Shown here piece by piece: positions 1 through 64,000 of a stretch of 64,000 nt of DNA (positions are counted from its first letter, which is position 1; each line of letters begins with the position of its first letter). Origin of the DNA: Bidens hawaiensis. Its lineage: Eukaryota > Streptophyta > Magnoliopsida > Asterales > Asteraceae. The notes below the pieces were generated by a model, which was not told the origin of the DNA, did no database searches, and saw nothing but the letters and a program-made list of their open reading frames with translations. The stretch covers positions 186,001 to 250,000 of the forward strand of contig JAIQDT010002061.1 of the NCBI GenBank assembly GCA_021521415.1, written 5' to 3'. The translations under genes were made by a program, and so were the position numbers.

Positions 1-263
1 CAACCAAACATAATGGAATCATCATTCAAACATTCCAGTTTCCAAGTCAAACACAAAAAATAACCAGAAAAAGGACCCTACAACTCTAAAAGCCCTTAAC
101 ATCCTAACCAACCGCTCATTAGTAAAGCCAGGATATGCACACCTATTGAGATTTTGGCCGGCAGCGGCTGCACCATTCTTTTCCACCCCATTTCTCCACC
201 ACCCCCTTAATTTCCAGATTCTCTTGAGTCTTACCCGGTATAGCAATCCACATCCAAACAAAC

Positions 264-273
264 ACTATATAAA
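264..273 (+). promoter_or_regulatory. TATA box of PIP-like gene, copy 1
   Basis: CTATATAAAC lies about 40 nt upstream of the ATG at 312, in a CA-rich leader. This fits a plant TATA element with a very short 5' UTR. The same sequence precedes the second copy. Confidence 0.6.
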
Positions 274-311
274 CACACACTTCCAACCCTCTTATTGGTA
301 AGCTATCATCA

Positions 312-554
312 ATGAGTAGCCGGTTCCTCTTGATGTTCTTGATGACGGTGATGCTGGTGGCGTTTGCTGAGTCAATAAACAGCTCCTTACCTAAGCCGGT
401 TCCTACGTTGGAGCCCACGAAATTATCAGCATCTTCTCAACCATCAAAAACTGATGATCATGCTCATGATGAGTACTACAACTCTGAGAACAAAGTTGAA
501 ACTTATTATAAGCTAGCTTCAACTGGTCCAAGCCCAAAGGGTATAGGACACTAG
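312..554 (+). CDS. PIP/PIP-like secreted signalling peptide precursor, copy 1
   Basis: The 80-residue precursor has a hydrophobic N-terminal signal peptide (about residues 4-20, ending in VAFAES), a variable middle rich in Ser, Pro, His and Asp, and a C-terminal block ending in TGPSPKGIGH at the stop codon. Plant PAMP-induced peptides (PIP and PIPL) are secreted precursors whose mature hormone comes from a C-terminal SGPSxxGxGH motif. It acts outside the cell, where receptor-like kinases are thought to perceive it in immune or growth signalling. Here the first Ser is Thr and the rest fits. CEP and IDA precursors also end in short Pro/Gly/His motifs, but the GPSxxGxGH spacing fits PIP best. 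The gene has no intron and a TATA box at 264-273. The family is recognised by motif only; the function is inferred. Confidence 0.75.
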   Translation: MSSRFLLMFLMTVMLVAFAESINSSLPKPVPTLEPTKLSASSQPSKTDDHAHDEYYNSENKVETYYKLASTGPSPKGIGH

Positions 555-1010
555 TGAAGGTGTAAATAGGTAGTTTTATCGGTTCAACTAACATGTTTAC
601 TGTTATATCCTTACACTAGCCAGTTCGGATCTGGGCGTTTAAGGTTACATGAATGAATATTGTGTTCATGTTTAGGTGTCCAAAACTGTGTTTTAGGTTG
701 AGTGTTTACATATTCTTATAGAATATGGCATGTATATGTGTGTAGTATTGTTGGAAACAGTAGGTAAAGCATCTAGATCTTCATGTAGTATATACATGAA
801 CATTGAACAACAATTCCAAATATAAAGTTTCACAATTCGAATATATAAGATAACAAGGAAAAACAATCTTATAGCAAAACTTTCTTATGGCTATGTTACT
901 AGTGCTACAAGTCTATCTTGGTGAAACTGAATCAAACCACACCACTACTATTAAACAAACTAGTAAATTACATAATCGTGTATATAAGTAGGCTAAGATT
1001 CAAGATTACT
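555..1010. other. 3' flank of PIP-like gene, no gene seen
   Basis: AT-rich sequence with no coding potential that I can support. It is repeated at 29843-30297. It presumably holds the 3' UTR and polyadenylation region of the peptide gene. Confidence 0.5.
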
Positions 1011-1011
1011 A

Positions 1012-1440
1012 CCACTACTAAAAAAAGAAGTATCATTGAGGATAATTATCGATGGAAAATATCCGTAGGTAATTAATTACGAGGTTTCTCTGACAGTAAG
1101 TAAGCACATATAAATTTAGAAAATATAAGAAAACTAAAATAAAAATTTTACCGACAGCTATTTGTTGGCGTGTGACGATAAGACTTTGGATATTGAATTC
1201 CCACTCAGATTCAAACGTTTGTCGTGTAGGGCCTATTACCTACGGATAGTCCATCGATTAGTTTGAGAGTGAGACTTTTGAGTTAGATTCCCGCTCAGAC
1301 GTTTTGGTCATTTGTTGTGTATGGCATGCAACGATGGATTGTTAGTCGACAATTCATTGGTAGGTTTGTGTAGGACCAGTAACCGATGGATCGTCTATCA
1401 TAAATAATATTTATAAATAGCAATTCAAGTATCGCTTATA
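1012..1440 (+). mobile_element. Possible CACTA (En/Spm-like) terminal fragment
   Basis: CACTACTAAAAAAAG at about 1012 resembles a CACTA-superfamily end. The sequence after it carries short scattered direct and inverted motifs of the type TCCGTAGGT / ACCGATGGATCGTC, like CACTA subterminal repeats. I could not find a matching inverted terminus or a 3-bp TSD, so this is at best one end of a broken element. The same sequence occurs at about 30300-30728. Confidence 0.35.
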
Positions 1441-1779
1441 AGAGTTGAGTTATAATAAGAAAATTAGTTTTTGTAGGAATGATAGGAAATAATCTTTTCC
1501 ATTCATTTTATATTTGAATGGTTGAGATTAACTTAGAAAGAAAATCATGTGGGAAATAAGGATAAGGGTAAAAAAGGAAGAACACATAATTGTTGACTTT
1601 CTCTACTCATATGCAAGGCACATGTTAATTCTCCCGTCGTTCTAAAACGTCAATAACTTTTTATACGACATCTTTTTTTATATAAAAAAATCAATTTAAT
1701 AATGAGCGTTTTTTTATCTTTAATATGAGTACCATATTGTTGTAAAAAAATTAAAAAAAATTAGTGGGTGTTTTATACA

Positions 1780-1990
1780 TTGTGTAATAGGTTATAGGCA
1801 TTGTGTTTTATCCAATTATGTTTTAGCATAGTGTTTTTTCCATTGTGTTTTTTATATTGTGTTTTTCATTGTGTTTTTGTTATTGTGTTTTTTTTCATAG
1901 TGTTTTTTCTATTGTGTTTTTTTAATTGTGTTTTTACACACGATTGTGTTTTTTAAATGAAAAATAAACACTCGTGTTTTTATAATTTTG
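1780..1990 (+). repeat. Degenerate ATTGTGTTTTT repeat
   Basis: About a dozen imperfect copies of the core TTGTGTTTT are separated by a few bases. The same array is at about 31068-31278. It is low-complexity DNA with no coding support; the long frames across it are artefacts of T-richness. Confidence 0.75.
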
Positions 1991-2284
1991 TTTTTCGGAT
2001 CGGGTGTTGTGTTATATTAATATAATAGGAAAAACACAATCGGTGATTATCTAAAAAAGCTAATCACCGCACACTCACTTTTCTCTCAAATAGAACAAAG
2101 TTGAAATACACAATTTACAAAGAAGACCTAGCGGGCTATAAACTCAGCGGGTCAAATTGTGTTTTTTTAGTTTATTCATTGTGTCTTTTTTTTATTGTGT
2201 TTTTCATCAACTACAACACCCAAATTCAATTTACTGTTTCAATCTCAGATTTATTTCAATCTGCAAATTACAGCTCAGTTCACA

Positions 2285-3161
2285 AATGGGGAAGCAAACA
2301 AAGTCAACGCGGCGAGCGGAACCACCATCAAAACAAATTCAACCGTTTTGGAACAGGAGCTTGTTGCAGGCCAATTTTCCGGCGAGCAGGAGATGGGTGA
2401 GATGATGGACGTAAGTGGTTGAGGCGGAGAGTAGGAGGTGGGTGCGCTATTCTGGCGAGCAAAAGGTGGGCGCAGTGGTGGTTGGGTGCGTTTTTTTTCC
2501 GGCGAGCATGAGGTGGGTGCAACGGTGGAGACAGTGTGGACGGTGGTGGCGTTGCCGGAGATGGATCAGAATGAAGCTTGGTGTTGTTGGTGATGGATGA
2601 CATTGAAGCTCTATGGAAGATGAAACATGATTATAAGTATTGATTTATAAAATCAATTAAAAAAGTGAGATGGATAAAAATACCATCATTCCTAGCATTC
2701 TTAGAAATATCAAACTTCTTATTTGATCTTTTTTCTCGCTTATAAATATCAAGTATAAAAAAGCCAATAAATATCAAGTATTTGAATCAAGTATAAAAAA
2801 GCCAACCTCTCTATTTTCGAATATAGCAAATCAATGTTTGGGTGTGGTTTGTGGGGAGAGAGTCCATAATATTTTTGTTAGTGTGTTTGTTTTAACTTAG
2901 TGGTCTCGGAATTTAAACGCGCTCCGTTGTTACGAATTCAATTGTGGCGTAGCATATAGCTAGGTGTGAAGATCTCACTTAAAGACATGAAGATAGTTGG
3001 AGTGAGTTTCAATGTGTGTATATATTTTGGTGTGTGCACATATAAAAATATTTTTTTGCATTCTTGCCAACTCATGTCATTGGGACTTGTGAACTCATAT
3101 GAATGTAGTATATTATTTTGTGTGTTGCCCTCATCTACTCATCGGGTTTCGTGGTCACACA
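2285..3161. other. 878-bp block present only in duplication copy 1
   Basis: This block is missing from copy 2, where 2284 is joined to about 3162. CACA occurs at both ends. It contains GGCGAGC/GGTGGGTGCG short repeats at about 2380-2560 and otherwise AT-rich DNA. I find no TSD or terminal repeats, so a deletion from copy 2 is more likely than an insertion here. No gene can be supported. Confidence 0.7.
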
Positions 3162-3416
3162 TCTAAAGGTAAGGGAATGTGTTCAACATGTACCTACAAT
3201 CGTACATACAAAGATAGGTGAATGTGTAATACTTGAAAATGTTATGTAACTTGTTTGTAATGTGTGAAAGTGTAATTCAGTTTATTTGTAACATAATATA
3301 ATTTGTTTTAAGATCTTGAAAATATACACAAAAGAACTTATTTCTAAGATATGTAAATAAATATATAATACTAATGTTATTACAGTCGTAAAAAAATAAT
3401 ATAACTAGGTTTGTGT

Positions 3417-3771
3417 CAGGCTCGGTTTCGAGAAAGAAAAAAAATATTGGGCCGAAGGTGAAAATTGTTTTTGGTCTTAAGTAAAAATTTTTTTTTGTTG
3501 GGTTTAAACAATTATATGGGTTTACTTTGTTATAATTGGATTGTGTGAAAAACTTTTGTATTAGGATTAAACATGCTTCAAATGAGAGTGAAACCCATAA
3601 CCTTTGGGTTATGAGTCATACCCCTTTACCATTAGACCAAACTAATGGTTATGTAATTGAGTACAAACACTACATATACATATTGTTTTAATAAAAATAC
3701 ATATAATTTAAAAAAAATCTGGCCTAGCGGGATGGCGGGCCTGTGACGGCCACACCTTATGGCCGGCCCTG
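3417..3771 (+). mobile_element. hAT-like MITE, copy 1
   Basis: The 355-bp non-coding element starts CAGGCTCGG and ends CCGGCCCTG, which are imperfect inverted termini. It is flanked on both sides by the 8-bp direct repeat GTTTGTGT (3409-3416 and 3772-3779). An 8-bp TSD with CAGGG-type ends is the hallmark of the hAT superfamily. It has no transposase. The same insertion at the same site is in duplication copy 2. Confidence 0.8.
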
Positions 3772-3809
3772 GTTTGTGTAGGCATAAATAACCCATAGAT
3801 ACATCATAC

Positions 3810-3974
3810 ATGTCAAGACCCACCAAAGTCTTAAAAGTGTATGATGTTCACATAGAAGGATTAGTAAACCTATATGACTTGTTATGGGCAGAGGCTCAGC
3901 AATGCGTAGTATTCGCAAACAAGTATGGTAGGCCCAAAATGACTTCTCATGATATGATTAAGTTCAAGAAATAA
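3810..3974 (+). CDS. Unrecognised 54-codon ORF, copy 1
   Basis: An uninterrupted ATG-to-TAA frame of 54 codons starts 31 nt after the hAT MITE TSD. Its composition is protein-like: it starts MSRPTK, has a hydrophobic middle with two Tyr and one Trp, and a basic end IKFKK. The frame is preserved in copy 2 with one Lys-to-Thr change. I do not recognise the family. It could be an exon remnant of a host gene or an old transposon, or chance. Confidence 0.25.
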   Translation: MSRPTKVLKVYDVHIEGLVNLYDLLWAEAQQCVVFANKYGRPKMTSHDMIKFKK

Positions 3975-4362
3975 AGGTAGTACTCGGTAATATGTCAGCA
4001 GTCATCAACGGATTATCAATGCTTCTTAGTTTTGTTGCTAATCTTAGATTATTGAAGATCATATCGACTACCTACCTCACTTTTCTCTTTACATTCCCGT
4101 CATCCTTTTCCACCCCGTCACACTTGTCTTCAACCACTAAAACTGCCATCTACACGACCATCATCTATTATCATAACCGCTTACCACCGTCATTGTTGCC
4201 TTTTACCACCACTATCCGCCCTCATAGTCGCCGAGCACCATCATCTAGTAACACATCTGCCTTTCACCACAAAGGCTGCCATACACCACCAAAGGAAATT
4301 TCCATTACAACCATCCCACCATAACAGGTTCCTACAACCATCCACCATAACACTCGCATACC

Positions 4363-5050
4363 TGTTAAATCTTAGACAAGTGAATCAAGAACACCAAACA
4401 CGATATTGCATAAAACGTTTATGCGACACTTTTCATTAGTAAGAAATAAGAACAAAATACTTTGTACTCTCTAAAAATAAACTTTTTGATGGGTTTATAT
4501 AACACCCACAATTCTAATCCTACTCAAACTAGAAAACATAATTAAACTAAACTTCTAATTTATTTAATAATAAATAAATATAACCATGACACCAAGTTAT
4601 TCAACTTGGTTCCCGAACTTTGGATCTCCACCACCAAACCGCCCATTGAAATCTTCCGTACCACCCTTATACTTTTCGCATTTAACCATTCGGGTCCTTC
4701 AAGTTGGTCTTGCTCCAAGTTTTACACTCCCTCTCAATACCAAATTCCATCGTTCCTCCAAGATCCTTCACACCTTGTAACGCTCGCACTTCCTTGAGCT
4801 TAATTCTTGGATTCGACTTTATAACACTACCTGCAGGTTTCTTTTTCCTGGTTACAAATGAGTTAGTTTCGAGATTGCCATTATTTAGAACTGCATTACC
4901 CAGTTTTTGATATGAAACAAATTTTGCTTTCACAACTTCATGACCAACTATCATGGGACTTAAAACAATTCTTCCATCTTCACTTGATGAATGCTCCCTA
5001 TCGAACTCAATTCCTTTATTCGTTCGTTCATTCGAATCACCTGAACTTTG
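4363..5050 (-). mobile_element. Truncated copy of Copia-type gag-only element E
   Basis: The 364-bp LTR at 4363-4726 (TGTTAAATC to TTTTACA on the plus strand) is flanked on the left by ATACC, exactly as in copy 2 at 32773. A purine-rich tract (read on the minus strand) and about 320 bp of gag-tail interior follow. The sequence then switches at 5051 to unrelated DNA. The element reads on the minus strand, so this is its 3' end; its gag, PBS and 5' LTR are gone. The loss happened after the segmental duplication. Confidence 0.85.
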
Positions 5051-5105
5051 TGCATTCATTTCATGTATTTGTGCATTCATTTCATGTATTTAAATATTCA
5101 TTTCA
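5051..5105 (+). repeat. Short tandem repeat at the duplication breakpoint
   Basis: Two and a half copies of a roughly 21-bp unit, GCATTCATTTCATGTATTTG and variants, begin exactly where similarity to copy 2 ends. This may mark the rearrangement junction. Confidence 0.6.
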
Positions 5106-5139
5106 TGTAGTTTTAAGCAAAATTTTAGCCCAAATTTGA

Positions 5140-5240
5140 TACCGGTTATTAACCGAAATTAACCGAACCGAACCGATAACCGATCGGTTAGGTTGGGTTA
5201 ATGCTAATAACCGAACCGAACCAAACCGTGCACACCCCTA
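5140..5240 (-). mobile_element. Terminal fragment of a TAGGGGTGT-type (hAT-like) element
   Basis: Dense ACCGAACCGAACC sequence ends at GTGCACACCCCTA, about 5240. Reversed, this begins TAGGGGTGTGCAC, a start often seen on non-autonomous hAT-like plant elements with GGTTCGG-rich subtermini. I see no opposite end or TSD. Confidence 0.4.
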
Positions 5241-5265
5241 GCTGCCCCTATTCATTTTTCTCACT

Positions 5266-5757
5266 CCCGTCATTTGAAATGGCGGATGTAAACAGTACCC
5301 ACAACCTATGACACATGACATGACCTTTCTGGCACGTTTTTGACCACACTATTCACTTCCGCCATTTGAAATGGCGGAAGTGAACAGTGACTGACACACT
5401 TTTTTTGCATGTTTTTTGACCACACATTTAACTTACCCTCACTATTCACTTCCGACATTTTAAATAGCGTATGTGAACAGTGACTGACCCACTTTTTCTG
5501 CATATTTTTTGACCACACATTTAACTTACCCTCACTATTCACTTCCGCCATTTCAAATGGCAGAAGTGAGAAAAATGATAGGGGCAGCCTATAATAGGTG
5601 AAAATTGTGTTCCGTCATTTGAAATGGCGGAAAATGCGGTTTATATTTCACTTCCGCCATTTCAAATGGCGGAACACCAAAATAAGAGCCAGGTCACCAG
5701 ACAGTTTCTGACAGATTATGCTATCATGGTCGGTTCCGCCATTTGAAATGGCGGAAC
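5266..5757. repeat. Array of seven palindromes around a CCGCCATTT/AAATGGCGG core
   Basis: Seven copies of a dyad with core CCGCCATTTGAAATGGCGG (or a C centre) start near 5266, 5356, 5449, 5541, 5611, 5650 and 5734. The copy at 5352-5384 is a perfect 33-bp palindrome with one unpaired centre base. The first four are embedded in a longer repeat of about 92 bp that also contains TGAACAGTGACTGAC and TTTGACCACAC. The third copy is degenerate. Each copy could fold as a stable hairpin. The frames through the array, such as minus 5551-5306, merely translate the repeat. I do not recognise the family. Confidence 0.85.
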
Positions 5758-5769
5758 ACCTAGAAACCA

Positions 5770-8499
5770 AAAAAAAATTTCTCTCTTCCATAAACCATTA
5801 CACCTCTTTAATATTTCCTATTTCTAAAAATTTTTCTCAAAAAAAGGCTCAGCATTTTCACCAAAATCTGTGCAGTATTTTTACACCAAAGAGTGCGGCC
5901 GCATTTTAACCCAAATCCGGGCAGAATATGTAACAATGAGAATTTGTTTCTGATTATACATATACAAATCTCGTTTCTTTTCTCTTAATTAGGAATGGTG
6001 AGCATTTTAATCAAAAAAAGGAACTTACCAGCTTTTAGTTTTAGACGAGCAGCTCTATAATTCTATTTGTTTAATGATGTGATGCAGAAAGCCCTTGGAT
6101 GATGCAACTTCGCTTCAACAGCTTTCCGTAATGTTTCGATCAGCAGTCTTCTTTTTTGTTTTTATTAACTTGATTATCATGTGGAGTATTGACTACTGAT
6201 AGAATTCAGTTGACTTGTGTATGTGAATTAAATGATTCTCTTGTCTCAATGATGGAGGTTTTTACCTTCCTTCTTTGCTGGAATGACCATTTAAAGACTA
6301 AATTAAAACGTTTCAAGAGACATAGTAAATTCAAGAAACAAAAGTAGATAGAAACATATATAGTTCCTCTTTGACCCGAAAATATAAACATGTACACGCC
6401 AACCCGTTCAGGAAGGCTTTCTTCCAGTTCAAGCTTTCTAAAAGCTTGAAAAGAATAGCAACTAGCAAAAGAGCAAATGCTTTTGCCTCGCTTGTATGGA
6501 CACCTAGTTTATTCACAAAAATCACCAAATTTTGAATATGTATGTATTTGAAATATGTTTTTAGAGATGTACAACTTTTTGCAAAAGAGCAAATGTTGTT
6601 GCCTTGCTAGTAAATTGGATGCAAACTTTTTTAGAGTGATGGCAAGTGTTCAATGTATTACTTTTTGTCTAGGAGGAAAAAAGCTTTGAAGAATTTATGA
6701 TATTCGCCACGTCACAGATTATAACAAACTTGTAACAGTTCGCATTAGTTTATCTTCAGATTGGTGTTTTATGTACACCAAAAGTGCAAATTGAGGGTGT
6801 TTGTAGCTTTAACCAAGCTCTAAATTCACATAAACTAATAACTCACACTAACTCAGACGACTCAACTAAAACTTGAGACTTAAGAGGACCATCCAGATTG
6901 ATATGAATAATATTTGTCAATCGTCATCATGATCTACCTCATCGAAATTGAGTAACTAAATGGACCGTACTGGAAATTCGAAGGTTTCGAAGATCCATAG
7001 AAGCTTTTGTTGCTTTCTTCAACCAAAATCTTCACCAGTTTCTTTCACCTCCGGCTCGGTATATGCCGCCTTTGTCACGCTTCATTCTTGTGAACTCTTC
7101 GTGGTCTATTACGGATGATAACGATGAACATTCAGAGACGTCATATAATCGTCCTTCCATGTTGGTTTTGGTACTGTTGAGGTTGGTTGCAATTACCATT
7201 TTTTCAAGAAAGATGTATTATGTGTATATGATTTCTTTGTTTCTTTTGGGAGGGATGATGAAGAGGGTTTTATAGATGAACCATGTGGTAAATTTGGTAA
7301 TTGTAAAGGGTTCTATGTTATTACTTTTATTATTAAAGTTAATAATTTCAAATAAATATAGCGTTGCGATTACTCGGCTCAAACATTAGACTAGAAACAA
7401 ATTATGCTGTGTTGGCTTAGCTACCCCTTGTGGATCAAGTTCACTTAGGGTACACAGAAGAACATAATACGGGAGACTGGTAATAAGGTATGTAAATACT
7501 AGGCATGGTGGCAAAGTGATACGCAGCATGCACAAATCCTTTATGCCATAAACTAATCTTGGGTAGGTTTGGTGGTTTGGCAAATTATCAAAATCCTAAT
7601 TATCAACTTAATTTTAGGTGATTTCTCTAGCACCAAATTTTGGTTTTAGGACACCATAATTGTTTAGCGTGGCCAGAGCCGGCTATGAGGCAAGGCCGGG
7701 TGGTCGACGGATCCCAGCCCAACAACCTTGTAGGTCCCGAAACCGGATCCGGCAAATGAACGGTTTTGTTCTTGATAAACGTGCGAGACGCGTGCGGTAT
7801 ATCATACGATTGAACAAAAATACAAAGATAATAAATATAGTGAACGACTCCGTAATCGATTAAAAGATTTATAATATTGAGAACGAACCGACTCCACCCA
7901 ATGTGAGCTCTCCTTGGGTGGGTTATTTACACCATACAAAAGACATACATATGACTAGTAGAGTCCTATATATAGCCAAATAAAAACATTTTAGAAGATA
8001 TTCTCCCCATTAAAGCTAAGTTCGTGCACCGAAGCTTTCGTCTCGTATCCGGATTTCCCGCTCACTTAAGTTATTAACTTGACCATAAATATATTACGAG
8101 TTTTGCATTTTGATATCGCAAGTTACAAATTATTGGCATTACAGCCCCGATAAACCCGGATTTTTATTTTGTTTTAAATTATATATATTGTTTAAAAATT
8201 ATGTATTCTTAAAGTTTAAACTCAATTACTAAACATATCTAAGGTCTAAATTTCTTTTTCGCCTTCAACCCTAAAAAATTTTCACGATTCTTGGAGACGG
8301 CCCTGATTGTTGCCATGGACATATGCTAGTTTAAACTGAACCACGTAAACATTACATCTCTCTCTTGAGTTCTTATTTGTTATCGTAAGGCAGAGATTAA
8401 TTTATTTAAATTTTATTTTGATGATCATTTGAATTTATAAACTTTTGCGGGCCAAGGGATCACTTGACCCGATAATATGGATCCATATTTATATATTAT
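5770..8499. other. Intergenic DNA, no gene supported
   Basis: AT-rich sequence with only short chance frames (for example 7063-7275 plus and 6528-6331 minus) that lack recognisable domains. A GC-richer patch at about 7660-7830 (GCCAGAGCCGGCTATGAGG) and the segment ending ACGGCCCTG near 8303 look like old DNA-transposon scraps. I could not match ends or TSDs. Confidence 0.5.
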
Positions 8500-8765
8500 A
8501 CAAAATCTAACAACTAGGGTTTGTAGGCTGTTATTCTTCTCAGCTATTGCATAATTTGCACCGTTGAGACGAAAGAAAGGTATGGTTTGTAATGTACAAC
8601 TTAACTTACGTTGCTTGTCTTGGCAAGCGATTATAGGATTATTAGATTATACATATATATATGCTTTGATTCTTGTTTGTTTGTTTTTGCATTGCTTATC
8701 CTTATAATATAAATCAACAAGTTTGATTTTCTAGCTAACTTTTTTCTGTATGTATTTTTGTGGCC
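8500..8765 (+). pseudogene. 5' part of I29-domain gene copy A (promoter, 5' UTR exon, start of intron)
   Basis: This stretch aligns with 27760-27965, the 5' region of the neighbouring I29 gene copy B. Shared features are ATCTAACAACTAGGGTTTGTA, a GAGACGAAA exon end with donor AAG|GTATGG (GT at 8580-8581), and intron sequence up to TTTTTGTGGCC. The alignment is cut at TGGCC (8761-8765), where element A is inserted, and resumes at 27168. The expected intron A therefore runs from 8580 to the AG at 27261-27262 and holds the whole 18.4 kb element. Confidence 0.7.
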
Positions 8766-9746
8766 TGAAGAGGTAGGTCCCAGCAGAGCCCAGTTGGACC
8801 CGCAAGACTCACCTTGAAGAGGGACGTCTGCGCAGAAACCAACTGGATCCGCAGGACCAACCATGCTCAGAGACGTGACGTCCTTACGCGCAGTACGCAA
8901 GCTGTTCCCGCAGGAAATGCCTCCCAATGGTGAAGTAATCTGCCTATCCCCGCAGCTGCGGATACAAGCCATCAGGGAAGGCCACCCGCGCAGCAAGGCT
9001 ACACGCACAAGGCACTTAGCTCTCATTCACTCAGTGTCACCTGAAGGAATGAGCAAAGCCGGGAACAATCCCGCACAAAGGCGGGAGGGGGAATACTCCC
9101 GCCCAACTAAGCCAGTCCGTACGATACGGGAAGATCTTCTGTACTGTACCTGACGAGGTATGGGCAAAAGATCTGACTAAAGATACGACAGCTTATTGAC
9201 AACAGTATGGCGAGCAGCATGCTCTTGTACTGTATGTCACTATTAGCCGCTGCCTACTCACCAACTCCTGTCATACCACGTGCATAGCCGGCAGTTGGTG
9301 GAAAAGGAATAGTACACAGCAGGCCTAGTCACTGTCAGCCGCTGCCTACCCACCAACTACCAGCAGGGCACGTGCGTAGGCCACAGTTGGTGGAACAGGA
9401 ACACTATTCAGCCGGCCACACCTCCTTGGAAACCTACCTTCGGCTATAAATACCCCAAATGGTATGATCATCTCATCTTATCATATTATCATCATATTAT
9501 ACCTGATATCTGCTCTAGCAATCTCTTAATACACATTTATATTTAAAGAGCAATCTAGTCTGATTCTCACGCCGGAGGGTGGTCACAAGGAGGAACCCCC
9601 CCCCCCTTCTCAGTGACAAGCTCACGGTGTCTGTTTTGCAGGTTATCAGAAGAACCATCTTTACCGGGTCTAACCCCTCGTGGGAAACATCTATCTAACC
9701 CCCAGGTTACCTGTAATCTGCCCGGGGTCCGGTTAGTGTTTCTTCA
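8766..9746 (+). repeat. 5' LTR of element A
   Basis: The 981-bp LTR begins TGAAGAGGTAGG and ends GTTTCTTCA. A TATA box CTATAAATA is at 9444-9452, followed by a poly-C stretch near 9597-9606. Compared with the 3' LTR I noticed about five substitutions (for example near 8962, 8987, 9022, 9027 and 9679), so the insertion is young. Confidence 0.93.
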
Positions 9747-9812
9747 TTGGCGCCATCCGTGCATAAAAGCTAGAACTTCATTTCCTTTCAGTTTTTTCAA
9801 ACTTCTGGAAAG

Positions 9813-11363
9813 ATGGTTAAACAAACTCCGGTAACCACAACCCCAGCTACTGGGGGGAATACTGGCTACACAGTCTTTACAAACACTACCCCGGTTACCC
9901 AAGCCGGGGCAAGTGAAGTAAATTTTACGAACACTACCCCAGTTATCCAAGCTGGGGCAAGTGCAGTAAATAATCGCTCACTGGGATTCACCGATCCCCA
10001 GTTAGAGAAACGAACATGACTTCCCCGCCAAACACTCGATGAAGTTAAGGCATGGGCGGAGGCACGTCAGAGGGAATTCCAAGCTGAGTTGGACGAACGC
10101 TTGCGTTCCGTCCAACAGGCTGACGAATTCGAAGAATACTTGGACGATGACTCGGAGGAATCCGACACCGACGCGAACCCTCGCCATAGGGCAAAAGGGA
10201 AGCGTAAGGAAACGGACTCCCAACTGAGAAGGCGTTTTGGAGAAGCCTTCAAACCAAAAAACACAGGTGGAAGCCCACGTGACTTCTCCAAAACATTTAG
10301 ACCAACTGTTGCAAATGCGGGAACGTCCAAATTTGCAAGGGACATTGTGGAAGCAATTGCCCCAAAAAGTGCCAAACAAATGTCCAACATAGGCACATAT
10401 GATGGTATATCTGACCCAGATGATCATTTGAACAGATTCATAGCGGGGGCAACCGTCAGCAATTGGACGGAACCTACGTGGTGTTACATGTTCCAAATGA
10501 CGCTTGTTGGGCCAGCTAGAGCGTGGTTCGATCGTCTACCGGTCAACCACATCTACGACTGGGCAGACTTCCAACAGAAGTTTAGCCAACACTTCAGCCA
10601 ACAACCAAAGTATACCGAGGAGCAATGGACAATCCTCAAATGCATTCGAGAGGAAGATGAATCTTTGCCAGACTTCATCACTCGCTTCAACTCAAAGAAG
10701 CTAAGTCTGGGTAACATTAGCGAAGATCTTGTTCGCGCTGCTTTTATTCAGGGCGAGAACGACCCAGAGCTCATCCGCACCTTAACGGGTAAAGATGGCA
10801 TGCCATCCACATGGGATGCCATCATGACAGCAGCAAAACGCTTTGCGGAAACGGAGAAGCAACTGGGTAGAGATCTCCCACAGAGCACAAACCTCTACAC
10901 CCAGAAAACAAGAGAAGACAACGTCCTTACCGCCCGATTAAATAAAAAGCGGAAGCTAGGCATTTGGCAGTCAAGGGTAAACTTTGACACCTCATCCGGC
11001 TTGCAACATCGGTTAGGCGGAAGGGATAACGTACGGTCGAACCAGAACTCCAGATGGACGCCACTCACCAAAAGCGTCACCGAGATATTCGCCACTAAGG
11101 AGCTCCCATGGCCAAAGGCTCCAATAATCCGACATCGTCCCAATGCTGATCGGAGCAAATACTGTGACTTTCACAGGACAAAAGGCCACAACACTGAAGA
11201 ATGCACAGACGTAAAAGACATGGTCGAAGCATTTGTCAGAGATGGGACGCTCGCGCACCTCGTGGCGCAATTAACGCTGAGCAGGCTGATCCGTGTAGAA
11301 CCCCAGCTGGGGAAAACACGAATAAAATTTCCAGCTTCAATGTGGAGACTACATGCTGCGTAA
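9813..11363 (+). pseudogene. Gag of element A, interrupted by one in-frame stop
   Basis: The reading frame starts at ATG 9813, 66 nt after the LTR. It runs in a single frame to the TAA at 11361-11363, with one TGA at 10017-10019; a downstream ATG at 10089 opens a 424-codon part. The N-terminus has two repeats of a TNTTPV.QAGAS motif and then an acidic, charged stretch. A retrotransposon gag domain follows (about residues 215-330 of the full frame, containing GPARAWFDRLP and the ADFQQKFSQHF region). Near residue 451 there is a CDFHRTKGHNTEEC zinc-knuckle-like motif. Gag packages element RNA into virus-like particles. The tail after 11270 lacks the expected protease. The stop could be suppressed or could have inactivated the copy. 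Confidence 0.8.
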
Positions 11364-11571
11364 AGAACGAGATCCCGAACCAGGTGCATATCGGCTCGAT
11401 GGCACTCCCATCCCAACAACATGGAAGGGAGCTCAATTACACAGTTTGCATGTAGATCAATTCCAAATTTGTAAAGAAAAGGCACAGAGCCACTTCTAAT
11501 GGAAATGATTCTCCTTATAACACCGACGCTGATGATTTTACATTTATACTTTATGAACTATCAACACTGAT
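11364..11571 (+). other. Gag-pol junction remnant of element A
   Basis: About 200 bp after the gag stop with no recognisable protease or RT. Pol has been lost between here and the tandem repeats. The junction is not marked by any obvious repeat. Confidence 0.5.
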
Positions 11572-12355
11572 GCCGGTTTTCACCGCATACATAAGTGTGA
11601 AAGTCGTTGCATGGGGAAGGCGGCAAAACCCGCATAAACCCAAAAAACGACAAACCTTCACGCAGGTCAGTTGAAGGGGAAAAGTTCAGTCATCCCACTA
11701 AATGAAAGTGCCGGTCTATCCGCATGAATCATGATAGAGGAAACTGAACACTAACCTATTAACAACCGCGCGTCGAACGGTTAATTTATTCAACACGGAT
11801 ATGCCGGTTTTCACCGCATAATTACGTGGAAAGTCGTTGCGTGGGGAAGGCGGCAAAACCCGCATAAACCCAAAAAACGGCAAACCTTCACGCATGTCAG
11901 TCATAGATAAACTTTGGTCAACAAATGAAAGTGCCGGTCCTAACCGCACAAATCATGAGAGGAAACCGAACCTATTGACAACCGCGCGTCGAACGGTTCA
12001 AAACAGAGAATTTCTAACAAAAGGATGAGGAAAACCTACACGCAGGTCAGATATAGGTAAAGTTTAGCCATCCTACTAAGTGCAAGTGACGGTCCTACCC
12101 GCACAATCACGAAAGAGGAAGCAAAACTTCAACCTATTATCTACCACGTTCAAAGGTTAACTTATCCTAAACACTTAGAAATTTCAAAAAAGATGAGGAA
12201 AACCTCCACGCAGGTCAGATGTAGGTAAAGTTTAGCCATCCTACTAAGTGCAAGTGACGGTCCTACCCGCACAATCACGAAAGAGGAAGCAAAACTTCAA
12301 CCTATTATCTACCACGTTCAAAGGTTAACTTATTCTAAACACTTGGAAAATTGCA
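11572..12355 (+). repeat. Two tandem repeat families in element A
   Basis: Two units of about 225-231 bp start with GCCGGTTTTCACCGCATA at 11572 and 11803. They share GGGAAGGCGGCAAAACCCGC and CAACCGCGCGTCGAACGGTT. Two related units of about 165 bp follow, starting with ATGAGGAAAACCT at 12025 and 12193. All share CACGCAGGTCAG and AGTGCCGGTC/AGTGACGGTC cores, so they derive from one ancestral unit. Such non-coding tandem repeats near the 3' end are common in Tat-lineage elements. They lie just downstream of the antisense gene's stop. Confidence 0.85.
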
Positions 12356-12547
12356 AATTTAAACTAAAGTATGCAAGTCATATAACGTTTATAAAGCAAG
12401 GAATCCAGTGAAAGTAGCGGTCTTACCCGCACAAAGATTTATATTTCATAATATTCATTACAAGAATGGCCGGGTAACTACCCGCCTACAAGAAAATAAA
12501 TCTATACAAGCTAAATCTATCCTAGCAGTGGGAAGGGATCTTCAGGA

Positions 12548-13878
12548 TCAGGCTTCAGGGCCACTTCCACTTGGACCCGCACCATCAGTAGAACGTGGCG
12601 GTTCAAGGAAAGCTTTAAGGATAGCTAGCCCATCATCAGCAGCAGCAACTTGGTTCACCTTCTCCACCACCGGATGCGGGAAGGCGGCATACTGATTCAC
12701 TGCTTGGTCGTAAACAGCTTCAGTATCAACATTATACAAAGGGAAGTTGGAAGGCGGGATGCCTTTCTCAACGAACCCTAGACCAAGCAGGAAGCCGGCC
12801 TTTTCCCCATCCTCATGAGAAGCGTTGAGGGCTGCACTCATAGCATCGTCATAAGACGTCTCCGTGAAGACCCGATGCACAACCTACAAAAAGAGTACAA
12901 GTATCAAAACCTTTTCTATTTACAAAGAAAAGCGTGAAGACATGAAGCTAAACATACCTGAGACAACGCTTCTCGAAGAAGCCATTCCTTGGCAACCAGA
13001 GCTTCTTGGAGGGCAGCTTGAGCTTCGTTACGGGCGCGTTCGGCTTCACTTTTATTGAGGTTGGCAAGCAACACTTCTTTAGCCGCAGCCTCTTCGACGC
13101 CCTTTAGCTTTCGCTCAGTATGGTCAAGCACCCCCCTCTGGTCCAAGATCTCCTGGAGCTTTTTGGCGTCTTCCATCGCCAAGGCATCATGAGCCTGCTG
13201 GAGAGCCTCTAATTTGGCCTTAAGCTCTTCATTCTCTACGCGTAGAGGCTCAGCAACAGCTTCAGCCTTGGTGGCCCTCTCGGTTGCGTTCCTTGCAGTT
13301 TCATTAGCCAGCCGAAGCTGTTCATTAACAGCTTGGGCAGCCTTGGAACGGGCCTCGAGCCGGGCCTGAACTTCAACCTCGAGGGCCCTGAAGGCCTTCT
13401 CCTTTTCCGCAGCCACTGCGGTAAGCCTTTGGTTCTCCTCCCGGACAGCCCGCGCCTGAGCTACTTCTTTAATGCGAGCTGCTTTTAACTTGTCGTTTTC
13501 ACGACAAAGCAGCTCGACGCGCGGCTGCATCCGGGCCAGGAGAACTCGAAGCTCATTGGTTAGCCTACCCTCCTGGTAGCTAGCCATGGCTTCCCCCAAC
13601 GCACCACTGGGAGCAGCGTGACGAGCCCACTCCACGCACTCCACAGGTGTGCGAAGGGTTGTTCCTCTGCTGATGTTCCATCGTGGAACATACACTTCAT
13701 TGGAATCCGACACTGCAAAAAACATAAAGCAGTTAGGAAAAGATGATAAAAATATGAAAAGGGCCAAAAGAACCCTACGCACCTGTAGGGTCAATAACAG
13801 GCCGATAGCCGCCAAACCCATCACCTGAACCCAACGGAAATCCATCCAAGAGGTCAGGCAGATGGGAAGGAGGCAGAG
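12548..13878 (-). pseudogene. Antisense gene of element A, 3' half: end of exon 3, exon 4 (coiled coil), exon 5
   Basis: On the minus strand, exon 3 resumes at 13878 beyond nested element B and ends at 13783 (ACAG|GTGCGT). Exon 4 is 13712-12958 (acceptor TTTTGCAG, donor CTCAG|GTATGT) and exon 5 is 12883-12548 (acceptor TTTGTAG, TGA/TAG-type end at 12548). Junction phases agree with the reading frames on both sides. Exon 4 encodes about 250 residues dominated by an Ala/Glu/Lys/Arg-rich coiled coil with heptad spacing. Exon 5 encodes an acidic Ala-rich tail ending GPSGSGPEA. This matches the general plan of plant 'putative gypsy-type transposon' proteins (N-terminal conserved domain, low-complexity linker, C-terminal coiled coil). 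Function is unknown. Confidence 0.8.
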
Positions 13879-15889
13879 TGTGACAACTGCCCAAATCCGA
13901 CCCGACCCAGGTACCCGTTTTCGGATCCGATTTTAAGATTTAAAATTTGATTATAATCTTTATAAATTTATCATATATATATATATATATATTTATATTA
14001 CTAATAATAATAATAATTCCTTTCCGCCGTCCCGCCCCTTTTTCTCTCTTGTCGCCGTCCCGCCCCTCTGCTTAACCCTTAAGCCTTGAACCCCTTTTTC
14101 TCTTAACTCTTTGCTTGTTCTTTGGTTCTTCCCGCCTAAGGATGTCTGCGCAGCTCCACGCGCCAGACTCCTTACAAGGAAGCCTGCGTGAAGACCAGCT
14201 GTTCCTGCGATACGCGAGACGAACTCTTCCCGCGGCGCGCAAGGGATTGTAGTTCTTCCCGCGGCGCGCAAGGGATTGTATTTCTTCCCGCGGCGCGCAA
14301 AGGATTGTAGTTCTTCCCGCGGCGCGCTAAGGATTGTAGCTCTTCCCGCGGCGCGCAAAGGATTGTAGCTCTTCCCGCGGCGCGCAAAGGATTGTAGTTC
14401 TTCCCGCGGCGCGCTAAGGATTTTTGGTTCTTCCCGCGACGCGCTAAGGATTGTTATGTCTGCCTTCTCGCGCTAGACACTTAAGTCTTTTCTCCAGTTT
14501 AAGCCAGCCTGTATGCTTTTGAAATATCTTATCTTCTGTGCTATACCTGCCAAGGTATGGGCACAGTAGGCCAGATCTGACATCTGTCCGAAATGTCACT
14601 TTCGGCGCAGCTTGCTTACCAACCCTCTTGGTTGTCAGAAAAAGTAACTGGCATAATCTTTTAAAATCTTCTTTTCCATGTCTTGTACAGTACTTTGTCT
14701 GACCCCTCCCATGCTATGAACAGTAACCTGTCAGCCTTCCCCATCCCCTGCAGCTGCCACCATATCTTTTGCTTGTGATATCTTTTGCTTTTGATATCTT
14801 TTGCTTGATTTGTTAAGATCTTTTTCCCCAATTCAAGGGATGTGTTCCCTAGGGTTTTCCTATAAATAAAGCTAATTTCTTGGATAATTAACACTACACT
14901 CCAACACTTGAACACTCCCCAAAATCTCTCCCTTACTCTCTGCCGAAGATCCTCAGCAACGCCTCCACTCCCCTCTTTGCATTCCGTCTTCTCTTCTTTT
15001 CTGCTCAGAAATCTCGGTAAATATATATATTTTGTTTAAGTGACTTGCATATATTCAAGACATAAAAACCAATCGTTAAACCAATAACCTCTTATTTATA
15101 GGTTAACTTTCGCTTGTTTAAAAGTTGGTTATTACGATATCTTTCAACGCACCTTTTACAAGTGAGTAATCTCGTACCTAATCCCCTTTTATTTTTAACG
15201 TTTTGGGATGTTCATGTGTTCGTACAACTTGAGTCTTAAACTTGTTTATGAAATTATGTGCGCAAAACCCATGTGTTATGGACGTTTACTAGTGTTGTAT
15301 ATTTGTATGTGTGGATCATTAACCGCTTTGATCGGCCTATTCCGAAGTTTTCATGGATCCATTAGATGAACACGGGAGACCTATTGTTACGATTTTCTTG
15401 GTTTGTTTGCACATACACGAATGATTATTTGTTTTTGCTCGATTTGGAGCACGCTATGAACTATGAGCTATGATCTATTTAGGCTTGATCACAATCTGTT
15501 TACACACTATGTTGAACACCAGTTATACACATGTTGCGCGCAGTGCTTTGTTATTATCTATTTTTATCTATTTAACTTGATTTCTCACCGACACGCAAGT
15601 GTTGACGTTTTATTTTAATACATGTTCAGGTTTGCTGTAGCTGCTTTTGGAAACTCGAGGACACGTAGGATGTTTTCTTTTACTTTGGACCTAGTTTAAA
15701 ATATAACAAGACAAGTTTATGTATTTGAATATTATGAGTTATGATATGTGATTTATGTTACTTTATGGCGTGTTCTGCGCATGCGCGATGAAATGTATTT
15801 ATTAAATATTGACACCCAAATAGTGTCACGAGTAATGAAACAATTGGTAGCGCCCCGATGTATAATCCGCCATCGGTCGGGGTGTTACA
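13879..15889 (+). repeat. 5' LTR of element B
   Basis: The LTR begins TGTGACAACTGCCC and ends GGGGTGTTACA. It contains an AT dinucleotide run near 13973, the 29-bp minisatellite at 14224-14456 and a TATA box CTATAAATAAA at about 14860. The long minus-strand frames over the minisatellite are translated repeat, not genes. Confidence 0.95.
14224..14456 (+). repeat. 29-bp GC-rich minisatellite in 5' LTR of B (8 units)
   Basis: Eight units, each with TTCCCGCGGCGCGC followed by AAGGATTGTAG or a close variant. The last unit has CGCGACGCGC. Every intact unit holds a SacII-like CCGCGG and a GGCGCGC block, very GC-rich against an AT-rich background. Confidence 0.92.
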
Positions 15890-16139
15890 GATTGGTATCA
15901 GAGCTCCGTGACTTTAGGATTAGGTGGTTAGACGTAACGACCTAGAATACCTAAGAGTCCCTTCTCGCGCATGAGAAAAATCTCATGATCGCGCGCTAAT
16001 TGTTAATTACTCGATATTTATAAAATATGCTTGCGCATACGCAGCACATGATTTCATGTTTTATCCGCGATCTTTCGATTTTTATTGTTAAATTTCAATT
16101 CGTTTCTTTACTTACATATTCGTTTGTTGTTGGGACTTA

Positions 16140-16420
16140 ACATTGAAAATCCGAAAAGTCATGGTGATACATGAATAGTTGATTTTCAATCCCCATTAAC
16201 TTTATGTTCTAAAATTGAAGATTTGAAAAGTCATGGTGATACATGAATTGTCAACCTCCAATACTTATTTACTCGTATATTTTAAATTGAAGATTTGAAA
16301 AGTCATGGTGATACATGAATTGTCAACCTCCAATACTCATTTACTCGTATATTTTAAATTGAAGATTTGAAAAGTCATGGTGATACATGAATTGTCGATT
16401 TTCAATTCGAATTCATTACC
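16140..16420 (+). repeat. Tandem repeat in the leader of element B (4 units)
   Basis: Four units of about 70-77 bp share GAAAAGTCATGGTGATACAT (near 16153, 16227, 16298 and 16370) between the PBS and the gag start. The repeats may be part of the RNA packaging or dimerisation region; this is inference. Confidence 0.88.
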
Positions 16421-16564
16421 TGTATTAAGTTTGCATTTAAATTCATATTTTACTTCAAAATTTGATAGCATTTAACTCCGCGAAACAAGCTTTACAATGA
16501 TATACTTTGCGCTGAAACGATTTCCCATACCAAGATATTATCAAAAAACTAAAACTTTTATAGA

Positions 16565-19500
16565 ATGCCTCCGATATCAGCTCGCTGTCATCAGAGGAGA
16601 GAAGCCTCGCGCAGACGTATGCAGCGTCGTTCCCAGGAAATGGCCGCCGCAATAGCCCAAGCCTTAAATCAAAATAATACCAACCCCTCCGGATACAATA
16701 TTAAGTCCTTTAATGCGGGTAACCCTCCGAAATTCTCAGGGCTCGAAGGAGCCACCGTAATGCTCCAATGGCTCGAGAAAATTGAGAACACCTTCCTCCA
16801 TACCCATTGCCCTCCAGACCGACGAACCTTATACGCCTCAAGTGTCCTGGAATCAAGGGCGCTTACATGGTGGAACGGAGTAGCTCACGCGCGTGGCGCA
16901 GAGGCTACTTCTAGCATGCTCTGGGAGGAATTCAAGGATCTTTTAACTCGAGAATTCTGCCCTCCCAACGAAGTAAAGCGCCTTGAGGAGGAATTTTGGA
17001 ACTTGAAACAGTACAGTGGCGAAGCGCGCGAGTACGCTACGCGCTTTCACGAACTAAGTTTGCTTGTCCCGCACCTAGTTACCCCTTCCCGCCGCGCCAT
17101 CGAAAAGTTTCTTGGGGGTCTCCCCATGGAAATTCAAGATTCTGTATGGGCCAGGAACCCAGTAACCCTCTCTGACGCCATCGAGTTGGCCGCTGTGCTC
17201 AGCGACAACCATGACAGGGCAGGAACCCTGTTCCTGCGAGGAGCCGAGAAGACCAAACTCACCAAGACTGTCCCAGAACCAACAGAAACCAAGCCAGAAC
17301 CCTCAAACCGTAACAACCTCAAACGCAGGCGCAAACCCAAACATCAAGCCTACGCGCTTACCAACCCGCTCATTGTCCAGCAACTCGCCTACCAACCTCC
17401 AGTATACGCTCCTAACCCACTGTCAACCTACCCAACACCCCCTGTAGTCCATAACTATGCCTTAACCAATTCCGCGCTCCCTGCCCCGTCAACTAAGAAA
17501 CCTTACACAGGAAACCAACCCTTTTGCCCAACCTGTAAACTTCATCACCCAACTCAAACCCCGTGTCGACAATGCAACCAATGTGGCCGTATTGGTCACA
17601 CTGCTGAGTACTGTAGAGTCCTTCCCGCCAACCCAATCGCGCAAACACCACCAACCTACCCGCAAAACCCACAATCAACATACCATAATCCACGACCCAG
17701 GTCGTGCTATAACTGCGGTGACCCCAGTCATTTCCGGAACGCGTGCCCAAGACTGCAAGTACAAATTACGCAAGCTAATCCGGTTAACCAAATTTCAAAC
17801 CAAGTGGCGCGCGGACGAGCTTTTAATATAACCGCGCACCAAGCGCAAGCGAATAATGACGTGGTTAATGGTACATTTTTACTTAACGGACAATATGCAT
17901 CTATACTTTTTGATACTGGCGCCGATAGGAGTTTTATTTCTCGCGCATTTGAACAAAAACTTGCGCGACCGCGAATAAACTTAAACGAAAACTTTACAGT
18001 TGAAATGGCTAACGGTGAAACAATTATAATAAACTCCGTGATCAAAGATTGCACGCTTAACCTTAATGAACACGATTTTCTAATCAACCTCATTCCCATG
18101 CCTCTTGGAAGTTTTGATGTTATTATTGGTATGGACTGGCTCTCGCAAAATCGCGCCGAAGTAATCTGCGCCAAGAAATTGATTCGCATTCCTCGGGATA
18201 ATGGTCAAGATCTTCATATCTACGGCGAGAAACCATCTAACGGTCTTAAACTTATGTCATGCACTGAAGCCCGAAGACTTTTACGAAAGAAATGTGTCGC
18301 GTTCTTAGCTCATGTGGTCAAACCCGATGAAGGAAAGAAGAAACTTCATGAAATCCCCATCGTGCGTGACTTTCCTGAAGTCTTTCCCGAAGATCTTTCT
18401 GGTCTACCTCCCGCTCGGGAAGTTGAGTTTCGTGTTGATCTTGTTCCTGGTGCATCCCCCGTAGCCAAATCTCCTTATCGACTTGCACCCACTGAAATGC
18501 AAGAATTAGCAAGTCAACTTCAAGAGTTGACCGATAAAGGATTCATTCGCCCTAGCTCTTCGCCGTGGGGTGCTCCGGTTTTGTTCGTTAAAAAGAAAGA
18601 CGGTTCGTTTCGCATGTGTATCGATTACCGCGAGCTGAACAAGCTCACCATTAAGAACCGGTACCCCTTACCGCGTATTGACGACCTCTTTGACCAACTC
18701 CAAGGTGCCTCTTGTTTCTCCAAAATCGATCTCCGTTCTGGCTATCACCAGTTGCGTATCCGCGAAGAAGATATTCCCAAAACTGCCTTTCGAACCCGCT
18801 ACGGTCATTTTGAATTCTTGGTCATGCCCTTCGGTTTAACCAACGCACCCGCTGTCTTCATGGATCTAATGAACCGGGTGTGTAGGCCTTTCTTGGACCA
18901 ATTCGTGATCGTGTTTATCGATGACGTTCTGATATATTCCAAAACCAAGGCCGAGCATGAACAACATCTTCTGTTGGTGTTGCAAAAGCTTCGAACCGAA
19001 CAACTCTATGCCAAACTCTTCAAGTGTGAGTTTTGGTCTGACGAAGTACAGTTTCTTGGTCATGTTGTAAGCAAGATGGGTATTCATGTCGACCCATCCA
19101 AAATTGAAGCAATCAAGCACTGGATTGCACCGACCACTCCTATCGAAATCCGTTCCTTTTTGGGCTTAGCTGGTTACTACCGGCGATTCATTTCGAACTT
19201 CTCAAAAATCGCCTTGCCTTTAACAGCATTAACGCACAAAGGCAAACCGTATATTTGGGGCTCGAAGCAAGAAGAAGCCTTTCAAACGCTCAAACGAAAG
19301 TTGTGCGAAGCTCCTGTTCTAACGTTACCAGAGGGTACTGACGACCTTGTCGTTTATTGTGATGCCTCCAACCAAGGTCTCGGTTGTGTACTTATGCAAC
19401 GAGGCAAGGTTATCGCTTACGCGTCAAGGCAACTCAAAATTCATGAAAAGAATTATACGACTCACGACCTCGAACTTGGAGCAGTTGTATTTGCCTTAAA

Positions 19501-21202
19501 AATCTGGAGACACTACCTCTATGGTACTAAGTGCATCATTTACACCGACCATAAAAGCCTTCAGCACATTTTTGATCAAAAGGAACTTAACATGAGACAA
19601 CGCCGATGGAGCGAACTCATCAGCGATTACGAGTGTGAGATCCGATATCACCCTGGAAAGGCTAATGTGGTAGCCGATGCGCTCAGCCGCAAACCCAGTC
19701 AACTCAACTGTATTTTGCCGCGCACGCAGCTTCACTTCGCGCCGATCCTAAGCAATCTTGAATCGCGCATTCGCGACGCGCAGCGCGCATCGATCAGCCA
19801 AGGCAACCTACGCGCCGAGTTAGCGTGTGGTGCGGAAGCACATCTAGTCCCTAACCTGAATGGAACTCTCTGTTATCTCAATCGCATCTGGATTCCCAAT
19901 GATGAGATTCTGCGCACTGACATACTGAGTGAAGCGCACAAAACTCGGTATTCCATTCATCCTGGCGCTGACAAAATGTACAAAGATTTGCGCCTTACTT
20001 ATTGGTGGCCCGGTATGAAAAAGGATATTGCTGTGTTTGTAGCTAAATGCCTAACTTGTTCTAAGGTAAAAGCTGAACATCAACGCCCATCTGGTTTGCT
20101 CGAACAACCAGAAATTCCTACGTGGAAATGGGAAAGTATAGCAATGGACTTTATCACCAAGTTACCCTTGACCGCAAGCAAACATGATAGCATTTGGGTA
20201 ATAGTGGATCGATTGACCAAGTCTGCCCACTTTCTACCCATTCGTGAAACCTACCGTGTTGAACAACACGCGCATCTTTATGTCAAAGAAATTGTCTGCC
20301 GTCATGGCACTCCCTTGAGCATAATATCCGATCGCGATGGCCGTTTTATATCTCACTTTTGGAAATCTCTCCAATCTGCGTTAGGAACTCGTTTGGACAT
20401 GAGTACTGCATATCATCCTCAGACTGACGGACAGTCTGAGCGAACCATCCAAACCCTTGAGGATATGCTTCGATCTTGTGTTCTTGATTTTGGAGGTAAT
20501 TGGGATTCACACCTACCTCTGATCGAGTTCTCTTATAATAACAGCTATCATTCCAGCATCGGTATGGCCCCATTTGAAGCACTTTACGGTCGAGAGTGCC
20601 GCTCACCGATTTGTTGGAACGAAGTGGGTGAAGTTCAAATCACAGGACCCGAACTAGTTCAAGAGACAACCGATAAAATCGCCAAGGTCCGTGATCATCT
20701 GCTGACTGCCAGAAGCCGACAGAAGAGTTACGCAGATCGCAGGCGGAAGCCTCTCGAATTTCTAGTTGGTGATCTTGTTCTCCTCAAAGTGTCGCCCTGG
20801 AAGGGTGTTGTCCGCTTTGGGAAGAAAGGTAAGCTTGCACCTCGTTATGTTGGTCCGTTCAAGATTCGTGCGAGAGTGGGAAAGGTTGCCTACAAACTGG
20901 ACCTGCCGCTCGCGCTCAGCAATGTGCATCCAACGTTCCATGTATCCAACCTCAAGAAATGTTTAGCTGACGAGAACCTCCACATACCACTTGATGAAGT
21001 TCAAGTTGATGAGTCTATGCATTTCGTTGAGAAGCCTGTTGAGATTATGGATCGCGAGGTGAAGCAAACCAAGCGCAGTCGCATCCCTATTGTCAAAGTT
21101 CGCTGGGAGTCCAAGCGCGGAGCCGAGTTCACTTGGGAAAGGGAAGATCAATTGAAGATCAAATACCCGCACCTTTTCTCTGCGCATCCTACTTCGAGAT
21201 AA
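16565..21202 (+). CDS. Gag-pol polyprotein of element B (1,545 aa)
   Basis: One uninterrupted frame encodes the proteins for a Ty3/gypsy replication cycle. In order: gag domain (about residues 60-200, with W-rich ALTWWNGV); two CCHC zinc knuckles, the second [14 protein letters not shown] at 381; aspartic protease with DTGA at 450; reverse transcriptase (about 630-810) with FIDD at 784-787; RNase H (catalytic Asp near 933, TDHKS near 995); HHCC plus integrase core with D1195, D1256 and E1292 in D,D(35)E spacing; and a C-terminal chromodomain-like segment (about 1490-1540, EIMDREVKQ to FTWERE). All key residues are present. ATG 16565 lies 675 nt after the LTR and is the first in the frame. The closest relative here is the polyprotein of element D. 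Confidence 0.93.
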
Positions 21203-21236
21203 ATTTCGGGACGAAATTTCTTAAAGTAGGGAAGAC

Positions 21237-23218
21237 TGTGACAACTGCCCAAATCCGACCCGACCCAGGTACCCGTTTTCGGATCCGATTTTAAGATTTA
21301 AAATTTGATTATAATCTTTATAAATTTATCATATATATATATATATATATTTATATTACTAATAATAATAATAATTCCTTTCCGCCGTCCCGCCCCTTTT
21401 TCTCTCTTGTCGCCGTCCCGCCCCTCTGCTTAACCCTTAAGCCTTGAACCCCTTTTTCTCTTAACTCTATGCTTGTTCTTTGGTTCTTCCCGCCTAAGGA
21501 TGTCTGCGCAGCTCCACGCGCCAGACTCCTTACAAGGAAGCCTGCGTGAAGACCAGCTGTTCCTGCGATACGCGAGACGAACTCTTCCCGCGGCGCGCAA
21601 AGGATTGTAGTTCTTCCCGCGGCGCGCAAAGGATTGTAGTTCTTCCCGCGGCGCGCTAAGGATTGTAGCTCTTCCCGCGGCGCGCAAAGGATTGTAGCTC
21701 TTCCCGCGGCGCGCAAAGGATTGTAGTTCTTCCCGCGGCGCGCTAAGGATTTTTGGTTCTTCCCGCGACGCGCTAAGGATTGTTCTGTCTGCCTTCTCGC
21801 GCTAGACACTTAAGTCTTTTCTCCAGTTTAAGCCAGCCTGTATGCTTTTGAAATATCTTATCTTCTGTGCTATACCTGCCAAGGTATGGGCACAGTAGGC
21901 CAGATCTGACATCTGTCCGAAATGTCACTTTCGGCGCAGCTTGCTTACCAACCCTCTTGGTTGTCAGAAAAAGTAACTGGCATAATCTTTTAAAATCTTC
22001 TTTTCCATGTCTTGTACAGTACTTTGTCTGACCCCTCCCATGCTTTGAACAGTAACCTGTCAGCCTTCCCCATCCCCTGCAGCTGCCACCATATCTTTTG
22101 CTTGTGATATCTTTTGCTTTTGATATCTTTTGCTTGATTTGTTAAGATCTTTTTCCCCAATTCAAGGGATGTGTTCCCTAGGGTTTTCCTATAAATAAAG
22201 CTAATTTCTTGGATAATTAACACTACACTCCAACACTTGAACACTCCCCAAAATCTCTCCCTTACTCTCTGCCGAAGATCCTCAGCAACGCCTCCACTCC
22301 CCTCTTTGCATTCCGTCTTCTCTTCTTTTCTGCCCAGAAATCTCGGTAAATATATATATTTTGTTTAAGTGACTTGCATATATTCAAGACATAAAAACCA
22401 ATCGTTAAACCAATAACCTCTTATTTATAGGTTAACTTTCGCTTGTTTAAAAGTTGGTTCTTACGATATCTTTCAACGCACCTTTTACAAGTGAGTAATC
22501 TCGTACCTAATCCCCTTTTATTTTTAACGTTTTGGGATGTTCATGTGTTCGTACAACTTGAGTCTTAAACTTGTTTATGAAATTATGTGCGCAAAACCCA
22601 TGTGTTATGGACGTTTACTAGTGTTGTATATTTGTATGTGTGGATCATTAACCGCTTTGATCGGCCTATTCCGAAGTTTTCATGGATCCATTAGATGAAC
22701 ACGGGAGACCTATTGTTACGATTTTCTTGGTTTGTTTGCACATACACGAATGATTATTTGTTTTTGCTCGATTTGGAGCACGCTATGAACTATGAGCTAT
22801 GATCTATTTAGGCTTGATCACAATCTGTTTACACACTATGTTGAACACCAGTTATACACATGTTGCGCGCAGTGCTTTGTTATTATCTATTTATATCTAT
22901 TTAACTTGATTTCTCACCGACACGCAAGTGTTGACGTTTTATTTTAATACATGTTCAGGTTTGCTGTAGCTGCTTTTGGAAACTCGAGGACACGTAGGAT
23001 GTTTTCTTTTACTTTGGACCTAGTTTAAAATATAACAAGACAAGTTTATGTATTTGAATATTATGAGTTATGATATGTGATTTATGTTACTTTATGGCGT
23101 GTTCTGCGCATGCGCGATGAAATGTATTTATTAAATATTGACACCCAAATAGTGTCACGAGTAATGAAACAATTGGTAGCGCCCCGATGTATAATCCGCC
23201 ATCGGTCGGGGTGTTACA
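21237..23218 (+). repeat. 3' LTR of element B
   Basis: The 1,982-bp LTR has the same ends as the 5' LTR, seven minisatellite units (about 21583-21784) instead of eight, and a TATA box at 22190. It is preceded by a short purine-rich tract AAAGTAGGGAAGAC. Confidence 0.95.
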
Positions 23219-24928
23219 CAGAGGTTGGCGAGAAGCCCCATGCATACCTGAAGGATCGGCCGTCGTTGCCGATGACGGAGGCATGGTAGAAGCCGCCGCG
23301 GTCGCCGCCGCGGAATCCGCAGCAAAAGTAGCCGCCGGCTCAGTGAAAGATGCGGTAAAAATGGCACTCACAGCCGGCGGTGACGTCATCACAGCTGGAA
23401 CAGTCGGCTCAACGGAGTGAGCAACTGAACCAGTGGAAGCAGGCGCAGGCGCAGCCGCCTGGGTCGTCGCCTCAGGTAGGCTGACCAAGCCTACCGTCAT
23501 GGGCGGAGGGGTACTCCTCTGCGCTCCACCCTGGAATGCGTCAACATCCACACCTGCACAAAGAAGACAAAGTGTTAATGATATTAAGCTATGAAGTTAA
23601 AGATAAAGGAAGTTTGTACTTACGGGTTTTCTTGAGCCTAAATGTACGGACAGGCGGGGATGAACCCGATGGAGCCGGCCTCTTCACGCCGCTCACCATT
23701 GTCATCCTGGGCTCTCCGGTGACAGTTGTCACAGCCTCCGGAACGGTGGTCTTATCACCACCGGGGTTCCCCGCCACCTCCTCGCTCTCGGCCTCTGAGT
23801 CAGACCGAGGCACTGGATCGGCAGTGGAGGCCACCTTCTCCTTCCCCTTCCCGCCGGCAGCCTTCTTCTTCCGCACCAACGGATGACCATCTGCGGATTC
23901 CTCATCAGAACATACGATTAGAGGAATTCCAGCAGAGGTTTCAACATTGAGGGGTCGAGGGTTGAATAGCGCCTTACCTGGCCGCCTGGCGCTAAGGATC
24001 TCGTGGCCTAGTGGGTAGACCTCCACGAACCGATCCGCCGTTTGTTCTAGGATGGGCAACTCGTTCTCGTCTAGAGCGCGAGTACCCATCCGAGCGGGAC
24101 CGTCAGCCTCCCGCGGGTACATGAGCGACTGCAAGTCGTTCCCCTCTGAAATAAACAGGAAAGAAGTTAGAAGAGATTCTAAATTAACAAAAAGAAACAG
24201 AGCATACCGTAAGGAACAGAGTTCGAACCGTATTCAAGGACGATTGGGATCTTTTGCGCATCCGCATCCTTCCACACCCGGCTCATCCCCAGCATCACCA
24301 TCCCGGACTCCGCAAACCGGTAAACCGGAGATTGGACTAGGGATATCTTCGCAAACCATTCCGCCTCCTGGTAGTTGGAGGCGTGAAGGCTGGGAAGTGC
24401 TTGCCCATTCTTGAATTTCATGGCAAGGGGGATGGCGCGAGCGGAGATGTAGAAGAACTCCCGCTTCCACGAGCGAAGACTGCGCTTGGTTGCGCAAATC
24501 TTCAAACCCTTAATCCGGGTTATCAGAGTATACCACCCCTGGATGCACCTCCAGGAGTAGAAGGTCATCAGGCGGTCGACATAGGGCTCAATGCCCAGAA
24601 TCCGGCACACCCACTCGAAGTGGCGAATCTTCGCGATCGCCATCGGGTGCACCTCGGTCAGGTGCAAACCGTGCCTCTCCAGGACACGGTACACAAACTT
24701 TGTCAATGGGAACCTAAGATTCCCATAGACAAAGAATGCAGCATATACCCCGATCTTGCCTCTGGGGGCATCATACACCGTCTGGTGGGGTTCAGGAAAC
24801 TCAGGCTCGAGAGACTCGAGCATGAACTTCCTGACGATGTACTGATACAGATCGACAGGCAGAGCACACTGGCACTCGCCAGCAGTACTCTTGTCATCGG
24901 CTGTAGATTCGAGATCATGAGAAGACAT
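23219..24928 (-). pseudogene. Antisense gene of element A, 5' half: exons 1, 2 and start of exon 3
   Basis: The minus-strand ATG is at 24928 (MSSHDLES). Exon 1 (24928-24208) encodes the conserved plant 'gypsy-type putative transposase' region: a hydrophobic block with GVYAAFFVYGNLRFPL, then AKIRHFEWVCRILGIEP, then a W-rich stretch with SWRCIQGWYTL. The donor is TACG|GTATGC. Exon 2 (24145-23624, acceptor TTTCAG) carries RKKKAAGGKGKEKV and an acidic linker and ends ACCC|GTAAGT. Exon 3 begins at 23553 (GTGCAG acceptor) with an Ala/Pro/Thr-rich linker. At 23219 it meets the TSD and 3' LTR of element B. If B and one TSD copy are ignored, all five exons sum to 2,760 nt, an exact multiple of three (919 codons plus stop). 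The upstream TTG at 24958 is in frame, but ATG 24928 fits better. Confidence 0.82.
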
Positions 24929-25054
24929 CTTACAGATGAAAGAAGAAAACGATTTCAAGAGAATGCTTGCCTGAAAATGTGAGTATTCGCCGGAAATCGT
25001 TTAGAAGATGAAGAGAAAAGTGAAAAGTGTGGATTACAAAGAACCCTCTCCCCC

Positions 25055-25062
25055 TTTATATA
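25055..25062 (-). promoter_or_regulatory. TATA box for the antisense gene of element A
   Basis: Minus-strand TATATAAA, followed by AGGGGGAGAGGG, lies about 127 nt upstream of the ATG at 24928. The intervening leader is CT-rich like a plant 5' UTR. This suggests the antisense gene has its own promoter inside the retrotransposon and does not depend on the LTR. Confidence 0.55.
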
Positions 25063-25408
25063 CTAATCGCAATTAATGCAATGAATTTAATGCGGAAGAG
25101 AGAGAAATCGAAGGTGCAATGAAACTATGACACGTGGCAAAAAGCAAGCTGGCAACAGCTGTTGAAAGGACGCGTACCATTAATTTCGCGGCCACGCGCC
25201 CGAAAAATCGCGCCCACGCGCTTGAAAAAGCGTCTGGAATGACCATGTACTGTCACGTCACCATAACTTCCTGCACGTCCTGACACAGTCAGAAGAAACC
25301 GTCGCACGACGTTTCAGAGGTTTGGACTGTTCTTATCCTTTCACCAACCTTTCGAATTTCAAAAATTCAAAAAGATTCAAAAGTAAGCGAGCGGGAAAAT
25401 ACCCCTTA

Positions 25409-25796
25409 CCTTGGCAACCAAGTAACCATAAGACGGGTGCGGGTACAGTGTTAAGGCAAAACCCTTCACATACTTAGCACCTGTAGGGAATTGAAGTCAA
25501 GAATACCTTGGCAACCAAGTAACCATAAGACGGGTGCGGGTACAGTGTAAAGGCAAAACCCTTCACATACCTAGCACCCGCAGGGAATTGAAGCCAAGAA
25601 TACCTCGGCAACCAAGTAACTATAAGACGGGTGCGGGTACAGTGTTAAGGCAAAACCCTTCACATACCTAGCACCCGCAGGGAATTGACGCCAGGAATAC
25701 CTTGGAAGTAAAGTAACCGTAAGACGAGCGCGGGTACAGTGTTAAGGCAAAACCCTTCACATACCTAGCGCTCCGCAGGGAATTGAAACCAAGAAG
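25409..25796 (+). repeat. 97-bp tandem repeat in element A (4 units)
   Basis: Units start at 25409, 25506, 25603 and 25700, exactly 97 bp apart. Each contains CCATAAGACGGGTGCGGGTA, AAGGCAAAACCCTTCACATA and GCAGGGAATTGA. The fourth is the most diverged. The array lies upstream of the antisense promoter as read on the minus strand, between that gene and the 3' LTR. Confidence 0.93.
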
Positions 25797-25868
25797 GATC
25801 TTCTGGGCAATGCTTGCGGAAACGGAAATAACATCCCCGCATAGCGGGAACGTCGAGAACTACATTGT

Positions 25869-26181
25869 TTGAAGCTCCAGGATGGAATTGGTGGTTTTAA
25901 CATAATTGATCACTATGTTCAAAACTACCAAAACCTCATGGAGAATCCACACAAGTGGGACTCAACGCTCCTGACTTGCGAGGAGGTTACAGACCTACCC
26001 GCATCATACCCAAAGATCAAGCAGGAAAGTCGGGAATTTCTGCAAGTGACAAGGACTTCCGCGGGAAGAATCCCCATGGAAAACCTTAAAACTAAACCCT
26101 TTTCAAAACCCTTTGCTTAAGTCCAAAAGTTCACCTCACTTTATTAAACATTCATGAGAAGAACATTGGACTGGGGGGACT
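25869..26181 (+). other. 3' untranslated region and polypurine tract of element A
   Basis: No supported gene; an 83-codon plus-strand frame at 25869-26120 has no recognisable domain. The segment ends in GGACTGGGGGGACT, the likely primer for plus-strand DNA synthesis, directly at the 3' LTR. Confidence 0.65.
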
Positions 26182-27162
26182 TGAAGAGGTAGGTCCCAGC
26201 AGAGCCCAGTTGGACCCGCAAGACTCACCTTGAAGAGGGACGTCTGCGCAGAAACCAACTGGATCCGCAGGACCAACCATGCTCAGAGACGTGACGTCCT
26301 TACGCGCAGTACGCAAGCTGTTCCCGCAGGAAATGCCTCCCAATGGTGAAGTAATCTGCCTGTCCCCGCAGCTGCGGATACAAGCCATCAGGGAAGGCCA
26401 CCCGCACAGCAAGGCTACACGCACAAGGCACTTAGTTCTCAATCACTCAGTGTCACCTGAAGGAATGAGCAAAGCCGGGAACAATCCCGCACAAAGGCGG
26501 GAGGGGGAATACTCCCGCCCAACTAAGCCAGTCCGTACGATACGGGAAGATCTTCTGTACTGTACCTGACGAGGTATGGGCAAAAGATCTGACTAAAGAT
26601 ACGACAGCTTATTGACAACAGTATGGCGAGCAGCATGCTCTTGTACTGTATGTCACTATTAGCCGCTGCCTACTCACCAACTCCTGTCATACCACGTGCA
26701 TAGCCGGCAGTTGGTGGAAAAGGAATAGTACACAGCAGGCCTAGTCACTGTCAGCCGCTGCCTACCCACCAACTACCAGCAGGGCACGTGCGTAGGCCAC
26801 AGTTGGTGGAACAGGAACACTATTCAGCCGGCCACACCTCCTTGGAAACCTACCTTCGGCTATAAATACCCCAAATGGTATGATCATCTCATCTTATCAT
26901 ATTATCATCATATTATACCTGATATCTGCTCTAGCAATCTCTTAATACACATTTATATTTAAAGAGCAATCTAGTCTGATTCTCACGCCGGAGGGTGGTC
27001 ACAAGGAGGAACCCCCCCCCCCTTCTCAGTGACAAGCTCACGGTGTCTGTTTTGCAGGTTATCAGAAGAACCATCTTTACCGGGTCTAACCCCTAGTGGG
27101 AAACATCTATCTAACCCCCAGGTTACCTGTAATCTGCCCGGGGTCCGGTTAGTGTTTCTTCA
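26182..27162 (+). repeat. 3' LTR of element A
   Basis: 981 bp, the same length and ends as the 5' LTR, with a TATA box at 26860-26868 and followed by TSD TGGCC (27163-27167). Its R/U5 side points into the I29 gene copy A and could drive read-through into it. Confidence 0.93.
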
Positions 27163-27276
27163 TGGCCTAAATCAGAATTTTCTTTTCTTTTCGAGATATA
27201 AATAAATTTCCTCCTCAAAGGGTTTCCAGATTTCATTCAAAACCCATTGTTTTTAAATCCAGGTGTGATTGTTACA

Positions 27277-27525
27277 ATGTCGGCATCCGACGCTGATGAC
27301 ATGTTGGTTTTTGAGGACTGGATGAAAGAATACAACAAAACGTATACTGGTGATGACAAGGCAAGGAGATTCAAATTGTTTCAACAAACTCTCCGTGAAA
27401 TAGAGAATCATAATTCAGATCCAAGAGGTACTCATTTTATCGGTTTGAACAAATTTGCTGACATGAGTTCTGATCGAGGAGTTCCAAAGAGTCCTCGTTG
27501 GAATCACTGGTCAGTCCCTAGATGA
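27277..27525 (+). pseudogene. I29 (cathepsin-propeptide) domain gene, copy A, frameshifted
   Basis: ATG 27277 follows a splice acceptor AATCCAG at 27262. It opens an 82-codon frame with a clear inhibitor I29 fold signature: FEDWMKEYNKTY, then RRFKLFQQTL, then IENHN and IGLNKFADMSS (ERFNIN-type spacing). I29 is the prodomain that blocks papain-like C1 proteases. Compared with copy B, four extra bases (ATCG/TCGA) after GAGTTCTG near 27468 shift the frame, so the conserved EEF and acidic tail are replaced by an unrelated short tail ending at 27525. No C1 peptidase domain follows. Its 5' UTR intron carries element A. It could still make a truncated inhibitor-like peptide, but pseudogene is more likely. 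Confidence 0.7.
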
Positions 27526-28069
27526 CGAAAGCAAGGTATGGTTTTTATTATGTACATATACATATGCTTTTGTTTCAGATTTCTTTTTTTTTCGTGTAAT
27601 TGGATATTATTATCTTATCTTTCGTTAATCGCTGTATGTTTCAATTTTTCGTTTGCAATCCTAATTTTCATATCGCTGGCCAGTCGATTCCTGTTAATCA
27701 TTTCACTTCTAATCGATTTCTTTACTGCAACCCTAGTATGGACCCGTACGTATACATATATGATACATAATCTAACGATTAGGGTTTGTACGCTTTCATT
27801 CTTGTTTGAGACGAAATAAATTAAGGTATGATTTTTTACGCACAAGTCTTAACTTAGGTTGGTTGTCTTGGCCGGGTTTGTTTCGTATTGCTAAATCCTT
27901 ATAAATCAACAAGTTCTATAATTTACCTGCTAACTATTGTTATCTGTATGTATATTTGTGGCCTAGCTAAATCATGGTTAATTGTCATCATATAAATAAA
28001 TTTCCTCCAGGTTTCTAAACCCATGATTTTGTTATTATTATATAAATACAGTGGCGATTGATTGCCACA
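27526..28069 (+). promoter_or_regulatory. Upstream region, 5' UTR exon and intron of I29 gene copy B
   Basis: This contains a second GACGAAA...AAG|GTATGG-like donor right after copy A (27530s), then sequence matching 8441-8765. The predicted copy B 5' UTR intron runs from the donor at 27826 (TTAAG|GTATGA) to the AG at 28050-28051. It includes TTTGTGGCCTAGCTAAATC, which is the uninterrupted version of the element A insertion site. Confidence 0.6.
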
Positions 28070-28692
28070 ATGCCGTATGATGACATGTTGGTTTTTGAGG
28101 ACTGGATGAAAAAACACAACAAGACGTATACTGGTCATGATGAGAAGGCAAGGAGATTCAAAACGTTTCAAGAAGCTATGCGTAGAGTAGAGAATCATAA
28201 TTCAAATCTAAGAATTAGTCATTGGATCGGTTTGAACAAATTTTCTGACATGAGTTCTGAGGAGTTCAATAGAGACGTCATTGGATCCACTGGTGAGTCG
28301 GATGAAGACACTGATGAGGAGGAGTTGATTTCCCAAGTTCGGAAGCTACGTACAGTTCCTTACAAACTCTGTAATTTACTACTACCCATTAATTATTATC
28401 ATTCAAGCTAGATGATAAGTATCTTTCTTTGATTCAATAATGACTATGCAAATAATAAATAAATGTTAGGTGATGAAAAAGATACCAAAAAGGATGTTAC
28501 AGCCAAACGCCAAGCAAGAGGTTATCAGTTTTTACCCATCATTATCTTTCAAGCTAAATGATATCTTTGATGACAAGATTTAGTAATGCTATCTTTCTTT
28601 GGAAATAATAAATGTTAGGTGATGGAAAAGAAGATACCAAAGAGGATGTTACAGTGCTTGTGGAACCGGAACCCAAAAAACCGAAAAATTAA
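28070..28692 (+). CDS. Stand-alone I29 (cathepsin-propeptide) domain protein, copy B
   Basis: Three-exon model: 28070-28370 (donor CTCT|GTAATT), 28470-28520 (acceptor TTAG, donor AGAG|GTTATC) and 28619-28692 (acceptor TTAG, stop TAA). All junctions are phase 1 and the frame stays open, giving about 141 residues. Residues 5-75 form the I29 domain (FEDWMKKHNKTY, RRFKTFQEAM, VENHN, IGLNKFSDMSSEEF). An acidic Asp/Glu stretch follows (about 80-88), and the short exons 2 and 3 encode related KDTKKDVT/KEDTKEDVT repeats. The I29 domain inhibits C1A cysteine proteases in cis as a propeptide or in trans when free-standing. No protease domain follows to 29290. The exon 2/3 repeat suggests internal exon duplication. 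The trans-inhibitor role is inference. Confidence 0.65.
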
Positions 28693-29289
28693 GAATCATT
28701 GTAAGGGTTTTCCAAGTATTGTTCTCTTATGTCCTATGAATGTGACTATATATGTGTATGGTGTACATCTAGTCTTTATGGCTAACAAAGTTTCGGCTTT
28801 GGGAAGTTTGAATGCAAGTTAAAACGAAAACAAGACATGAATAATTAAACTAAAGAAACGTTGTCTAGTGTTTTGCAAATACATGTTTTCATAGTCATTA
28901 CCAATTCAAGATTGCCTATCTATCATTAGTGGTAATAATATCTTTCAACAACTACAACATGGTAAGTTAAGCCATTTTCATCACATACAACCATGTAAGT
29001 ATGTAACTCTTGTTTCAACGTATCTGCTTCATGGAACGGTATCGTTCCCGACCCATGCAGGTATGAAAATAGTCACGAATGTTTAACCAAAACTGAAGGT
29101 TGTGAACCAGTGAATGGATCGCTGATGGTATCGACCCACGCCAATAACAACGATGCTTCCTACTCGTTCATCCATGCTTTGTTAGTGTAATTTTGGCATA
29201 TATTCAAACTAAGCTCTACATTTAGTTAAAAGAGAATCCCATATGTATTGGAGAATCAGAAAAGTGCAAAAGTGTCAATCTATAAAACT
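28693..29289. other. Intergenic DNA between I29 gene and duplication copy 2
   Basis: AT-rich, with 3' UTR-like sequence of the I29 gene at its left end. No further peptidase domain, RNA gene or repeat is recognised. Confidence 0.5.
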
Positions 29290-29551
29290 CAACCAAACAT
29301 AATGGAATCATCATTCAAACATTCCAGTTTCCAAGTCAAACACAAAAAATAACCAGAAAAAGGACCCTACAACTCTAAAAGCCCTTAACATCCTAACCAA
29401 CCGCTCATTAGTAAAGCCAGGATATGCACACCTATTGAGATTTGGCCGGCAGCGGCTGCACCATTCTTTTCCACCCCATTTCTCCACCACCCCCTTAATT
29501 TCCAGATTCTCTTGAGTCTTACCCGGTATAGCAATCCACATCCAAACAAAC

Positions 29552-29561
29552 ACTATATAAA
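29552..29561 (+). promoter_or_regulatory. TATA box of PIP-like gene, copy 2
   Basis: The same CTATATAAAC element as at 264-273, about 40 nt upstream of the ATG at 29600. Confidence 0.6.
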
Positions 29562-29599
29562 CACACACTTCCAACCCTCTTATTGGTAAGCTATCATCA

Positions 29600-29842
29600 A
29601 TGAGTAGCCGGTTCCTCTTGATGTTCTTGATGACGGTGATGCTGGTGGCGTTTGCTGAGTCAATAAACAGCTCCTTACCTAAGCCGGTTCCTACGTTGGA
29701 GCCCACGAAATTATCAGCATCTTCTCAACCATCAAAAACTGATGATCATGCTCATGATGAGTACTACAACTCTGAGAACAAAGTTGAAACTTATTATAAG
29801 CTAGCTTCAACTGGTCCAAGCCCAAAGGGTATAGGACACTAG
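29600..29842 (+). CDS. PIP/PIP-like secreted signalling peptide precursor, copy 2
   Basis: The 80-residue product is identical to that encoded at 312-554: signal peptide, Ser/Pro/His-rich spacer, and C-terminal TGPSPKGIGH next to the stop. The TATA box, leader and 3' flank are also copied. The only nearby difference I saw is one T missing about 160 nt upstream. Both copies look functional, so the duplication would double dosage of this peptide if it is real and not an assembly artefact. The gene lies about 0.9 kb downstream of the I29-domain gene at 28070-28692, with no visible functional link. Confidence 0.75.
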   Translation: MSSRFLLMFLMTVMLVAFAESINSSLPKPVPTLEPTKLSASSQPSKTDDHAHDEYYNSENKVETYYKLASTGPSPKGIGH

Positions 29843-31827
29843 TGAAGGTGTAAATAGGTAGTTTTATCGGTTCAACTAACATGTTTACTGTTATATCCTT
29901 ACACTAGCCAGTTCGGATCTGGGCGTTTAAGGTTACATGAATGAATATTGTGTTCATGTTTAGGTGTCCAAAACTGTGTTTTAGGTTGAGTGTTTACATA
30001 TTCTTATAGAATATGGCATGTATATGTGTGTAGTATTGTTGGAAACAGTAGGTAAAGCATCTAGATCTTCATGTAGTATATACATGAACATTGAACAACA
30101 ATTCCAAATATAAAGTTTCACAATTCGAATATATAAGATAACAAGGAAAAACAATCTTATAGCAAAACTTTCTTATGGCTATGTTACTAGTGCTACAAGT
30201 CTATCTTGGTGAAACTGAATCAAACCACACCACTACTATTAAACAAACTAGTAAATTACATAATCGTGTATATAAGTAGGCTAAGATTCAAGATTACTAC
30301 CACTACTAAAAAAAGAAGTATCATTGAGGATAATTATCGATGGAAAATATCCGTAGGTAATTAATTACGAGGTTTCTCTGACAGTAAGTAAGCACATATA
30401 AATTTAGAAAATATAAGAAAACTAAAATAAAAATTTTACCGACAGCTATTTGTTGGCGTGTGACGATAAGACTTTGGATATTGAATTCCCACTCAGATTC
30501 AAACGTTTGTCGTGTAGGGCCTATTACCTACGGATAGTCCATCGATTAGTTTGAGAGTGAGACTTTTGAGTTAGATTCCCGCTCAGACGTTTTGGTCATT
30601 TGTTGTGTATGGCATGCAACGATGGATTGTTAGTCGACAATTCATTGGTAGGTTTGTGTAGGACCAGTAACCGATGGATCGTCTATCATAAATAATATTT
30701 ATAAATAGCAATTCAAGTATCGCTTATAAGGGTTGAGTTATAATAAGAAAATTAGTTTTTGTAGGAATGATAGGAAATAATCTTTTCCATTCATTTTATA
30801 TTTGAATGGTTGAGATTAACTTAGAAAGAAAATCATGTGGGAAATAAGGATAAGGGTAAAAAAGGAAGAACACATAATTGTTGACTTTCTCTACTCATAT
30901 GCAAGGCACATGTTAATTCTCCCGTCGTTCTAAAACGTCAATAACTTTTTATACGACATCTTTTTTTATATAAAAAAATCAATTTAATAATGAGCGTTTT
31001 TTTATCTTTAATATGAGTACCATATTGTTGTAAAAAAATTAAAAAAAATTAGTGGGTGTTTTATACATTGTGTAATAGGTTATAGGCATTGTGTTTTATC
31101 CAATTATGTTTTAGCATAGTGTTTTTTCCATTGTGTTTTTTATATTGTGTTTTTCATTGTGTTTTTGTTATTGTGTTTTTTTTCATAGTGTTTTTTCTAT
31201 TGTGTTTTTTTAATTGTGTTTTTACACACGATTGTGTTTTTTAAATGAAAAATAAACACTCGTGTTTTTATAATTTTGTTTTTCGGATCGGGTGTTGTGT
31301 TATATTAATATAATAGGAAAAACACAATCGGTGATTATCTAAAAAAGCTAATCACCGCACACTCACTTTTCTCTCAAATAGAACAAAGTTGAAATACACA
31401 ATTTACAAAGAAGACCTAGCGGGCTATAAACTCAGCGGGTCAAATTGTGTTTTTTTAGTTTATTCATTGTGTCTTTTTTTTATTGTGTTTTTCATCAACT
31501 ACAACACCCAAATTCAATTTACTGTTTCAATCTCAGATTTATTTCAATCTGCAAATTACAGCTCAGTTCACATCTAAAGGTAAGGGAATGTGTTCAACAT
31601 GTACCTACAATCGTACATACAAAGATAGGTGAATGTGTAATACTTGAAAATGTTATGTAACTTGTTTGTAATGTGTGAAAGTGTAATTCAGTTTATTTGT
31701 AACATAATATAATTTGTTTTAAGATCTTGAAAATATACACAAAAGAACTTATTTCTAAGATATGTAAATAAATATATAATACTAATGTTATTACAGTCGT
31801 AAAAAAAAAATATAACTAGGTTTGTGT

Positions 31828-32181
31828 CAGGCTCGGTTTCGAGAAAGAAAAAAAATATTGGGCCGAAGGTGAAAATTGTTTTTGGTCTTAAGTAAATTTT
31901 TTTTTTGTTGGGTTTAAACAATTATATGGGTTTACTTTGTTATAATTGGATTGTGTGAAAAACTTTTGTATTAGGATTAAACATGCTTCAAATGAGAGTG
32001 AAACCCATAACCTTTGGGTTATGAGTCATACCCCTTTACCACTAGACCAAACTAATGGTTATGTAATTGAGTACAAACACTACGTATACATATTGTTTTA
32101 ATAAAAATACATATAATTTAAAAAAAATCTGGCCTAGCGGGATGGCGGGCCTGTGACGGCCACACCTTATGGCCGGCCCTG
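31828..32181 (+). mobile_element. hAT-like MITE, copy 2
   Basis: The orthologous copy of the element at 3417-3771, with the same GTTTGTGT TSD at 31820-31827 and 32182-32189. It was carried along by the segmental duplication and is not an independent insertion. Confidence 0.8.
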
Positions 32182-32219
32182 GTTTGTGTAGGCATAAATA
32201 ACCCATAGATACATCATAC

Positions 32220-32384
32220 ATGTCAAGACCCACCAAAGTCTTAACAGTGTATGATGTTCACATAGAAGGATTAGTAAACCTATATGACTTGTTATGGGCA
32301 GAGGCTCAGCAATGCGTAGTATTCGCAAACAAGTATGGTAGGCCCAAAATGACTTCTCATGATATGATTAAGTTCAAGAAATAA
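32220..32384 (+). CDS. Unrecognised 54-codon ORF, copy 2
   Basis: The duplicate of 3810-3974 with the same length and frame. It differs by one codon near the start (AAA to ACA). No function can be assigned. Confidence 0.25.
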   Translation: MSRPTKVLTVYDVHIEGLVNLYDLLWAEAQQCVVFANKYGRPKMTSHDMIKFKK

Positions 32385-32772
32385 AGGTAGTACTCGGTAA
32401 TATGTCAGCAGTCATCAACGGATTATCAATGCTTCTTAGTTTTGTTGCTAATCTTAGATTATTGAAGATCATATCGACTACCTACCTCACTTTTCTCTTT
32501 ACATTCCCGTCATCCTTTTCCACCCCGTCACACTTGTCTTCAACCACTAAAACTGCCATCTACACGACCATCATCTATTATCATAACCGCTTACCACCGT
32601 CATTGTTGCCTTTTACCACCACTATCCGCCCTCATAGTCGCCGAGCACCATCATCTAGTAACACATCTGCCTTTCACCACAAAGGCTGCCATACACCACC
32701 AAAGGAAATTTCCATTACAACCATCCCACCATAACAGGTTCCTACAACCATCCACCATAACACTCGCATACC

Positions 32773-33136
32773 TGTTAAATCTTAGACAAATGAATCAAGA
32801 ACACCAAACACGATATTGCATAAAACGTTTATGTGACACTTTTCATTAGTAAGAAATAAGAACAAAATACTTTGTACTCTCTAAAAATAAACTTTTTGAT
32901 GGGTTTATATAACACCCACAATTCTAATCCTACTCAAACTAGAAAACATAATTAAACTAAACTTCTAATTTATTTAATAATAAATAAATATAACTATGAC
33001 ACCAAGTTATTCAACTTGGTTCCCGAACTTTGGATCTCCACCACCAAACCGCCCATTGAAATCTTCCGTACCACCCTTATACTTTTCGCATTTAACCATT
33101 CGGGTCCTTCAAGTTGGTCTTGCTCCAAGTTTTACA
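32773..33136 (-). repeat. 3' LTR of element E (left)
   Basis: 364 bp, TGTTAAATC to TTTTACA on the plus strand. It is more similar to 4363-4726 (its segmental duplicate) than to 35401-35764 (its LTR partner), as expected if the duplication is younger than the insertion. Confidence 0.9.
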
Positions 33137-34771
33137 CTCCCTCTCAATACCAAATTCCATCGTTCCTCCAAGATCCTTCACACCTTGTAACGCTCGCACT
33201 TCCTTTAGCTTAATTCTTGGATTCGACTTTATAACACTACCTGCAGGTTTCTTTTTCCTGGTTACAAATGAGTTAGTTTCGAGATTGCCATTATTTAGAA
33301 CTGCATTACCCAGTTTTTGATATGAAACAAATTTTGCTTTCACAACTTCATGACCAACTATCATGGGACTTAAAACAATTCTTCCATCTTCACTTGATGA
33401 ATGCTCCCTATCGAACTCAATTCCTTTATTCGTTCGTTCATTCGAATCACCCGAACTTTGCATGAACCTCATGCAAACTCCAACGTCAACTTTGTTTGTG
33501 TATTGATCTTCAACGTTTTCTATTCCATCATGGCAACCCGTAACATAAGACGGAGCTACCTCCTTGTGCACTTCATCCAACACGGTTTCTCTAGCGTCTT
33601 GTCTGGTTACTGTCACGGTTACCTCTTGATCAACTGTACTTTCTTCTTCCAACACAATTTCCTCATAATCTATATTCAATACATGATTCTAAGGATATCT
33701 TCAACTGATTCGACTTTGGCATTGCTTCCTGACTTGCCCACCAACATGATCCTACTTCAAACCATTCATCTTCCAGATTCGGTTTGTATTCGGTGTCAAC
33801 TGCGTATTTTTCTTGAACCTCGGCCATATTAGCCTCCACATCCCATGGTTCTTCTTCTTTAACTACAGCTGCATTACCTTCCTCCCTTGATTCTCGACAG
33901 TTGTTTGCCATATGCCCTTTTTGTCCACATTTATGACACCTAAAAGAAAACTGTTTTGGTCGGTACCTTGATTCCTTGTCTTGGTTCTCTTCGTCCGATG
34001 AATCTTCTTCAGAGTTGTCTTCCCGACCCTTTTTGTTCCATTCTTTCTTCTTAGATTAGTGACGTTTCTCATTTTCCCAGTACTTACCCTTGTCTTTCTC
34101 ACCATTACGGTTATGATTTTTACTAATCTGATGCTTCTCCTTTCTTCCGACATACAAGGCTTCGCTCTCGGTTTTAATCGACACGCCGGCTAACTGTTTT
34201 GCCAAGGCTTCTTATCCAGCAAGAATATTCTCGAACTCGGTGATACTCGGTTGGGTCACCCACCCTTGGATAGCGGTAACAAAACTACGATACTCCGGCC
34301 TTAAACCATGGATGAGTATCCGCTTCATACGAGCATCGCTAACCCGAGACTGTGGATCGAGTTCTCCAATCTCGTGACACATATAAATTTACGAAAATAT
34401 TATGCGATCGGAAGATCTCCTTGTGAAATCGTCATCAACTCACCTTCGACTAGTTGCAATCGAGCATCGTTCTTCTTCGTGAATAAGGTCTCCAACGTAT
34501 CTCACGCTTTCTTTGGGTATTTGAGATCTTGAATGTGATTAAGAACACCATCATCAACCGTTGTCTTGATGATAAACATCGCCCGACCCCCTTTCACCTG
34601 CCATTTTCCGATACTACCATTAATATCGTTTATGGGTTGTTTCGTACCAGTACCGTTCGTTACCGGCCAAAGATCTTGAACTTGAAGATACGACTTGATT
34701 CATGTTGACCATTGTTTGTAGTTGCTTTGATTCAATTTCTTGATTCCTCCTACAACTTGTAATTCTGGCAT
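33137..34771 (-). pseudogene. Copia-type gag of element E, degraded
   Basis: The minus-strand start is ATG 34771 (MPELQVVGG, then LNQSNYKQWS, typical of Copia gag N-termini). An in-frame TGA comes about 25 codons later, and later frameshifts are needed to follow the domain. A clear zinc knuckle CHKCGQKGHMANNC lies near 33930-33890. It is followed by an acidic tail (EEEPWDVEANMAEV) and a further minus-strand frame (33679-33092) reading into the 3' LTR. Gag would form the particle that packages the element RNA. The copy is no longer able to make a full-length product as read. Confidence 0.75.
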
Positions 34772-35400
34772 TATTTCGGTTCCTTGATTCTGGATAACTT
34801 CTTGTAGTGATCGGTTCCTTCACTGCGACTGGTTACTTCTTCACTCTCATATCTTTTTCTTTTTTCATGCAAAACAAGTTGTCTTCTTGTTAAATTAATT
34901 GTTCTGTTTGACTACTATCATGATTTATGATAAAATAATTGCGTGTGGCGACAATGATTATCCACACAACTAAACCAACAAATATGATTGAATGGTGACT
35001 TGTAAAGTTGTAAGTTAACTCACGTGGACATAAACACGCAATTTGTTTTAAGATTGATTGGTGGCTCATGAATTGAACACACACAATACTGCTCTGAATT
35101 TTCTTTTTCTTCGATGAAGGCCACACAAATATAAACCAACTTTTCTTTTACTTAGTTTAATAATCGAACTGGAACGACCGACCTTTTCATAACCTCCAGA
35201 TTCTTTCCTCGCTTCGGATACGCAGGTTCCCAATCGACTTTCAAGTAGCGTCCGGTCTTCTCCTCGTAGCGATGTTGAACCGTATCTTGCCGTTGATCAG
35301 TTTCTTGGCTTCTTATGTCTTTTATTGGAAACAACTACAACAATTAAGACTTACCGCCGATCAAAAACACGAGCCTAGATCGTTAGGCTCTGATAACACT

Positions 35401-35764
35401 TGTTAAATCTTAGACAAGCGAATCAAGAACACCAAACACGATATTGCATAAAAAATTTATGCAACTCTTTCATTAATAAAAAACAGGAACAAAATACTTT
35501 GTACTCTCTAAAAATAAACCTTTTGATGGGTTTTTATAACACCCACAATTCTAACCCTACTCAAACTAGGAAACGCAATTAACTAAACTTCTAATTTATT
35601 TAATAATAAATAAAATATAACTATGACACCAAGTTATTCAACTTGGTCACTGGACTTTGGATCTCCACCAAACCGCCCCTTGAGATCTTCCGTACCACCC
35701 TTATACTTTTCGTACGTATTTAATCATTCGGGTCCTTCAAATTGGTGTTGCTCCAAGTTTTACA
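35401..35764 (-). repeat. 5' LTR of element E (right)
   Basis: 364 bp with the same ends as the left LTR but visibly more diverged (many substitutions and small indels), which indicates an old insertion. It is flanked by TSD ATACC at 35765-35769. Confidence 0.9.
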
Positions 35765-35769
35765 ATACC

Positions 35770-37139
35770 ATGAGGTCCATCCACCAACACACCCGTGAGT
35801 ATAAAACTCCCTTTATGGGAATGTAACCAGTTTAATTTGATTGGATTATATATGTTTGTACATTGATGTATTTAGCTACATATGGTAATGCAAATTTTAT
35901 GTCGCGTATTTGGTGTATTTAAGTTTATTGCAATTGACTTCGAGATATATAACTTGCTTTTATTTTTCATGATTTAATAGTTTAGTTGTATGACTAGGGG
36001 TGTTCTTTGGGTAAGTTTTTCGGGTTTTGGGTTTTTCGGGTCGGGTTCTTCGGGTTTTAAAGTTTTAAATCCAGACCCGAAACCTGACCCAAATCTCTCA
36101 CGGGTTCTTCGGGTTCATGTAATTCGGGTTCGGGTATTTTCGGGATGGGTTAATCGGGTTTCGAGTATATTAGGAAAAAAAACTAAATTGCTAAAGTTAA
36201 ATGTAATATATTCTTCCTTACTCGTAATGTATATAAACCAATATCAAAACAAAAATAAACCGATAAAGCATCCTAAAAAAAGTAAAGTTTAACAAAGTTC
36301 AACCATAATAAACAAGACTGACATAATCTTATTTAAGATGCCGTGATTAAGGTGTTGGATTATAGTTGATTTTAGTTATAAATTGAAATATTAATAAACA
36401 ATAAACAATCTATAGGTGGAACGAGAACAATCGATTTGGACTAAATTCTGATAACGTTAGCCGCTAAGGGTTAACCTATAATACCAAAAATATATATGTT
36501 TTTAAAATTAAAAAGTTTATTTGGGTTGACCCGAAACCTAGAATTCGAACCCAAGAATCAACACGAATTACTTCGGTTCGGGTTCGGGTTAGCCTTTTCT
36601 CGGGTTTGAGTTTCTCGGGTTCGGTTAGTTCGGATTCGAGTATGAGTTTTCTCGGGTTGGATTTCGAGTAACAAAAACACAATAACAAATAATGTCAGTT
36701 AATCAAGTAATTAGTTATTTGTAAATTGTAGTATTGTTCAATGACTTTTTATTTATATTGATAGTATATGATAAATATATTGTTAAAAGTGTATATTATT
36801 TATTAAATATTTTATTTAGATTAGTAGTCTGTGTGATACACGGGTTTAAACTAGTATATTTCAAATTAAACACATATAATCAACAATAAAATAAAGTTAT
36901 GAACAAATTAACCGTTTTATTTTACAACTGAAATTCCAAAACAAAACCTTTTTAACAAAGTATTCGATCTTCTAGAAGTGAGGTATTGAAGCCGGATTTT
37001 AGTCATAAAACAAGCCCATAGTTTCTCCAATATTCCCACCAATATTTCCAACCATAATGATAATGCCCACTTTAACTTCATATAATATTACACTCCACCG
37101 CTTGTGACACCCAGCTGCCACCTGGTCAACATCGTAGCC
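35770..37139. other. Intergenic DNA with TCGGGTT-rich transposon scrap
   Basis: Starts unremarkably. At 35995 TAGGGGTGTTC opens a stretch dense in TTCGGGTT/GACCCGAA (36005-36170, and again 36515-36670), typical of non-autonomous hAT-like elements with low-complexity subtermini. I could not define the second end or a TSD. No gene is supported. Confidence 0.5.
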
Positions 37140-37975
37140 ATGGTTGGTCAACCAACGGCAACCGTCAAACCCAGCCGGAGCAACGAGATCATCGACCCCG
37201 ATCAGCAGCTCCAGATCTCCGAACAAGTCCGATCTCACTTCGACTCCATCCTCCCCAAACGCCCTACCAAACCCAACCGTAGTGTCTACCATTCCAGAGC
37301 TCATCAAGCTCCAATCCTTAATTTCTCAATCTCAAGTACGTTTTCTGTTACACAATATTGAAACGTGTATTATCATTAGATATACGTTTCAATACGCAAT
37401 TTCAAGTACGAAATTAATATTTATCATTTTTGTAACTTTTATTTAAAAAAATTTTAATCATTAAGCTAATGATTTCAGGGTATAGTTTCTAATAATATTA
37501 ATGCGACGGTGGAAGAAGAGTTCACAGAGACGGGATACTACAAAGAATTAAGTTCTATTGATAAAGAACATCACACGGTTTTCTTATTAATTAACAGTTT
37601 TATGTCACAACTCACAAATAAACTGATGTTTAAACAGTTGAAATACATTTGTAACTTGATTGTTATTTTGCAGACTGGGAATGGGTTTATAAAGGTGGCG
37701 AGGGAGGAACGTGGTGAAGATGGTCTACGGTTGCAGATCGGAGGTTATGGTGGATACACAGATCAAGGCTTCAGATCAAATCCTGCAACCAACGATTGGA
37801 TTCCTTCTAGTGGTGGTGATTACTTTGATCAAGTATGAATTATTATGAGTTTATATTCTGTTAATTGTTTATTTTTTTGTTTTTTAAGTTGTATTGAGTT
37901 TAAAGAACAATTAAATGTTTTTTTTTGCAGGATAAAGGTGTTTCGTTGAAACCTAATAGGAGCGAGAATTGGTAG
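37140..37975 (+). pseudogene. MEE59-like small plant protein gene, four exons, frameshift in exon 1
   Basis: Exons: 37140-37335 (donor TCAA|GTACG), 37479-37577 (acceptor TTTCAG, donor CACG|GTTTTC), 37674-37832 (acceptor TTTGCAG, donor TCAA|GTATGA) and 37931-37975 (acceptor TTTTGCAG, ends SENW-stop). Exons 2-4 are all phase 0 and in frame. They encode EEEFTETGYYKELSSIDKEH, GFIKVAREERG, FRSNPATNDWIP and KPNRSENW. Exon 1 encodes VGQPTATVKPSRSNE and PKRPTKPNRS, then shifts by one base between about 37276 and 37283 into VSTIPELIKLQSLISQSQ; its length is 196 nt, one base over a multiple of three. The product, about 150 residues, looks like the plant MEE59 (maternal effect embryo arrest 59) family from memory. 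Its molecular function is not known to me. Real frameshift versus sequence error cannot be told here. Confidence 0.65.
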
Positions 37976-38432
37976 ATTGTCGGTGACGTGATTTTGTTTT
38001 TCTTAATCATGGAGTTTGAATCGGTGTGGATAAGATTGGATATGTATTTTAAATGAATCAATGAGGATATGATTATTTTTTATGTTTTCTTGTATCATAC
38101 ATATGTACTTGTTTTATCAATAGTATATGCGTGTGTTGATGATCTAAACCCAAATAAATAATAAGAATACTACGTGTTATACTCCTAGCTCATCCCGCTG
38201 GCCAGTGGCCACCACCATGGAGTCGCTACACCTCCATTTCTTGACTGTTTTTAGATGGTTGAAAAGTTAACTATTTCGTTTTTATAAAAATTACCTTTAA
38301 TCAACACCACATTTACCTTCTATGTTCCTCCGATGAGACCATGTGTTACGGAACATGGACAAAAGTGTTGTCACATAGATGGTGGGGGGCTGTGGCGGAG
38401 CCATTGTCCTTACCGGGTTCGGCCAAACCCGG

Positions 38433-38738
38433 TAGAGATAAGTAAACTCGCTATTGGTATCGAACCGGTACCGGTACCAATTTGGTACCGTCGGTACCGA
38501 ATCGGTACCAAGGTTAAGGTTTTGAGTTTTAGTACGGTAGCGATATTTCCGGAATTTTATCTTAAATATCGGTACTATCGAACCAAACCGAACTTAATAT
38601 TTTGGTTCCGGTATTTGCGATTTTCGGGATCGGGATGTTAAAAATTTGCTATCTTCGGGATCGGGATATTAATAATTCTCGATTTTCGGGATCATGATTT
38701 TTGGTACCGGTACCGTTATGGTACCGAGCTCATCCCTA
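38433..38738 (+). mobile_element. hAT-like MITE with GGTACC-rich body
   Basis: The 306-bp element has inverted ends TAGAGATAAG...CTCG and CGAGCTCATCCCTA (reverse TAGGGATGAGCTCG). It is flanked by an imperfect 8-bp repeat, AAACCCGG / GAACCCAG (6 of 8 match). The body is rich in GGTACCGGTACC and TTCGGGATCGGGAT. It has no coding capacity. Confidence 0.65.
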
Positions 38739-40520
38739 GAACCCAGTATTTTTCCTTTTTATTTTAACGTGCAATAATGAATTAACGAGTGAATCTATTT
38801 TTTTGATGGCCGAACCAATATTATTTAAAAAAATATATTTGAACCCATTAATTATGAAAAATTAACTTAATTTTTTTAGTTATAAAAATTACTAACAAAT
38901 ATAATAAGTGGGTTAATAATAACACATAACTCGTGTAGTGAGACTTGGGGGAGGGGGAGGGGGAGGGGGAGGGGGAGGGGGGACGACGTCGACTACCAAG
39001 TTATTAATTTTCAATAGAAGATAACCAAAATTACATTGATGGTGATTTGGCCGCTAGTGAAATGACCTGTAGAAGATTAACAAAATTGACAAATAGATCT
39101 AAAATAAAAAATAATTGTGCTATATATAAACATAGAATGAATTGCTATAGAAATGTTTCAAACTTTCAATGCTTACTCTTCTTTGTTATAATTTGAATAG
39201 TTAATTTGCCCTTTGTTCGTGTAAACCACGCTTAAGCATAATATTAACCTAAGTATATTAAACTTTATAGATGCATGATGCGGTGCTTTTATATTTTCTA
39301 CCATTTTGTATTTACTTTTACGATTCTTTGCTCACGTTAACAAAAAACCATCTTCAAATTAATCCTTAGTAAATGAGATTTAACCACGTCATGTCTCCAT
39401 GCACAACACGCGGGACGATCACTAGTTTTTTTTAAAGACGACGATGTGATTCCAATGTGAATCTTCCAAGGGTAGCCCGAAGATGACTTTTTGATAAAAA
39501 GAAGTCGACAATGGCTTTTTGAACACGACCAAATATAAAAATATTTAAGTTTGGGCATGTTTCGTGACGAAAAACTTGGGCTTGGGCTATAGACCCATCT
39601 GAGCTAAAATCTTATCACGTTCGTTCTTGTATAAACTTATTATGTACATACTGTGATACTAACGTGCTATTAACTCTAGTGTACATAAAGAAGTTGCAAC
39701 TAAAAGTCTCTTAGTTGCTGAACTTCAATATGTTTGTTTTTTCAGATGTAAAACGTCCATGGACCACATCAGCAGAAAAAGACGTGGACTAAACCTCTAC
39801 AGTATGCAAAAAGAATAACGTTTAACGTCTGTAGTGTAAGGCCCCGAACCCGGTGACCCTACTTTAGCGTCGGATTTACTCATAAACACAGTTCTTCAAA
39901 TCCATAACCAACGTCCATTACCCGACACTAGCCCGACCCATACCAACTCCTATTCTTTTATTCATTTCCTGCTAACCCGAGTAAACTTTCCCTCTATTAT
40001 TAAGTAATATAATTAATATTATCTTGAAATTTCGGGATGTTACATGTAGTCTACTATATAAACTGGTGGTGGTGTACGAACGGTGATGGTGGACGATGTT
40101 GGTTGACTATGGTGGCAAAGAGTGGAGGTCAGTGGTGGTAATTGACGGTGGTGGTAGATGATGGACGGTGGTGGTGGCGGACGGTGGGTGGTGGGTGGTT
40201 GTGGTGGTGACGTATAATTACGAGACGGATTGAAGCAAAGAGCTAGAGACTGACCATCTATACAAAATCCTAGAGAGGATTGTTGGGCCACGTTTTATTA
40301 TTTACTTTGTTAGGCTTATGTATTAGATGAACTTATCATGTATTATTTGTTTAACTTAAGTTTAGCTTATTGTATCGGACCATAGGCCTTTTGCTTGTTA
40401 TTGCCCTTTGGGTCGGCCCAAGAGGCCCACTTAAATTAACCCTAGGTGCATGGGCAGTGGAGGATCTTGAACACATAATATGGGTGTGCCAAAGGATTTT
40501 AAACAATAATCTGGATGAGT
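38739..40520. other. Intergenic DNA, no gene supported
   Basis: AT-rich DNA containing the G-tract at 38945, and a GGTGGTGG-rich low-complexity block at 40065-40215 whose minus-strand Pro/Thr frame is an artefact. GTAAGGCCCCGAACCCGG near 39838 and TTTCGGGATGTTACATGTAG near 40031 resemble LTR-end motifs of Tekay-like elements. They may be the remains of a solo LTR, but I cannot delimit it. Confidence 0.45.
38945..38981 (+). repeat. (GGGGGA)n run, potential G-quadruplex
   Basis: Six uninterrupted G-tracts of five or six G separated by single A residues. The run satisfies the G3+N1-7 pattern on the plus strand many times over. It precedes GACGACGTCGAC. Confidence 0.85.
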
Positions 40521-40526
40521 CGAACT

Positions 40527-40529
<3 letters not shown>

Positions 40530-40599
<70 letters not shown>
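40530..40599. repeat. (AT)n microsatellite
   Basis: About 35 uninterrupted AT dinucleotides, directly abutting the inverted-repeat element at 40600. A second, shorter AT run (40993-41011) lies at its other end. Confidence 0.95.
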
Positions 40600-40602
<3 letters not shown>

Positions 40603-40991
40603 GATGGATCTTGCGAGAAGTGATATTACAGCGAGAAGTGCGAGAAGTGAATGTATAACTTCATTAATCCCTAATTTCACTCCATTTCATATAATGATAC
40701 ATACATATATGTAGGTTGGTTGTATTTATGTCTTAATTACACATTGAAACCTATCAACAAACATATAAATGCACCGAGCCACATTTAAACCTATGTATCT
40801 ACACACATACAAACATACATACACATATACAAACATACGTACACATATACAAACATACGTACCTACACACATACATATGCACCTACACAACACACCTACA
40901 CATAAGAATGAGAGTGAAATTAGGGATTAATGGAGTTACACCTTCACTTCTCGCACTTCTCGCTGTAAAAAAACTTCTGAAATAATCCATT
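40600..40991. mobile_element. Inverted-repeat element inserted in a TA microsatellite
   Basis: The left end (GGGGATGGATCTTGCGAGAAG onward, about 80 bp, including ACAGCGAGAAGTGCGAGAAG and TTAATCCCTAATTTCACTC) is repeated inverted at about 40912-40991. Both ends are bounded by (AT)n. The centre is rich in ACATACA. There is no ORF. This is a MITE-like foldback element. Plant families that target TA microsatellites are known, but I cannot name this one. Confidence 0.75.
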
Positions 40992-41011
40992 ACATATATA
41001 TATATATATAT

Positions 41012-43048
41012 GTACTTTTATTAAATTTTTCTAGAAAAAGTTACACTGTTGAACGAAAAAGCTGTGTGGGCCTTAGCCCACACTAAAATCCGCCAATGTG
41101 AATGAGTATTTATAGCCTTCTATGAACCTATGCACTACAAGTTTCCTTTCCATACATTCTCTCTACCTCTACTACTTTCTCTTTCTATGGTTTCATAACT
41201 TTTTATCCGGGATTCGAGTAGCATTAGTGATTTCCGTTCACTGGTGTTACGAATTTATCCGAACAAGTTGTTAGATTCATTTCGAAGACCTGCATTATCT
41301 AGTCAGTAAATTATTTAGCTACTAAAATTTTTAATTATTTAACTATTTAGTTACTTTATTATTTAATAAATTTAAAAGGTAATGCTAAAATGGAAATAAT
41401 AAGGCTGCATGATGAAAGAAATGTGCATGATAGGATGAAGTAAAATAGCATGCGAAAGAAGTGAATAACAGATTTAACACTTGAATGTGAAAATGATAGC
41501 TGTTAATGTTGTAAGTAGTCTTAACACATTCATCCGTTCTTTATACTAGAAAAGGCAATTAACTCTAAACCAATGAGTTTTTCCAAACCCTTTTTAAGCT
41601 ACAGACAAACAAACATGGTTTCACCAACCACATTAATGCTTTTCTAATTAGCTAGACATGCTTTATGTATTATTTTATTACTAGTAAATGAGCCTGTGCG
41701 TTGCGACGAGGACACAAAAGAATTAGATTGCTAAGGGGTTAGTTCGTTATGTTACTGGCATTTGATATCACCAAATTTGGAATGGATATAGTGTAGATAC
41801 GAAAAATAAGAAATTTTTATTACAACATTAACATGCCCATTGTAAATTGATCATTTTCCCCTTATTAAACAACCCACTACATAAACCGACGTGGGTTAAA
41901 AAAATAGGAAAAAATGGTTCAAAACACACTAAAAAACCCAAGTTAAGAGGATTTCATGATATGATATTCATAGGTAGATTAAATGCAGCAAGTTAAAGGC
42001 ACACAACACCACAATGTACAACAATTTTAAATCCCTCAGTTCGATCCTCTCCCTAACTACATAACACTCTTAGTTATCCTTTTTTCTCATACACTAAACC
42101 CGTCCATTAAACTCACTCTCATTTAGATCTTGAAGTTGAGTGTTAGGGGCCTTTGATTTGTCCTTTATGTGTTGCATCACGTGAGTGTGCTTTTACACAG
42201 AGTTATACCATTAACAAATAAATAGAAACGAACACGTTAATGTTGTTAAAGAGCGAACACAAACAAGAAAAGCATGGTCGTTTAAATGTCCGTGCTAAAT
42301 CATTTGTTCGGTTAAAGTTGAATGAATCGTCACGGGCATGCTCCATATGTGTTGTTTAGTTCGTTTAGAAGACAAAAAATTAGGTAATCTACTACAAACC
42401 TTGCTTTGTTAATTTCTGGATCCCGATGGACCATAATTGTTTCGGTTTCTCCACAATCAACAACATGTCAAGCTAAAACAAAAGAAACCAACATCCAAAT
42501 GAATTGAAAAAACATATGTCTTCTATATAATTAATGGAATCATCGGTTTCTAACAACCTCGTATAAAGAATTATACAAAGTACAAATGTAAATGATATTA
42601 CAATTATCACCTCACATTCTAATCCACTCCTCTATTCATTAGCCTTTTGCTTTGCAATTCCCTTCATTTTCTCAAGCTACAAACAAGTTTTGTCTTAATT
42701 AGTTGCAGAACATGTAAGTGATACAATAACAAGATTAACAGAAAAACAAAGAATATGAATGACAAAACAATCAGCATTACCTAACGTTACAAGAGTGACA
42801 CATGCATTTTGTCAACTAAAAAAAAGCACCAACACATACTATGATAGTGTTTGTCAAAGTAGTCATGGATTAAATACCCTCAAAATGCAAATTTTGATCT
42901 TTTTTGGTACATTTTCTACAGTAACACAAAATTTCATAGCATTAACAATCATCCACAAAATGTTTATAGTTTTTTTTATTTAAGTTTCTAAATAATTTGA
43001 ACTTTACTGACCATTACCATATATGTTAAAAAAAAATAAAACTGATTA
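41012..43048. other. Intergenic DNA, no gene supported
   Basis: AT-rich sequence without recognisable domains, RNA genes or terminal repeats. A 74-codon plus-strand frame at 42759 has no protein-like features. Confidence 0.5.
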
Positions 43049-43053
43049 TAAAT

Positions 43054-43679
43054 TGTTAGGGCATGAATTTTATGCTGAGGATCCATTATCCTTGACTGTC
43101 TTGTGGATAGATTATCATTGAGATATGTTTCAGATTATGAAGGATCAAGGATCCTCGGAATTATTTATTTACTAATGATTGTATTTGAATGATGATGTGT
43201 TAGCCAGATATAACGACTTTGTGACTTGGTCTACCTTAAAGTTCGCTACTGGAAGCTCCCATCACGTGGTCAATGAACGTTGTTGGAGTTGTGGAAGAGT
43301 GGCAGATAGTTAGGAGTTATAGTTAAATCGTAATTTCCTTTATAAACATCGAGATGATGATCGATTAGAAGACACTTGTATTCACACACACACTTAGAGC
43401 AGAACACATAATTCTCTCTACACACTAGCATTCATTGTACATCGATCGTAATCTCCAAACACTTGTAACCTTTTTTATGATTAATAAATTGGTGATCGAC
43501 TAGTTGTCATCACCCGGGGTTTTTTTCTTTGATCTGAACAGGATCAAGGGGTTTTTCCTCGCAACAAATCACGTTGTTCATTCCATTTTCATTCATACAC
43601 CCGTTGTTATTAGCATAGCACTATACCTCACTTTTACGGATTTGGATACGTTATCCTTAACATATTTTTATCCAAAACA
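43054..43679 (+). repeat. 5' LTR of element C
   Basis: 626 bp, TGTTAGGGCATGAA to ATCCAAAACA, with a TTTATAAAC TATA-like box near 43339. It differs from the 3' LTR by small indels (CA repeat near 43383, TCAAGGATCC near 43145) and scattered substitutions. Confidence 0.93.
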
Positions 43680-43765
43680 ATTTGGCGCCCACCGTGGAGC
43701 AATTGGTGCTATAATCCAGATTATTTCCTATCAATTCTCAGCCTTTCATACCCACATCACTATCA

Positions 43766-45649
43766 ATGGCCTCTCAATCAACCTCTGCTTCATCAACTAT
43801 GCCGTCTTCGGTTCCTCTCTCATCAAGAACTTTGCCGCCGATGCCTCCGCCAATCACGGGAGCACCAAGGGCTGCTGCTGCTGGAAGCAAGACGCAACTA
43901 CCAGTCTTCCAAAGCTCGAAAATCGCTGCTGCCGCGCCGGTGGTTAATACTAACAATGATGTTTCATCTATGTTTTCGCAGGTTAAAGCATACGTGGAGC
44001 AGCAGAACAAGACCAACCAGAGGATCCTTCGTGAGATAGAAGATCTCAAGAAGACTAAGAGGCCAGCGAAGGATCACACTCCCTTGATGCCTAGGATGCT
44101 GGATTTCACCACTCTAGGATCCTTGGCTCAGTTCACACAAGGATCATCTATCCTTCAACAGGGGTCCATGGGTTAACAGACTCAAGGATCCTTGTTGTTT
44201 TAGCCAGGATCATCTATCCTTCAACAAGGATCAATGGGTCAGCAAACTCAAGGATCCTCATACTTCCAACAAGGATCATCCATCTTTCAACCAGGATCCT
44301 TTGGGTTATATCACCAAGGATCCTATAATTCCCAACCTCAAGGATCCTTCTTTCAGAATCAAGAATCCTTAGGAATTCAACATCAATGATCCTCCAAAGT
44401 CCATGAGGGAGATATAATTCCAATGCAGACCATAGCCTCTAGAGGACCAACTTCTGTAGCAGATGCTTCTTATCTCAGCTACTCATCTGGGATGCCAACC
44501 TTCACCCAATAAAGAGGTAACTTGTATGATCATATATCCTTAGATGCTAATCGTGGTTCCATATAGGATGCAGGTATCAACCAAGCTATGGCCAAGGAAC
44601 TACAAAAGCTCAAGGATATGATATCTAGTGTTCCCGGGGTGATACGTCAAATCCCTGAGATACCGGAGGGAAGCCACAAATTATCGAGATTTTCTCAACC
44701 TATATGTGATGTTGAAATCCCGGAGCGATTCCAGACCCCCAATATGAAGATTTATGACGGGACCATTGATCCTGAGGAGCACGTCGCCCAATACAGGGAG
44801 AGGATGGAGATTAATCCAATTCCTGAAAGGCTCAAGGAGGCTTGCTTCTGCAAAGGTTTCGGACCCACACTGACAGGATCCGCACTCAAATGGCTGCTAA
44901 GTCTTCCTCCCTTTTCTGTTACTTAATTTTCTCATTTAGTTAACTTGTTCAACAGTCAATTTTCCTGTAGTAGGAAATTTGAGAAGTTAACTAGTGATTT
45001 ATACCGAGTTATCCAACCTAGTGATGAATCCCTTAGGGATTTTGTTACGAGGTTCGGCAAGGAAGCTCTGGAAATCCCTAATCTTGACATGTCTACTGCT
45101 ATTGAAGCATTCAAGATGGGACTTCAGAGGGGCTCCCCCTTTTATGATAATCTTGTGATGACTCCTTGCAGGTCTTTAGATGAAGTAAGGAACAGAGCAC
45201 TAAAGTTCATACGGCTAGAAGATGACATAAGGATCCAAGAACGATTGGGGGCTCAAACGAAGCAAGAATCCCCTAACAAGAATAAAGGATCCTCATACAG
45301 AAACAACAACTCGAAGCCGTACTCCAAGTTCAACAACCAAAATGTTCGAGCAGTTGAAGAAGGAAATGATGACAAAGATTATCCCTGCATCTCTGAGTAT
45401 TGCTTCTCTGTATATACCCATGGCTTGATTTGTGCCATGAAAGATATAGGGGAGAAAGCAAGGTGTCCCCGAAAGAACGAGAAGTCAACCACCTTCAAAG
45501 ACAAGTACAAATGGTGTGCCTTCCATGAAGATTTTGGCCACATGACGGACGATTGCATCGGCTTAAGGAGGGAAATTGGATACCTCCTGAGCAAGGGCCA
45601 CTTTAAAGAACTCTTGGGAAGGAAAAAAATCCAAGATCCAGGATCCTGA
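43766..45649 (+). pseudogene. Gag of element C with several in-frame stops
   Basis: The frame from ATG 43766 stays in register to 45649 but has stops near 44174, 44201, 44387, 44511, 44565 and 44924. Parts: a Ser/Pro/Ala-rich start, a coiled coil (QQNKTNQRILREIEDLKK), a Gln/Gly/Ser-rich block made of repeated GGATCC-containing units (44100-44400), then the gag domain (FQTPNMKIYDGTIDPEEHVAQY; ESLRDFVTRFGKE). The zinc motif CAFHEDFGHMTDDC lies near 45515. The gag domain and zinc motif resemble those of element A. A frameshift near 45645 separates gag from protease. Confidence 0.8.
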
Positions 45650-45692
45650 AGATCTTACACCAAAAGCAACTCCACCACCACCGGATGCGCAC

Positions 45693-46517
45693 ATGATCAA
45701 CTTCGTCTCTGGAGACTATGACATATTTCGAACTTCCTGTTCTCCAACGAGGAAGCTCGCCGAAGAGACCGAGTTGGATGACGGGGGAAGACCGCTTATT
45801 CCCACTACTTTAAAAACCCATAGAAGGATTTTCTTTGATGAAGAAAATAAAATGAGCATCCAGGATCCTCACTGTGAGGGACCTGATGCCCGTATGATCA
45901 ACTTCATCTCCGGAGGATCAGACATATGCGGCACTTCCTTCTCTGCAGCTAAGAGGCTCGCCAAGGAGATCAAATTGGATAACGGGGATCGACCGGTTAT
46001 ATCCACAACCTTGACCAGTGACAAAAGAATCTTCTTCGACGAAGAAGATAAATCAAGCATTCAGGATCCTCACCATGACGGTTTGATCGTTACTTTATTT
46101 ATTGCTAACCATTATGTACGCAGGATCCTGGTCGACGGTGGAAGCAGAGTCAATATCATCAAACATGATGTTCTTCAGAAGATGAACATATCAGATTCAG
46201 AGATCATCCCAAGAACATCGGTGCTAGTTGGTTTCAGTGGAGATACCAAGAAAACATTGGGGCACATTAATCTCCCTATATACATCGAAGGGTTAAATTC
46301 TTATCAAAGATTTTATGTTATTGATAACCTTTCTTGTTGCAATGTTATTTTAGGCAGGCCTTGGTTACATGGGATGAAGGCGGTGGCTTCTACTTACCAT
46401 CAATGCATTAAACTCCCTACCCCTTGGGGAGTGGTAAGGATAGACGGTGATCAGGTGGAGGCCAAGAACTACTATTCTTCATCAATGAAGCCGACAGCCA
46501 AGCAAACTGTAGCATAG
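45693..46517 (+). pseudogene. Aspartic protease region of element C
   Basis: A 274-codon open stretch. It contains two repeats of MINF(V/I)SG and TT.KT..RIFFDEE motifs, then the protease fold with ILVDGGSRVNII (Tat elements often have DNGS or DGGS in place of DTGA), and VILGRPWLHGMKAV near the end. It matures Gag-Pol in the particle. It is separated from gag upstream and RT downstream by frame breaks, so the polyprotein is not continuous. Confidence 0.7.
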
Positions 46518-46606
46518 CAACCACAGCAACATCCTAGGGACGTTCTGGAAGCTCGGGAGAAAGACATTAAAGTAGTATCCTTGGACCCGAGGATCCAGAT
46601 GTAAAG

Positions 46607-47540
46607 GTGTTCCTAGGATCCAGTATCCCCAGCAAGATCGAGGAGGATATAGTATCCTTCCTAGGGCGAAGAAAATTCACCTTTGCCTTTAAACATTCAG
46701 ATATGACAGGTATTTCTAAGGAGGTAATTACTCATAAATTAGGCCTTGATTTATCTGTTAAACCCGTCCATCAGAAGCGGATAAAATTCGCTCCTGAGAG
46801 GAACACGATCATACAAGAAGAAGTTGAAAAACTTCTTAAGGCCGGTATGATCAGAGAGGTTAAGTATGCTCGATGGTTAGCTAATGTGGTTGTTTTTTCC
46901 AAAAATAATGGGAAGTTGAGGGTGTGTGGCGATTTTACTGATTTGAACAAGGCATGCCCCAAGGATCCTTTCCCATTATCACACATAGATTCCATGGTGG
47001 ATGCAACGACAGGGCATGCAATGCTTACCTTTATGGATGCTTCCTCTAGATTTCAACAAATTCATATGGAACCATCTGATCAAGAGGATACATCATTCAT
47101 GACTCCTACACATATACTGTTATATTGGTATGCCTTTCGGACTATGAAATGCAGGGGCAACATATCAAAGACTGGTGAATATGATGTTCAAGGATCAGTT
47201 GGGCAAAACTATGGAGGTCTACATAGATGATATGGTGGTGAAGTTAAAGAGAGCTAAGGATCACCTCAGAGATCTTGAAGAAGCATTCAATATCCTTGAC
47301 CAATATAACATGAAACTGAATCCGCCAAAATGCCATTTTGGTGTTAAGGCTAGAAAGTTTCTAGGATATATGGTGACCAAAAGAGGGATAGAAGCAAGCC
47401 CTGAGTAGATAGAAGCCATCATCAATTTGAAGTCTCCTGCGGATGCTAAAGATGTCCAAAGGCTGACAGGAAGAATAAATGCTCTCAACAGATTCATTTT
47501 CAGATCCTCCAAGAAGTGCAAAGATTTCTACGACATTCAG
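46607..47540 (+). pseudogene. Reverse transcriptase of element C, frameshifted
   Basis: The first part (46607-about 47120) has HQKRIKFAPER, NGKLRVCGDFTDLNKACPKD and HAMLTFMDASSRFQQI. A frameshift near 47120 moves the rest to the frame of 47175-47408, which holds the catalytic YIDD near 47220 (EVYIDDMVVK) and PPKCHFGVKARKFLGYMV. A TAG at 47406 then interrupts GIEASPE. The catalytic motif is intact but the enzyme cannot be made as one chain. Confidence 0.8.
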
Positions 47541-48516
47541 GAAAAATAAGAAGTTCGAATGGACCGAGAAACATGAGGCTGCACTCAAAGCCTTGAAGGA
47601 TTACTTATCCTCAGCTCCAGCTTTGATGAAGCTTGTGGATGGAGAATCCTTATATCTGTACCTAGCTATTTCAGGAAATGCTGTAAGTGCTGTCCTTGTG
47701 AAGGATCACGAAGGTGAACAACATCCAGTTTACTATGTAAGTAAGAGTCTTTTAGATGCAGAAGCCAGGTATTCTCACTTAGAAAAATTAATTCTTTCAC
47801 TTATTATGGCTTCTACTAAATTAAGACATTACTTTGAGACTCATACTATTATTTTGAGAACTAACTATCTTGTTAAGAATGTTCTTAGAAAACCAGAATT
47901 ATCAGGTAGAATGGCCAAGTGGGTTGTGAAGTTGAGTGCGTATGATATCCAATATGAGCCCAGGACAGCCATCAAGTCACAAGCACTAGCGGAGTTCGTG
48001 GCTGATTTCAGCAGTGATATACAGAAGGAAGCTGATGTAGAAGTCTAGCAACTAAAAGAAACCAAGGATCCTTGGATCCTCTTTACAGATGGAGCTTCCA
48101 ATGTAAGAGGGACAGGATTAGGTATCCTACTGAAATCTCCACAGGGGGACATATTACCCCAGTCTATAGCCTGTGAGTTTCAAGCAACGAACAATGAGGC
48201 AAAGTATGAGGCTTTGATCGCAGGTTTCCAATTAGCTAAGTGCATGAGGATCAGGTATCTTCAAGTATATATAGATTCATTATTGATTGCTAACCACTTT
48301 AATGGCTCATATGCTGTTAAAAAAGAAAAATTAATCAAATATCTAGATGTTGTGAAGGAATTTGCAAAATCCTTCGAATTGTTTAGTATTATACAGGTAC
48401 CAAGGGAAGAGAATGCCGGGGCAGATGCCTTGGCAAATTTAGCCTCATCTTTGAAGATCCCAGAAGACACAAAGATCCCAATTATTCATGTTCTCTCGCC
48501 AGCAATAGGAGAATAA
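47530..48516 (+). pseudogene. Dual RNase H region of element C
   Basis: The first RNase H-like domain (about 47560-48045) has WTEKHEAALKALKDYL, ISGNAVSAVLV and YVSKSLLDAE; several catalytic acidic residues of a normal Ty3 RNase H are absent. After a TAG at 48046, in the same frame, a second domain (48088-48480) begins FTDGASNVRGTGLGI and has NNEAKYEAL and REENAGADALANLAS. This is the signature of the additional archaeal-type RNase H acquired by Tat elements. The second domain keeps its D, E, D set. Confidence 0.8.
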
Positions 48517-48759
48517 GGAGTTGGGGAGATAACGAATGACAAAGAAATTGTACTTTGGGATCCGTTATCATCGAATAATCAAGGATCATGAATCCTCCCA
48601 ATAAAGAAGTACATTCAAACTGGAGAGATCCCAACTACCGAGAATCCTAAATCTTTTACACTCAAGGTATCACAATACATTTTATTACATGATATGTTGT
48701 ATAGGAAATCTCTTGCAGGTCCATACTTGAGGTGTATCGAGGATCCTGAAATCTAAGAG

Positions 48760-49821
48760 GTGCTCAAAGACTTTCATGAAGGTGATTGTGGTAATCACAC
48801 TGGAGGTAGAGCTCTGTTTTCTAGGATTCTGAGAATAGGATACTTCTGACCGACAATGAAGAAGGATGCAATGGAGTATTCAAAGAAATTTGATGCTTGT
48901 CAAAGGCATGAAAACATCCTACATCAACCAGCAGAACCTATGTATCCTATATCCTCATCATGGCCTTTCATGAAATGAGGCATGCATATTGTGGGTAAAC
49001 TACCTAAGGCACCATGATGAAAAGTATTCATGCTTGCAATGACTGATTACTTTTCAAAGTGGATAGAAGCAGAAGCTTTTGTTCAAGTACGCAAAAAAGA
49101 GGTGATATCTTTCATTAAAAGAAATATAATTACTAGATTTGGTATCCCTTCAGAAATTATTTGTGACAATGGTTCCCAGTTTATCGGGAAAAGAACCACT
49201 AACTTTTGTGACAGCTCGGGCATCAAGATGATTACCTCTACTCCAGTGCATCCTCAAGCTAATGGTTAAGCGGAGTCTAGCAACAAGATAATCATCAACA
49301 ATTTGAAGAAGAAGCTAGGATCCAAGAAAAGCAAGTGGGCCGAAGAACTACCTTACGTTCTTTGGGCTGATAGGACAACACGCAAGAATGCAACGGGACA
49401 AACACCCTTCTCACTGGTGTTTGGATCAGAAGCAGTCATCCCTATAGAAATTGTGGTTCCTATAGCCAGAACAAGCATCCGTGATCCTGAGGCCAATGAA
49501 GAAAATCTTCTTGAAGACTTGGATACTGTTGAAAAACTCAGAGACCTAGCCAAGATCAGAATGGCAGCATATCAACAAAGGGTAGCTGGGGCATACAATA
49601 AAAATATAAGGATCAGAAGATTTCAAGAAGGAGATTTAGTTTTGAGGAAAGCCTTCCAAAATACAACCAATTCGGCTGATGGGAAGTTAGCACCCAAGTG
49701 GGTAGGTCCTTATCTGATTGAGTCGGAGGAAGGAAAGAGGGCATATCATTTGCTCACTATGGAAGGCAACAGGTTACCAAGAGCATGGAATGCTATCCAC
49801 CTAAAGAAGTATTTCTTCTGA
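48760..49821 (+). pseudogene. Integrase of element C with in-frame stops
   Basis: A degraded HHCC zinc-binding part (about 48770-48920) contains several stops. It is followed by the catalytic core (49030-49269: TDYFSKWIEAEA, IICDNGSQF) and, after a TAA at 49267, the rest (49303-49821: Glu of the D,D,E triad just after the stop, then GSEAVIPIE, FQEGDLVLRKA, LAPKWVGPYLI). This enzyme inserts element cDNA. The C-terminus ends in the usual LKKYFF. Without suppression of the stops it is inactive. Confidence 0.8.
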
Positions 49822-50309
49822 TTAGGATCGAGTATCCTTTGAGGATCCATTATCCTTAAAGGATCCCAAGATTGGTAATATCTATCTGATTACTTATTCT
49901 TTTCAATTTCTTATTATTAATTCAATGATAATATATTCTTAATGATTTGTTTCTTCCAAGTTTTAAGTATCAATGCAGGGTTATAATAATATATTTGATG
50001 ATCTAGAGGTTGGCCACCTTTCCTTTATATTTAAGTTACTTTACTATTTCCCTTGGCCTAACCCACGATTGGATATGACCCCCGATGGCCATATCCCCTA
50101 AGGTTTAAAGGTTTTAACCTTTCTTATAAATTTGAGTTTCTACACTCTTGCCGGGAGCGCAGCTATCCAACGTATAGTCCGCGGCAGCGGGACCAGTACA
50201 CGGTTAGTGGATGACAATTTCGTTGTCTTCGGCTATATGAAGGATCATACGATTTATGGTAGACATACCATACCACCGGTTTATAAAATTTTCATGTTAT
50301 CTTACGTTT

Positions 50310-50480
50310 GGGCTAAATCCCAGTTTGGGCGAGTCCCCAGTTGACATCCGTATATTTGGGCCAGTCCCCAGTTTGGGCTTGTCCCCAGGTTTTAGGCTTG
50401 TCCCCAGTTGACGGGCTTGTCCCCAGTTGACGGGCTTGTCCCCAACTTATTTGGGCTTGTCCCTAGCTTAATGGATTTGA
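50310..50480 (+). repeat. GGGCTTGTCCCCAGTT tandem repeat in element C
   Basis: Eight or nine imperfect units of about 18-22 bp (GGGCTTGTCCCCAGTTGAC and variants such as GGGCGAGTCCCCAG) lie between integrase and the antisense ORF. This is a non-coding Tat-type 3' region repeat. Confidence 0.85.
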
Positions 50481-50484
50481 TCCC

Positions 50485-51050
50485 AATTAACATTATAAGT
50501 TATTTGCAACAGATTTTCTAAGTTCATTATAAAGATCATGTCTTATAGATTTAAAATCCTTAAATTACTTCTCCAAGGATCACCGAAGGTTCTGTACTTA
50601 TGGTAACTAAGGTCTACTTAGACCCTGTGGTATGATTTCTACTTATAAATTTGTATCGCTTTAGCTAGAATGATTTAAATACTTTGTTTAAAGATTTGAC
50701 ATTTTTGAATTATCCCTATAAGGATACTCTATCCTAAAATTTTGTTTCTATTATTTTTAAGGATATTCTTTCTTAAAATTTTTGAGAATATTCCATCCTG
50801 AACATTTATTTCAATGAAGAATAATTTTTGAAGTTTACAATAAAGCTAAGTCTATATAAAACAAACTTTCACAATAACAAAACAGATAGTTAAAAGCTTT
50901 ATATTATTAAACATAGTCACTTGGACTTATCCAAAATCCTTAACCCGGATTTCACCATGCAAAAGATGGACCATCCACCCGGGTTAAGTAAGTAGTACTA
51001 ATTGTTCATAAGTGTAGGAAAATAAAGAACAGGGGCACCAAAGTTTTCAT
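50485..51050. other. Non-coding 3' region of element C
   Basis: AT-rich, with the repeated phrase AAGGATA.TCTATCC. It contains no coding support. Confidence 0.5.
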
Positions 51051-51097
51051 CCCCACAAACAGAGGATCCATGGACAAAATAAAGAAAACAGGCTCGG

Positions 51098-52723
51098 GCG
51101 TTGTCTTCTATATCCTTCATCGCCCGTTTAAGCGGCTGCTTCACCCCCCGTGGTTGCTTCCTTTCATTTTTCAGCCTCCTCTGCATCCTTCACTCCACTT
51201 GCACCTGCTCCACCTGCATCAGTCATCTCACCTTCTCTTCGTCCTCACCTCCATCCAAGTCAGACAAAGCTTGCTTCCACTGCTTGATGTCCCATGAGGA
51301 TTTGTCAAAAGATGGGTCATTAGCCCCAGTTACCAGCTTGATCCTAGCTTGAGAACCGATTTAGCTGCCCAGATCTTTGCCTCGTTGGTAGCTCGGTTGA
51401 TCTCATAGGAGCATTTGGACCGCGAGTGTGGATGCATGATCCTCCGCCTGTTTCTTCTCTTTGGTCATTTTGGAGAGAGCCTTATCTTTAGTAGCAGCCA
51501 TGGACCTCAACGCAGCAAGAGTCTCCTCATATTCCCCAACGATCTTCTCATGATGGCTTCGAGCAGAGTTAACAGCCTATATAAGAAAACAGGACAAGCT
51601 TAGAAGAATACTTGATCAATGAAGATTTAAAGGATAAAGGATCCTTACGGTCGAGAGCATCTCGAGAAGCTGTTTCTCGGTCTCAAAGGGGTTCTCTGGT
51701 TCAGAGCTCTTCTTTCTCTTTGCTCCTGACTTGGCTCGGGTTGTGACTGGACGAGGCTCAGGCACTGGAGTCGATTTCGGGGTCTCCTTCTTGGTGAACA
51801 TGCAGTCAATGTCTTCGAGAGAAAACTTGGATGCGGATTTTCCTGACTTCTGAGCACCTGTAAGCAGTAATTCACAGATAAGTTTTCATTTATTTTTATC
51901 AATATTAAAATTTGTTAAACTTACTTGACATGTTTGACTCTGAGTTTGACTCCTGAAAAGCTTCTATAAATTTGGCTTGAAAGGTTCTGATTGTAGAATC
52001 CAGTGACAAGAATTTCTCGACTCTCTCTTCGACTCCAGGGAGCTCAGACAGCAAAGCAAAATTTTCAACTTCATAAGAAAATAAAAGTATTAATGGAAGA
52101 ATCAAGTATCCTATTGTTACATCCTAAGGATCCTAGATTCTACCCTTCTGGATCCACCTTTTGGGAAGATCGAGTCCACCCGGAATGGAATCTCTTTTGA
52201 CAAAGAAATATTGATTCCTCTAGAGGGTACCATTCAGAGTAACCTTGGAGATAGGGATCACTTGGCGAGGTTTCGATTTAATAACAAAGAGTTTGGAGCC
52301 GTGGGTAACCAGGTTGTACGAGTACGCTAACTCTGCCAAGCCGAACTCGACACCCTCTTCTTCGATTATACTCTCTATGGTATGAAGGACTCTCCACAAC
52401 ATCGGCATGGTTTGGACGTCACTGATTCCCGTCAAGGTGAAGAATCTTCGGGTGAAATCAGGAAAGGGATATTTGAAGCCTATAAGGAACGGTTGGGCTT
52501 AAAAACAAACCCAGTTTTTCGATATGCAGTCGCTGCGGGCTAAGGAATCGAAGGGTCGGAAAACAGTGTTGGCCGGAAAATGTGATCGGATTTCGTTAAT
52601 CTCTGGATCTGTGAACTTACATATCTTGAAAGAAGGGGCTTGAAGGATGTCTTGCGAATAAAGTTCATCGGGGTCAGTATGATCGAAAGAGGAAGAGGAA
52701 GTGGATACATAAACAATAGACAT
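51098..52723 (-). pseudogene. Antisense ORF (aORF) of element C, degraded
   Basis: Minus-strand ATG 52723 (MSIVYVSTS) opens the conserved region. It has FPANTVFRPFDS, a TAA at about 52500, then in the same frame YPFPDFTRRFFTLTGISD, LAYSYNLV and, after a TAG at about 52220, YFFVKRDSIPGGLDLP. A downstream exon holds NFALLSELPGVEERVEKF and ends ESNMS|GTAAGT near 51930. Another exon (about 51860-51655, acceptor near 51860) holds KSGAKRKKSSEPENPF. A Gln/Glu/Lys coiled-coil-like remainder may lie near 51600-51400. The layout (conserved N-terminal domain, basic/acidic linker, coiled coil, several introns, opposite strand, before the 3' LTR) parallels the antisense gene of element A. Confidence 0.65.
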
Positions 52724-52943
52724 ATTCAAAGAAAATAAAAGAAGAAGAAAAAAAAGGATACCTGAAGAACGGCTGAATGTGTGGTTATAAAATGGTTATA
52801 ATCATCGCATATATAGGCGGCGTATATTTATGAGTTTAGTGATAATTACCGCCTGACACACGTCTAATCGTTTCTTATTCCCAGGGATTTGAATTTCAAA
52901 ATGACAACTGTGTTCCACTATCACCTGCCATTTTGGGGGCAAT

Positions 52944-53565
52944 TGTTAGGGCATGAATTTTATGCTAAGGATCCATTATCCTTGACTGTCTTGTGGATAG
53001 ATTATCCTTGAGATATGTTTCAGGTTATGAAGGATAGGATCCTCGGTATTATTTATTTACTAATGATTGTATTTGAATGGTGATGTGTTAGCCAGATATA
53101 ACACTTTGTGACTTGGTCTACCTTAAAATTCGCTACTGGAAGCTCCCAGCACGTGGTCAATGAACGTTGGAGGAGTTGTGGAAGAGTCGCGGATAGTTAG
53201 GAGTTATAGTTAAATTGTAATTTCCTTTATAAACATCGAGATGATGATAGATTAGAAGACACTTGTATTCACACACACTTAGAGCAGAACACATAATTCT
53301 CTCTACACACTAGCATTCATTGTACATCGATCGTAATCTCCAAACACGTGTAACCTTTTTTGTGATTAATAAATTAGTGATCGATGAGTTGTCATCACCC
53401 GGGGTTTTTTTCCTTTGATATGAACAGGATCAAGGGGTTTTTCCTCGCAAGAAATCACGTTGTTCATTCCATTTTCATTCATACACCCTTTGTTATTAGC
53501 ATAGCACTATACCTCACTTTTACGGATTTGGATACATTATCCTTAACATATTTTTATCCAAAACA
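52944..53565 (+). repeat. 3' LTR of element C
   Basis: 622 bp with the same ends as the 5' LTR, preceded by CCATTTTGGGGGCAAT (polypurine tract) and followed by TSD TAAAT. Confidence 0.93.
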
Positions 53566-53570
53566 TAAAT

Positions 53571-55781
53571 GTGATGACAATGATACAATTTAGAACACAA
53601 AAGTAGGCATTATAATGATGTGTAAGTCTTACCAATATTACGAGGTTGAGTGACTTTAGAGTAGGGGTGTAAATGAGCTGAGCCAAGCCCGTTAAGGCTG
53701 CATAAAATATTAAAATCAGAATAAATGATTAACATGATGTCATATTCTATATAAGCATATATAAAAAGCTACATACATGATGAAGTTCAAGTAGTTATTG
53801 ATAGCATAAAGAAGTGTTGGCGGTTAATAGATTTTACATGGGTCAGTTTCTTATTATAGATTTTATGTATTAGCTCCGATGAAGGTTTATATTATTGGGT
53901 ATAATACTCAAACGTATTTGATAAAATTATCAAAAACGAATGAGTTCTACACTAAGGACATGAAAATCACATATTTTAATGGTTAATTATTAAATATAGC
54001 CTACATCAAACATGGATTAGAGCATGGATCAATGATCCAACAATATTCTACACTGTTAATGTATTGTTTGCCCTTGAAGTCTTTGACCTCACAGGAGTCA
54101 ACGTTCAGCATATATTATCATCCAAATTAACTATCTATATGAAAAGTTGAAACCCAAATCCGGATCTGAAAAATAAGACTCGAGATAGTTTATGCTACCT
54201 TAAACAAAGTCAAACAATAGCTCCTGCGTCTTGTAGAAGATGCCTCTCCAATATCGACACTGTCTCTTCCTAAACACTGCCCACATCAAACAAAAAAGTC
54301 AGAATTTTAATTTCATCGATCATTTTTTTTGTCAAAAAACGATATACTCATTAAGTTTCCCATTTTAATTGAATTTGTTAGTTTGACCCGGTTGACACTT
54401 AACATAAAAGTCAACTCGTTCGAGTCTTACCTCCCTGCTTTCAAAATCTTGTACTTCCCGAGCATAGTGAGGTCAACAACGGTTGATCCTACCCATCCAG
54501 CTGTGCCTTCGAGGTCTTTATGTGTCGATCATAAGCCCACGATATAGTTTTGTGGTCGGTTTATATCAATGATAAGAAAAATAAAAGAAATGCACCGAAA
54601 AAACAGGTGATGGTAGGGTATTTTGTATATATGTTAGTGTATTAATTATGTAGTTTTATTGAGTATATTGTTAGAACTTTGGTACTTCATAGGTGCTTTT
54701 GTATTCCAGGTCATTGATCGTTAAAGATGATAAATTTGAGACTCATACGAGCATGGAATGATATATCGGGAAGACCGGAGCATGATTTGATGTCTTGGGA
54801 AGTGTTACAGGGATTCGGGAACAATATAGATGAGAAATCATAAACCGATGCTAAAACTAAACAAGATGGGTTGACAAAACGCGACCAAGAAGTAAAACAG
54901 GCATATCCTGGGTTAGAAAATGCGTTACGGGACCCATAATATATGAATTTCGGGTTTCTCTATGAGAGGAATCTGAATATGAGGTTTTCTTAGGTCACGA
55001 AACATGATGGCATGAGGTTATGACCATTGCGTATCGCTATGGACATAAAAAATGGGAAAAATCAGGGTTTGACCTATATCTTCTATTTTACGAACCTTAA
55101 TCAGTTATAATGACTTGCAGCAGCTATTAGATGATTTGGGTGAATTCCAGGGCTATCAGTCATCTCTTGATCAATCCTAATGGCCTTCCTCATCATAATT
55201 GAAGATCTATCGATTACGACGCTCGGCTAGTCTTCTCTGAATCATACACGGGATGTAAAGTTTGTATTATTTTCAATTTTATCATATACTAAGAACGAAT
55301 ACTTTGTAACTATTATTGATTAATCTATGAGTAATAATGTTTAGTACTGCTATGCATTCAGTCGGTTTAGGTTTACGTTGATCAGAACGATTATTTTGTC
55401 GGTTGCTATAATAATTGCTCATAAGACTGTTTTGAATAGTTAAATTCAATGAAGCATGCAATTGCCCTTAGTTGATTCACACTGGTAGGGATTGTTTGAT
55501 AACCAGTGCTGTGTGTTAGCGATTGTTGGTGCCTAAGGTTTAGCTCGTTAGTCAGTCTGTGTTAATCAATGATAGTTAATCTGTTAGTTTGCATGAAGTT
55601 ACTGTTTGTATGCATACTTGAACCTCGGGTGTGATTTGCTTTTATTAATTTCTTGAATTTGTTAAAGTGTTTAATCAGTATTAAAACTCAACTTTATTTG
55701 CTTGTGTGATCAACACTACCAGTCATACTTCATAATCTTAGAAATTGTTTACACGATTACATTGACCACATACTCCTCGTG
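53571..55781. other. Intergenic DNA, no gene supported
   Basis: AT-rich. TAGGGGTGTAAATGAGCTGAGCC near 53663 looks like the start of a non-autonomous hAT-like element whose second end I cannot find. The remainder, including 54660-55780, shows no ORF or repeat that I recognise. Confidence 0.45.
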
Positions 55782-55786
55782 GTTCG

Positions 55787-58183
55787 TGTCACACCCCGAC
55801 TAGGTAGTTGCGGAAGCGTAATACGGGAATGTAACAGATAACGCTGGTATCAACAACATTGTTTATAAAGAAATTCATAAACTTATTTACATCATATTAC
55901 ATAGGTTGGTACTAAGTTTACAAACTAGATGAAAATCACATAACCGGTTTACGAGCTTTTATTTAATATTATGTATCTGCGTCTATTCACAGCTATTCGA
56001 CTCTTCTCCTAACACCAAGCATGTAAGCAAATCATTCCACTTTTGCTTTACCTGAAAAGCATGTTAAAACGGGTCAACTACGTCTAGTTGGTGAGTTTCA
56101 AGTTTCACGAGTATCAATGAAATCAGTTCACGAGTTCGTAAAGTTTACAGTGTGTATGTATATATGTCTGTGTATGATGCATTATACTAAGCCACAAGTG
56201 AAACCGAAACGAGCTAAAACACATGGCCTCCACTGCCCATGCACTCCCGTTGGCATTTAACAGCCACTTTGCCCCAAGTATGTACTATGTCTAACACCAC
56301 ATAGTAGTATGTAAAAATATAATGACAATGTGCAACTGGGTTTACATATGTTCCGGCATACCCCTCCGGCTCTGTCAGTTGGGTTTGTCAAACCGATAGT
56401 ACTATCCACACGTCACCGGCACGAAGTTAATCACTTGTGTTTGTGGGGACTTGTCAAGTGTTAGTACTTAGATAATCCACATCATCACACGTTTTCAAGT
56501 ATAACAGTTTACGTAAACATGCTTTTCACCCCAACAGTTCGTAAAACAGTTAAGAAAGTGGGGGTCGTGAAACTCACCATATCGTAGTTCGCACAGAAAT
56601 CACGTATCAATAAGTCAGATGCCTCGTTTATAGCCTGATTCCTATAAACGGTATCGTATCGTTATTACTAGTACAATGTTCAAGCTATGTCGGGCTGTAT
56701 AGATAATCTGGGTATAGCTGTTAGGCCCAGAACATGACCATAGTCTTAGATTGTGACGTTGTATACTATGAAATGTTTAAAACTGGATTTGGCTCAGTTT
56801 CACCGTTTCCTGAGCCTAGCTCAGTTGATCGTTTATACGTTTCGGGATTAGGTAAGATCACATAAAACTTAAGTAAATATATTGATTGATAAAATAATTT
56901 GATTTATGAAAGAATTTTAAGGTTTCGGTGTCTGGTTTGATCGCAGGGTTTGTTTCCGTTTTCACACGGGTTTGATTATCGAAAAATTACCAAATTTGAA
57001 CAGGGACTCATTTATATGATCCCTAATGTCCCTGCAAGTTTTCACAAGCTAACAACAAGCACGTCACAACCTAATACTAAACAGCCCCTAAACGAGTGTT
57101 ACGGGTTTACCTTGTCGGTTTTTGATGAATTTTGCTAGCTTAAACGACTTTCCGGGTCTCGGGTTGCAAACTCAGTATATCTACATATCATATAACATCA
57201 AACCAAGCATAAATCATCCATGTAACAGCCTTGATAATTAGGGTTTCGGTTTTGGGTTCAAACCGAACTTTCTAACCGTAAAAACGTTGTATTCATGTTC
57301 TAATCCGCGTTTTTGACCAAAAAAGTATATGTTCCTGGTTTGTAAATATGTTTAACATCAAAACATGATTTTACTTGATTTTTAGGGTTTTTGGATGGTT
57401 AAACATGTTTAAAACTAACTAAAACATGTTTATATGTTAATTATATGAATCAAACTTGGTTAAATTTTCATGAAACTTGATTTTACCTTAGGGTTTTGAA
57501 GGGAAATTGATAGAACAGAGCTGGAGCTGCTTTGGACTTCAAAGTTTTCTATGTTAGAATGAATAATAATACTTAGGGATGAAGTTATATAAAAAAAAGA
57601 ATGTATGGTTTGGTGGGTGTTCCGATCGGAACCTTGGAGGCCCCTTAATGGGCTGATTTGGCCCATTACTCTAATTATACAAGCCCAAACATGAAAAGCC
57701 CACTTCAAATTTAGTTCGGGTTCGGTTTTTTTTGCAAGAAAATTAATTCGGGTGTGAGAAATAGCGCAAAAACGAGTGTTTTTCAGCATATTTTTGTAAA
57801 ATAAGAAAAACGTACTGACTCGTTGTAAAATTCCAAAATATTTTCACGGATTGCTTAGAACATGTCATATAAGTGTTTTATAAATCTTTTTCGGCTTAAC
57901 GGATGCTACAATGCTTGTTTTGATATTAACGATTGCGTTTAAGCTTATAGCGTATCGATAAACGAAACCTTTTTCGTTTAAAGAGTTTTAAACGTACTAG
58001 GGCCTAAATATCAATATGTTAGCCTCTATAACATACATATAACTCGTATATGACCCCTCAGTATGTATACGGGTCATAATTAGTATCGGTCGGTTACTCG
58101 TTTAAGTACTACGAATTAACCGATTTATCGTTTACTTGTTACGTAATGAATATAGTGTACCTCGTTTTATCATGAATGTCACA
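55787..58183 (-). repeat. 3' LTR of element D
   Basis: On the plus strand it begins TGTCACACCCCGACTAGG and ends ATGAATGTCACA, directly followed by the reverse of the polypurine tract. No other gene is supported inside; the frames at 56950 (plus) and 57789-57460 (minus) are chance. Confidence 0.8.
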
Positions 58184-58217
58184 TTCTCCCCCCGTTAAGA
58201 AATTTCGTCCTCGAAAT

Positions 58218-61200
58218 TTAACGTGTCATCGGTTTTCTAGGGAACAGGTGTGGGTATTTCTTTTGGAATTCGTCCTTTCGTTCCCAAGTATATTCGGGTC
58301 CTTGTTTTGAATTCCACCGAACTTTTACCAATGAAATTTTGTTGTGTCGTAACTGTTTGGTTTTCCCGTCTACAATTTCTACCGGTTCCTCTACGAAGTT
58401 GAGCTTTTCGTTGATCTGAACATCTTCCAGTGGTACTATTGTCGTTTCATCAGTCAAACACTTTTTCAGATTCGATACATGAAACACGTCGTGAATAGTG
58501 CTCAGTTCTAAGGGTAGTTTTAATCGGTAAGCTACGGGACCAATTTTTGCGACAATCTCAAAAGGTCCGATGTATCTCGGAGCTAGTTTACCAGTCTTTC
58601 CAAATCTTATAACACCTTTCCATGGCGATACTTTTAAAAATACCTTATCACCTATTTCAAAAGATAACGGTTTCCTGCGAACATCGGCATAACTCTTTTG
58701 TCGGTCACGGGCAGCTTTCAATTTTTGTTTAACCTGGTGAATCTTATCGGTGGTTTCCTGAATTAAATCGGATCTTGAAATTTGAGTATCACCCACTTCT
58801 GTCCAACATAATGGTGATCTACATTTTCGCCCGTATAGAGCTTCATAAGGTGCTGTTTGTATACTACTGTGATAACTGTTATTGTAAGAGAATTCAATGA
58901 GCGGGAGATGTTGATCCCAATTCCCTTTGAAGTCCAGTACACAAGCACGAAGTAAATCTTCTAAGGTTTGGATGGTTCGTTCAGATTGACCATCGGTTTG
59001 GGGATGGTAAGCCGTACTTAGGTCGATTCGGGTTCCCAAGGCTTCTTGTACTGCTTGCCAGAAATGTGAAGTAAAGTGACTGTCTCGATCGGAAATAATC
59101 GAAAGAGGTACTCCGTGTCGAGATACTATTTCATCAATGTAAATTTGAGCGAGTTTTTCGGTGGTGTAGTTGTTACGGATGGGAATAAAGTGTGCGGATT
59201 TGGTTAATCGGTCCACAATTACCCAAATTGCGTTGTGTCCTCGAGAGGTTTTAGGAAGGTGTGTCACAAAGTCCATGGTAATTTGTTCCCATTTCCATTG
59301 TGGGATTTTGGGTTGTTGTAACATTCCCGAAGGTTTTTGATATTCCGCCTTTACCCTTGCACATGTTGCACATTTACTTACATACACGGCTATATCCTTT
59401 TTCATACCAGGCCACCAGTAAAATTCTTTAACATCCTTATACATCTTATCAGTACCTGGATGAATAGAATATTTGGATTTGTGTGCTTCATCAAGAATCA
59501 GCTTTCGGAGTTTATGAAGTGTTGGAATCCAGACCCGGTTTTTGTAATAATATACTTCATCAATTTTCTTCTCAACATTCCTTTCATTTCCATGTAGTTC
59601 TTCTTTTTCTAGCTGATCTGCCTTCAAGGCCTCATTTTGTGCAACGCGAACTTGTTCGGTTAGGCTACTTTGAACAATCATTCCGAGTGCTCGTACCCTT
59701 AATGGTCTGATTCTGTCTTTTCGACTTAAAGCATCAGCTACTACGTTGGTCTTACCCGGATGGTATTTAATCTCACAGTCATAATCATTTAACAGTTCTA
59801 CCCATCTCCTTTGTCTCATGTTTAGCTCTTTCTGATCGAATATGTGTTGTAGGCTTTTGTGATCAGTATAGATGGTACATTTAGTGCCATACAAGTAATG
59901 TCTCCAAATCTTCAATGCAAAGATAACTGCTCCCAATTCCAAATCATGGGTCGTATAATTCTTTTCATGTACTTTTAATTGTCGGGAAGCATATGCTATT
60001 ACTTTCTTTCTTTGCATCAGTACGCATCCTAAACCTTTACGAGATGCGTCACAATATACCACCAATTCGTCAGTTCCATCTGGAAGGCTTAATATTGGAG
60101 CCTCACATAACTTCTGTTTTAACGTTTGGAAGGCCATTTCTTGTTCTTCTCCCCATTCATATGCTCGATCTTTTTGAGTTAGGAGGGTTAGAGGTTGTGC
60201 AATACTTGAAAAGTTTTCAATGAATCTTCTATAATACCCGGCTAGTCCTAAGAATTGACGAATTTCTCTTGGTGACTTAGGCACTTGCCAATTCTTAATG
60301 GCCTCAATTTTACTTGGGTCTACTTGGATCCCTTGATGGTTCACAATGTGTCCCAAAAACTGTACTTCTTGTAGCCAAAACTCACACTTGGACAACTTTG
60401 CGTATAACTTCTCTTGCCTCAATAATTTTAAGATTTCCCGCAAATGTTGTTCGTGTTCCTCCTTACTTCTCGAATATATCAAAATGTCATCGATAAACAC
60501 TATCACGAACTTGTCAAGGTAAGGTTTGCAAATTCGGTTCATGAGGTCCATAAACACTGCGGGTGCATTTGTCAACCCAAACGGCATAACCAAAAATTCA
60601 TAGTGACCATACCGAGTTCGGAAAGCTGTTTTTGGTACGTCTTCTTCCTGAATTCTTACTTGATGATAACCAGATCTAAGATCAATTTTTGAAAAATACT
60701 TCGCACCTTGGAGCTGATCAAATAAGTCATCAATTCGAGGTAAGGGGTATCTATTCTTTATAGTCACTTTATTCAATTCCCGATAATCAATACACATTCG
60801 AAAACTCCCATCTTTCTTCTTTACAAACAACACTGGTGCTCCCCACGGTGAGTAACTAGGGCGAATAAAACCCCTGTCCAGTAATTCTTGTAACTGGTTG
60901 GACAGTTCTTGCATTTCAGAAGGTGCAAGTCGATAAGGTGCCTTAGCAATGGGTGCTGCTCCCGGTATCAAGTCAATACGGAATTCAACTTGTCGGGTCG
61001 GTGGTAAACCAGGCAACTCATCGGGGAATACATCTGAATACTCGTGTACCACTGGGATGTCTTCCATTCGTTTTTCCTCGGGTTCCTTAACTGTTACGCT
61101 CGCCAAGTATAAAGTACAACCTTGGCGTAAATATCTCAATGCCATAAGTTGAGATATGAGAGGCAGTACTGTACCAGATTTCTCACCTTGAACAATCATA

Positions 61201-62975
61201 GCTTCATCATTCGAAAGAGGTATCCTAACGGTCTTATCCTTACAGACAATTTCAGCTTTATACTTAGATAGCCAGTCCATACCGACTATAACATCGAAAC
61301 TTCCCAATTCCACTGGAAGTAAATCAATAAGGAATGGGTGGTCGTTTAGGATAAGGGAACAGTCTCGGACTATTCGGTTAACAAGTATAGACTTACCGTT
61401 AGCGAGTTCTATAGTATATGGTTTTGTTAGTTCACTAACCGGCATATTTTCTAAAGGTAAGAAGTTAACAGATATGAAACTTCTATCGGCACCCGTATCA
61501 AACAAAACTGAAGCATACTGACCCGAAACTAAGAATGTACCTGTCACCACATTCGGATCATGACGCGCTTCACCCGGTCCTAATACAAACGCGCGTCCCC
61601 TAGCTGCGTTGGAGGTTGATGCTTGTGCTTGGTTCTGCTTTCTCACTGTACCCGGGTTCAAATTGGGGCAGTATCTCCGAAAGTGTTCCGTACTGCCACA
61701 TTCATAGCAGGCACGGAGGTTCGTGGTAGATGGGGTTTGTTGGTTGAGTTGTGGGCGGGTTGGTTGAGGTCGAGGGAGTTGAGTTGATTGCGGTGGACGG
61801 TTAACAGTGTTGGTGGGGGTTCTACAGTTGGGGGCATAGTGTCCCGTTCTTCCACACTTTTGACAAATGATCGGTTTGCAATCACCCACATGATGAAAGT
61901 TACATCTTCTGCACTTCGGTAACGTCCCGTTATAGGTCTCTTGTTTAACATTAGAACTGGTCATGGCATAACTTCGGATATTCGGACGAATCCGCTTGTT
62001 TTGAGGGTTTCCTTGCATTCTTGTCCCATAATCAGTTCGTTTTAAACTTGTTGTTTCACCTGGCATCCTTATCACTCCACTTCTCATCAGATCAAAAGTA
62101 ACGGCACCCGTTTGAGATACAGCACTTTCTAATGTCGGGTGGGCAACTGAATTCACTATACTTCTCACAGCAGGGGTCAGTCCCCAGATATAACGTTCAA
62201 TTCGTTTCGCTTCCGGTGTAACTAACCATGGAACTAAGCGGGACAGTTCGTTAAAATGATTCGTGTATCCCACATGGTCTGCTCCTTTCATTTCTAGGTT
62301 CCATAACTCGTGTTCCAACCTCTGAATCTCACTTTTAGGACAAAAATGCTCTAGCATGAGGGTTTTTAATTCAATCCATGACATACGATTAATAGCATCT
62401 TGTCCCCTTATTTGGACTACCGTGTTCCACCACATCAGCGCTTGGTCTAGAAACATAATGGTAGCATATTTGACCACGCGGTTCGGTGGACACTCACTGA
62501 TATTAATTACTGATTCGATCTTTTCTATCCATTTGACCAGCCCGCTAGGTCCTTCAATACCCTTAAAATCGATCGGTTTACATGATGTAAATTGTTTGTA
62601 TGAGTACTCCTGACGCGGGGGTTCTCGGTTATTATTATTGTTAGTTGTGTTAACAACCGGTACAGGGTTCGGGATATTATCAGGGTGCACAACAGGTTCT
62701 GGGTTCCCAGTGACATTCATAGTTGGGAGAGTGTTATTATTATTTATGACATTATCAGTATTCACCGGGGTAGTAACACCCGGGGCTACATTAGTGTCCG
62801 GCGGAGGTGTATTAACAGTGGCCGTAGTGGTGCTCGTAGGTTGATTAACAGTATTGTTAGCACGTATGCCTGCAGTGACTTGTGTTACAATTGTTGGTAT
62901 CACTGCTTGTAGTTGACGAGCAATCATTGCGGCCACTTCCGCCTCAGACAAAGGGTTTGTTTTCTTCGGGGCCAT
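58218..62975 (-). CDS. Gag-pol polyprotein of element D (1,585 aa)
   Basis: One uninterrupted frame. Domains in order: a Thr/Asn/Pro/Val-rich N-terminal stretch (about 20-125); gag (about 130-300, with QALMWWNTV); two CCHC knuckles, [14 protein letters not shown] at 371 and [14 protein letters not shown] at 423; protease DTGA at 493; RT with FIDD at 827-830; RNase H ([25 protein letters not shown]); integrase with HHCC and D1235, D1296 and E1332 (35 residues between the last two); and a chromodomain-like end ([30 protein letters not shown]). All catalytic residues are present, so the element could be autonomous. ATG 62975 (MAPKKTNP) is the first in the frame. The sequence is close to that of element B from RT onward and diverges in gag. 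Confidence 0.93.
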
Positions 62976-63332
62976 TCTATAGAATAATCAATTATATAAT
63001 AATCAATATCATTTCACTATGACCAGCACAACTTTACGATATTACACTTTCACAACACATAACTATGCCAAAGAAAACACGTTTGTATTAATTATAATCA
63101 TTACTGTACATATGCATCCAAAATTAGCGCATAGGCTTAACCTGGTTTAGGCCAGCGCTTGTATATGCGTATCAAAATTTGTTACTAAGTGACATGTAGA
63201 CTTAACCCGATAAGGGCCAGTGCTTGAAATAGTACTAAACCACAAACAACTCCCAAGTCAGCCCAACATGCTGTAACAAAATGCTGCTTGGGATATCAAA
63301 AGACTATATACATAAGACTAGACTACTATGTC
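62976..63332 (-). other. Spacer between the extra ORF and gag of element D
   Basis: AT-rich, with two related segments, GGCCTAAACCAGGTTAAGCC (near 63130) and GGCCCTTATCGGGTTAAGTC (near 63195), as read on the minus strand. No PBS-like TGGTATCAGAGC is present, so the 5' LTR is not here. Confidence 0.6.
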
Positions 63333-64000
63333 CTATCCATTCTTTGCAACATGGAACCACAACCAAACAACAGCAGCCACTAGGGCCGCATTAACTGCTA
63401 AGCATACCCCCAGTAGTATCATCGCTCGATCCTGACGCCCGTGGCTGTGAGCACTGGATCTTTGCACAATTCTGATTTCTTGCTGCATGTACCTCATGTG
63501 ATCTTGCATATCATATCTATGCAGGTTTAGGTTATTTATAGAATGTGAGTGGTCTAAAAGCTGATCAGTTGCTAAACCAAACCATGCTGAATCAGAATGA
63601 CGAGGTGGCTCGGGTACCGGGGCGGGTAAACCCCAAGTAGGAATAGGTATCTCAGTGACCTGGACACGTGATGTTTCTCCCCTATGGTACGTAGATCGAG
63701 GTGGGAGAGAAGTGTGCTCAGGTGGACGCACTGAAATGCGAGCGGTCTGACGGTTTCTAATGGTGGGTGGGGGTACTGGTGTATGCTGTACAGGTGGAGT
63801 AGGGGATCTGGGTGCTCTAACAGGTGAATGATAAGCACTAGTAGCTCCCTGTCCTGCAACATTCCTAGGGGATTCCCTAGGGGGATAGGTGTCACAACGG
63901 TAACCCGATAAGTCGGGTTGATCCGCGGGTACCTCACGTGGAATTACCGCATCTGCACCTTCTTCTATTTCCTCTGGCTCCTCCTCAGTTTCTTCTTCCG
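63333..64000 (-). CDS. Extra ORF upstream of gag in element D, C-terminal membrane segment, partial
   Basis: The minus-strand frame is open from the window edge (64000) to the stop at 63333, at least 221 codons; its start is outside. The part seen has an acidic Glu-rich start (EEETEEEPEEIEEG), a Pro/Arg/Ser/Thr-rich middle (PRSPTPPVQHTPVPPPT), a His/Asp/Gln-rich helix-like part (MQDHMRYMQQEIRIVQRS), and a strong hydrophobic segment near the end (ILLGVCLAVNAALVAAVVWL) followed by WFHVAKNG. This suggests a tail-anchored membrane protein. It ends 358 nt before the gag-pol ATG, on the same strand. I do not recognise a family. It may be an additional retroelement ORF, a captured host fragment, or belong to something outside D. 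Confidence 0.55.
   Translation of the reverse strand, partial: EEETEEEPEEIEEGADAVIPREVPADQPDLSGYRCDTYPPRESPRNVAGQGATSAYHSPVRAPRSPTPPVQHTPVPPPTIRNRQTARISVRPPEHTSLPPRSTYHRGETSRVQVTEIPIPTWGLPAPVPEPPRHSDSAWFGLATDQLLDHSHSINNLNLHRYDMQDHMRYMQQEIRIVQRSSAHSHGRQDRAMILLGVCLAVNAALVAAVVWLWFHVAKNG

Follow-up and report, generated by a model that had tools for sequence, protein, structure and literature searches.

The window analysed here, a 64,000-nt stretch of Bidens hawaiensis DNA, contains a retrotransposon (element A) with five coding segments on its minus strand, and the locus raises the question of whether these segments form one gene that is held open as a protein gene, and how introns could persist in an element that is copied by reverse transcription. 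The initial annotation had proposed that four GT..AG introns lie between the segments, and that element A has lost pol and is a vehicle for this gene.

Structure of the antisense gene and of element A

All of the proposed segments and introns lie at the positions collected in Table 1, with the exon frames remaining open from one side of each intron to the other. The exon lengths (721 + 522 + 426 + 755 + 336 nt) bear out both the proposed phases of 1, 1, 1 and 0 and the proposed total of 2,760 nt, which is a sum of lengths with element B not excised from the sequence, and the predicted gene product has 919 residues. Kinship to PF04195 (Transposase_28/TRP28), which had also been suspected, was confirmed for exon 1, which scores 30.2 bits against a Pfam cut-off of 26.2 (E = 5.2e-7). 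The coiled-coil-like stretch in exon 4 was called by a simple heptad count only. A fold model of the product was partial, with a mean pLDDT of 50, and gave no clear structural match.

Table 1. Positions in the window of the antisense gene, element A and the nested element B
Feature	Position	Strand	Remark
5′ LTR of element A	8766..9746	+	TSD TGGCC at 8761-8765
Primer-binding-site-like stretch, TTGGCGCCATCCGTGC	9747..9762	+	directly 3′ of 5′ LTR
gag region of element A	9813..11363	+	Retrotrans_gag domain; CCHC-like motif (by eye)
Repeats 3′ of gag	11561..12357	+	168 bp x 2, plus diverged pair of ~220 bp
Exon 5	12548..12883	-	TGA end
Intron 4	12884..12957	-	phase 0, GT..AG
Exon 4	12958..13712	-	VYVPRWN motif, then heptad-rich coiled-coil-like stretch
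Intron 3	13713..13782	-	phase 1, GT..AG
Exon 3, downstream part	13783..13873	-	past nested insertion
Element B, nested in exon 3	13879..23218	+	TSD CAGAG at 13874-13878 and 23219-23223
Exon 3, upstream part	23219..23553	-	low-complexity linker
Intron 2	23554..23623	-	phase 1, GT..AG
Exon 2	23624..24145	-	linker, basic patches (by eye)
Intron 1	24146..24207	-	phase 1, GT..AG
Exon 1	24208..24928	-	ATG start; carries PF04195
TATA-box sequence, TATATAAA	25055..25062	-	~130 nt upstream of ATG
Tandem array	25407..25795	+	97 bp x 4; between antisense gene and 3′ LTR
3′ LTR of element A	26182..27162	+	TSD TGGCC at 27163-27167

The Pfam name Transposase_28 is the one point in favour of a transposase, the gene then being a former DNA transposon lying inside the element. 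Pfam gave no match to a catalytic domain, no inverted repeats of at least 100 bp were found in 5000-32000, and we regard this reading as extremely improbable.

Element B has an open frame of 1,549 codons that resembles RT, RNase H and integrase. Because it splits exon 3, the whole protein could not be made from the window's copy of element A; elsewhere in this genome, 28 of 29 copies have exon 3 in one piece. The two LTRs of element A show 5 differences in 981. The stretch directly downstream of the 5′ LTR is presumably the primer-binding site, and the sister element L089 has a near-identical stretch downstream of its LTR. Tandem arrays in the 3′ internal region are a frequent, not universal, trait of Retand elements, and element A has one in its 97-bp array. 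Rfam gave no match at gathering scores. Element A is most likely a member of a young gag-only family of Retand type in Bidens hawaiensis, one that lacks pol, and is itself without the RT by which elements are placed in Retand.

The frame and the introns are kept in other copies

Copies were chosen by similarity to exon 1 of the window. The start codon ATG is present in 29 of 29 copies and TGA in 20 of 20, 25 of 26 other copies have the TATA sequence at the corresponding position, and no precise intron loss was found among the copies examined. Randomly broken exons, which by the initial annotation would have refuted the gene, were not found: of 96 intron instances, 92 retain GT..AG, and no stop, frameshift or splice change is present in 9 of the 20 copies seen in both halves. 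Moreover, 16 of 25 distinct exon indels are multiples of three, compared with 6 of 26 in introns (p = 0.005; one deletion spanning exon and intron was left out).

Pooled pN/pS by exon was 0.14-0.59. In exons 1, 4 and 5, variants shared between copies were strongly synonymous (19 N:57 S, against 124 N:70 S for singletons, p = 7e-9), and all ten stop variants were singletons. Within the family, shared variants pointed to a weak constraint on exon 2 (omega 0.63) and to none that was clear on the linker of exon 3 (omega about 0.95). Left-half selection and TATA counts were made without L038 (large deletion), L042 (truncation) and L046 (near-duplicate), and right-half selection counts without L067 (truncation); stop flags in the right piece of exon 3 were frame artefacts of partial fragments, and this piece was re-read from the left-half loci. 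Against a sister family dN/dS was 0.06-0.37, well below 1 as the initial annotation had anticipated.

The antisense transcript might instead matter as RNA, for example as dsRNA against or for the element, and PMC7264820 brings up regulation by antisense RNA for elements of this kind. RNA function alone would leave the codon-level constraint in several exons and the confinement of stops to singletons unexplained, and we consider it very unlikely as the explanation; both roles could coexist. Selection might also act on the host through a domesticated gene, a reading for which no supporting point was found and to which we give next to no probability, with at least 40 near-identical places scored in the genome and with the constraint lying in variants inherited by several copies, the singletons being weakly below neutral.

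Introns in sister, distant and sunflower relatives

The sister family is 71-77% identical at the DNA level and keeps all four introns, introns 1-3 being seen in three copies and intron 4 in two. Its copies carry one stop each in exon 1 (L086), exon 3 (L085), exon 4 (L084), exon 4 (L086) and exon 5 (L089). In a distant family, intron 1 occupies the same place and is again of phase 1, and 8 of the 9 copies listed have both donor and acceptor intact; another distant family has a donor-like site only at this place. Introns 2 and 3 are apparently absent from the distant family, and thus intron 1 alone is shown to be old. In Helianthus (sunflower), 18 of 36 protein models with a TRP28-like start cross the intron 1 junction under a strict pattern; a point against splicing is that intron 1 is retained as coding sequence in P0001, an annotated B. 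hawaiensis model. GT..AG sites at conserved positions and phases in relatives are as expected of spliceosomal introns.

The other 11 of the 20 copies with both halves seen show damage (by a stop, a frameshift, a changed splice site or a large deletion) or are incompletely covered, and decay in so many copies would fit chance open reading frames or decaying relics that happen to be joined by GT..AG sites. This reading is already contradicted by the synonymous bias of shared variants and by the sister family, with its four retained introns and low dN/dS, and frame-preserving exon indels and retained splice sites also argue against it, so that it carries practically no weight with us. Hence we hold that the five segments are one real gene, whose splicing is deduced by comparison of sequences.

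The introns and the TATA promoter of its own make the gene resemble a cellular one, and intron 1 is common to divergent families, as would be expected if a host gene had been captured antisense, introns included, by an ancestral Retand element. The Discussion of PMC11963269 reports no TRP28 similarity outside transposable elements. Protein searches with the window sequence (7,996 candidates sharing most words, and again with residues 1-300) gave P0001 alone, which is one of many near-alike genomic places, so that this is a weak test. Host capture, which concerns the origin of the gene and not its present function, is in our judgement a possible but unlikely origin.

gag is kept and pol is gone

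In the window's copy, gag is broken by a stop in frame (10017-10019, codon 69 counted from the ATG at 9813), and its open frame extends beyond the point where gag usually ends elsewhere. Of 9 other copies, 7 have an open gag, the pN/pS of gag being 0.29 (10 sequences), and 9 of 9 gag copies continue into the repeat region. When Retand-type pieces were compared with element A by tblastn, the gag piece matched and no pol was found with RT, RNase H and integrase pieces; the sole non-gag match (E = 0.005, antisense, inside exon 1) was taken as chance. Among 13 other pairs, gag and exon 1 lie 3.3-3.8 kb apart in 12, the remaining pair having a distance of 1.6 kb, and the antisense gene runs opposite to gag in all 13; a pairing on contig C14049 (10.7 kb) was excluded because a nearer exon 1 sits between. 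The tblastn search and this spacing bear out the proposed loss of pol. The proposal that element A is a vehicle for the gene stands in so far as the gene is constrained, but not for the gene alone, as gag is also kept. Since gag is kept and constrained and pol is absent in the copies examined, the element carries gag plus the antisense gene.

In the same genome, the distant TRP28 family gave an RVT_1 match (E = 5.5e-26), and the order in the distant family is gag, RT, RNase H, an integrase-like region and then the antisense gene. L085 and L089 represent a sister form with RNase H-integrase plus the gene. No helper in the form of an element with pol and the LTR of element A was found, the nearest LTRs seen being 71-77% identical (longer pieces). 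A gene-only family was considered for the sister copy L084/L088, which has LTRs, repeats and the gene and in which neither gag nor pol was matched. Its junction was fully covered in 1 of 40 scored matches, itself, and it thus looks like a single deletion and not a family.

A probable spliced accessory gene in a gag-only element

We consider it highly probable that element A is a Retand-type gag-only element with its TRP28 accessory gene in the form of one spliced five-exon antisense gene that aids the element's own cycle. Because the reading frame and the introns are kept by selection in many copies, such elements would need a spliced accessory protein. Transcription would start at a promoter of the gene's own, close to the 3′ LTR, the host would splice the transcript, and the predicted product would be a nuclear protein with an N-terminal TRP28 domain, a basic linker, a coiled coil and a conserved C-terminus, which may help the element through its cycle, probably by way of an effect on element DNA or on chromatin. 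The nuclear role and DNA binding are suggested by papers on other elements. The sense genomic RNA would be without splice signals, and thus the introns would be copied faithfully by reverse transcription. The gene may survive only because it is antisense, as the initial annotation had argued, which fits the absence of precise intron losses noted above. The missing pol would be provided in trans by another element.

A pol-less family constrained in gag and in the antisense gene would indicate functions that non-autonomous elements may not simply borrow, and the locus would be a natural example of an intron-bearing gene persisting in a retroelement.

Comparison with known systems

TR-GAG elements are non-autonomous, with two LTRs and gag without pol by the definition given in PMC9784723, and gag is their single ORF between the LTRs. 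Element A is like them in having two LTRs, gag and no pol, but it has a further gene, which is antisense, contains introns and is under selection. The mRNA of HTLV HBZ is spliced. HBZ is an antisense retroelement gene with a nuclear product, as described in the text of PMC11963269; it belongs to another element class in another host, and no homology to the gene of element A is claimed.

Retand antisense TRP28 ORFs have already been published (Vicient 2025, PMC11963269). As in element A, the text of that study places an antisense PF04195 coding region before the 3′ LTR, and it describes tandem repeats in about half of the elements, recent activity and some non-autonomous clusters. The word 'intron' is unused in the searched papers on these ORFs, including the main text of PMC11963269 (older key papers were outside the search). 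In what PMC11963269 describes, no defective cluster is without all of pol, whereas element A is without it, and the ORFs (TRP28, Smc-like, Mis12-like and others) are listed separately, whereas in element A the TRP28 exon is joined to a coiled-coil exon. We somewhat favour the view that the piecemeal Retand antisense ORFs (TRP28; Smc/Mis12/checkpoint-like coiled-coil) together make up the exons of a single accessory gene that is ancient, spliced and antisense. Such a gene would persist because no splice signals can be read from the sense genome. On this view elements may lose pol and still be held to gag and the gene, which would mean that pol can be borrowed, whereas the protein of the antisense gene (or gag) must be encoded by the moving copy. 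The puzzling antisense ORFs of a large plant retrotransposon lineage would then be resolved into a single gene that is open to testing, with its exons, promoter and protein defined. According to the text of PMC7264820, Grande of maize (gene23), RIRE2 and the Silene Retand element carry an antisense gene near the 3′ LTR, as element A does, and the Grande gene has its own promoter and encodes a nuclear protein.

Structure of the antisense gene in the window

The minus strand of element A, a probable Retand-type LTR retrotransposon, had been proposed in the initial annotation to carry a gene of five coding segments and four introns with phases 1, 1, 1 and 0. Segments, introns and phases were all recovered as described; each intron is GT..AG and lies between open minus-strand frames, and the exon lengths total 2,760 nt, which by length gives 919 residues plus a stop. 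In a search with PF04195, exon 1 matched Transposase_28 (TRP28) with E=5.2e-7, over the curated cut-off. Element A is young, because its LTRs differ at few positions and its target duplication is perfect.

Positions of features in the window
Feature	Position	Strand	Remarks
Element A LTRs	8766-9746 and 26182-27162		5 differences in 981; perfect TGGCC target duplication
gag, in-frame stop	10017-10019		Window copy
Antisense gene	24928-12548	minus	Five exons
Introns 1-4	24207-24146; 23623-23554; 13782-13713; 12957-12884	minus	GT..AG
Element B	13879-23218		Within exon 3 of antisense gene; target duplication CAGAG
Element B-like segment	59731-61012	minus	71% match to portion of element B long open frame
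Similar pair outside element A	27202-27525 and 28046-28411		84% similar
Repeat, 1-5050	1-2284 = 29290-31572; 3158-5050 = 31569-33460		99.4-99.9%
Palindrome	40529-40599		Perfect, 70 bases

Several other features were observed in the window. The similar pair lies directly outside element A, and we take its ORFs to resemble cysteine-protease propeptide/inhibitor (I29-type) domains. The sequence of 1-5050 recurs past element A, with ∼870 bases found solely in the first copy, and may be either a recent duplication or repeats of another element. The element B-like segment is probably a remnant of another such element.

Copies of element A

A DNA search with exon 1 gave 5,043 first-look candidates, of which 40 places (window included) were scored, with identities of 96-100%. 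Twenty-nine of the other 39 places were then viewed in the left half, and 20 of those 29 in the right half as well. GT..AG was retained in 28/29 copies for intron 1, 26/28 for intron 2, 19/19 for intron 3 and 19/20 for intron 4, the ATG start was present in 29/29 and the TGA stop in 20/20, and the TATA sequence had the same position in 25/26. No precise intron loss was found among the copies examined, and one copy had an imprecise deletion spanning exon 2 and intron 2. Exon 3 was unbroken, without element B, in 28 of the 29 other copies. Nine of the 20 copies covered in both halves were free of stops, frameshifts and splice changes throughout their exons and introns; the other 11 were damaged or incompletely covered. 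Two loci 6.9 kb apart on one contig (L040 and L046) have a common one-base deletion in exon 1 and nearly identical changes, as after local duplication.

Selection on the antisense gene

Distinct indels were divisible by three in 16/25 cases in exons versus 6/26 in introns (Fisher p=0.005), omitting one deletion that covers both exon and intron. Pooled pN/pS was 0.14 for exon 1, 0.38 for exon 2 and 0.59 for the left part of exon 3 (27 sequences, window included), and 0.32 for exon 4 and 0.23 for exon 5 (20 sequences, window included). In each exon the true frame had the lowest pN/pS of the three same-strand frames. The wobble-aligned shadow frame of the opposite strand was near or equal to it (0.32 for both in exon 4; 0.23 true and 0.24 shadow in exon 5), as expected because the two frames share third positions.

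The most telling evidence is the split between variants shared among copies and those of single copies, which were compared with 1,000 context-keeping shuffles. Omega of shared variants was ∼0.16 in exon 1 (reached by 0/1,000 shuffles), 0.40 in exon 4 (22) and 0.25 in exon 5 (2), but was higher in exon 2 (0.63; 58/1,000) and exon 3 (0.95; 416/1,000), whereas singletons gave 0.70-0.95 and included all 10 stop variants. For exons 1, 4 and 5 together, the nonsynonymous to synonymous counts were 19:57 among shared variants and 124:70 among singletons, with stops scored as nonsynonymous (p=7e-9). This is the sequence pattern of a protein required during multiplication of the element and nearly free to decay once a copy has inserted.

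Absence of pol and retention of gag

At 13 other places gag and exon 1 lie on the same contig, in opposite orientation in all; 12 of these pairs are separated by 3.3-3.8 kb and the remaining pair by 1.6 kb. This gap is taken up by the remaining antisense gene and repeats, so there is no space for pol; all nine gag copies continue directly into the sequence of the 11290-12548 region. The tested copies have one common junction where pol is missing, so the constraint seen in shared variants would mostly postdate its loss. The proposal of the initial annotation that selection kept the antisense gene while pol was lost stands in that the gene is constrained and pol absent, but gag is constrained too (pN/pS 0.29), and is open in 7/9 other copies. 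The family is constrained in both gag and the antisense gene, and pol is presumably borrowed from elsewhere.

The sister family and more distant relatives

The genome also contains a sister family (L084-L086), 71-77% identical in DNA across long pieces, which has introns 1-3 in 3/3 copies viewed and intron 4 in 2/2, at identical positions and phases. Its dN/dS against the window was 0.06 in exon 1, 0.24-0.27 in exon 2, 0.33-0.37 and 0.20-0.31 in the left and right parts of exon 3, 0.06-0.11 in exon 4 and 0.09-0.10 in exon 5, the lowest ratios being rough because exons 1 and 4 are close to saturation at synonymous sites. Not every sister copy is intact: L086 has stops in exons 1 and 4, L085 in exon 3, L084 in exon 4 and L089 in exon 5. 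At L089 (3346-3760), an LTR and a primer-site-like stretch directly abut RNase H upstream; integrase comes next, then the antisense gene. This element gave no gag match, and RT matched at its end only. A sister element at L084/L088 and L090 is bordered on either side by GCGGC and consists of two LTRs, repeats and the antisense gene; neither gag nor pol was matched in it. The L084/L088 junction was full-length in one of 40 scored matches, namely itself, and this copy seems to have arisen by a single deletion.

A more distant TRP28 family, 25-34% identical to the window in exon 1, has intron 1 at the same place and in phase 1; both of its splice sites are intact in 8/9 displayed copies, and the ninth lacks the acceptor AG. 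Here the antisense gene lies behind gag, RT, RNase H and then an integrase-like region, known by similarity and without a Pfam match in the scanned piece. Exon 2 of this family reads on through a VYVP motif and a coiled coil to an end resembling exon 5, apparently with neither intron 2 nor intron 3. A second distant group has a donor-like GTAT at the place of intron 1, and an acceptor for this intron was not identified.

Annotated Helianthus proteins, which are predicted models, join the TRP28 domain to this C-terminal half. With a strict pattern, the intron-1 junction was spliced in 18 of the 36 models with a TRP28-like start (from 121 proteins), and by eye in 8 of 10 fully read models. The protein database yielded a single close relative, P0001, an uncharacterised B. 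hawaiensis protein with 100% identity in the window's assembly, and it points the other way: its model reads unspliced through intron 1 and then out of frame.

A possible mechanism and its relation to known elements

The copies show conservation of the TATA sequence, the splice sites and the protein. Antisense transcription would start from the conserved TATA promoter, and the host would splice the transcript. The protein may then be imported into the nucleus, as suggested by basic patches seen by eye in the linker and by a Grande relative whose protein is described as nuclear (PMC7264820). The TRP28 domain is predicted to bind DNA (PMC11963269). Forming pairs by way of its coiled coil, the protein would bind element DNA or chromatin and help the element to be expressed or to complete its own cycle; a structure model of the protein gave no fold assignment. 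Because the sense genomic RNA holds merely the complement of the splice sites, introns would be copied intact in every round, which fits the lack of precise intron loss in the examined copies.

The word intron is used neither in PMC11963269 (main text) nor in PMC7264820, and the latter calls for examination of antisense and spliced transcripts; a literature search of titles and abstract beginnings (antisense ORF, introns/splicing) returned no report of introns in the antisense TRP28 gene. We do not claim the gene itself as a first report. Antisense TRP28 ORFs are established in all Retand clusters except two (PMC11963269) and are given for 23% of Retand elements in PMC6317226, and the gene described here is a variant of this established Retand feature.
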